A stretch of 34,877 bases of DNA from Geobacter sp. (lineage in GTDB: Bacteria; Desulfobacterota; Desulfuromonadia; Geobacterales; Pseudopelobacteraceae). A program made the position numbers and the translations under genes. The notes under the pieces are model-generated. The model did no database searches, was not told the origin of the DNA, and saw only the letters and a program-made list of their open reading frames with translations. Shown here one piece after another: positions 1-34,877 of the stretch. Numbering within the stretch: the stretch's first letter is position 1; every line of letters begins with the position of its first letter. The stretch spans positions 1 to 34,877 of the forward strand of contig JANYBN010000115.1 of NCBI GenBank assembly GCA_025360785.1, read 5' to 3'.

Positions 1-145
1 AACTGACTATCAGAAAAGCATATGGATTCAAATCTCCTGAATGCTTAAAAACAGCTTTATATCATACACTTGGGAAACTACCCGAACCATTATGCTTGCA
101 CATATTTAGCTGAAGAGCCCAAAAAATAAACATGAGGACTATCTC

Positions 146-250
146 ACCGCAAAGACGCAAAGGCCGCAAAGAACTACAAATTCATTTTTGGGTTTAAGCA
201 AAAACAGTTTTAAGTTTTGGTTTTCTTAGCGTGCTTTGCGTCTTTGCGGT
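146..250. repeat. Inverted-repeat element, copy 1 (17-bp perfect arms)
   Basis: The arm accgcaaagacgcaaag at 146-162 is matched exactly, as its reverse complement, at 234-250, with an AT-rich interior of 71 bases. A diverged copy with the same outer arms lies at 15049-15175. The arms resemble the short interspersed repeats that surround many bacterial genes. No transposase is associated here. The right arm ends 16 bases before the first likely start codon of the downstream gene, so transcription of that gene probably passes through the element. Confidence 0.75.
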
Positions 251-266
251 AAAAAAGGTTTATAGA

Positions 267-1115
267 ATGTGTGATAACACCAACAAAAACATCTACCTTC
301 CGTATCTGGCCACTGTCGAAGAAGTTATCGATGAAACTCCTGACGTTCGTACCCTGCGTCTGGTCTTTCAGGATGAGAAAGTGCGGGATACCTTCGCATT
401 CCGGGCCGGCCAATTCGCCGAATATTCTGCTTTTGGTGCCGGCGAGTCCACCTTCTGTATCGCCTCATCACCAACCCGGGCCGGGTACATCGAGTGCAGT
501 TTCCGGTCGGTCGGAAGGGTGACGGAAGAGTTGCGTCGCCTGGAAGTGGGAGACAGCATGGGAGTCAGGGGCCCCTACGGGAATTCCTATCCGTTGGAAG
601 AATTTTACGGTAAGAATCTGGTGTTCGTCGCCGGCGGGATCGCGCTGCCCCCCTTGAGAACCCTGATCTGGAACTGCCTCGACCTGCGCGACAAGTTCGG
701 CGACATCACCATTGTCTATGGCGCCCGGACAGAGGCCGATCTGGTTTACAAGCGGGAATTGGCTGAATGGCAGGAACGGGCGGATGTCCGGTTGGTCAAA
801 ACGGTCGATCCAGGCGGCAACAGTCCGGAATGGGACGGCAAGGTAGGATTTGTGCCGACAATCCTTGGTGAAGCGGCTCCAGCGGCAGAGAACACGATCG
901 CCTTGGTCTGCGGACCGCCGATAATGATCAAGTTTACCTTGCCGGTGTTGGAGAAGCTGGGCTTTGGCGACGAGCAGGTCTATACGACTCTGGAAAACAG
1001 AATGAAGTGCGGTCTTGGTAAATGCGGCCGCTGTAATGTCGGCAATGTCTACGTCTGCAAGGATGGTCCGGTCTTTACAGCTAAACAGCTGAAGGCTATG
1101 CCGATGGAGTTCTAG
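267..1115 (+). CDS. FAD/NAD(P)-binding [2Fe-2S] electron-transfer subunit (hydrogenase gamma / AsrB-like)
   Basis: This 282-residue protein has the ferredoxin-NADP reductase fold used by the gamma subunits of sulfhydrogenases, by AsrB of anaerobic sulfite reductase and by PyrK. In order it shows an FAD-binding barrel (RAGQF, then GESTFCIASSP), an NAD(P)-binding half (VFVAGGIALPPLRTLI, later CGPPIMIKF) and a C-terminal cysteine cluster (CGLGKCGRC then VC) that should hold a [2Fe-2S] centre. Such subunits pass electrons between NAD(P)H and an iron-sulfur partner in the cytoplasm. The frame is open back to a GTG at 231, but that lies inside the inverted repeat, so the ATG at 267 after an aaaaaagg stretch is preferred. 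No partner subunit is visible; it could lie to the left of the window. The substrate is therefore unknown. Confidence 0.85.
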   Translation: MCDNTNKNIYLPYLATVEEVIDETPDVRTLRLVFQDEKVRDTFAFRAGQFAEYSAFGAGESTFCIASSPTRAGYIECSFRSVGRVTEELRRLEVGDSMGVRGPYGNSYPLEEFYGKNLVFVAGGIALPPLRTLIWNCLDLRDKFGDITIVYGARTEADLVYKRELAEWQERADVRLVKTVDPGGNSPEWDGKVGFVPTILGEAAPAAENTIALVCGPPIMIKFTLPVLEKLGFGDEQVYTTLENRMKCGLGKCGRCNVGNVYVCKDGPVFTAKQLKAMPMEF

Positions 1116-1137
1116 TCAGAATCATGTAAAATAGATT

Positions 1138-1176
1138 GCCGCTTTCGGCAGACTGCTGAGTTGCAACCGGCCGAAA
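1138..1176. terminator. Weak hairpin between convergent genes
   Basis: The 61-base gap between two convergent genes contains a short gccg-cttt-cggc hairpin at 1138-1149, and a longer-range pairing of tttcggc (1143-1149) with gccgaaa (1170-1176). No strong T-tract follows on either strand. It may serve as a weak terminator for either gene. Confidence 0.3.
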
Positions 1177-2745
1177 CTATAGTGTGATTCCAGTTTTGGC
1201 TGCAGGAAGATAGATCGAGAAGCTGGTCCCCTTCTCCAGCTCAGACGCTACTGAGATCATCCCGCCATGATTCCTGATTATAGAATAGCATGTGGCCAGA
1301 CCCAGTCCGTTGCCCATCGGCTTGGTTGAGAAATATGGATCGAAAATGCGATGAAGATTCTCTCCGGCTATTCCGCATCCGGTATCTTCAACTACGATTA
1401 TGACATATTCGCCTGGCGGCATCGGGAGAACCGCGTGATTGTCAATGTGGATATTGTCTGCTTTGATTGTTACCTTTCCGCCGTTAGGCATGGCCTGACA
1501 GGCATTGATCAGCAAATTGTTGAGAACTTGTACTATCTGCCCGGTATCGACCTCAACAGGATGGAGCTTGTCTGACAATTCTATATTGCTGATCACGTTG
1601 GAGCCGACCATGCTTATGTCTATAGCCTCTCTTATGACGGATGCCAACGAAATGATCTTGCGAACCGGTTTGCCGCCACTTGAGAAAGTAAGAAGTTGCT
1701 GGGTCAGGTTTTTTGCCCTGAAACATCCTTTTTCAGCATTTTTTAAAAAATCCTGAACCTTCTCGTCGTCCTTTGTTCTATTGCGGGCTACTGAGATGAA
1801 TCCTACGATAGACGTCAGAATATTATTGAAATCATGTGCGATCCCACCTGCCAGAACCCCAATAGATTCCAGCTTTCTGCTTTTAAGTAGTTCATCTTCC
1901 ATCAGATTCCGGTCGTTTTCAGCCTTGGTGCGCTCGGCAATTTCAAATGAAAGCAGTTCATTGGCCGTTTTAAGTTCGCAGGTTCGTTTTGCTACCTGCT
2001 CTTCAAGCTGCTCATGATGCAGGACAAGTTGCCTGTCGCGTTCTTGTATCTGCGCCAGCATGTTGTTGAAGCTGTCTGACAGGATTCCTATTTCATCCAC
2101 GTTGAGACACTCTGCACGAATGCTGTAGTCCTGTTTGAGCGAAACATTGTGTGCGACTACCGCAAGATTCTGTATCGGCTTGGATATATATATCGTCAGG
2201 CGAGAAGCAGCCAGATACGTCAGGCACGAAACAAGAACCAATACGAAAAGAACCAGTGAAATGAATCTTAACTGCCGGGAAGCCAGTGATGAAAGGTCAT
2301 ATGAGAGATATATCCTGCCGATATGCTCACCTTCAAGATTGAGAGAGCGTGATATGTGAATCTTATCGAGATCGAAGTTTGACTTATTGAATGACTCGGC
2401 AGATGCAGGCCGCCCTCCTGACCCTTTGCGGACATAAGAGGCTATTTCTGAGCCGTCTTTGCGGTAGAGAGCCGCCATGTCGATATTAGGATGTGCATTA
2501 AACGCCTGCAGTATTTCGCTTGCCGTTATACTATCATCAAAGGCAACGGCATCCGAGCTGGCTTTCCCAATAGTATCTGCCAGGGCAGCTGCCCCATTGA
2601 GCATATCTTTACGTTCGGTCAGGTAGTCATTGATTATGAAAATAAGGCATACCAGTGCCAATGATGTAATGCTGGTGGCCATAAAGGAGAGAATAAGTTT
2701 CTGCTTAAGGGGGAGATTGCGAATGCGTTCAGGCAAGGTCATCAT
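1177..2745 (-). CDS. Membrane sensor histidine kinase (periplasmic sensor, HAMP, HisKA, HATPase)
   Basis: This is a 522-residue two-component sensor kinase. The first membrane helix is at about residues 17-38, a periplasmic sensing region (CHASE8-like in layout) spans about 40-160, and the second helix is at about 162-185. A HAMP linker follows to about 238, then a long coiled coil (about 232-300) leading into the HisKA box HDFNN with His304. The ATPase domain has the N box (NACQAMPNGG), G1 (DTGCGI) and G2 (GNGLGLA). There is no receiver domain. It should autophosphorylate and pass phosphate to a separate regulator; the receiver-kinase two genes upstream is a possible partner. It is the last gene of a minus-strand run, 117 bases after the DsbC-like gene. 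The signal is not deducible. Confidence 0.93.
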   Translation of the reverse strand: MMTLPERIRNLPLKQKLILSFMATSITSLALVCLIFIINDYLTERKDMLNGAAALADTIGKASSDAVAFDDSITASEILQAFNAHPNIDMAALYRKDGSEIASYVRKGSGGRPASAESFNKSNFDLDKIHISRSLNLEGEHIGRIYLSYDLSSLASRQLRFISLVLFVLVLVSCLTYLAASRLTIYISKPIQNLAVVAHNVSLKQDYSIRAECLNVDEIGILSDSFNNMLAQIQERDRQLVLHHEQLEEQVAKRTCELKTANELLSFEIAERTKAENDRNLMEDELLKSRKLESIGVLAGGIAHDFNNILTSIVGFISVARNRTKDDEKVQDFLKNAEKGCFRAKNLTQQLLTFSSGGKPVRKIISLASVIREAIDISMVGSNVISNIELSDKLHPVEVDTGQIVQVLNNLLINACQAMPNGGKVTIKADNIHIDNHAVLPMPPGEYVIIVVEDTGCGIAGENLHRIFDPYFSTKPMGNGLGLATCYSIIRNHGGMISVASELEKGTSFSIYLPAAKTGITL

Positions 2746-2862
2746 GGTTGTTCTCGTGCTATTCTAGCCGGTCTATAGCGGGGTTGTCGCTCTTTGCAGG
2801 TTACAACGGGCTTCACCTTGTCGTCTGAAATCAGGCTGATCCATGGGGCATGGAACCGCAAA

Positions 2863-3342
2863 TCACTTGCCTAGCGCCGCTTCAATCTTCTTCAGATCAA
2901 AACCCTCAATAATTCTGCCATTGATTATGAAAGTCGGCGTGGAATTAACCTTGAATTTCTTGGCTATTTCCAGTTGTTCCTCCTGTAGTTTTATCCCTTC
3001 AGCGGTTGCTGCCAGTGGCGGCGTTTTATCCATTTTCCCTGACATGGCATCATTGTAGGCCTTGGCTTTGTCCGTCATGGAAAGGATGTAGCGCGCCTTT
3101 TCCTTTGCTCTGGGGTGCATGGGAAGCGGGTAGAAGTAGATGTGCCGGGTTACATCAGATCTTGCTTCAAAATATTTTGAAGCCTTGCGGCAGAAAGGAC
3201 AGTCCGGGTCGGTGAACTCGAAAACGGTATTTGGACCGCTACCGATGGTTATCGATTTGCCGGAATCAAGAGAAGCTGCATCAACTTGTATGGACGCGGT
3301 TGCAATAACCATTATTATCATTAGCCGTAATAAGTTAGTCAT
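2863..3342 (-). CDS. Exported DsbC/DsbG-type thiol-disulfide protein (single thioredoxin-fold domain)
   Basis: This 159-residue protein has an N-terminal signal peptide (hydrophobic to about residue 21) and one thioredoxin-fold domain. The active site DPDCPFC (Cys48 and Cys51) and the cis-proline loop STPTF (Pro136) are typical of the catalytic domain of DsbC/DsbG. The N-terminal dimerisation domain of classical DsbC is absent, so it may act as a monomeric thiol oxidoreductase in the periplasm. The ATG at 3342 is chosen over the in-frame GTG at 3354 because it has a GAGG ribosome site six bases upstream. It lies between two sensor kinase genes on the same strand, which suggests a link to envelope redox sensing, but that is inference. 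Confidence 0.85.
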   Translation of the reverse strand: MTNLLRLMIIMVIATASIQVDAASLDSGKSITIGSGPNTVFEFTDPDCPFCRKASKYFEARSDVTRHIYFYPLPMHPRAKEKARYILSMTDKAKAYNDAMSGKMDKTPPLAATAEGIKLQEEQLEIAKKFKVNSTPTFIINGRIIEGFDLKKIEAALGK

Positions 3343-3360
3343 TTTGTACCTCACTATTAT

Positions 3361-4545
3361 TTAAATACTGTCGCTGCTGCTGAAGTAGCAACATGGCAGT
3401 AAAATTATAAATTCACTCCATTGGTCGGCTTCTGACTCCGCCCAAATCAATCCATGAAAACTATTGATAACCAGCTTGCAATATGCCAGTCCCAGACCGG
3501 CACCACCTTGCTCTCGCCCTGTTTTACGAGTTAATTGGGTAAAACGGTCGAATATGCACTCAAGTTCATCCGGTTCAATGCCATTGCCGGTGTCATGGAC
3601 CGATAATCTGATGAAATAGTTGTTTTTTTGAAAATCCGGTGGAATCGATAAGTAGGATGGTATTTTCAGTTCCGTTATTCTGTCTCCAGGAATACAGCGA
3701 CAGGAAACAGTTATTGTGCCGCCCTCATGCGTAAATTTCAGTGAGTTGCCAAGCAAATTTCCGATAACTCTGGTTAATGCGCTTTTGTCGATCGCAATTT
3801 CCGAGGTGCCAGGTTCTATATCTACTATAAGTTCAATGCCATCATGTCTGGCAGGCCTGGTAAACTGCTCGGCAATTTTGCCGATAAGCTCCTGGGCGTT
3901 GAAGGTGTTGATCGCCATCTGAAACTTTCCTGCCTCGAATTTTCTGATGTCAAGCAGGTTGTCTATCATGGTAACAACCTCTCTGCAGCTATCAATGGCA
4001 GAATGAAGGTAATCTTTCTGCTCTTCGTTGATCGGGCCGAGGCAGCCTTCACGGATGATGTCAATTGAGCCGATTACTGCGGTCAGTGGATTTTTCATGT
4101 CGTGGGAGAGCATCAGGATGAAATCATCTTTTTCCTGTTGCAACCGTCGCTTTTCAATCCGTTCACTTCGATTAGTTCGTGCCCGCTCTATTCTCTGCAG
4201 CATATCTTCAAAGACAAACGGCTTGGAAATATAGTCCTCCGCTCCATCTCTCATGCACTGAACGGCCATTTCTTCGCTGCCGTGCCCACTCATCATGATA
4301 ACCGCAACATCGCTGCCGATTTCCTTGAGGCGTTTTAGAACCGTAACACCGTCGAGTCCCGGCATTTTGATGTCAAGCAGGACAACGGTGTAATCCTTTG
4401 ATTTTTCGAGCATATCCATCGCTTCAGAGCCGCTGGTAACCAGCGAGGAAGAATATCCCTCATCATCAAGAAATAGCTTTAGAACCCGGCCGATTTCAGG
4501 TTCATCGTCTACTATCAATATCCTGTCCAACGATGGATCTAACAT
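3361..4545 (-). CDS. Response-regulator receiver fused to histidine kinase
   Basis: This 394-residue soluble protein starts with a CheY-like receiver domain (about 8-122): acidic pair in LIVDDEP, phospho-acceptor Asp58 in LLDIKMPG, and Lys108 in SKPF. A HisKA domain follows with His148 in LSHDMKNPL, then an HATPase domain with NSLKFT, HDTGNGI and a G2 box GAGLGLAYC. No membrane helix or output DNA-binding domain is present. It is therefore probably an intermediate in a phosphorelay, or a kinase gated by its own receiver. Its start overlaps the end of ispD by 7 bases, and the DsbC-like gene starts 18 bases after its stop, so the genes are probably cotranscribed. Confidence 0.92.
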
Positions 4546-5261
4546 TGATTACGCTCTCTATCCATGACTTCCAGGAAGGCTTCGGCCAGGATCAGGTCTT
4601 CAGGTGTAGTTATTTTTATATTGCGATAATCACCTTGAACTATATGCACTTTTCCACCCGTGCGCTCAATCAGGGATGCGTCATCAGTGCCGCAGAAACC
4701 GTCCGATTCTGCGGTCAGATGGGCAGTAAATATTTTTCCGAAACGAAAAGTTTGCGGTGTTTGTGCCTGCCAAAGTGACTCCCTTGGCGGAGTGCCGGTA
4801 ACAATGCCGCCATGTACTGTTTTGATGGTGTCTTTGACCGGTACCGCGACTAGTGCACCATCATGCAGTGTGGCAATTCTGATGGATTCGCGCAGCGCAT
4901 CTTCTGTTATCAGAGGTCTGACTCCGTCGTGAATAAGAATGACATCTTCATCGGATACAAAGTCCCGCATGGCATTCAAACCATTCATGACAGAATTCTG
5001 ACGCTCCTTGCCGCCCGCCACAATTGCAACAACTTTACTGAAACCACACGCTTCTACAACATGTTTCTGACAGTATGGAATCTCCTCGGCGGGAATTACC
5101 AGATAGATTGCATTGATCAGAGGGGATTGCTCAAAAACCGAAATAGTGCGGGCGACAATCGGCATACCGTTCAATTTCAGATACTGCTTGTTAATTGAAG
5201 CGCCCATGCGTTTTCCGATTCCGGCGGCCGGTATTAAAGCAATAGATTTGAATTCAGACAT
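4539..5261 (-). CDS. ispD: 2-C-methyl-D-erythritol 4-phosphate cytidylyltransferase
   Basis: This cytoplasmic enzyme of the MEP isoprenoid pathway joins CTP and methylerythritol phosphate to give CDP-methylerythritol. The 240-residue length is normal for the family. The N-terminal nucleotide-binding signature [10 protein letters not shown] with the following NKQYL lysine, the IHDGVRPLI block and the QTPQTFR motif are all present. In many bacteria ispD is followed by or fused to ispF; here it overlaps a receiver-kinase gene instead, so ispF must lie elsewhere. The start has a GGAG site nine bases upstream. It may be cotranscribed with the regulator gene 70 bases upstream. Confidence 0.95.
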
Positions 5262-5331
5262 TAACTAATTCTCCGCAATAAGTATATCAGCTTACTGCAT
5301 AGATGCAACATGTAGTTTCGCGAAAGAACGA

Positions 5332-6000
5332 TCAATTGCGGTTTGCTGGTGTCGTTCCTTTCATAAGAACCTGACCGCCATACTCGGCATTTTGCCGAAC
5401 CAGCGATTCAGCCAGGTCAGCATCTTTATTGCGAAAGGCTTCGATGATTTTTTCATGTTCCTGCACCGAGATTTCCATCCTTCCCGGGAGGCTTAGCGAT
5501 GTAAAACGCAGGCGTTGAAATTTTGTTACCAGACCGGCTATCAAATCATGCAGTTTTTCATTGTCAGCGGCCTTGATGAAGAGTTCATGAAAGTCACTGT
5601 GTATCTTGAAAAAATGTTTGATGTCGCCGATTCGTGCCAGTTCAGCCAGCTTATCATTGATAGCCTGGAGGCGGTCAAGATCTTTAACACTCATGTTTTC
5701 ACAGGCCCGCCTGGCGGCATAACCTTCCATAATACTTTTGATGGCGTAGAATTCCTCAACGTCCTTTGGGCTGAATTCCCTGACTACCGCCCCACGACGG
5801 GGAATTACCGTCAGATAACCTTCTGATTCCAGTTGGCGGAATGCTTCACGGATCGGAGTGCGGCTGATCCCGTAACGCTCGGCAAGTTCAGGCTCTGAAA
5901 CACGGCTTCCAGCTTTGAGGCTTCCGGAAACAATTGCATCACGGATGTTTTCAAGTATTACTTCACGCAGAGTAAGATGCTTTTCCAGCGATTTTTTCAT
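5332..6000 (-). CDS. GntR-family regulator, FadR/FCD subfamily
   Basis: This 222-residue protein has an N-terminal winged helix-turn-helix (about 8-75; SRTPIREAFRQLESEGYL) followed by an all-helical FCD ligand domain (about 80-210, with HSDFHELF and a later HEKIIEAF block). Members of this subfamily sense small organic acids or fatty acyl compounds and usually repress. Its promoter carries a palindrome over the -10 box (see 6034-6061), which suggests autoregulation. The gene sits 70 bases before ispD on the same strand and divergent from a K+ channel gene. The effector cannot be deduced. Confidence 0.92.
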   Translation of the reverse strand: MKKSLEKHLTLREVILENIRDAIVSGSLKAGSRVSEPELAERYGISRTPIREAFRQLESEGYLTVIPRRGAVVREFSPKDVEEFYAIKSIMEGYAARRACENMSVKDLDRLQAINDKLAELARIGDIKHFFKIHSDFHELFIKAADNEKLHDLIAGLVTKFQRLRFTSLSLPGRMEISVQEHEKIIEAFRNKDADLAESLVRQNAEYGGQVLMKGTTPANRN

Positions 6001-6033
6001 GATTGAGTATAACTCCCGAAGAAATTTTGCAAC

Positions 6034-6061
6034 ATTGTATACAGTATGCAGGATTTGTCAA
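6034..6061 (-). promoter_or_regulatory. Sigma70-type promoter with overlapping TGTATACA operator
   Basis: On the minus strand TTGACA (6061-6056) is followed after 16 bases by TACAAT (6039-6034), a near-consensus promoter for the GntR-type gene starting at 6000. The perfect 8-bp palindrome TGTATACA (6036-6043) overlaps the -10 box. GntR proteins typically bind short palindromes of this kind, so this is a candidate autoregulatory site. The binding itself is inference. Confidence 0.6.
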
Positions 6062-6208
6062 TTATAACAGCGTCTAACACTGGTCTTTTCGACTCTGTCA
6101 AGTAACGAATAAGCCGGTTCCAATGCCGATATCTGTTTGGTGTTATTTATCAGATAGTAAAGAAAGAGCCTTGTTTTTTTGAGCCCTTACAGGTAGTCTG
6201 CAGCAACT

Positions 6209-7258
6209 ATGGATCCGGTTCGGCACCTCAAAATTTCGTTTTTCGTACTCCTGATGCTTATATCGGGTGGGACAGTAGGCTATATGTCTATCGAAGGGTG
6301 GCGTCTGCTTGATGCCGCCTATATGACGGTCATTACCCTGGGTACGGTCGGTTTCAGGGAGGTCCACGAGCTTTCAGACGGCGGCAAACTGTTCACAATG
6401 GGTTTGATTGTTGTCGGCGTCAGCGTGTTGGGCTATATCGTCGGTAGTCTGGCCCAGATAATGTTTGAGGGACAGATACAGCGGATCATGGGGAGGAAAA
6501 AGGTGGAAAAGCAGATAGAAGCACTTGCCGGACACTATATAATATGCGGCTTCGGCCGGATTGGTTCTCTTATTTGCAAAGAGTTCAAGGCAAACGGACT
6601 GAAGTTTGTAATCATTGAAAAAAGTGCCGAAGCGACCGAACGTCTTAAAGACGATGGCTATCTGTACATGAGAGGTGATGCCACTCTCGATGAAACTCTA
6701 CTTAAGGCCGGAATCAACAAGGCTAAAGGGCTGATTTCGGTCGTTACATCTGATACCGAAAACGTATACATTACCCTGACCGCTCGCGGCCTTAATCCCG
6801 ATCTTTACATCATGTCCCGTTCCGGTGAGGAAGGCTCCGATATCAAGCTCAAACGGGCCGGCGCCAACAAGGTTGTGTCGCCGTATACTATCGGCGGCAA
6901 CCGTATGGCACAGTCGATATTGCGGCCGAACGTGGTTGATTTTATCGAGATCGCTACCGGTCATGAACATCTGGAATTGCAGATGGAGGAAATCAACATA
7001 CCGGCTCACTCGGCATTTGTCGGGGAGACACTCGTCAGTTCCGGGTTTCGCAAAGAGATCGGTGTCATTATCGTCGGCATAAAAAAGAGCCACGGCAAGA
7101 TGGTATTCAATCCGCATTCCCAGACCAAAATAGAGGAGCGTGACACATTGATTGTGCTTGGGGATCCGTCATCTATTCACAAGCTTGAAGATCTGGTCGC
7201 CCGCACCGCTTTTGACGAAATCATAAAACAGCACAGGAAAGAGCACCATGGAAAATAA
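6209..7258 (+). CDS. Two-TM potassium channel with RCK (TrkA-N/TrkA-C) domains
   Basis: This 349-residue protein has the MthK-like layout. A first membrane helix is at about residues 9-25, and a pore loop with filter TLGTVGF is at 43-49. A second helix is at about 61-83. A cytoplasmic Rossmann RCK domain (IICGFGRIGS at about 111-120) and a C-terminal TrkA-C domain (about 255-335) complete it. It should conduct K+ and be gated by a ligand bound to the RCK ring. The filter has TVGF followed by REV rather than the canonical TVGYGD, a variant seen in many bacterial RCK channels. The stop overlaps the next gene by 11 bases. No clear ribosome site was seen at the ATG. Confidence 0.9.
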   Translation: MDPVRHLKISFFVLLMLISGGTVGYMSIEGWRLLDAAYMTVITLGTVGFREVHELSDGGKLFTMGLIVVGVSVLGYIVGSLAQIMFEGQIQRIMGRKKVEKQIEALAGHYIICGFGRIGSLICKEFKANGLKFVIIEKSAEATERLKDDGYLYMRGDATLDETLLKAGINKAKGLISVVTSDTENVYITLTARGLNPDLYIMSRSGEEGSDIKLKRAGANKVVSPYTIGGNRMAQSILRPNVVDFIEIATGHEHLELQMEEINIPAHSAFVGETLVSSGFRKEIGVIIVGIKKSHGKMVFNPHSQTKIEERDTLIVLGDPSSIHKLEDLVARTAFDEIIKQHRKEHHGK

Positions 7259-8018
7259 AATTCACGCCCATGTCCCGTACGGTCGTTTAGCCGAACATCT
7301 GGAGTTCGCCATAGCGAATCGCATCAATCCGGAGGTGTTTTTTTCTTTCGAAGCGCTTGACAATCTTGTCTGGGAAGAACTTTCCTCGCTGGCCGGTGCG
7401 CTTCATGCCGCCGGTCTGAAAACGACAATCCACGCTCCTTTTCTGGATCTCAACCCGGGAGCGGTCGATCCGAACATCCGTGCCGTAAGCCGCCATAGAA
7501 TCCAGCAGGTCATGAAGGCTGCTGAACTGCTCCGCCCGCTGGTTATTGTCGTTCACCCCGGTTATGATGACCTCCATTACGGAGACAACCGTCTGGTCTG
7601 GTTGAAAAACAGCATTGATTTCTGGCAGGAATTTGTTGTTCAGGCTCGTGAGCTTGGAACGATCCTGGCGGTTGAGAATATTTTTGAGAAGGAGCCGTCC
7701 ACAATCAAGGCTTTGCTTGATGCGATTGATGACCCATGTTTCAGGCACTGTTTCGATGTGGGACACTGGAACATGTTCACAACGGTAACGCTTGAGGAGT
7801 GGTTCAGTGAGTTGGGCTCATATATTGTCGAGAGTCATATCCATGATAATCATGGGAAAAGCGACGAGCATTTGCCGGTCGGTGAGGGTGCCATTGATTT
7901 CGGGCAGTTTTTTCCGCTCCTTACGAAATACGCTCCTGCTTCCGTCTGGACGATCGAAGCTCACAACACAGAGCATCTTCAGCGGGCACTGAAAAATATT
8001 CAAAACTACATTCCATGA
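7248..8018 (+). CDS. Sugar phosphate isomerase/epimerase-like TIM-barrel protein (AP endonuclease family 2 fold)
   Basis: This 256-residue protein has the xylose-isomerase-like TIM barrel shared by endonuclease IV and sugar epimerases. Likely divalent-metal ligands are visible in order: HAPF, VHPG, VEN, FDVGH, HIHDNHG and TIEAH. Length and motif order fit small COG1082-type isomerases; the short length and lack of extra histidines argue against true endonuclease IV. An aggaaag site precedes its ATG inside the end of the channel gene. galE follows after 13 bases, which hints at a role in sugar metabolism, but no substrate can be named. Confidence 0.8.
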   Translation: MENKIHAHVPYGRLAEHLEFAIANRINPEVFFSFEALDNLVWEELSSLAGALHAAGLKTTIHAPFLDLNPGAVDPNIRAVSRHRIQQVMKAAELLRPLVIVVHPGYDDLHYGDNRLVWLKNSIDFWQEFVVQARELGTILAVENIFEKEPSTIKALLDAIDDPCFRHCFDVGHWNMFTTVTLEEWFSELGSYIVESHIHDNHGKSDEHLPVGEGAIDFGQFFPLLTKYAPASVWTIEAHNTEHLQRALKNIQNYIP

Positions 8019-8031
8019 AGAGGGGGGCTAC

Positions 8032-9018
8032 ATGTCAGAAACAATTTTAGTTACTGGCGGCTGCGGTTATATCGGCAGCCATGTTGTGCGCCAGCTTTCA
8101 GAGTCGGGCCGTACGGTTGTTGTTTATGATAATCTTTCCACCGGATTTCGTGATGCCCTGACGCATGGTGAAGAACTGGTCGAAGGTGATCTGGCCGACC
8201 GAGAGCGGTTGGTGAATCTTTTCCAACGTCATGGTTTCACCACTGTCCTGCATTTTGCCGCTGCCATCATCGCCCCTGAATCGGTGTCCAAGCCTCTGAA
8301 ATACTACGGTAACAACACCCGCAATACTCTGGGACTTTTAGAAACATGTGTGAAACATGGTGTCAGGCGCTTCATCTTTTCCAGTACTGCCGCCGTTTAT
8401 GGATTTCCTGAAGGTGGGGTGGCGTCAGAAGAAAGCATCATGGTTCCGATCAACCCCTACGGCACCTCCAAGTTGATGAGTGAATGGATGCTGCGTGATG
8501 TTGGGGCAGCTCATGACATGCAGTATGTCGCGTTGCGCTACTTCAACGTTGCCGGAGCTGACCCGCAGGCCCGCATGGGGCAGCGTACCCCGGATGCAAC
8601 TCATCTGATCAAGGTCGCCTGCCAGGCCGCTTTGGGGATGCGGGAAAGTATCAGTGTCTACGGCACCGATTATCCAACCCCCGACGGAACCGGAATTCGT
8701 GATTATATCCACATCGAAGATCTTGCTTCCGCCCATCTATGCGCTTTGAAATATCTTGAATCAGGTGGCGAATCAACCGCCATGAATGTTGGTTATGGTC
8801 ATGGCAGCAGCGTACGTGAAGTGCTGGAAATAGTGAAAAAAGTGAGTGGAGTCGATCTAAAGGTTATCGAAGCGGAACGACGACCGGGAGACCCCGCCTC
8901 GCTTGTGGCCAAAGCTGATAAAATCAGAACGCTGACCCGCTGGCAGCCGCGTTTTAATAATCTTGAAACAATTGTAGCTGATGCGTGGCGTTGGGAAAGC
9001 AGGTTGGCGGGAAGATAG
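8032..9018 (+). CDS. galE: UDP-glucose 4-epimerase
   Basis: This 328-residue short-chain dehydrogenase-type epimerase interconverts UDP-glucose and UDP-galactose (or the N-acetyl forms) using tightly bound NAD+. The glycine-rich NAD motif GGCGYIGSH is at residues 9-17, the serine-threonine site is SSTAAVYG (117-124), and the catalytic Tyr143 and Lys147 are in NPYGTSK. A strong aggggggct ribosome site precedes the ATG. It is the third gene of a plus-strand run and would supply UDP-galactose for surface polysaccharides. Confidence 0.93.
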   Translation: MSETILVTGGCGYIGSHVVRQLSESGRTVVVYDNLSTGFRDALTHGEELVEGDLADRERLVNLFQRHGFTTVLHFAAAIIAPESVSKPLKYYGNNTRNTLGLLETCVKHGVRRFIFSSTAAVYGFPEGGVASEESIMVPINPYGTSKLMSEWMLRDVGAAHDMQYVALRYFNVAGADPQARMGQRTPDATHLIKVACQAALGMRESISVYGTDYPTPDGTGIRDYIHIEDLASAHLCALKYLESGGESTAMNVGYGHGSSVREVLEIVKKVSGVDLKVIEAERRPGDPASLVAKADKIRTLTRWQPRFNNLETIVADAWRWESRLAGR

Positions 9019-9125
9019 AGGCTTATGGCTGTTTGGAAACTGTTTTCAGATGGTATTTTTTACATTCTATGTTAATGTGAGCGACGAAGCTGGCTCTCTC
9101 ATTAAAGAATTACGTACAGGATCAC

Positions 9126-9848
9126 ATGGACTTCACCACTCTTTACAACACCCGAATCCAGACGACCTTTGACGGTGATCTGGCCACAATTTTTCAGACT
9201 TTTCTTGAAAAGCATACTACAAAAGATGGCTCAAAAGTAACACTGACCAACTATTACAACGGATTGCCTGTTACGTATCCAGCTACTATTCTTGGCGTCG
9301 AGCGCGGCAATCTTGATCTTGATGTCAATCCGCAGCAAGCGGTTGCAATAGCCGCTGATCGCTATACGCTGATTCGCAGCAAGCTTTTCCCTTTCCCCAT
9401 TATTGCTCATGTCCAATATGTCAATGTAAAGAAACATGTGGCATCACTCAACAAGCTTTGTTTTGTCGATGTGCTGGCTGAAAAGCGTGCGGCGGTAAGA
9501 TTGAATCTGGATCCACCGGTGGCGGCTACAATATTGTATGGGGCTCAGACAATTGCCGGTGACCTGGTGGATATTTCGACGCAGGGGCTGGCGATAATTG
9601 TTGACGATTTTGTAACGCTGGAAGTCGGGACAGACATGATGGTAAGATTTATGCTGCCCGATCCGGTATTGATGAAGCAGACCCTGCTCAAGGTGCCTGC
9701 AACACTGGTTGATGTTGTCGGAGACGCTTCACCGTACCGTTTCAGGTTCAAAATATCACCGGAGAAACATCATGAACAATTGATCTCACGCTACAGCTTT
9801 CAGCGCCAGGTAGAAATCATCCGGGGTCTGAAGGAAGTTGCTGATTGA
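9126..9848 (+). CDS. PilZ-domain c-di-GMP receptor (YcgR-like layout)
   Basis: This 240-residue protein has an N-terminal beta-rich region (about 1-115), as in YcgR-type flagellar brake proteins, and a C-terminal PilZ domain. The c-di-GMP-binding signatures are intact: RAAVR (121-125, RxxxR) and DISTQG (149-154, DxSxxG). It should bind c-di-GMP and act on motility or surface traits. An agga site lies just upstream of the ATG. The preceding 107-base gap makes its own promoter possible. A strong bidirectional terminator follows. Confidence 0.88.
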   Translation: MDFTTLYNTRIQTTFDGDLATIFQTFLEKHTTKDGSKVTLTNYYNGLPVTYPATILGVERGNLDLDVNPQQAVAIAADRYTLIRSKLFPFPIIAHVQYVNVKKHVASLNKLCFVDVLAEKRAAVRLNLDPPVAATILYGAQTIAGDLVDISTQGLAIIVDDFVTLEVGTDMMVRFMLPDPVLMKQTLLKVPATLVDVVGDASPYRFRFKISPEKHHEQLISRYSFQRQVEIIRGLKEVAD

Positions 9849-9867
9849 TGAAGTAAAATTCGAATTC

Positions 9868-9907
9868 AATAAAAAGGCCCCCCGGCAAATCGGGAGGCCT
9901 TTTTATT
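9868..9907. terminator. Bidirectional rho-independent terminator
   Basis: The arm aataaaaaggcccccc (9868-9883) pairs with gggaggcctttttatt (9892-9907) with one mismatch and an 8-base loop. A-run and T-run flanks make it work on both strands. It separates the convergent PilZ and M23 peptidase genes, and overlaps the last codons of the peptidase gene. Confidence 0.9.
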
Positions 9908-10724
9908 GAACGGTATTGACACTTTGTGGCGTAGAAAGCTTTCTGGAACGCTTTAATTCACTATAAACATTTACAGGGACCGGTTGGACATTCCTGACAT
10001 GAAGCGCACTGAAATGCAGGTGTGTCGGAGAGCGGCGTTTCGCGGCATTGAGACCGCTGCGGCCGATTGTTGCCAACAAATCTCCCGGTTTGACAATGGT
10101 GCCCAATTCTACAAACAATTCTTCGTTATGAGCATAGTAAACAAGCAGATCATTGACCGGATCATAGACCCAGATATATTTCCCGCCGCGCAGTCCGCTT
10201 CCCTTCTGCCACTCCTTTTCCAATGCCACCACAATCCCGCCGGTCATTGAGAGCACCTTGACCGCGCTGCCGCTACGGTCATCATGCAGGTCCTGATTCC
10301 TGTCGCGAATAAAAATGTCATAGGCGGGATGGCCGCCGTGACGGTTGCCGCTGAAGAAGTCGTACCCTTTGGGAATAAAACCGTGCTTTTTACCCTTGTC
10401 TATGGCGCCGGCATCGTAACCGGCCACCGGGAAGACCCACTGCGTTGGTGAATAGTCTCTGCCGCCTCGCTGGTAGTATTCAGAGCGAATCGCGGCCAGT
10501 TTCACCGGAAGTTGCTGGCGCGCGGCGGATTTTTCAATCCGGCCGTCACGGATCAGGCTGTTTAATTCATTGAAACCGAAACAGTGCGGGCTTGAAGGTG
10601 TTTTGCTGGAGGAAATGGCTGCTTCCGGTGTTGTGACGAGTTCGTTCAGGTCGGGTTCGGCGGCAGCAGCGGTAATTGCGGTGCACAAAAAGAGACAAAA
10701 TAATGCGGATATAATCGTTGTCAT
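9903..10724 (-). CDS. Exported M23-family (LytM-like) metallopeptidase
   Basis: This 273-residue protein has a signal peptide (about 1-22) and a C-terminal M23 peptidase domain (about 120-250). The zinc ligands are intact: His132 and Asp136 in GGHPAYD, and His235/His237 in HLHF. Members cut peptidoglycan cross-links or act in cell-wall remodelling in the periplasm. The gene follows cbiD by 48 bases on the same strand and may be read from the same promoter, though the functions are not obviously linked. Confidence 0.88.
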   Translation of the reverse strand: MTTIISALFCLFLCTAITAAAAEPDLNELVTTPEAAISSSKTPSSPHCFGFNELNSLIRDGRIEKSAARQQLPVKLAAIRSEYYQRGGRDYSPTQWVFPVAGYDAGAIDKGKKHGFIPKGYDFFSGNRHGGHPAYDIFIRDRNQDLHDDRSGSAVKVLSMTGGIVVALEKEWQKGSGLRGGKYIWVYDPVNDLLVYYAHNEELFVELGTIVKPGDLLATIGRSGLNAAKRRSPTHLHFSALHVRNVQPVPVNVYSELKRSRKLSTPQSVNTVQ

Positions 10725-10772
10725 GTGTTTCCTGGTCAGTAGTAGCTAACTAAATCTAATTATATGAGATGT

Positions 10773-11843
10773 CTATATCACGACGGTTCCGTCGTATCCG
10801 CACAGCAGAGGCTGTGCCTGTATCCCCGGAGCATGAACGGCGGATATCTGTCTGGCCCGACCGGCGACCAGCTCCATTAGCGCTTTGTCAAAGCCGGTTG
10901 CCACGGCAATTTCACGGGCGGTATTGGCTTGCGAAATGATTGCCAGAATTTCCGGAGAGGTGTGTGCCGCCTCCGCCCACTCCCGTAAAACGGAAAGGTC
11001 CAGTTCTGAAGCAGCTGCGTGGGTGTTTTTATAGCCGCAGGCAATTTTAAGCAACTTGGCAAACTGGCAGGAGATGATCGGCTCCATGAAACCACGTTTG
11101 GCACATGCCTGAAGCGCATACGCGACATGGTCTCCCATCATGATGCAGGCTTCTTCCGGCAGATGAGGAAGATGCTGCTGCGCCGCCATTTCACTGCTCC
11201 GACCTGTGGAGAGGACAACCGTTTTGCAGCCGCAAGCCTTAGCCACATCCAGAGCCGCATCGATGGTGTCGGTCCAGGCCTTTGCTGAAATGGGGCGCAC
11301 AATGCCGGTCGTTCCGAGAATCGAAAGGCCGCCGATGATGCCCAGGCGGGCGTTGAGGGTCTTTTTTGCGCGTTCTTCGCCGTCGGGAATTGAAATTTTG
11401 ATTATGAAATTTGAAGTATGAGTTATGGATTCAGGCAAAACGCTTTCAACTGCTTGTTCAATCATCCGGCGCGGCACCGGGTTGATGGCCCATTCGCCCG
11501 GCGAAACGGCCAGCCCCGGTTTGGTAACCCTGCCGATGCCGGTCCCGCCCTCGATTAGAACTCTCCCCTGAGCGGAATCGCAGGGAACCGATTCCACCCG
11601 TGCATGTACTTCAGCCCCGTTCGTTATATCCGGATCGTCGCCGGCATCCTTGATCACGAAGCAGCCCGCTTCGCGCGCATCGAACGACTGGCCGTCAAGC
11701 CGGAAGGTTGCACTCTCCCCGGTCGGGAGGACAATGCTGACCTCGGAAACCGGCGCCTGATTAATAAACATCAGCGCCGCTCCCCTGGCTGCGGCGGCGG
11801 CGCAGGCGCCGGTGGTATATCCTGAGCGTAGCAAGCGTTTCAT
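10773..11843 (-). CDS. cbiD: Cobalt-precorrin-5B (C1)-methyltransferase
   Basis: This 356-residue enzyme of anaerobic cobalamin synthesis methylates C1 of the cobalt-corrin intermediate, using S-adenosylmethionine. The family N-terminus LRSGYTTGACAAAAA starts three residues after the chosen Met, and further blocks such as GGTGIGRVTKPGL and GGLSILGTTGIV are present. The frame is open to 11918, but the ATG at 11843 has a GGAAG ribosome site and matches the family start. A small perfect hairpin sits just upstream (11857-11870). Other cobalamin genes in the window (cbiC, cbiX) lie in a different transcript. Confidence 0.93.
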   Translation of the reverse strand: MKRLLRSGYTTGACAAAAARGAALMFINQAPVSEVSIVLPTGESATFRLDGQSFDAREAGCFVIKDAGDDPDITNGAEVHARVESVPCDSAQGRVLIEGGTGIGRVTKPGLAVSPGEWAINPVPRRMIEQAVESVLPESITHTSNFIIKISIPDGEERAKKTLNARLGIIGGLSILGTTGIVRPISAKAWTDTIDAALDVAKACGCKTVVLSTGRSSEMAAQQHLPHLPEEACIMMGDHVAYALQACAKRGFMEPIISCQFAKLLKIACGYKNTHAAASELDLSVLREWAEAAHTSPEILAIISQANTAREIAVATGFDKALMELVAGRARQISAVHAPGIQAQPLLCGYDGTVVI

Positions 11844-11856
11844 GGTTCTGCTTCCC

Positions 11857-11870
11857 GCGGCTTTAGCCGC
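11857..11870 (-). promoter_or_regulatory. Short hairpin directly upstream of the cbiD ribosome site
   Basis: The sequence gcggctttagccgc folds into a perfect GC-rich stem of five to six pairs, ending about two bases before the GGAAG site of cbiD. It could influence ribosome access. It is far too small to be a cobalamin riboswitch, and no B12-box sequence was noticed nearby. Confidence 0.3.
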
Positions 11871-11951
11871 ATCGATTGGTATGGCTATTATTGTATCATT
11901 TATTGTCCGGCAGATCATGCTTTTTTGGCGGGGCCATCCAGTACAGTACGG

Positions 11952-12068
11952 TCACTTCTGGAACCTCAGGGCGGCACGTGTCCGTGCCGTGGCGATCTCC
12001 GCCGCACGGATCTCCTCTTTCGTCACCGGCGGTTCAAAGTTGAAGATGGGCCCGATGTTTCTGCACAT
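11952..12068 (-). pseudogene. DUF2277-derived mini gene with apparent internal deletion
   Basis: On the minus strand an ATG at 12068 with an AGGT site eight bases upstream opens a 38-codon frame. It begins MCRNI, then FNFEPP, then EEIRAA: the diagnostic N-terminus of DUF2277 proteins, which are normally about 85-90 residues. It then goes directly to a basic TARTRAALRFQK-type tail like the family C-terminus. The middle of the protein appears missing while frame is kept. It may be a non-functional relic or a tiny expressed protein. It lies between the fic gene and cbiD on the same strand. Confidence 0.6.
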
Positions 12069-12183
12069 AAGCGTTACCTCGCAGTATTAGTAGTGCGTCA
12101 GCGGAATTATTGCTCTGGAATCAAGTATGGTTCCCTGCCGCATCATCCTCGAAGGTAATTATCGGGTCTATTCCCGGAACTGG

Positions 12184-13398
12184 CTAATCAAGGCCGGCCT
12201 CAACCCCCTCAGGATAAAGGCGAGGAAAATAATACCCCACCAACGATGCAGGAAAACCGAGCATTACAGGTCCCTTTTCCGAATCAGAAACTAAATAGTT
12301 TTTTTCCAATAAACGACTGACGACCCTACGCGCCGAACGTTCGGGCATTCCGATGATATTCGGGATTTCTCCACGAGGTATTTCACCACGTAAAAATACA
12401 TCTCTCAGTAAATGACCCGCTTCAGGTTTCAATTCACCAAAAGAAACTTGACGATCAACCACAGCTTGTATTCTTTTCTGCATTCCATCCAAATCCAAGA
12501 GGCCTGACATAAAGTCAATTTGGTCAATAGCAGTTTTAAGGAAAAACCTGCAAAACCCAAACAGTCCAGCTTGGGTCAGATTTCCCCGGCCATCCAGATC
12601 TCCTCTGCGAGGTTGGTCAGCCCCTGCCAAGGAAGCAAGATACTCTTCTCTGCTTCTTGCGAAACCTCGGGAAACAGTCCACAGTCCGTGGCCATCTATT
12701 TTTGCCTTTTTCAGGTAGGCATGAGTCATAAGACGTGTAACTCGCCCATTGCCATCCAGAAAAGGATGAATCCATGCAAGACGGTGATGAGACGCCGCCG
12801 CCGCGATAACTTGGCTTAAACCCTTTAGCTTTTGAGGGTCGTAGGCTTCTTCGAATCTTTTCATGAAAGTGCAGAGGAACTCTGATTTAGGCGGCAAATG
12901 CCTCCCAACCTCAACCTCTAATTTCCTCGTTTTACCAGCGATCACCGTCTCAGTTTTTCCATCTGCACGCTGTACGACAAGATACTCCTCGGGCATTCGC
13001 TCATAAAATTCCTTATGTACCCAGCACAAAAAGCTCTTGCTTGTTATGACTGTCCCCGGAGTATCCTCGATCTGGGCCTCGATACGTTTCTGTACTTCTA
13101 TATGCGCTTTGCTTTCCAATTGTTTTGCTCTTTTAGCAGGATCTTTGGAAAAGTCTTCTCGCATTGCTCGATCAATGTCTACAGGATGGGTGTTGTGCCC
13201 TTCTATTAAATTTGAATAGTAGCTGTTCATTTTTCTTACTAATTCCACGATTCCTCTACGTGTAACCGGATGAAGAGCGGCACTGATGCCGGCAGATTTA
13301 CGAATCACCTCAATCGCCAGATCGTCGAGTTCTCCCGCAGAATCAGTAGGCATCATTGGTTCCATTTCCGAAATCTTTGTATAAAAACCATCTTTCAT
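12184..13398 (-). CDS. Fic-family AMP-transferase, autoinhibited, with C-terminal winged helix
   Basis: This 404-residue protein carries the Fic active-site motif HPFLDGNGR (211-219), whose His is the catalytic base for transferring AMP from ATP to a target hydroxyl. An N-terminal inhibitory helix motif SNLIEG (62-67) matches (S/T)xxxE(G/N), so it is a class II, self-inhibited Fic protein. The C-terminus (about 335-390, with IPNIIGMPERSARRVVSRLL) looks like a winged helix that could bind DNA. A GGAG site lies eight bases before the ATG. The upstream 290 bases carry six GGCC-centred repeats, which may be its operator. Context is an accessory region with toxin-antitoxin genes. Confidence 0.92.
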   Translation of the reverse strand: MKDGFYTKISEMEPMMPTDSAGELDDLAIEVIRKSAGISAALHPVTRRGIVELVRKMNSYYSNLIEGHNTHPVDIDRAMREDFSKDPAKRAKQLESKAHIEVQKRIEAQIEDTPGTVITSKSFLCWVHKEFYERMPEEYLVVQRADGKTETVIAGKTRKLEVEVGRHLPPKSEFLCTFMKRFEEAYDPQKLKGLSQVIAAAASHHRLAWIHPFLDGNGRVTRLMTHAYLKKAKIDGHGLWTVSRGFARSREEYLASLAGADQPRRGDLDGRGNLTQAGLFGFCRFFLKTAIDQIDFMSGLLDLDGMQKRIQAVVDRQVSFGELKPEAGHLLRDVFLRGEIPRGEIPNIIGMPERSARRVVSRLLEKNYLVSDSEKGPVMLGFPASLVGYYFPRLYPEGVEAGLD

Positions 13399-13425
13399 GT
13401 TGATGCTCCAGACATATGCCGGTAT

Positions 13426-13693
13426 TTTGGCCGATATTAAATACCGTAGCTTTAATTAATTATGAGTCCAATTTTGCACATGATTTATTAGTTGTGTTGA
13501 AAATTTGGCCGGTTATATGAAGATCTTTGAAAACAAAAAAACCAAGTGTAAGCTGGATATTGCAATTAATTGCACATAAATATATCTAAAGTTTTGGCCG
13601 ATGTTTTGGCCGGTGTCTTTGTACCGCATACCACCAAAGAAATAAACAAGTTTTTCGCTTTTTTAATTTTAATGGCCGATGTTTTGGCCGATC
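13426..13693. promoter_or_regulatory. Six GGCC-centred repeats (TTTTGGCCGATnTT) upstream of fic
   Basis: GGCC cores lie at 13429, 13507, 13596, 13608, 13674 and 13686, each in the context ttttggccgatntt or a one- to three-base variant. Two tandem pairs have 12-base spacing, and the interval 78 bases recurs (13429-13507, 13596-13674, 13608-13686). Copies 1 and 2 are out of codon phase with copies 3-6, so a protein repeat is unlikely. The first copy is inside an inverted repeat cggtattt/aaataccg (13420-13446) just upstream of the fic ribosome site. The perfect palindrome TGCAATTAATTGCA is at 13561-13574. Together these look like regulatory DNA for fic. The 609-base stretch 13399-14007 otherwise holds only the transposase relic and hairpin listed separately. 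Confidence 0.6.
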
Positions 13694-13710
13694 TTTCGGA
13701 AACTAAAACA

Positions 13711-13735
13711 ACAAAGGACCAATCAGGTCCTTTGT
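13711..13735. repeat. Perfect 10-bp hairpin beside the transposase relic
   Basis: The arm acaaaggacc (13711-13720) pairs exactly with ggtcctttgt (13726-13735) around the loop aatca. On the minus strand it is followed by a U-rich stretch, so it could terminate transcription coming from the XRE gene. Because it lies 25 bases past the end of a REP-associated transposase relic, it could instead be a REP-type palindrome. A GTAG-type tetranucleotide was not found. Confidence 0.55.
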
Positions 13736-13760
13736 CTCAGCATGATACCCTGCTGATTAT

Positions 13761-13919
13761 TCATGCTCCTTTACGACCTCCTTGCCACCCGCGGGCTCGT
13801 ACGGTCGATTCCAGTCCAATTCTCTCACACAATTCGTCTTTCCAATCTGCGTTGCCAAAGGGCGTTTGCCGGTTCACGCTGTTTCTTAGCTTTTCTATCT
13901 CTGCGTTAGCGGAGACCCG
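13761..13919 (-). pseudogene. C-terminal relic of a REP-associated tyrosine (Y1) transposase
   Basis: Reading the minus strand, an open stretch ending at a stop codon at 13761 encodes the typical C-terminal end of REP-associated (RAYT, IS200-like) transposases. The pattern is an acidic AEIEKLRNSVNR block, then TPFGNADW, then a GLESTVRARG tail. The HUH and catalytic tyrosine part is gone; similarity fades near 13919. It is thus a decayed remnant of about 50 codons. Next to it lies the perfect hairpin at 13711-13735. It shows that this spot has received mobile DNA. Confidence 0.7.
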
Positions 13920-14007
13920 TGGAGCCGAGTGTTGGGTAAAAAAACAAGGGGCGTGTCCAGAGCGAAATATTTTCAGCTTAGACGCGACCCTTGATGTGTC
14001 TACTTGT

Positions 14008-14244
14008 TTACGCTGCCAACTCTTGCAAAACTTCCGGATGCCGCGCAGCCACTTTCAATAAGGTAGCTGCTGCCACAGATGGCATTTTTCGCCCTTGCTC
14101 CCATTCTTGAAGAGTGCGCACTGAGACGCCCAGACGTCTGGCAAATGGTACTTGAGACAAGCCAGTCGCTGCTCTTGCTGCTGCAACTTGAGCTTTTTCA
14201 GCTGGGATGATTTTATCTTTTTCAATTGTTCCATCACGTCTCAA
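14008..14244 (-). CDS. XRE-family helix-turn-helix regulator (HigA/NadS-like antitoxin type)
   Basis: This 78-residue protein has a compact XRE domain (about 22-75). ARAATGLSQVPFARRLGVS is the first half of the helix-turn-helix, and VRTLQEWEQGRKMPS is the recognition part typical of HigA/NadS-like antitoxins. The start is a TTG at 14244 overlapping the stop of a 26-codon frame by four bases. The same frame is open upstream (reading EFDGSIRRVLL) to a stop at 14278-14280. An ATG at 14281 would join this frame if one base of the GGGG run (14274-14277) were missing. The 5' end may therefore be broken. No toxin partner was recognised beside it. Confidence 0.8.
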   Translation of the reverse strand: MRRDGTIEKDKIIPAEKAQVAAARAATGLSQVPFARRLGVSVRTLQEWEQGRKMPSVAAATLLKVAARHPEVLQELAA

Positions 14245-14321
14245 AAGTACTCGACGAATTGATCCGTCGAATTCCCCTCATTATCCTCTTCGTTCAACAG
14301 TTGAGAGCACAGCGGGTTCAC
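14241..14321 (-). other. Short upstream frame overlapping the XRE start (26 codons, uncertain)
   Basis: A GTG-initiated frame of 26 codons ends in TGA, sharing four bases with the TTG start of the XRE gene. Its product is acidic and asparagine-rich (LLNEEDNEGNST) and resembles no toxin that I recognise. There is no good ribosome site. It may be chance or the remnant of an upstream gene. The base-paired cagcgg/ccgctg stem at 14311-14326 overlaps its start. Confidence 0.25.
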
Positions 14322-14416
14322 CGCTGTTGCGCTTTGTTGGGGATTTTTGTCGTAATTCTGGCTAGTTGAAAATCAGCAATATTCCACCAGGATTCATTCC
14401 TTGAATTTTCTATCAA

Positions 14417-14438
14417 TATGTACTATGTTATGTACATA
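14417..14438 (+). promoter_or_regulatory. YefM-type operator (TGTACA palindrome)
   Basis: The inverted repeat tatgtac (14417-14423) / gtacata (14432-14438) contains a complete TGTACA core at 14432-14437 or adjoining bases, and a half-copy atgtac upstream. The E. coli yefM-yoeB operator is known to be built from TGTACA-cored palindromes. It lies 22 bases before the yefM-like start, fitting autorepression by the antitoxin and toxin complex. Confidence 0.65.
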
Positions 14439-14459
14439 ATTGGCAAGGAGGTGCTATCA

Positions 14460-14711
14460 ATGAATGCCCTAACCTATACTTATACGCGCCAGCATTTGGC
14501 AGACGTCATGCGATCAGTTAACGAAGACCACGTTCCCGTGGTGGTGACTAGCCAGCGTGGTAAACCCGTTGTCATCCTTTCTCTCGACGATTTCCATGCA
14601 TTTGAAGAAACCGCATATCTGCTCCGGAATCCTCAAGGGGCTAAGCGACTGCTTGAATCAGTCGAGGAACTGCGTGCGGGCGGCGGCCAGATCAGAGACT
14701 TGACGGAATGA
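14460..14711 (+). CDS. yefM: YefM/Phd-family antitoxin
   Basis: This 83-residue protein has the Phd/YefM N-terminal DNA-binding fold (TYTRQHLADVMRSVNEDHVPVVVT, shown in part: residues about 4-30). The family stretch GKPVVILSLDDFHAFEETAYLL follows (about 33-55). The C-terminal tail (about 60-83) would wrap the toxin. It neutralises the adjacent YoeB-like RNase and represses the operon. The ATG at 14460 is chosen because of the ideal aaggaggt site seven bases upstream; the frame is open from 14418. The toxin start overlaps its stop (ATGA). Confidence 0.92.
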   Translation: MNALTYTYTRQHLADVMRSVNEDHVPVVVTSQRGKPVVILSLDDFHAFEETAYLLRNPQGAKRLLESVEELRAGGGQIRDLTE

Positions 14712-14962
14712 TGATCAAATTCTCAACCGCAGCATGGGAAGACTACCTCTGCTGGCAGATGACCGACAAGGCGATGCTCAAACGCATCAATCAGCTTATT
14801 CGGGATATTCAGCGAGAACCTTTTGCCGGTATAGGCAAGCCAGAGCCGCTCAAGCATCAACTGGCTGGTTTCTGGTCTCGCAGAATAGACAGTTGCCACC
14901 GTTTGGTATATTCAGTCGAAGGTGATACTCTCCTGATTGCGCAATGTCGCGATCATTATTGA
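14708..14962 (+). CDS. yoeB: YoeB/Txe-family mRNA interferase toxin
   Basis: This 84-residue toxin of the RelE superfamily cuts mRNA on the ribosome. The family blocks AWEDYLCWQ, GKPEPLKHQL and GFWSRRID are present, and the catalytic residues fall at Glu46, Arg65, His83 and Tyr84, as in E. coli YoeB. All key residues are intact, so it is probably active. The start ATG at 14708 overlaps the antitoxin stop by four bases; a second ATG at 14711 is an equally possible start. Confidence 0.93.
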   Translation: MMIKFSTAAWEDYLCWQMTDKAMLKRINQLIRDIQREPFAGIGKPEPLKHQLAGFWSRRIDSCHRLVYSVEGDTLLIAQCRDHY

Positions 14963-14983
14963 AATGGATTCCTTGAAATCTAC

Positions 14984-15016
14984 AAAAAAAACGGACGGGG
15001 AAATCTCCCTGTCCGT
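14984..15016 (-). terminator. Rho-independent terminator for the minus-strand operon
   Basis: The arms acggacgggga (14991-15001) and tccctgtccgt (15006-15016) form an 11-bp stem with one G-U-type mismatch and a four-base loop. On the minus strand it is followed by seven Us (14990-14984), so it terminates transcription that ran through the AEC transporter gene. On the plus strand it lies 28 bases after the toxin gene but lacks a clear U-tract. Confidence 0.75.
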
Positions 15017-15048
15017 TCAAATATTCAACCTACAAAAAGCAGTTCATT

Positions 15049-15175
15049 ACCGCAAAATCGCAAAGTTCGCCAAGAAATCAAGCCGTTAATAAAAGTTCTG
15101 CATTCACCTTTTTGGTAAATCAGGTTTTTACCATTATTTTATCGTTTTTCTTTGCGTTCTTACCATCTTTGCGGT
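15049..15175. repeat. Inverted-repeat element, copy 2
   Basis: The left arm accgcaaaatcgcaaag (15049-15065) and the right arm, ctttgcgttct then ctttgcggt (15150-15175), are diverged versions of the arms at 146-162 and 234-250. The interior is AT-rich and differs from copy 1. It lies in the 266-base gap between the toxin gene and the AEC transporter gene, inside the transcribed 3' region of the large minus-strand operon. Confidence 0.6.
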
Positions 15176-15228
15176 TCATCTGCCGTTTTTTGGTTTCTTG
15201 TTTGGTATTACCGATAGTCCCCGCCTGA

Positions 15229-16134
15229 TCAAACCCCTATCATCAGCAAATGCCAGACATGCAGCGTGACAAACGACAGCGGGATGCCGATTCCGACCAG
15301 CATGCCGACCAGCTGGGGACGGAGATCGTGGTCGATGGCTATGATCCCGGCGGTGATCATCGGGGCCATGGCCGCTTCAAAAATCGTCACCTGGATCACC
15401 GGCCCGGTCGCACCGATAATGACACTATATAAAAGGAAAATGAGCGCCGGGCCGAGCAGAAGCTTGTAGAACAAACCGGCCGCCAGCGGCTTGATCTCCT
15501 GCCGTATGCCGCCGAAGTGGAGCTGGAAACCGACCGATACCAGCGCCAGCGGCGTCAGGGTGCTGCCGAGCTTCTGCAGGATTTGGGTGCTCCACTCCGG
15601 AAAGGTGACCGGACGGAGCAGCAGCGCCAGGACAAGAGCCTGAAAGGGGGGGAAGAGCAGGACCTTGCGCGCCATCTGGCGCGGCGTAACGTTTCCCGAC
15701 GAATAGAACGCCGCCGCAAAGATGCCGAGGGTCGAGAGCACCATGAAGGAACCGAGCTGGTCGGCGATGATGCCGATGCCGAGGAACTCCTTGCCGTAAT
15801 ACGCCTCGATCATCGGCAGACCGACGAAGGAGGTGTTGCCCAGTCCCGCCACCAGGATCAGGGCGCCGGTCGTCTGCCGGTCAAGCTTGCACCGCTTTCC
15901 TGCCGCGCCGAAGATCAGCCAGGCGCAGCCGAACAGCAGCCAGGCCATGAGCGCCGTGAGCAGCAGCGATGCATCGATCTTCAGGTTGTGAATATGCAGG
16001 ATCGCCAGAGCAGGCAGCGAGATGTGGATGATGAAACCGTTCAGTGCGGCAGGAGTAGCGGCGGGGAACCGCCCGGTTCTTTTGAGGACGATCCCCGCCA
16101 GGAGACAGACCGCCAGTAAGATGATGTTGGCCAT
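15229..16134 (-). CDS. AEC-family (auxin efflux carrier-like) transporter
   Basis: This 301-residue inner-membrane protein has about ten hydrophobic segments in two five-helix halves, separated by a more polar stretch near residue 150. The motif GNTSFVGLPMIEAYYG (about 98-113) is typical of bacterial AEC permeases, several of which carry malate or other organic acids. The substrate cannot be read from sequence. It is the last gene of the long minus-strand run, six bases after cbiC. Confidence 0.88.
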   Translation of the reverse strand: MANIILLAVCLLAGIVLKRTGRFPAATPAALNGFIIHISLPALAILHIHNLKIDASLLLTALMAWLLFGCAWLIFGAAGKRCKLDRQTTGALILVAGLGNTSFVGLPMIEAYYGKEFLGIGIIADQLGSFMVLSTLGIFAAAFYSSGNVTPRQMARKVLLFPPFQALVLALLLRPVTFPEWSTQILQKLGSTLTPLALVSVGFQLHFGGIRQEIKPLAAGLFYKLLLGPALIFLLYSVIIGATGPVIQVTIFEAAMAPMITAGIIAIDHDLRPQLVGMLVGIGIPLSFVTLHVWHLLMIGV

Positions 16135-16140
16135 TTAATG

Positions 16141-16794
16141 TCAGTTCCCGCTCGCCAGAATCGCCAATGCATTCACCACGGCGGCGGCCACATTGGAGCC
16201 ACCCTTGCGCCCGATGTTGGTTATGAACGGGATGTCATGAGATCCCGAAGCCAGTGCATTCTTGCTTTCCTCGGCCCCGACAAAGCCTACCGGCAGGCCG
16301 ATGATGAGAGCCGGTCTGGCTGCTCCGGTTTCAATGAGCCGGAGCAGTTCGAACAGGGCAGTCGGAGCGTTGCCGATAACAAAGATGCGATTATCAGGAT
16401 TGGCTACGGCTTTGCGCATGGCAGTTACAGAGCGGGTGATTTCTTCCACTTTTGCCAGTTCGGCAACATCGGGATCGGCGATATGACAGGACACCGTACA
16501 GCCAAGAGAGTTCAAACGTGGCTTGCTGATTCCGGAAAGTGCCATGTTTGTGTCGGTGACAATGCCTGCTCCACTTCTCAACGCTTCAATCGCCTTCTCA
16601 ACGGTACCCTCGGACATGACAATGGACTGAACGTATTCAAAATCTGCACTGGTGTGTACGGCGCGTCGCACAATCTGCCATTCGGCCTCTGGCCAGTCAT
16701 GCTTTCCTGCTTCAGCTTCGATTATTCGGAATGATTCGTTTTCGATCTCTTCGGGCCGCAGGTGGAGCGACGTGTTTCCAGACTTGTGTGTCAT
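16141..16794 (-). CDS. cbiC: Cobalt-precorrin-8 methylmutase
   Basis: This 217-residue enzyme moves a methyl group from C11 to C12 of the corrin ring, giving cobyrinic acid. The catalytic His47 lies in the signature RRAVHTSADFEY, and the blocks IVTDTNMALSGI and IGLPVGFVGAEESK are both typical. Its start overlaps the TPR protein gene by four bases, and the AEC gene follows after six bases, so expression is coupled to non-cobalamin genes. Confidence 0.95.
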   Translation of the reverse strand: MTHKSGNTSLHLRPEEIENESFRIIEAEAGKHDWPEAEWQIVRRAVHTSADFEYVQSIVMSEGTVEKAIEALRSGAGIVTDTNMALSGISKPRLNSLGCTVSCHIADPDVAELAKVEEITRSVTAMRKAVANPDNRIFVIGNAPTALFELLRLIETGAARPALIIGLPVGFVGAEESKNALASGSHDIPFITNIGRKGGSNVAAAVVNALAILASGN

Positions 16795-18194
16795 GATCCG
16801 ATTCCTTCCCAGCCCCTCAAGGGGCCGTGTTTGGATTTAAGTTTATTGTAGGCGTACATTGCCGTAATGGCGTCTTTTGAATTACCCAGTTTGGTGTACC
16901 CTTTGGCCAGCATCAGCCAGGCAAGCATGTTATCCGGGTTCTGCCTGAGCGCAGATCGCCATAAAGTTATATTATCTTTCCAGATCAGTGACTGGTTGTA
17001 CGCAGCACTGCCTAGAACGGTACAAACAGCTATAGCGACAGCAACTGTTGTGTTACGAAGCCGGGGTGATTCTTGTATTAACACTGATATCACCATTCCT
17101 GCAATACCTGCCGCTCCAATCATCGGAAAATACAGATAACGGTCATTTTTGAGTGTAGAAAGAAGCGGGATTATTTGCATCACCGGCAGTAGCGAGACAA
17201 CATATACTGAAATAAAAAAGAGAAGTTGCGGTCGGCGCTTGACTGACATGACTCCAACCCGGACAAGGCAAAGCAGGAGAATAGCCGAGAGTGTAACAGT
17301 CACGTCGGCAGATTTTCGGATCGTGACCATGTAATACGGACTCAGATCAAACGGATAGAACAGATCTTTCAGATAGGAAAGAAAGACCGGTATCATGGTC
17401 CAGATGGTTGTCAGAGGTGTGCTGCCCGGATAGTCCCTGATATCGATGCTTGTGCCTTTATTCTGACTCAATACTGTCAAAATAGCGGCTATCAGAGAGA
17501 ACAACAGGAATGGCAATTTATCCGCCAGTTTCAGTGGGCGTATATCACGGCAATAACAGTAATCGTAACTGACGATGACAATCGGGAATACCACTGCCAC
17601 AGATTTACTCAGGAGAGCGCACGTAAAAAAGGTAAGTGAAAAGAGATAGCTTCGCACAAAATTGTTGTCGGTTTTTCTGTAGTCAATGTATGTGAGCAAG
17701 GCCAGTAAAAAAAAGAATGCGGAAAGCACATTTTTACGTTCAGACACCCATGCCACGGATTCGACCTGAACCGGGTGAAGAACGAATAGTACCGCCCCGA
17801 ACAGAGCGGGTATTGCCGGGAGCTCAAGCTTTATGAATAGTCGGTAGACCAGGAATCCGTTAATCGCATGCAGCAGGACATTTCCGAAATGATAACCGGC
17901 CGGATTAAGACCCCAGAGCTGATAGTCAAGCATGTAAGAGATCAGGTGGAGCGGGGCATAATTGCCGATATAGTATTTTGTGAATACAGCCTTGAGATTG
18001 ACAAGGCTGAACCCCTGTATGTCCGGATTGTTTACTACATATTTATAGTCGTCCCAAATGAATATGAAACCATGGCCAAGCGTTGAGGCGTAGAGCAGAA
18101 ACGTGACTGCGACAAGCGTAAATAATGCTATTAGATGCCATCTTTTGCTGTTATTCGGGTCGGCAGTGTTTTGCTGCCTGTCCATCAACGCCAT
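16791..18194 (-). CDS. Polytopic GT-C-type membrane protein with C-terminal TPR (TMTC-like)
   Basis: This 467-residue protein has a first membrane helix at about 20-42, then an acidic loop motif FIWDDYKYVVNNP (about 45-57), as in GT-C glycosyltransferases with tetratricopeptide tails (TMTC-like). About nine more helices follow to about residue 400. A single TPR-like unit (about 420-450; AWLMLAKGYTKLGNSKDAI) ends the protein. Such proteins transfer sugars from lipid carriers on the outer face of the inner membrane. The start overlaps cbiX by ten bases; an alternative ATG at 18185 would give a TGATG junction. The neighbouring STT3-like gene suggests a shared glycosylation role. Confidence 0.82.
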   Translation of the reverse strand: MALMDRQQNTADPNNSKRWHLIALFTLVAVTFLLYASTLGHGFIFIWDDYKYVVNNPDIQGFSLVNLKAVFTKYYIGNYAPLHLISYMLDYQLWGLNPAGYHFGNVLLHAINGFLVYRLFIKLELPAIPALFGAVLFVLHPVQVESVAWVSERKNVLSAFFFLLALLTYIDYRKTDNNFVRSYLFSLTFFTCALLSKSVAVVFPIVIVSYDYCYCRDIRPLKLADKLPFLLFSLIAAILTVLSQNKGTSIDIRDYPGSTPLTTIWTMIPVFLSYLKDLFYPFDLSPYYMVTIRKSADVTVTLSAILLLCLVRVGVMSVKRRPQLLFFISVYVVSLLPVMQIIPLLSTLKNDRYLYFPMIGAAGIAGMVISVLIQESPRLRNTTVAVAIAVCTVLGSAAYNQSLIWKDNITLWRSALRQNPDNMLAWLMLAKGYTKLGNSKDAITAMYAYNKLKSKHGPLRGWEGIGS

Positions 18195-18568
18195 CCGAGT
18201 CTTTCGATCACTTCCCCAATCCGTTCTGCTTCGATCTCTGCCAGTTTCCGGTGTGCTCCCAGGTGGCCACCCATCTCCATTATCAGGTTCGGGTGACGTT
18301 TTTGCGCTTCTTCGATCTCTTCCGGCAGATCATGCTGAACATGAGCGCCCATGAAGAGGAAATAAGGCATCAGCAGGATGCGCTCTGCCCCACGCGCAAC
18401 ACAGGCATCGATCCCCTGTTGAATGTTCGGTTCATGCAGTTCACGAAAGGAGACCTCGAAAATCTCAAAGCCGGTCATTTCCTTAACCATTGCCGCCACT
18501 TCGCGGGCGGCGCCATTTGCCTCGGCAATGCGGCTGCCGTGGGCCATCATCAGAATTGCAGTTTTCAT
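18185..18568 (-). CDS. cbiX: Sirohydrochlorin cobaltochelatase, short form
   Basis: This 127-residue protein matches the small CbiX type, which works as a dimer to insert cobalt into sirohydrochlorin at the start of the anaerobic cobalamin route. The metal-site His10 is in MMAHGSR, and a second histidine pair is in FMGAHVQHDLPEEI (His76, His79). Length fits the archaeal-type short form rather than the double-length enzyme. It is 13 bases downstream of the STT3-like gene and overlaps the next gene. Confidence 0.9.
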   Translation of the reverse strand: MKTAILMMAHGSRIAEANGAAREVAAMVKEMTGFEIFEVSFRELHEPNIQQGIDACVARGAERILLMPYFLFMGAHVQHDLPEEIEEAQKRHPNLIMEMGGHLGAHRKLAEIEAERIGEVIERLGWR

Positions 18569-18581
18569 AATTTGTCCCTTG

Positions 18582-20810
18582 TTATTTTGATAGGATTATT
18601 GCGGTTCCTGATAAAACCGCCTCCTCAGTTACACTAACCTGAGATGTTTTGCCGCTATTAAAGATAATTTTGTAGGAACCTGCCGGGATTGTATCCCCTT
18701 GTCGTTTTTCAGTAGCGTAAGGGGCAGGAAAAACAAATTTACCGGTTGCATCACAGTTGTAACTGTCACGATACGTTGCCTTGCGTCCGCGAGACGTTAA
18801 ATAATGGAACTCAAGGCCTATGCGTTCGCCTGGGTTGCAAACTCCATTTATCCGTGCTGCAGGGACGACTTCAAAAAGCTTATAATAACTGACCTCGTTA
18901 CCCGGTATCTGTCGATCTCCCAGGTAGGAGCTTTCATAGACAAGACGGTAATTTCCTAATGCAGGGATTTGCTCGCCGGACCGCTCAATACCGCCACCAT
19001 CCCGGTAAAGAAGGCTTTCGTAGACACTGGTTTCAGGAGGATTCCCCATTGTTACTGTTCCGGTAGCTATTATGCCTTTGAGTTCCCCCTCTCTGGCAAT
19101 TGCCAAATCATTCGACAGAACTTTGTTGCGACGGATCACCACATATTTCACGCTGCTTTCTTTTGCCAGCTGCAATGCTTTGGCAGGATCACTCGTACTC
19201 CAGAAAGCGGCTTGCTGGTAGAGTCCATGCGTTTCCCATCCGAAAGCTGTAGCGACTGAAGGCCGCTGGGCGACTTGATATAGTAATGCTCCCAGATCCC
19301 AATCGGCAAGAATCCCATATTCCGGACGCTGAAGTGGATGAAGATAATGTGATGTGGGAGGCGTGCTTTTGCGAATCCAGGTAAGAAGGCCGTCCGGACC
19401 ATGGAGGCCATAACGCAGGTTGGGCAGCAGGTAGACTGTGGAGGAGCTTTTAAGATGTGGCCATGAAGGGCAGATAATCGAAGCCACAATAATAAGGCAT
19501 ATCCATATTTTGCTGACTTTCTGTCTGTAATGTCCGGAAAAATAAACAAAAAGATAAGCTGCGGCAAGAGACGTTATTACTGAAGCGACATGGGAGTAAC
19601 GTATTATAAGCCCTAAAAGGCACAATGGCGACCAGATGATTAGAGACGCCATGAAAGGGTCGAGTTTATTACCCTTTAGCCATGTCCGTGCTGCCAAATA
19701 AGCCGCAACCGGTGTCATGAGCCAGGCGGAGGTCAGATAAGTGGCACTATACCAAAAGGGCTTCGAGGAGAAAACCCCCCGTTGTTCCGAGTTGATAGTC
19801 AGCCAGGCATCCCCTCTCTGCAAGAAGGATATTCCACTTATAAGTTCGCTCAGTAAAGCCCGTAGCGGCGTCAAAAGTACCAGCAGAGTAAGGCCGGCGA
19901 TAAACAAAGTGCATGGTACCAGATAACTGCGAACTGATATCGCATAGGCTATGACTAACAGTGCTGCCGCTGCAATGAAAAGCAGGATGACGTGAAACCA
20001 TGAAATAATGCCATATGAAAAAACGTTTTGCTTTCCCCAGGTTGTCAACAAGCAGAGCAGAGATGTACATAAAGCAGCCAGTGCAAAAGCCCGGGCATAG
20101 CCCGTTGCAAGAGAGCTGTCTTTATTAAACAGCGTCCGGAAAACTATGGCGGCAAAAACAAATCCCCAATACAGTGCACTGCCTCTCCACATCAAAAGAG
20201 CCAGCAGCAGTACTCCGGCGGTTATAAGTATTCCCCTGAACCGGAGGGCGCCATCTTTTTCCAGCACCGGGATTGAAATAAGCATCATAACAATCATCGG
20301 CTCCAGAACGTGGTGATCGAAGTTCATCGGCAGAGTGTAGGCGACATGTGCCGGCGAAAGAGAAAAAACAAGTGCGGCCATGGCGCCTGCTAATGAACAT
20401 TTGAAAAAACGGCGGCCTAACAGAAACATCATAATCGTTGCAAGTGACGAAAATACGGGGTTTGCCAGAAGTCCGATCGTTTCGACAGCGCTGCGCGATC
20501 CTCCGGACAACAAACTTATGACCGTCAGAAAATAATCGTAAAATGGCGACCATATCTGTCCCGTTCCGATCGGGTAACCTACATAATAATCCAAAGCGGG
20601 GATCGATGGAAATATCTGCAGGCCGAGTGAAATGCGTCGCAGATGATCATACGCATCTACAGTATAGAAAAGGAACCCTCCATCGGGTGATGCAAAGTTA
20701 CGAAAAGATGCCATACGCAAAGCAAAACCAGCCAAAACTGCAACAGTAACAAGTGTAATAGCCGCTGCTTTATGTGTGAATTTGTTCTTTCCTTCTGTAT
20801 GGTCCTTCAT
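18582..20810 (-). CDS. STT3/PglB/AglB-like oligosaccharyltransferase
   Basis: This 742-residue protein has about 13 membrane helices up to residue 450, and a soluble C-terminal domain. Motifs of STT3 proteins are present in order. They are VDAYDHLRR (51-59, first acidic motif), YPIGTGQIWSPFYDY (79-93), and NFDHHVLE (163-170, second acidic motif, as in archaeal AglB). Then come LTINSEQ (337-343, the TIxE-type loop) and ADWDLG (502-507, a variant of the WWDYG acceptor motif). STT3 proteins move a glycan from a lipid carrier to asparagine of exported proteins. The acceptor motif is weaker than in N-glycosylating enzymes, so another acceptor is possible. It sits between a transglutaminase-like gene and cbiX. 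Confidence 0.85.
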   Translation of the reverse strand: MKDHTEGKNKFTHKAAAITLVTVAVLAGFALRMASFRNFASPDGGFLFYTVDAYDHLRRISLGLQIFPSIPALDYYVGYPIGTGQIWSPFYDYFLTVISLLSGGSRSAVETIGLLANPVFSSLATIMMFLLGRRFFKCSLAGAMAALVFSLSPAHVAYTLPMNFDHHVLEPMIVMMLISIPVLEKDGALRFRGILITAGVLLLALLMWRGSALYWGFVFAAIVFRTLFNKDSSLATGYARAFALAALCTSLLCLLTTWGKQNVFSYGIISWFHVILLFIAAAALLVIAYAISVRSYLVPCTLFIAGLTLLVLLTPLRALLSELISGISFLQRGDAWLTINSEQRGVFSSKPFWYSATYLTSAWLMTPVAAYLAARTWLKGNKLDPFMASLIIWSPLCLLGLIIRYSHVASVITSLAAAYLFVYFSGHYRQKVSKIWICLIIVASIICPSWPHLKSSSTVYLLPNLRYGLHGPDGLLTWIRKSTPPTSHYLHPLQRPEYGILADWDLGALLYQVAQRPSVATAFGWETHGLYQQAAFWSTSDPAKALQLAKESSVKYVVIRRNKVLSNDLAIAREGELKGIIATGTVTMGNPPETSVYESLLYRDGGGIERSGEQIPALGNYRLVYESSYLGDRQIPGNEVSYYKLFEVVPAARINGVCNPGERIGLEFHYLTSRGRKATYRDSYNCDATGKFVFPAPYATEKRQGDTIPAGSYKIIFNSGKTSQVSVTEEAVLSGTAIILSK

Positions 20811-20838
20811 AAAAGAGGGCTCTCCAGCGTTTGATTTG

Positions 20839-21447
20839 TTACTGAATGGGGGGATGACCCATCCCCCTCATTTTGTTGAGTTGCGATACAATCGCAAATT
20901 GTTTGTCATTGAAGACGAACTCTTCATCCCGGATGAATACTTGAGTATAGGACGTATCCTTGAACTGATCAAACGTGAATGTGCCTAAAACATTGGATGC
21001 ATCCTGCTGAATACATCTCCCCTTGTACTCCATTTCCAGCCACGCATGATCGATGATGCTTCCCGGAATATCCACTTCGCCCGCTACAACGCGCACGGAC
21101 GAAGCTGGAATCCCCATGGCACGGTAGAGAGCGCAGAGCAGGATGGCTTTTCCGAGACAGCTGGCTTTTCCAGTTGCCAGAATTTCGCCAGCTGGAATTG
21201 CAGGGTCAGCGGCATCGTTGGTGATACGTTCCTGAACAAAACGATAGGCGTTCTCCGGGGTTTTCAGTTCGACAGCAAGCGCCTTGATAAGCTTGTCTTT
21301 TGGCGTGATAAGACTTGAGAGCTCAAAGGGATTGCTGACGATGACATCATGAAATGACAGTGGCGGACGTTTTTTTAGACTGCCGGCGGCAAAACCACAG
21401 ATGAAAGCGAGCACTATAGCCGTAAGCACTACAGCTGTTTTGCGCAT
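20839..21447 (-). CDS. Membrane-anchored or exported transglutaminase-like protein
   Basis: This 202-residue protein has an N-terminal hydrophobic segment (about 5-23), likely a signal or anchor, and a transglutaminase-like core. The catalytic triad is visible: Cys97 in KASCLGKA, His134 in DHAWLE and Asp149 in QQDASN. Bacterial members are usually proteases or peptide transferases. Its start overlaps nuoG by 19 bases, and the STT3-like gene starts 28 bases after its stop. It probably works outside the cytoplasm, perhaps on the same substrate as the glycosyltransferase. Confidence 0.85.
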   Translation of the reverse strand: MRKTAVVLTAIVLAFICGFAAGSLKKRPPLSFHDVIVSNPFELSSLITPKDKLIKALAVELKTPENAYRFVQERITNDAADPAIPAGEILATGKASCLGKAILLCALYRAMGIPASSVRVVAGEVDIPGSIIDHAWLEMEYKGRCIQQDASNVLGTFTFDQFKDTSYTQVFIRDEEFVFNDKQFAIVSQLNKMRGMGHPPIQ

Positions 21448-23327
21448 GATGTTTTCTCCGTAAGTTCAGCTGTCAAGAAACAATCCGTTTCTGCTGTGGG
21501 CGGAGTACCGACCGACTCTCTGCCGCAACGTCTGATGATTTCGGCTATAATGTCCCTTGACGGCAGTACGTCGCCGCCTGGAGCAACGGTTCCATGTTCT
21601 CTCGGCGGATGCCCGGACGGATCCAGTCCCTTGATCGGCAGGCCGGGGTTCATGATCTTACTGAAGTGCTGGGCGCGTCCTTCAAAGTTGACGAAGGTGC
21701 CTTCCATCTCAACCCAGCTGGTGACCGGCAGAACAACTTCGGCGCGCTGGATCAGATCCGTTGCCTGCCAATCGGCGGCTGCCAGCAGTGTAACACCTTC
21801 GAAAGCAGCCGCTGGAATGTCGGCCTCGAAGGTGATGATTCCCTTGATCTTTCCGGGAGCAAATGCCTCCGAACAGGATACGGCATTATGCTTCACGGCC
21901 AGCCGCGCACAGCCGAAGGCATTGGGACCGCATAAAATATAAACCAGTTTCGCACCGTAGATGGAGGGTGGAATCTTCGGCACAGCTGGGTCTGTTCCGC
22001 AAATTATGACCGGGCGTTTGGCCTCCGTGAGTAGAACATCGTCCAGAGACAGGATTTCTTCGGCTTCGAACAGCTGCAGCAGAGCATGATCTGGCGGATA
22101 TTCCGTGCCGACGATATAAACCTTTGCACCGTCACGCCATGCTTGGCGCACAGCCAGCGCCATCATGGGAGCTTCATCCAGCAGCAGGTTGCATCCCGCT
22201 AGCACCACCATGTCTGCCCGTCGCACATCCTCCTGCGAGGCTGCGTTTTTGGTATTCAACTGAGAGACAGCATCAATCGTGCTGTTTGCTTTGGGTGTGT
22301 CATCGAAATAACAGAGCGCTCCGGCATTCAGAGCATCGCGCAACCGTGCTGCCATGATGTTTCCCTCATGCGACATGCGCGGCGAGCCGATGATTGCCAG
22401 GGACTCTGAACCGTGCTGCTTGATGAACGCCAGTATCCGCTCAGAAACCGAATCCAGTGCCGTATTCAGAGTGACGGAGTTTCCGTCAACCAGAGCCTGA
22501 CGCGGCCTCCCGGGAGCATTGACGGCAGTGTTGGAAAAACGGCCCCGGTCGCAGATGAACCAGTCATTAACGGCATCATTGCGGCGGGCGGTGACTTTAA
22601 GTAATTCCCGATAACGCGCCATCGGAACGGTGCTGCAGCCGAGAGAACAGTGCGGGCAGACCGAGGGGGCCATGTCATAATCCCAGTAGCGGGCGCGAAA
22701 ACGGGCTGTTTTATCCGTGAATACACCGGTGGGACAGATGTCCGCCAGATTCCCTGAAAAGGGCGATTCGAGTTGGCCGTCCTGCTGACGTCCGAAGTAA
22801 ACGTTGCCGGAACGCCCCATAACGCCGAAATCTGTGCCGCCGGCGTACTCCTGGTAAAAACGGACACAGCGGTAGCACTGAATGCAGCGGTTCATCTCAT
22901 GCTCGATAAATTCACCGAGATACTGGTTGACGTGGGTACGTTTCAAGCCGTCGTAGCGCCTGATGCCGTGGCCGCCGGCAATGGTGTAATCTTGAAGCTG
23001 GCATTCGCCACCCTCGTCGCAGACCGGGCAGTCATGCGGGTGGTTGATCATCAGCCATTCAATGACCGCGCGGCGCATGGCGACAGCTTCCTTGTCAGTC
23101 GTAGAAACCACCATGCCATCCTGGGCCGGCAGCATGCAGGACATCTGGATCCCCTTGACCGGTCCCTCCATCATCTTGACGGCGCAGGCCCGGCAGGCAC
23201 CGGCTTTCCCGAGGGCCGGGTGCCAGCAGAAATGCGGGATGGTAATACCGATGCTGCGCACGGCCTCAAGAATGTTGACGCCTTCCGCTACTTCAACCGG
23301 TATGTTGTCGATGATTATCTTAGGCAT
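21429..23327 (-). CDS. nuoG: NADH-quinone oxidoreductase subunit G-like protein
   Basis: This 632-residue iron-sulfur protein has an N-terminal ferredoxin domain with [2Fe-2S] cysteines 34, 45, 48 and 64. The His-Cys3 cluster site follows (His96, Cys100, Cys103, Cys109). A [4Fe-4S] site has Cys148, 151, 154 and 198, and an N7-type site has Cys224, 227, 231 and 259. The remaining part is a shortened molybdopterin-like fold with no recognisable cofactor ligand. It is shorter than many NuoG proteins but complete in its clusters. It should carry electrons from NuoF inward. No membrane-arm nuo genes are present in the window. Confidence 0.92.
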   Translation of the reverse strand: MPKIIIDNIPVEVAEGVNILEAVRSIGITIPHFCWHPALGKAGACRACAVKMMEGPVKGIQMSCMLPAQDGMVVSTTDKEAVAMRRAVIEWLMINHPHDCPVCDEGGECQLQDYTIAGGHGIRRYDGLKRTHVNQYLGEFIEHEMNRCIQCYRCVRFYQEYAGGTDFGVMGRSGNVYFGRQQDGQLESPFSGNLADICPTGVFTDKTARFRARYWDYDMAPSVCPHCSLGCSTVPMARYRELLKVTARRNDAVNDWFICDRGRFSNTAVNAPGRPRQALVDGNSVTLNTALDSVSERILAFIKQHGSESLAIIGSPRMSHEGNIMAARLRDALNAGALCYFDDTPKANSTIDAVSQLNTKNAASQEDVRRADMVVLAGCNLLLDEAPMMALAVRQAWRDGAKVYIVGTEYPPDHALLQLFEAEEILSLDDVLLTEAKRPVIICGTDPAVPKIPPSIYGAKLVYILCGPNAFGCARLAVKHNAVSCSEAFAPGKIKGIITFEADIPAAAFEGVTLLAAADWQATDLIQRAEVVLPVTSWVEMEGTFVNFEGRAQHFSKIMNPGLPIKGLDPSGHPPREHGTVAPGGDVLPSRDIIAEIIRRCGRESVGTPPTAETDCFLTAELTEKTSCAKQL

Positions 23328-23337
23328 GGATCACCTT

Positions 23338-24138
23338 TCACTCATCACCTATTCTCTCCGGTATCTTATGTCCACCTACCCAGTCGGCGATGACATGGAC
23401 AACTTTTTCTTCCATCCCGAAGAAGCCATGAGCGCTCAGGTTGTCACAGGGTGCCGAACGCGGATACGCACCGCCGTTTACTTCGGTAAAAGCTACCAGG
23501 GTGGTGGCACTCAGGGCGGACTGCGTTATTCTGGCTTCTTCAAACGAGCTGACCCGGCAGGCGTCGTTACGATGATGTATCATCAAGACAGGGAGCTGCA
23601 GCTGATCCAGCGGCAGCCAGCGCATAAAGTTTTCATGCTCCAGCGCAGATGTCAGAATAACCCCCTTTATATGGCTGTCTTTAATGCGGGTGCCGAGGAA
23701 CGTTGCCGAAAGTGTCCCCCTGCTGTTACCGACCAGAAAAATCCGTTCATATCCCTGCTGTTCAAGATAGTTTACCAGGGATGTAATATCCTCGGCATGC
23801 TCGGGAGATTCGCGAAAACCGGTGCCCATGCCGGTAGGATGATCTGATGGTGGATCAACGGTGAACACCGACAAGCCGTTCTCAACAAAATCATCTGCAC
23901 TGCGTACCAGAAAGTTCCAGCCGCTGACGACCCCGCTTTTGGTCATCTTGAACGGTCCGGCGCCGTTTCCGCCCGGAAAAAGGATCAGTGCATCATGCTG
24001 ACCGGCATTTTCGGGCGTCATGGCAAGGAAGTCCATGGTAACACCCGGCCGGGTCGAAATAGAGCGGATCTCCGTGAGGGCAAAAGAGGTGGTGGCCAGA
24101 GCCAGCAGGAGAACTGTTGTACGGAGAAACAGAAGCAT
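23338..24138 (-). CDS. Exported alpha/beta hydrolase
   Basis: This 266-residue protein has a signal peptide (about 1-20) and an alpha/beta-hydrolase fold. Nucleophile Ser139 is in GNSRGT; the acid is likely in HHRNDACR and the histidine in SAHGFFG. The ATG at 24138 shares one base with the nuoF stop (TGATG) and begins a clean signal peptide; an upstream ATG at 24168 is in frame. An esterase inside a nuoF-nuoG pair is unusual; its substrate is unknown. Confidence 0.8.
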   Translation of the reverse strand: MLLFLRTTVLLLALATTSFALTEIRSISTRPGVTMDFLAMTPENAGQHDALILFPGGNGAGPFKMTKSGVVSGWNFLVRSADDFVENGLSVFTVDPPSDHPTGMGTGFRESPEHAEDITSLVNYLEQQGYERIFLVGNSRGTLSATFLGTRIKDSHIKGVILTSALEHENFMRWLPLDQLQLPVLMIHHRNDACRVSSFEEARITQSALSATTLVAFTEVNGGAYPRSAPCDNLSAHGFFGMEEKVVHVIADWVGGHKIPERIGDE

Positions 24139-25415
24139 CAGCAGGTATGAACTCCTTTGAAAGGGCAACGCTGCGCCGAGACATGCTCCCGCAGTTCATC
24201 CTCGAAGTGGTTCAGCAACCCATCCACCGGGCCCATCGCCCCGGGGGCCAAGGCACAGAATGCATAATTCAGCATATGGACATGTTCCCGCAGAATGTCA
24301 ATGTCCTGGGGCTCACCCCGCCCGGATTCGATCCGCTCCAAAGTGTGCTGCACGAAGGGGAGCCCCTCGCGGCAGGGAGTACACCAGCCGCACGATTCCC
24401 GTGCGAAAAAACGGATCAGATTGAGTGTGACCGCCACCATGCAGGTCGTCTGGTCGAAGACGATGATTCCTCCCGTACCGAGCCGGGAACCGGCTTTGGC
24501 CACCGTGTCGAAATCCATCGGCACGTCCCGATGTGCACCGGTGAGGTACTGCGTAGAGGCTCCGCCGGGAATGCAGACCTTGAAAATGCTGCCGGGGCGC
24601 ATGCCGCCGCAGGGGCCGTCGATAATATCGCCAAGGGTCATGCCGAGCGGCAGCTCGAAACAGTCAGTGTTGACTACGTGCCCGCTGATACAGAACAGCT
24701 TGGTTCCGGCGGCCTCGGGGGTGGCAGCGGTGTTTTTCCACCAGAGCGGCCCTCCGGTGATGATTGCGGGGATGTTGGCCAGAGTCTCCACGTTATTTAC
24801 GACGGTCGGCTGTCCCCATAAACCTTTGATGGCCGGGAAAGGTGGTTTAACGCGCGGATTGGCGCGTTTTCCCTCCAGTGCGTTGATCAGGGCGGTTTCC
24901 TCACCGCAGATATAACGACCGGCTGACTGATGTACGCCCAGTTCCAGGCTGAAGCCGCTCCCCAGGATGTTGCTGCCCAGAAAGCCGGAAAGATGGGCAG
25001 CAGCAATCGAACACCGCAGGTTTTCGGCGGCCTGCTCATAGCCATGGCGCACGAAAATAAAGGCGTGCTGCACCCCGAGCGCATAACAGGCCAGGGCCAT
25101 CCCCTCCACCAGCAGGTGCGGGTTTCGCTCCAGCAGCACGCGATCCTTGTAAGTGCCAGGTTCCATCTCATCGCAGTTGCAGATCAGATAGCGCGGACCA
25201 GGAAGGTCACGCGGCACGAACGACCATTTCTTCCCGGTCGGAAATCCGGCGCCGCCTCGCCCCCGCAGACCGGAATCGATAACACTTTGCTGGACTTCAG
25301 CGGGAGTCATGGTCGTGAGAGCATTCGTTAGCGCTACAAAACCGGCGACTGAACGGTACTCGTCAAATGTAAGGCATTGTCCGGGGCGGGTATGTTTGAG
25401 CAGGATTTGTTCCAT
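24138..25415 (-). CDS. nuoF: NADH-quinone oxidoreductase subunit F-like flavoprotein
   Basis: This 425-residue protein is the NADH-oxidising, FMN-binding subunit. RGRGGAGFPTG (51-61) is the NADH/FMN site, GEETALI (171-177) is the FMN region, and an SLBB domain lies at about 240-330. The [4Fe-4S] cluster ligands Cys342, Cys345, Cys348 (ESCGWCTPCREG) and Cys387 are intact. The length is normal for NuoF and shorter than HoxF or HydB, which have an extra N-terminal domain. Its neighbours nuoE and nuoG are present but separated from it by inserted genes. Confidence 0.95.
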   Translation of the reverse strand: MEQILLKHTRPGQCLTFDEYRSVAGFVALTNALTTMTPAEVQQSVIDSGLRGRGGAGFPTGKKWSFVPRDLPGPRYLICNCDEMEPGTYKDRVLLERNPHLLVEGMALACYALGVQHAFIFVRHGYEQAAENLRCSIAAAHLSGFLGSNILGSGFSLELGVHQSAGRYICGEETALINALEGKRANPRVKPPFPAIKGLWGQPTVVNNVETLANIPAIITGGPLWWKNTAATPEAAGTKLFCISGHVVNTDCFELPLGMTLGDIIDGPCGGMRPGSIFKVCIPGGASTQYLTGAHRDVPMDFDTVAKAGSRLGTGGIIVFDQTTCMVAVTLNLIRFFARESCGWCTPCREGLPFVQHTLERIESGRGEPQDIDILREHVHMLNYAFCALAPGAMGPVDGLLNHFEDELREHVSAQRCPFKGVHTC

Positions 25416-25466
25416 GGATTGTGGTCACCGGGGAGACCGGTTAATGTGGCTCCCCGGTAGGACAGG

Positions 25467-25766
25467 TTACTTCTTGAAGGTTTTTATTATATAGCCGGCC
25501 AGCAGTTTTGCGTCTACATCGGAAATCGCCTTGGCATCGAAGGCGGGCATTCCGCCGCCACCCTTGCGAACTTGAGCGATGATCTTCTTGGTGTCTTTCA
25601 GACCTTTCAGGGTCTCTTTCGGCTTCATGATGTTGCCGCCGTCCGGGTGACAGGAAGCGCAATGTGCCTTGAAAATTGCCTCGCCGCTGTTTGCAGCAGC
25701 AAAGGCAGCTGCTGACATCATACCCAGGCTCAATACAACTGTTGCCGTAAGGATGTTTCTTTTCAT
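25467..25766 (-). CDS. Small periplasmic monohaem cytochrome c (class I, c553-like)
   Basis: This 99-residue precursor has a signal peptide (about 1-24) and one haem site CASCH (36-40), with the likely sixth ligand Met73 in GGGMPAF. The mature form is about 75 residues, in the range of soluble c6/c553 electron carriers. The ATG at 25766 has a GGAG site seven bases upstream; the frame is open to 25832, but that extension lacks a signal and is rejected. The gene is inserted between nuoE and nuoF, which suggests that it is made together with the diaphorase, although it acts on the other side of the membrane. Confidence 0.92.
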   Translation of the reverse strand: MKRNILTATVVLSLGMMSAAAFAAANSGEAIFKAHCASCHPDGGNIMKPKETLKGLKDTKKIIAQVRKGGGGMPAFDAKAISDVDAKLLAGYIIKTFKK

Positions 25767-25881
25767 GGGTTTCTCCTTTTTAATCAAGTCGTTGTCCTCT
25801 TTCAGAGGGGGAGTGGCACAGAACAATAGCACTCCGGAAGCGTACAGACAAGTAGTCGTTTGTATGGAGTCATCTGTCGGG

Positions 25882-26361
25882 TCAGCTATTCCGTAAGGCC
25901 GTTATTAACTGCGTACCGGCTTCGAGAGACATGCGGCCATATTGTCTTTCGCCGATCATCATGCATGGAGCTTCGCCGCAGTTGCCCAGGCAAGAGCAGG
26001 GAAGCAGGGTGACAGCGCCGTCAGCGGTGGTTGAGCCCGGAGCAATTTCCAACAACTGTGCCAGCGATTTCAGCAGTGTTTCACCACCAACAGCCCAGCA
26101 GGAGATGGAGTCGCAGACATGCACAACATGACGCCCCACCGGACGCCGGTAGATCATTTCATAAAATGTGGCCAATTCTTCAAGCTGGAGTGTTGACAAG
26201 CCAAGCAGTTCTGAAGCCTCTTCAAGCGCTTCATCGGTCAGCCATCCATAATGGCGTTGCAGCTCTTTCATTACATCTACAGCAGCCTCCCGATTGGTGA
26301 TGGCGGTGCTGACGCGTTGTTCAAGGTTCACTTTGAGAAGTTCCGGGATCATAGCGAACAT
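25882..26361 (-). CDS. nuoE: NADH-quinone oxidoreductase subunit E-like [2Fe-2S] protein
   Basis: This 159-residue thioredoxin-like ferredoxin has a helical N-terminal bundle (about 20-72) and a [2Fe-2S] site with Cys83, Cys88 (CDSISC), Cys124 and Cys128 (CLGNC). These match the family. It pairs with NuoF. It is the first gene of the 11-gene minus-strand run. No clear ribosome site was found at the ATG at 26361; an in-frame ATG at 26352 is possible. The 267 bases upstream are a divergent promoter region. Confidence 0.93.
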   Translation of the reverse strand: MFAMIPELLKVNLEQRVSTAITNREAAVDVMKELQRHYGWLTDEALEEASELLGLSTLQLEELATFYEMIYRRPVGRHVVHVCDSISCWAVGGETLLKSLAQLLEIAPGSTTADGAVTLLPCSCLGNCGEAPCMMIGERQYGRMSLEAGTQLITALRNS

Positions 26362-26514
26362 TATAATTGCTTTGGCGCTTGTGGCAAGGGTAAAGAACTG
26401 TGCAGTGTTAATAGTGAGCTAAACAAAAAAACCAGTCGTAAATTGTTGTTTATTACAGACAAGCAGTATCGGACACATTGTCAGCTCCAGGCACGGGCGT
26501 ATTACAGCCATTGT

Positions 26515-26543
26515 TTGACTTTTTTGCTGATTTTATTCATTAT
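26515..26543 (+). promoter_or_regulatory. Candidate sigma70-type promoter for the biosynthetic run
   Basis: TTGACT (26515-26520), a 17-base spacer and CATTAT (26538-26543, overlapping an AT-rich tatata) form a plausible promoter about 85 bases before the ATG at 26629. The divergent region 26362-26628 must also hold the nuoE promoter, which could not be placed. Confidence 0.45.
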
Positions 26544-26628
26544 ATAGACCCATTCTACGGTGAGTTCTCCGCATCGGCAGAAGTCAGGAACGGATGGTGT
26601 CCTACAATTCGGGAAAAGGAAATGATTG

Positions 26629-28119
26629 ATGATCTGCCCGCTGTCACCTGCCCATTTTGTCGCACTGGGTGCCTTTCAACTTTTTACAGTGTTGCTTTTT
26701 ATTAATGTGAATCTTGCTCCGCTGCCGCTTCTTGTCTTCATTCTCCTCTGCTGCATCACCCCGCTGTTTCCTCGTCTCAGTTTTTTTCTGCCGATAATCA
26801 GTAAAGGAAAGATGGGAGCAAAAGGGGTGGCCCTTACTTTCGATGACGGTCCCGATCCGGAGGTTACCCCGCAGCTTCTGGAACTTCTGGCGCGCCACGG
26901 AGTGACGGCAACCTTCTTTGTGACCGGAGCACGTGCTGAGCTCTACCCTGATATTGTGAAAGCGATCCTCGCCGGCGGGCATGCGATCGGAAACCATTCC
27001 TACAGCCATTCTCCGTTTCTGATGCTCAAGAGACGCACCACCCTCCAGCGTGAGATTGTATCAGCACAGCTGGTTTTTCAGCAGTTCGGTATCGTGCCGC
27101 TAGTTTTTCGCCCTCCGGTCGGCATTACCAACTCCCGTCTCTGGCGGGTTCTGCTTGAAAACGGTATGTTCTGCGTTAATTTCAGCTGCCGTGCCGCAGA
27201 TTTCGGCAACAGACGGGTGACGAAGCTTGCAGGCAGATTGCTGGCGAAAGTCGTCCCCGGCGATATTATTCTGCTTCATGACGTTGCGCCGGTACAGTGT
27301 AACGTAACGCATCTGCTGCATGAATTCTCTACTCTCATAGAGGGACTGAAGGAAAAAGAACTGGAAATTCTTCCGCTGGGTCGGCTTATCGGGAAGGAGG
27401 TCATGCAGTCCGGTGCGTCTGACTCCGGACCTAACCCTGCGGAACTGTTCTACAACGGTCTGGCCGAAACCTACGATCAGGAACAATTCAACTCCAGGGT
27501 GTCGCTGTCGCGCTCTATGGAATACCGGCTGTTTTCGGCACAAGTGCCTACGCTCTTTGCAGGTGCAGGCCGTGTCCTTGAAGTAGGCGCCGGCACCGGC
27601 ATATTCACACTGGATATCGCCAGAAACTGCACTGAAGTGCTGGCTGCGGATATTTCCGGCAACATGCTGAAACTGCTGGAAAAAAAAGCCGCTACTGAGG
27701 GAATAACAAATATTAGAACCTTGAAAGGCAATGTGGAGACGATGGAGCTTGAAGGGCCTTTTTCGGTTGTGTGCGCTTTTTTGGCACTGGAATATCTTGC
27801 CGACCTGCCTGCCTTTTTAATCCGTTTGGCGCGCCATGTTGAAGCGGGAGGCTCCGTATATTTTATTACCGCCCGCACTTCACTGTTCAGGCTCTTCACC
27901 CAGATCGGCAACGCCATGAGGCAAGGACTCTGGTTGAAAGCTTACAGCAGTCGGGAAATCGAGGTTATGCTGACGACTGCCGGGTTCGATCGTATAGCCA
28001 TCTCATCGCACCTGTTCAAGTCGTTTTTGTCCGGAGGCATGCTGCTGGAGGTGTCTGCACGCAGGGTCGCTGCCGCTTCTGTTTCTGTCTTGCCGACGAA
28101 TGAACCGGAGGGGGCGTGA
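26629..28119 (+). CDS. NodB-type polysaccharide deacetylase fused to a SAM methyltransferase
   Basis: This 496-residue protein has two N-terminal membrane helices (about 8-56), then a NodB/CE4 deacetylase domain (about 65-255). It shows TFDDGPDP (70-77), metal-binding HSYSH (123-127), RPPVG (161-165) and LLHD (215-218). A class I methyltransferase domain (about 270-470) follows, with the SAM loop EVGAGTG (318-324). The deacetylase removes acetyl groups from amino sugars; the methyltransferase substrate is unknown. The fusion suggests two steps on one membrane-bound sugar or glycolipid. The ATG at 26629 has an aaaagga site; a TTG at 26626 precedes it. The next gene overlaps or abuts the stop. 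Confidence 0.88.
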   Translation: MICPLSPAHFVALGAFQLFTVLLFINVNLAPLPLLVFILLCCITPLFPRLSFFLPIISKGKMGAKGVALTFDDGPDPEVTPQLLELLARHGVTATFFVTGARAELYPDIVKAILAGGHAIGNHSYSHSPFLMLKRRTTLQREIVSAQLVFQQFGIVPLVFRPPVGITNSRLWRVLLENGMFCVNFSCRAADFGNRRVTKLAGRLLAKVVPGDIILLHDVAPVQCNVTHLLHEFSTLIEGLKEKELEILPLGRLIGKEVMQSGASDSGPNPAELFYNGLAETYDQEQFNSRVSLSRSMEYRLFSAQVPTLFAGAGRVLEVGAGTGIFTLDIARNCTEVLAADISGNMLKLLEKKAATEGITNIRTLKGNVETMELEGPFSVVCAFLALEYLADLPAFLIRLARHVEAGGSVYFITARTSLFRLFTQIGNAMRQGLWLKAYSSREIEVMLTTAGFDRIAISSHLFKSFLSGGMLLEVSARRVAAASVSVLPTNEPEGA

Positions 28120-28121
28120 AC

Positions 28122-29372
28122 ATGGCACAGGAAACGATCCAGCTCCACGTATCAGAGCTGAACGGAGTCACTACAGAGCTGAAAACTCTTGTGGTTATTC
28201 CGGTATATAACCATGTGAAGACACTGCGCAAGGTGGCCAAGGGGGCGTTGGCAGAGGGATTTGCCGTTCTGGTTGTGGATGACGGCAGCACGGACGGCAG
28301 TCTTGACAGCGTCGCCGATCTGCCGATCGGGCGTCACCGTCTGGCGGTGAATCAGGGCAAGGGCGGCGCCATCCTGGCGGCGGCACAACTGGCACGGAGT
28401 GCCGGTTACCAGGCGATTCTGACCATAGATGCCGACGGCCAGCATGACCCCGCAGATGCGCGGCAGCTCCAGGAAACGGCCTCTTCATCCTGGCCTTGCA
28501 TCGTCATCGGCGCACGCAGAATGGAGACTCTGAATGTGCCGCGTTCAAGTCTCTTCGGCAGGGACTTTTCCAATTTCTGGGTCAGGATCGAATGCGGGCA
28601 GACCCTGCCTGACACCCAGAGCGGCTACAGGCTTTACCCCGTGGAGTTTTTGGAGAGTTCCCGCTTCCTTTCGCGGCGTTACACCTTTGAGATTGAGGTT
28701 CTGGTGCGCGGGCGCTGGGCAGGACTGCCGGTGCTGTCTACCCCGGTATCGGTCTACTATCCTCCGGGAGATGAGCGGATTTCGCATTTCCATAAGTTCA
28801 AAGACAATCTGCGCCTCAGCTGTTTGCATACATTTCTGGTGACACGTTCACTAATCCCATGGCCGCATCGCCAGTTGTTCCGGGATGCCGGCGCCGAGCG
28901 TCTGCCGAGCATCTTTCAGCCACTTCTTTATTTCAGAGCGATGAGCAGGGAACACTCAAGTGCGACACAGTTGGCCGCTGCGGTATGGGTCGGCGTATTT
29001 ATCGGTGCACAACCTATCATCCCGTTCGGTATAGCGGTCACCGTCTATGTATGCCACAAACTCCACCTTAACAAGCTTGCCGCAGTCGGCGCCAGTAACA
29101 TCTGTTGCGCCCCCTTTGTGCCGTTTCTGTGTATTGAACTTGGCCATTATCTTCTTTATGGTAAATTCTGGTACGAATTCAACCGGCACTCGCTTTTGAA
29201 TGAGATCCATTACAGGCTTTGGGAATGGCTGATTGGAGCATTGCTGATCGGTCCGCTGCTCGGAGTGATGGCGGCGCTTTTTGCCTATCTCATGGTGAGC
29301 ACCTTTCGCAAGCGTAGGGATAGTGATGTATCAACGCAGGATGATATGATAGAAAAGGCGGAAGCCCGATGA
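28122..29372 (+). CDS. GT2 glycosyltransferase fused to a DUF2062 membrane domain
   Basis: This 416-residue protein begins with a GT-A fold family-2 glycosyltransferase (about 20-240). It shows VIPVYN, DDGSTDGS (53-60), the DxD-type metal site DADGQHDP (103-110) and a later TQSGYRLYP block. The fold resembles dolichyl/polyprenyl-phosphate sugar transferases. The C-terminal part (about 255-400) is a DUF2062 domain with several membrane helices. It should transfer sugar or acyl-sugar to a lipid on the inner face of the membrane. The ATG at 28122 has a ggaggggg site eight bases upstream; a GTG at 28116 overlaps the previous stop. Its stop overlaps the radical SAM gene (ATGA). Confidence 0.88.
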   Translation: MAQETIQLHVSELNGVTTELKTLVVIPVYNHVKTLRKVAKGALAEGFAVLVVDDGSTDGSLDSVADLPIGRHRLAVNQGKGGAILAAAQLARSAGYQAILTIDADGQHDPADARQLQETASSSWPCIVIGARRMETLNVPRSSLFGRDFSNFWVRIECGQTLPDTQSGYRLYPVEFLESSRFLSRRYTFEIEVLVRGRWAGLPVLSTPVSVYYPPGDERISHFHKFKDNLRLSCLHTFLVTRSLIPWPHRQLFRDAGAERLPSIFQPLLYFRAMSREHSSATQLAAAVWVGVFIGAQPIIPFGIAVTVYVCHKLHLNKLAAVGASNICCAPFVPFLCIELGHYLLYGKFWYEFNRHSLLNEIHYRLWEWLIGALLIGPLLGVMAALFAYLMVSTFRKRRDSDVSTQDDMIEKAEAR

Positions 29373-30664
29373 GGATTTTGCTTATTAACCCGCCCAACTG
29401 TGGCAGGAGTATCCCGGAAGAGCGCTACGGCATTGATTCGATTCGTCAGATTTTCCGCGGTGAGCCGTTGGCGCTTGAGGTTTTGGCCGGTAACCTGACC
29501 GGACATGAGGTGCAGATTCTTGACCTGAAGGCGGATCCTGACGGCATGCAGCAGGCTCTTGAAAACTTCAGGCCGGAACTGGCCGCCTTTACTGCGGTCA
29601 CCTGCGAAGCCAATACAGTCCTGCGTTTGGCCGGAGAGCTGAAAGACCGTTGCGGGGCTCAGGTAGTGGTGGGCGGCATTCACGCCAGCTGTGATCCGGC
29701 TTTCTTTAACAATTCGGCCATCGATTATATCGTTGTCGGTCTCGGCAAGGGGAGCTTTGCCGAACTGGCCGCAGCAATAGAGGCTGGTACCACGGCCAGT
29801 GCGATCCCGGGCGTCGCGGCGACCAGGCCGGGGAGCGCGCTTGCCTTTGCCCCCAGACGCTTCGGAACGCTTGATCTTGCGGAGCACGCCCCACCGCGCT
29901 ATGACCTCGTCGCCGGTAATCGCAGCAGCTACACCCTTTCTGCCGTCAGTTCCCGGCTCGGCATGGTTGTATCGGCCTTCGGCTGCCCTTACAGCTGCTC
30001 ATTCTGCTGTATCAGCTCCCAGTCAGCCGGACGCTATCTGACCCACTCAATTGATACGGTTATCAGGGACATCCGGCTACTGGGCGACATCCCGGTGATT
30101 CGACTGGTTGATGCCAATACGTTCGGGAACACCGAACATGCGCGCCTGCTGGCTGAGGCGATTATGGCGGAGGGGATCCGGAAACATTTTATCGCCGACG
30201 TGCGTTCAGACACGGTTGTGCGCCATCCGGAACTCATGCGGCAGTGGAAAGAAGCCGGCTTGCGCTCTGTAGTGATCGGCTTCGAGGAAATTGCCGACGG
30301 TGACCTCACGTTTTTCAACAAGGAAAACAGTGTTGCCGTCAATGATGAGGCCATAACCATCCTGCACGAACTCGGCATTACCATCGTAGGCGACTTCATC
30401 GTCTCGCCCGATTATGACGACGCCCGTTTCGACGCGCTGGAAAGTTACGTGAACAGGATGGCTATCGAACTCCCGATCCTGACGGTGCTGACTCCTCTGC
30501 CCGGAACACCCCTCTATGCCGAGCAGCAGGAACGCATCACGATCAGGGATCTCGACTATTACACGCTAACCAATGCGGTCGTGCCGACCCGCCTCGGAGA
30601 AAAACGCTTTTATCAGCAGTACGCCAGACTTATCAAGTCTTTCCACGCCAACGCAAAATTATAG
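29369..30664 (+). CDS. B12-binding-type radical SAM enzyme
   Basis: This 431-residue protein has an N-terminal Rossmann domain of the B12-binding type (about 1-145; LLINPPNCG at the start, VVVGGIHAS at about 99-107). The classical cobalamin DxHxxG motif is not visible. The radical SAM core follows, with the cluster ligands Cys206, Cys210 and Cys213 in FGCPYSCSFC. It should cut S-adenosylmethionine to make a radical and could methylate, cyclise or rearrange a lipid or sugar. It overlaps the glycosyltransferase gene by four bases and precedes the ketosynthase by 12 bases. Confidence 0.9.
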   Translation: MRILLINPPNCGRSIPEERYGIDSIRQIFRGEPLALEVLAGNLTGHEVQILDLKADPDGMQQALENFRPELAAFTAVTCEANTVLRLAGELKDRCGAQVVVGGIHASCDPAFFNNSAIDYIVVGLGKGSFAELAAAIEAGTTASAIPGVAATRPGSALAFAPRRFGTLDLAEHAPPRYDLVAGNRSSYTLSAVSSRLGMVVSAFGCPYSCSFCCISSQSAGRYLTHSIDTVIRDIRLLGDIPVIRLVDANTFGNTEHARLLAEAIMAEGIRKHFIADVRSDTVVRHPELMRQWKEAGLRSVVIGFEEIADGDLTFFNKENSVAVNDEAITILHELGITIVGDFIVSPDYDDARFDALESYVNRMAIELPILTVLTPLPGTPLYAEQQERITIRDLDYYTLTNAVVPTRLGEKRFYQQYARLIKSFHANAKL

Positions 30665-30676
30665 GGTGAGTCTCTA

Positions 30677-31816
30677 ATGAATGCATACATAACAGATATC
30701 GCGGCCTTTCTTCCCAACGAACCGGTGAATAACCAGAATATTGAGAAGGTACTCGGCATGGTGAACCAGACCCCCTCGCGCACCCGGGCCATTATTCTCA
30801 GGAACAACAAGATCAGGGAACGTCACTACGCCATCGAGCCCGACACGGGCCGGATTACCCATACCAACGCCCAGCTTACTGCCGAGGCGGTGCGCCGGTT
30901 GAACCCTTATGCAGGCTTCACCCCGGATCAGATAGAGTGTCTTGCCTGCGGCACCTCCTCGCCTGACCAGATTATGCCGGGGCACGGTCTGATGGTGCAT
31001 GGCGAACTGGCGAGCGCGCCGTGCGAAGTGGCGAGCATGTCTGGCATCTGCCTCTCCGGGATCAGCGCGCTCAAGTATGCAGCCATGAATGTGGCGTCCG
31101 GGATTACCGGCAACGCGGTGGCGACCGGGTCCGAACTTGCTTCCACGTTCATGCGTGCCGAACTGTTTGATGCGGTGACGCCTGAAAAGGCGGCGGAACT
31201 GGAGGCGTGCCCAAGCATATCTTTCGATGCCGATTTTCTGCGCTGGATGCTGTCGGATGGAGCCGGGGCCGCATTTGTCAGCGCCACCCCTTCGCTTGAC
31301 CGACCGTCATTGAAGATAGAGTGGATCGAGCATCTCTCCTTTGCGGGTGAGCTTGAGACCTGCATGTATAGCGGCGCGGTAAAAAATGATGACGGCAGTG
31401 TCACCGGCTGGCGCAACCTTAGCGGAGCGGCAGGTGCCGAAGCAATTCTGGTCAAGCAGGATGTAAAACTCCTGAACCGGGAGATCATCACCACGATCGT
31501 GAACAGAACCCTTACCCGGGTGATTGCAAAACATAACATCTCCCCCGGACAGATCAGTTGGTTTCTCCCCCATTACTCATCGGATTACTTCCGCCAAAGC
31601 CTCCATGACCGGATGGTCGAGATCGGCTTTTCGGTCCCCTTTGAACGCTGGTTCACCAATTTACCGACCAAGGGAAACACCGGTTCCGCCTCGATCTATA
31701 TTATGCTGGAGGAAATTTTTCACTCGGATCGCCTCAAGCGGGGCGACACCATTCTCTGTATGATTCCGGAAAGCGGCAGGTTCTCGGTAGCCTATGTGCT
31801 GATGACGGTCGTATGA
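30677..31816 (+). CDS. Beta-ketoacyl-ACP synthase III-like enzyme (FabH/DarB-like)
   Basis: This 379-residue thiolase-fold enzyme carries the FabH-type catalytic triad Cys125 (SGICLSGI), His299 (FLPHYSSD) and Asn334 (TKGNTGSAS). The CGTSSPDQIMPGHG stretch (91-104) and the length above that of FabH (about 320) place it near the DarB-type synthases of dialkylresorcinol and related pathways rather than housekeeping FabH. It should condense an acyl chain with a ketoacyl group held on an acyl carrier protein. The minus-strand acyl carrier protein gene at 34163-34426 is a candidate partner. It is the last gene of the plus-strand run. Confidence 0.85.
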   Translation: MNAYITDIAAFLPNEPVNNQNIEKVLGMVNQTPSRTRAIILRNNKIRERHYAIEPDTGRITHTNAQLTAEAVRRLNPYAGFTPDQIECLACGTSSPDQIMPGHGLMVHGELASAPCEVASMSGICLSGISALKYAAMNVASGITGNAVATGSELASTFMRAELFDAVTPEKAAELEACPSISFDADFLRWMLSDGAGAAFVSATPSLDRPSLKIEWIEHLSFAGELETCMYSGAVKNDDGSVTGWRNLSGAAGAEAILVKQDVKLLNREIITTIVNRTLTRVIAKHNISPGQISWFLPHYSSDYFRQSLHDRMVEIGFSVPFERWFTNLPTKGNTGSASIYIMLEEIFHSDRLKRGDTILCMIPESGRFSVAYVLMTVV

Positions 31817-31899
31817 AATCAGCATCCATCCCGAATTATCTTTCATCAGGTTAATCCGGGTTTAGTCGCATGTCTTAGATTTATCGGCATTAGCGGCGT

Positions 31900-32826
31900 T
31901 CATCGGTGTTTTATTGGCATCGCCGCGATTTGTTGCGGTATAGACCGCAGAAAGTTGCTCCACGCGGCGAGATATGCCGAGCAGTCCCACATGAAGACAT
32001 CGCAGTGCCCACCCCCGCTGATAATGTGGAGCGATTTCGGTGCAACGGCCCGGGCAATGAGCCTTCTGGTCATCTCCACCGGGACCAGAGTATCATTATC
32101 TCCATGTATTAAGAGCAACGGTACCCCGGCACGCCCGATCTTGTTAAGGTTGTCAAAGGGGATGTCTATACCCCACCATCCAACCGTATAGTAGGCAAAC
32201 GGTGAAATATGTTTTACAATCTCCTTCATTGAAGTGAAGGAACCTTCCATGACCAGCCCTGAAGGCGGGCTTTCCAGGGCCATCTGGAGCGCCACTGCAG
32301 ACCCCATCGACTGCCCGAAGAAAATCATCCTCTCATGTCGCCATCCTAGTCCTTCCAGGTAGAATAAAGCTCCGCGGGCATCCTGATAAAGATCATTTTC
32401 CCGAAGCGGTTTTCCCTCACTTTTTCCGTAGCCCCGGTAATCAAAGATGAAAATGGGAAACCCTTGCCCGTGCAGCAGGTTCAGGTACTCCACATTGTCG
32501 GATAGATTCCCGGCATTTCCGTGAAAGAAAAGCACGAGCGGTGTTTCGGGTGCACCCGGTACGTACCAGCCGTTCAGCCGCACTCCATCGCGGGCCGAAA
32601 ACCAGATTTCCTGATAGGGGATGCTGTTCAATAGCGGTGAGGCGGAGATTTCCTTTTTGGGCAGGAAAACTGACCGGTTCATGATGGCACAACCTAACAG
32701 ATTCAGCAGAAAAAGAATTATTACCCCGGACCTGTAAAGGTGCCTCCAGGATAATGTCGGCTTCCTTGCACACTTGGCCGCTATAAGCACATTTGCCCTG
32801 ATAGTCTTAGTCACTGATGCTACCAT
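31900..32826 (-). CDS. Lipoprotein alpha/beta hydrolase (BEM46/S33-like)
   Basis: This 308-residue protein has a basic N-terminus, a hydrophobic segment (about 34-45) and a lipobox LLGC with Cys46, so it is probably a lipid-anchored envelope enzyme. The alpha/beta-hydrolase core shows an oxyanion motif FFHGNAGN (100-107), nucleophile Ser173 in GQSMGS, Asp in HGDNDTLVP and His in GGGHCDVF. An aaaagg site lies eight bases before the ATG. It could be an esterase or thioesterase acting on lipids made by the neighbouring genes; that is inference. Confidence 0.85.
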   Translation of the reverse strand: MVASVTKTIRANVLIAAKCARKPTLSWRHLYRSGVIILFLLNLLGCAIMNRSVFLPKKEISASPLLNSIPYQEIWFSARDGVRLNGWYVPGAPETPLVLFFHGNAGNLSDNVEYLNLLHGQGFPIFIFDYRGYGKSEGKPLRENDLYQDARGALFYLEGLGWRHERMIFFGQSMGSAVALQMALESPPSGLVMEGSFTSMKEIVKHISPFAYYTVGWWGIDIPFDNLNKIGRAGVPLLLIHGDNDTLVPVEMTRRLIARAVAPKSLHIISGGGHCDVFMWDCSAYLAAWSNFLRSIPQQIAAMPIKHR

Positions 32827-33117
32827 AGGCTTAGCCTTTTTTCCGCGTAGTCCCTTGCAGTCGCGTCACAATTTATTTCATAGTCTGGTGATGCACTTCA
32901 TATGATATGCCAAGTTTGTATTGATAAATGTTACTATATTACAAGTTGTTACGATTTAATCAGGTTGTCGGTGAATGTAAGGTGTGTTTGAGCAGGCGGG
33001 ATATCAATAGAGGGTTTGTAAGAATATGTGGCTGATGCCGGGATGTTACGAGATGTTATGATATTTTTCAGCTATTCATTTTGTAACATCGTATGGAACG
33101 AGCGCGGGTTGGTTTCG
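32827..33117. other. Intergenic region with gttac-type repeats, no gene seen
   Basis: This 291-base AT-rich gap has no convincing coding frame. It contains an inverted pair gatgttac (33042-33049) / gtaacatc (33083-33090), with a further gatgttatg at 33052, and two more gttac copies near 32930-32955. These may be regulatory for the hydrolase gene. No consensus promoter was placed. Confidence 0.4.
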
Positions 33118-33561
33118 TCATAGCAACACTCCAACGCCGAGGAATACATTGACCAGATAAAGAGCAAGGACTGTGAGTCCCAGCCGGTAATGAAGGTCCC
33201 GTTGCGGAGCGCCCGGTCCGGAGATCTTTCGGGAGAAGCTATAAGTAAACAAGAGCAGGAAGACAATTGCCGATCCGACGAACAGGTGGGGAGGGTACTG
33301 GAGAACGTTCCCGGTATCAATCACGACCAGAATCAGTCCGGCTGAGTAGCCTGCCGCTCCGGATATCGCCAGACCCGGCCCCATACGGCGGTGTCGTTTA
33401 ATTGCCTGGAGCGGTAGCGCTGTTTTGCCTGTCCGGGATCGCCTGATCATCAGGCCGTTGCGGGCATGATAAAAAAACAGGAGCATCACGGTCAGATTGA
33501 AGAGGCCGTGAACCAGCTTCAAAATGGCGATCAGCTCCCTGCTTATCAGTGGAAACTGCAT
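33118..33561 (-). CDS. DUF4079-like four-helix membrane protein
   Basis: This 147-residue protein has four likely membrane helices (about 11-32, 62-82, 93-110 and 126-146). Histidines lie near helix ends (His18, His32, His57, His92, His124), a pattern like cytochrome b561-type haem proteins. RHRRMGPGLAISGAAGYSAG (about 56-75) resembles DUF4079 proteins. It is nine bases after the cupredoxin gene, so the two are probably expressed and may work together in membrane electron transfer. Haem binding is inference. Confidence 0.7.
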   Translation of the reverse strand: MQFPLISRELIAILKLVHGLFNLTVMLLFFYHARNGLMIRRSRTGKTALPLQAIKRHRRMGPGLAISGAAGYSAGLILVVIDTGNVLQYPPHLFVGSAIVFLLLFTYSFSRKISGPGAPQRDLHYRLGLTVLALYLVNVFLGVGVLL

Positions 33562-33570
33562 GTGCTACTC

Positions 33571-34041
33571 CTAATCAACGACTTCGATCATTCCTTCCAT
33601 GCCCCTTTCCCTGTGAGTCTTGAACCATAGTAAGCTCTTGTCACAGTAGATCGGGTATTTGCCGGCCTTTTTCGGGGTGAATTTCACCGTTTGGGAGTCC
33701 CCTTTCAGGTCTAGTTTAAATTCAATCCCTGCATCCGGTGCTTTTGCAACCAGGTCATGCGGAACGTAACCTGCTGCTTTTTTAACTTTCAACTCCACCG
33801 GCTTGTTCACTTTGACCACGATATAGTTGGGATCATAGAAATAGTCGCCACCGATCATTTCAACCCTCTGTACTCCGTCGGCATCAACCTTAGCGACAAA
33901 ACGTTTTTCCTTCCACGTTCCGTGGTCGTGAGTCTGGCCACTTTCCGGTCTGGCCTCTTCCTTGGTGTCCGCAGCATACACGGTGAAACTACAGAGGGAG
34001 AATAGGACAAAAAAACCGATGTAATGCTTAAAGTTTCTCAT
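33571..34041 (-). CDS. Exported cupredoxin-fold protein
   Basis: This 156-residue protein has a signal peptide (about 1-23) and a cupredoxin-like beta domain (about 60-155). Copper ligand candidates are His95 (VPHDL), Cys133 (IYCDKS), His143 (KTHRERG) and Met148 (GMEGM), the order expected for a type 1 copper site, although Cys and His are ten residues apart, which is wider than in plastocyanin. A second His-rich patch (THDH, 38-40) may also bind metal. A near-perfect aaggagg site precedes the ATG. It probably carries electrons in the periplasm, with the DUF4079-like protein as possible membrane partner. Confidence 0.85.
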   Translation of the reverse strand: MRNFKHYIGFFVLFSLCSFTVYAADTKEEARPESGQTHDHGTWKEKRFVAKVDADGVQRVEMIGGDYFYDPNYIVVKVNKPVELKVKKAAGYVPHDLVAKAPDAGIEFKLDLKGDSQTVKFTPKKAGKYPIYCDKSLLWFKTHRERGMEGMIEVVD

Positions 34042-34162
34042 AGACGCCTCCTTACGTTATCTGCCAGTGGGTTAATGATACCATAATATTGCCGGTTTTA
34101 AACGGACACACAGAAATTTAAATTCAGCATGGCATTATGAAAAATCGGCTATGCGAAATCCG

Positions 34163-34426
34163 TCATTCCCGGTGGCGGCGGATATAATCGGCCAGGGTTC
34201 TGAGTGACTGAAGAACCTGGCGGCTCGACTCCGTACTTTCGATTCTGACATTATATTTTCGCTGCACAGCTACGACTACTTCCACAGCATCAAGCGAATC
34301 AAGGTCGAATGGGGAGTCCGGGCCGATCAGCGGCGCGTCAAAAGATATATCCGCCGGAACGGGACCGGCAACTCTGCACGCCTCTATCAACATCTCTATC
34401 AGTTCCTGCTCCAGATTGTCTTGCAC
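34163..34426 (-). CDS. Acyl carrier protein
   Basis: This 87-residue protein has the phosphopantetheine attachment motif FDLDSLDAVEV with Ser44, in a four-helix ACP fold. It starts at GTG with an aaggag site seven bases upstream. It differs from housekeeping AcpP (long acidic N-terminus, GPDSPF before DLDSLD) and sits after an ABC-2 permease rather than fatty acid genes, so it is probably a dedicated carrier for a specialised lipid. The ketosynthase at 30677-31816 is the nearest possible user. Confidence 0.9.
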   Translation of the reverse strand: MQDNLEQELIEMLIEACRVAGPVPADISFDAPLIGPDSPFDLDSLDAVEVVVAVQRKYNVRIESTESSRQVLQSLRTLADYIRRHRE

Positions 34427-34451
34427 GTATATTCTCCTTAGTCTGCCAGTG

Positions 34452-34877
34452 TCACCGGGTACGGTTGCTGCGTATTGCCAACCCTGAAATTGTTACGGTT
34501 ACGATGAAAAAGAGCAACAGGTACGACATTTCGGGGAGTACGGTGCGCAAACTCCCTCCCCTGACGAAGATATCCTGAAAGGCTGTCAGCCCCCAGGCGA
34601 GTGGGGAATAGGTACTGATTTCCTGCATGTAACGGGGCATGACGTACACCGGTATCATGATGCCCCCCAATGCTGCGGCAATAACAATGGAAACTGCGCC
34701 GAACATGGACGCCTGTTCATAGGTTTTGGCCAGGGTGCCTACCATCAGACCATAACCGGTTGCCGCCAGTGAAGCGGCCAGTGCGACAGGGATAATAGTC
34801 ACCAGTACGGCTCCTGTTTCCAAACCAGACGTTCCCAGCAACGGCAGAAGGTATGATCCTGCCATAAGCATCAGGGA
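34452..34877 (-). CDS. ABC-2 type exporter permease (C-terminal part, cut by window end)
   Basis: The 141 visible residues are the C-terminal half of an ABC-2 permease. Membrane helices lie at about 10-35, 55-75 and 118-135, with the family block IPVYVMPRYMQEISTYSPL followed by WGLTAFQDIF. The frame continues past the window end. Such permeases export lipids, glycolipids or small molecules with a separate ATPase. It ends 25 bases before the ACP gene start on the same strand, so it is probably part of the same transcript. Confidence 0.9.
   Translation of the reverse strand, partial: SLMLMAGSYLLPLLGTSGLETGAVLVTIIPVALAASLAATGYGLMVGTLAKTYEQASMFGAVSIVIAAALGGIMIPVYVMPRYMQEISTYSPLAWGLTAFQDIFVRGGSLRTVLPEMSYLLLFFIVTVTISGLAIRSNRTR

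Follow-up and report, generated by a model that had tools for sequence, protein, structure and literature searches.

A radical SAM gene in the place of darA at a putative aryl polyene–dialkylresorcinol locus of Geobacter sp.

Results

Gene content of the locus

We analyzed contig JANYBN010000115.1 of a Geobacter sp. assembly (Pseudopelobacteraceae; GCA_025360785.1), positions 1–34,877 of the forward strand. This stretch of 34,877 nucleotides, in the following called the window, is the entire contig. It ends at position 34877 inside an ABC permease gene, and since the contig stops there the truncation of this gene is an assembly artefact. Gene calls together with Pfam and NCBIfam profiles recovered all genes that an initial annotation had named, at the places given there:

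26629..28119, plus strand: polysaccharide deacetylase–class I methyltransferase fusion (PF01522, 1.5e-29; PF13649, 1.3e-15)
28116..29372, plus strand: GT2 glycosyltransferase–DUF2062 fusion (PF00535, 1.4e-17; PF09835, 8e-13)
29369..30664, plus strand: radical SAM protein with a B12-binding domain, here called rSAM1 (PF02310, 3.3e-15; PF04055, 5.6e-12)
30677..31816, plus strand: ketosynthase of the StlD/DarB family, putative dialkylresorcinol (DAR) cyclase (NF005293, 567.9 bits)
31900..32826, minus strand: alpha/beta hydrolase (PF12146, 4.4e-22)
33118..33561, minus strand: DUF4079 membrane protein (PF13301, 6.3e-16)
33571..34041, minus strand: cupredoxin-like protein (PF13473, 8.7e-7)
34163..34426, minus strand: acyl carrier protein (ACP) in the position of darC (PF00550, 1.9e-5)
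34452..34877, minus strand: ABC-2 permease, C-terminal 141 residues, in the position of darI (PF01061, 7.1e-14)

Neighbours among the first three plus-strand genes (26629–30664) share 4 bases, and 12 bases separate the third from the ketosynthase gene. The deacetylase fusion contains TFDDGP, HSYSH and LLHD, which we take to be the motifs expected of a deacetylase. Promoter-like patterns number 11 in the window compared with 6.4 (sd 2.6) in shuffled sequences and terminator-like patterns 13 compared with 9.2 (sd 3.1); neither was used as evidence.

The ketosynthase and its carrier protein

The ketosynthase clearly passes the StlD/DarB subfamily model NF005293 (567.9 bits, cut-off 450), a model which is not specific for DAR synthases as its cut-off was also passed in one of 14 control genomes. 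The stricter DarB exception model NF053539 gives 466.9 bits against a cut-off of 550. By sequence the closest solved structure is StlD (5gk0, 420 bits). The intact Cys-His-Asn triad that had been claimed was located by alignment with StlD as Cys125, His299 and Asn334; these residues are present in 86/86, 84/84 and 82/82, respectively, of the aligned ketosynthases with a letter at the position. The FabH model TIGR00747 scores only 71.3 bits (cut-off 292). The DarB/StlD type in the earlier description is borne out, and the enzyme is not FabH.

The ACP passes the Pfam PP-binding model (25.3 against 20.8) and has a DSL motif with the carrier serine. None of the NCBIfam ACP models was passed by it; the best was PRK09184 with 53.3 (cut-off 70), and the equivalog TIGR00517 reached 23.3 (cut-off 70). 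Plain fatty acid synthesis by a FabH/AcpP pair had been considered for the ketosynthase and the ACP and was ruled out by these scores below cut-off.

Conservation in related genomes

We surveyed 78 genomes with a DarB-type ketosynthase, 52 from the same class and 26 further ones from the phylum. The ACP and the permease are found convergent with the ketosynthase in 22 of the 36 class genomes that have at least 6 kb of downstream sequence. This agrees with the proposals of the initial annotation that the plus- and minus-strand gene sets belong together and that the synthase has its own carrier protein and exporter. Nine of the 14 genomes without this arrangement belong to one family (f10), in which the rSAM1–ketosynthase pair stands apart; in its members G072, G073 and G074 the pair lies 100–114 kb from a gene matching TIGR04072.

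The other genes are less constant. Among genomes with at least 4.5 kb of upstream sequence, both fusion genes precede the ketosynthase in the same 6 of 40 from the class and 2 of 20 from the further set; G032, where less upstream sequence is available, has them as well. Of the 52 class genomes, 4 others have a homologue of the alpha/beta hydrolase close to the ketosynthase, at differing positions. The hydrolase is an accessory gene loosely associated with the locus, so that of the minus-strand set first described the ACP and the permease stand as conserved and the hydrolase falls outside. In the available stretches surrounding the ketosynthase, DUF4079 and cupredoxin genes were found in two of the 52 class genomes, the genome of the window counted, and are probably a local insertion outside the system.

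The apparent missing parts lie on two other contigs

An ABC ATPase and a dehydratase, which the initial annotation had looked for beyond the contig end, have counterparts in the same genome. Contig C91 carries a ketosynthase fragment, PagL, a DarG-like gene, DarH (478.6 bits, cut-off 300), an ABC ATPase and the N-terminal 303 residues of a permease, which run off the contig end. The DarG-like protein is 57% identical to the protein of L009, which scores 151.7 (cut-off 70) with the DarG model NF053536. On contig C77 we found an aryl-polyene core in one run, consisting of an ammonia-lyase, a ligase, ketosynthases, ApeI- and ApeP-like dehydratases, an ACP, LolA, an MMPL protein and a phytoene-desaturase-like flavoenzyme, together with three further radical SAM genes. 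The ApeP-like dehydratase passes its Pfam model (30.2 against 27) and the ApeI-like one remains below (20.3 against 28.5). Among the radical SAM genes is one matching TIGR04072 (rSAM_ladder_B12) with 682.7 bits (cut-off 360); the third falls below the Pfam cut-offs in L004. The flexirubin equivalogs FlxA (472.7 against 700), FlxY (466.7 against 520) and LolA2 (114.8 against 125) all score below their cut-offs.

We infer for this genome the order C177 (the contig of the window)–C91–C77; the contigs are not physically joined. In G413, G439 and G485 the genes for DarA-like, DarB, DarG-like and DarH-like proteins, ABC ATPase, permease and ACP follow each other in one row. This row corresponds to darA-B-D-E-F-I-C of Azoarcus, where two inserted genes lie between F and I (PMC3949708). 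From the position and the BtrH label we read the DarG and DarH of NCBIfam as the Azoarcus darD and darE.

Since C91 and C77 carry the apparent missing parts, the window probably holds one end, the DAR module, of an aryl polyene–DAR supercluster of the flexirubin/arcuflavin kind with rSAM1 in the place of DarA. The genome would then hold a locus of a kind already described. The view that the gene combination was undescribed is not supported, since the arcuflavin dar genes of Azoarcus recur here next to an aryl-polyene core (PMC3949708). Shared with the arcuflavin genes of Azoarcus sp. BH72 are DarB, a small conserved protein, a BtrH-like acyltransferase, ABC ATPase and permease, ACP and ketosynthase; shared with its polyene loci are ligase, dehydratases, LolA, exporter, methyltransferase and polysaccharide deacetylase. 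The methyltransferase gene arcM adjoins the deacetylase gene arcN there and the two are fused here, a likeness by annotation only. In Azoarcus the starter is provided via a chorismatase, whereas the Geobacter core has an aromatic ammonia-lyase, three extra radical SAM genes and the desaturase-like flavoenzyme; and darA adjoins darB, where we find the B12-type radical SAM gene (PMC3949708). The flexirubin clusters of Chitinophaga pinensis and Flavobacterium johnsoniae share ammonia-lyase, FlxY-type ligase, LolA, exporter, polysaccharide deacetylase and DarB (PMC3992019); they have DarA, and the strict FlxA, FlxY, LolA2 and DarB models are not reached by the proteins studied here. Nothing speaks for the N-deacetylated, methylated sugar or a sugar-linked glycolipid as suggested earlier; genes for deacetylases and glycosyltransferases are found repeatedly in polyene clusters from the literature. 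The surprising feature is the radical SAM gene in the place of darA.

The TIGR04072 match also raises the question of whether the locus is for ladderanes or for polyunsaturated fatty acids made anaerobically, as has been proposed for clusters of Kuenenia and Desulfotalea; the DarB-like ketosynthase would then serve that lipid. These clusters share radical SAM genes (TIGR04072 in ours), a phytoene-dehydrogenase-like enzyme, a phenylacetyl-CoA-ligase-like gene and multiple ketosynthases with ours, and Geobacter species are named among the carriers of similar, ladderane-like clusters by Rattray 2009 (PMC2649909). High-scoring TIGR04072 genes are moreover present in 46 of the 52 class genomes with the ketosynthase (Fisher p 5e-32). 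However, 16 of the 62 genomes with a high-scoring TIGR04072 gene lack a DarB-type ketosynthase, which shows that one part can occur without the other. Ammonia-lyase, FlxY-like ligase, ApeI/ApeP-like dehydratases, LolA and MMPL make up an aryl polyene set, and DarH with the DarG-like gene a DAR set, a module that does not come up in the consulted sections on the ladderane-type clusters (PMC2649909). We therefore regard the ladderane reading as very improbable, and the product need not be a ladderane. The aryl polyene–DAR reading, if correct, suggests that the ladderane-labelled clusters of the phylum which bear this module yield aryl polyene–dialkylresorcinol pigments.

rSAM1 and DarA-like genes exclude each other beside the ketosynthase

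In Azoarcus and in flexirubin producers darB is paired with darA, which codes for the DAR aromatase (PMC3949708, PMC3992019). The initial annotation had listed the B12-type radical SAM gene correctly and missed that it stands instead of darA, directly before the ketosynthase.

Across the 78 genomes the gene directly upstream of the ketosynthase is rSAM1 in 63 (49 of the 52 class genomes, 14 of the 26 further ones) and a DarA-like flavodoxin-fold gene in 11, all among the 26 further genomes and none in the class. A contig end precedes it in three (two class, one further) and another gene in one class genome, G136. In no ketosynthase genome of the 78 did we see rSAM1 and a DarA-like gene together. 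Strong DarA-like matches (E < 1e-60) exist in 11 of 365 phylum genomes, 11/11 adjoining the ketosynthase, and in one of 277 class genomes, again G136. This is the only genome with sequence upstream of the ketosynthase and neither partner there; its DarA-like gene and its partial ketosynthase lie on different contigs, and the absence of rSAM1 covers the ketosynthase neighbourhood only. The genome of the window has no DarA-like match at E 0.001. Weak, short flavodoxin matches (E 1e-13 to 1e-18) occur in four rSAM1 genomes (G465, G508, G528, G566). Among 271 genomes we found rSAM1 orthologues in 48, accompanied by the ketosynthase in 47. In several genomes the pair has no other dar gene in the available stretch around it, for example in G305, G497, G517, G142, G143 and G167.

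We read the flavodoxin-fold protein as DarA from gene order, exclusive pairing and its predicted structure, an FMN-flavodoxin/WrbA-type fold; no authentic DarA entered the comparison. NCBIfam holds no model named DarA that we could find. NF053540 and NF053538, tried as guesses, turned out to be LolB2_flexi and DixhxACActTsKce and have no match in the source genome. In three plasmid regions around ketosynthase relatives no gene is named DarA; on a Streptomyces plasmid an unnamed DarA-like gene immediately follows a DarB-like gene.

The exclusion could reflect lineage history alone, DarA being lost and rSAM1 gained by chance with unequal functions. One class does supply 52 of the 78 genomes and the partner label is strongly clustered on the ketosynthase tree. 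But the tree requires three changes of partner, and forcing the DarA rows into one clade is rejected (p 0.003). The ketosynthases of L013 and G136, which have DarA-like genes, are placed among rSAM1 rows (SH-aLRT 97 and 95). History alone is thus an unlikely explanation, and it looks as if the partners were exchanged at least three times. Members of the phylum are largely anaerobes; because this same phylum also has DarA-like genes, lack of oxygen explains the swap poorly.

Discussion

In our reading rSAM1 stands in for DarA without being homologous to it, and it may be an aromatase that does not depend on oxygen. Its residues Cys206, Cys210 and Cys213 are invariant in 35/35 aligned sequences (66 collected), and in the predicted model (pLDDT 90) the nearest solved folds include TsrM, OxsB and AprD4, the last a dehydratase. 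With its B12-binding domain rSAM1 may use cobalamin. Most B12-type radical SAM enzymes are methylators. rSAM1 could likewise be a C-methyltransferase whose target is the cyclohexanedione, the acyl chain on it or the polyene; DarA would then be missing because the product stays unaromatized or is aromatized by another cluster enzyme. The C-methylase HpnR is the best NCBIfam match (177.9, cut-off 650), three of five solved relatives by profile are methylases (TsrM, TokK, MgmA), and the core offers three more such radical SAM genes and the flavoenzyme. Yet a decorating enzyme would hardly be found without a strong DarA-like gene in 63/63 genomes, nor exchange with such a gene at least three times in the same place, and BchE- and OxsB-type members of the superfamily oxidize. 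On balance we find methylation rather doubtful.

To the most specific form of the stand-in reading we give slightly less than even credence: rSAM1 would be a B12-type radical SAM dehydrogenase which converts the cyclohexanedione made by DarB to the dialkylresorcinol without oxygen or flavin, and which has replaced DarA, or been replaced by it, on several occasions in a single phylum. AcsF and BchE of bacteriochlorophyll synthesis serve as a working analogy, in which a B12-type radical SAM enzyme is the anaerobic version of a step carried out by another enzyme class. Substrate, product and sequence family differ from those of rSAM1, which scores 116 with the BchE model (cut-off 481). In our literature search on dialkylresorcinol and radical SAM the papers listed concern other enzymes, judged by their titles and the opening of their abstracts; subscription journals lay largely outside it and we claim no absence from print.

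We suggest that the biosynthesis proceeds in the following steps, drawing on gene content, linkage in relatives, the exclusive choice of partner and the repeated swaps, which are read from the sequences. DarB would couple two fatty-acyl thioesters to a cyclohexanedione-type ring. rSAM1 could then turn this ring into the resorcinol by a radical, SAM-dependent two-electron oxidation in place of the DarA flavoprotein, aromatizing rather than methylating. Loading, transfer and movement of the DAR unit would fall to the ACP (DarC), the DarG- and DarH-type proteins, DarH being the proposed BtrH-like acyltransferase, and the ABC transporter (DarF/DarI). Finally the core on C77 would produce the aryl polyene, which may be joined to the DAR unit. 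If rSAM1 does the job of DarA, aromatization of a cyclohexanedione joins the non-methylating B12-type radical SAM reactions, and the one-gene swap offers a clean genetic test.

Results

The initial annotation had described nine genes as a candidate lipid or glycolipid locus, and gene reading together with Pfam and NCBIfam profile scans confirmed all of them. As the window is a complete contig (C177) of an assembly in 229 contigs, the minus-strand gene set is cut by the assembly. We found further genes of this type on two other contigs of the same genome. Contig C91 (4596 bases) carries part of a ketosynthase gene, PagL, a DarG-like gene, DarH (478.6 bits against a cut-off of 300) and an ABC ATPase. 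An ABC permease gene there supplies 303 N-terminal residues, and the window has the C-terminal 141 residues of one. Near the start of contig C77 there is a match to the model TIGR04072 (rSAM_ladder_B12; C77:1805-3127, 682.7 bits). From this match onward we observe three B12-type radical SAM genes, ketosynthases, a thioesterase, ApeI- and ApeP-like dehydratases, an MMPL exporter, LolA, an aromatic ammonia-lyase, a FlxY-like ligase, an acyltransferase, an ACP and a desaturase-like flavoenzyme.

On longer contigs of relatives, genes of the C177, C91 and C77 type lie in a single run. Genomes G243 and G118 have, with a few inserted genes, the order rSAM1 (the B12-binding-domain radical SAM gene) and DarB-type ketosynthase, then ACP, permease, ATPase, DarH, DarG, PagL, ketosynthases and the radical SAM trio, and then the aryl-polyene core. 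The ammonia-lyase and the ligase are absent from that run; they adjoin the core in G032, G174, G087 and G128. In relatives, the two genes adjoining the ABC ATPase score above the curated cut-offs for DarH (466.9 against 300) and the DarG family (151.7 against 70).

The dar cluster of Azoarcus sp. BH72 is described as darA (aromatase), darB (cyclase), darD, darE (BtrH-like) and darF (ABC ATPase), followed by two genes of another kind, darI (permease), darC (ACP) and darJ (ketosynthase); for the Azoarcus arc loci the same account names a methyltransferase, a polysaccharide deacetylase, LolA, an exporter, dehydratases and a ligase (PMC3949708). The nomenclature clashes, as Azoarcus darD and darE look like the NCBIfam families DarG and DarH. 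We conclude that the locus is very probably of the aryl polyene-dialkylresorcinol type. Such clusters were noted in many taxa in 2014 (PMC3949708), ladderane-type clusters are mentioned for Geobacter by Rattray 2009 (PMC2649909), and ladderane-labelled ones were mentioned for Desulfobacterota in 2023.

In a profile survey the DarB-type ketosynthase was present in 52/277 genomes of the class, with a model that is not fully specific since 1/14 control genomes also passed its cut-off. TIGR04072 matched in 146/277, 62 of these at 450 bits or more, and 46 of the 52 ketosynthase genomes have both the ketosynthase and such a strong match (odds ratio 100, p 5e-32). The two are on the same contig in 21/46 genomes, 17 times within 16 kb and 4 times at 50 to 114 kb; the remaining 25 genomes have them on separate contigs and are uninformative on distance. 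A second TIGR04072 group (84/277 class genomes) scores no higher than 337-411 bits, well separated from the 450+ group, and is probably a paralogous family with a different role. Where at least 6 kb are available downstream, the convergent ACP and permease accompany the ketosynthase in 22/36 class genomes and 7/17 further genomes. The deacetylase-methyltransferase and GT2-DUF2062 genes occur with the rSAM1-ketosynthase pair in only 6/40 class genomes and 2/20 further genomes, and also in G032 on a shorter stretch.

Three genomes have a carbamoyltransferase gene 3′ of the ketosynthase (L003 11206-12912; L036/L037 from G008; L108 from G215), hinting at a carbamoylated product there. The DarB-type gene G321:C28:44781-45884 has one TAG inside the match and is close to the contig end.

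The gene upstream of the ketosynthase is darA in Azoarcus and rSAM1 in the window. At the same position the genome SG8_13 (L013) encodes instead a 306-residue protein with flavodoxin similarity under Pfam's cut-off. Its model (pLDDT 82) predicts an FMN-flavodoxin/WrbA-like domain and a helical C-terminal part. A homologue heads the gene row in G413, G439 and G485, and because the order of this row matches Azoarcus darA-B-D-E-F-I-C, we take the flavodoxin-fold protein as a putative DarA.

Using tblastn, we determined the same-strand upstream partner within 600 bases of the ketosynthase in all 78 genomes that carry this gene (52 of the class and 26 from a phylum sample of 365). It is rSAM1 in 63 and the DarA-like protein in 11; three ketosynthases lie at a contig edge (G094, G124, G321) and one has another neighbor (G136). 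None of the 78 genomes was seen to have both partners together. Across the 277 genomes of the class, a strong DarA-like match occurs in G136 alone (E 7e-79), on a contig other than that of its ketosynthase, and all 11 strong matches in the phylum sample adjoin a ketosynthase. Weak, short matches in four rSAM1 genomes (G465, G508, G528, G566) stem from proteins roughly 230 to 270 residues long, which are also present in genomes without the ketosynthase. Conversely, 47 of the 48 class genomes with an rSAM1 orthologue have the ketosynthase, the exception being a partial match in G125; this search covered 271 of the 277 genomes, and its list lacks G100 and G158, which have rSAM1 by the partner count.

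On a mobilizable-typed plasmid of Streptomyces sp. NBC_00008 (L147, 5712-13036), genes for an ACP, a DarB-like ketosynthase, a DarA-like protein (33% to L013), a monooxygenase, FabF and a P450 follow consecutively.

In a quick-search phylogeny of 86 ketosynthase rows with SH-aLRT support, the partner label requires at least three changes, each of which may have gone either way; four outgroup and three edge rows were outside the label count. L013 clusters with three rSAM1 rows (SH-aLRT 97), and G136 falls inside a 23-row clade in which 21 rows have rSAM1 (SH-aLRT 95). Forcing the 12 DarA rows together in a 70-row set was rejected (p-AU 0.003, plainer model).

Cys206, Cys210 and Cys213 of rSAM1 are kept in 35 orthologues selected from 66. 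TsrM, OxsB and AprD4 are among the best fold matches of the predicted structure (pLDDT 90), and a profile search of solved proteins returned TsrM, MgmA, AprD4, TokK and OxsB. The curated cut-offs for HpnR and BchE were failed.

Discussion

The product of DarB is a cyclohexanedione, which is oxidized by DarA. We favor, with some reserve, that rSAM1 performs the job of DarA, and tentatively propose an oxygen-independent aromatization as this job. In the mechanism that we consider likeliest, a SAM-derived radical would take a hydrogen off the DarB ring, and loss of a second electron to an iron-sulfur cluster or to cobalamin would give the resorcinol. In the next step an ACP would serve DarH as acyl donor, and the joined product would be exported by the ABC transporter or the MMPL system. 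Only gene content, gene order, the exclusion and the repeated change are seen directly; from these we infer the remaining mechanism. Work on BchE indicates that anaerobic multi-electron oxidation is feasible for this enzyme type (PMC13142503). That other members of the same phylum have DarA-like genes argues against oxygen alone having driven the exchange. In the open-access literature searched, we found no report of a radical SAM protein replacing DarA.

In 18 loci rSAM1 is preceded by a recurring small protein (for example L008:8093-8503). The one scanned is PNPOx-like, a flavin-binding family (30.0, cut-off 28.1), and could be a redox partner.

Beside the cluster is a Nuo-like stretch (window 21429-26361, minus strand), which has additional ORFs between the NuoG- and NuoF-like genes and past them and is probably outside the cluster proper:

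Nuo-like stretch adjoining the cluster
21429-23327, minus strand, NuoG-like gene (profile scan)
24138-25415, minus strand, NuoF-like gene (profile scan)
25467-25832, minus strand, small protein with a CxxCH motif (by eye)
25882-26361, minus strand, probable NuoE (by eye)

The window also holds a gene for CbiD of cobalamin biosynthesis (10773-11918, minus strand), at a distance of roughly 18 kb from rSAM1, and encodes a 742-residue protein (18582-20810, minus strand) with an AglB-like peripheral domain, the Pfam name being that of an archaeal family.
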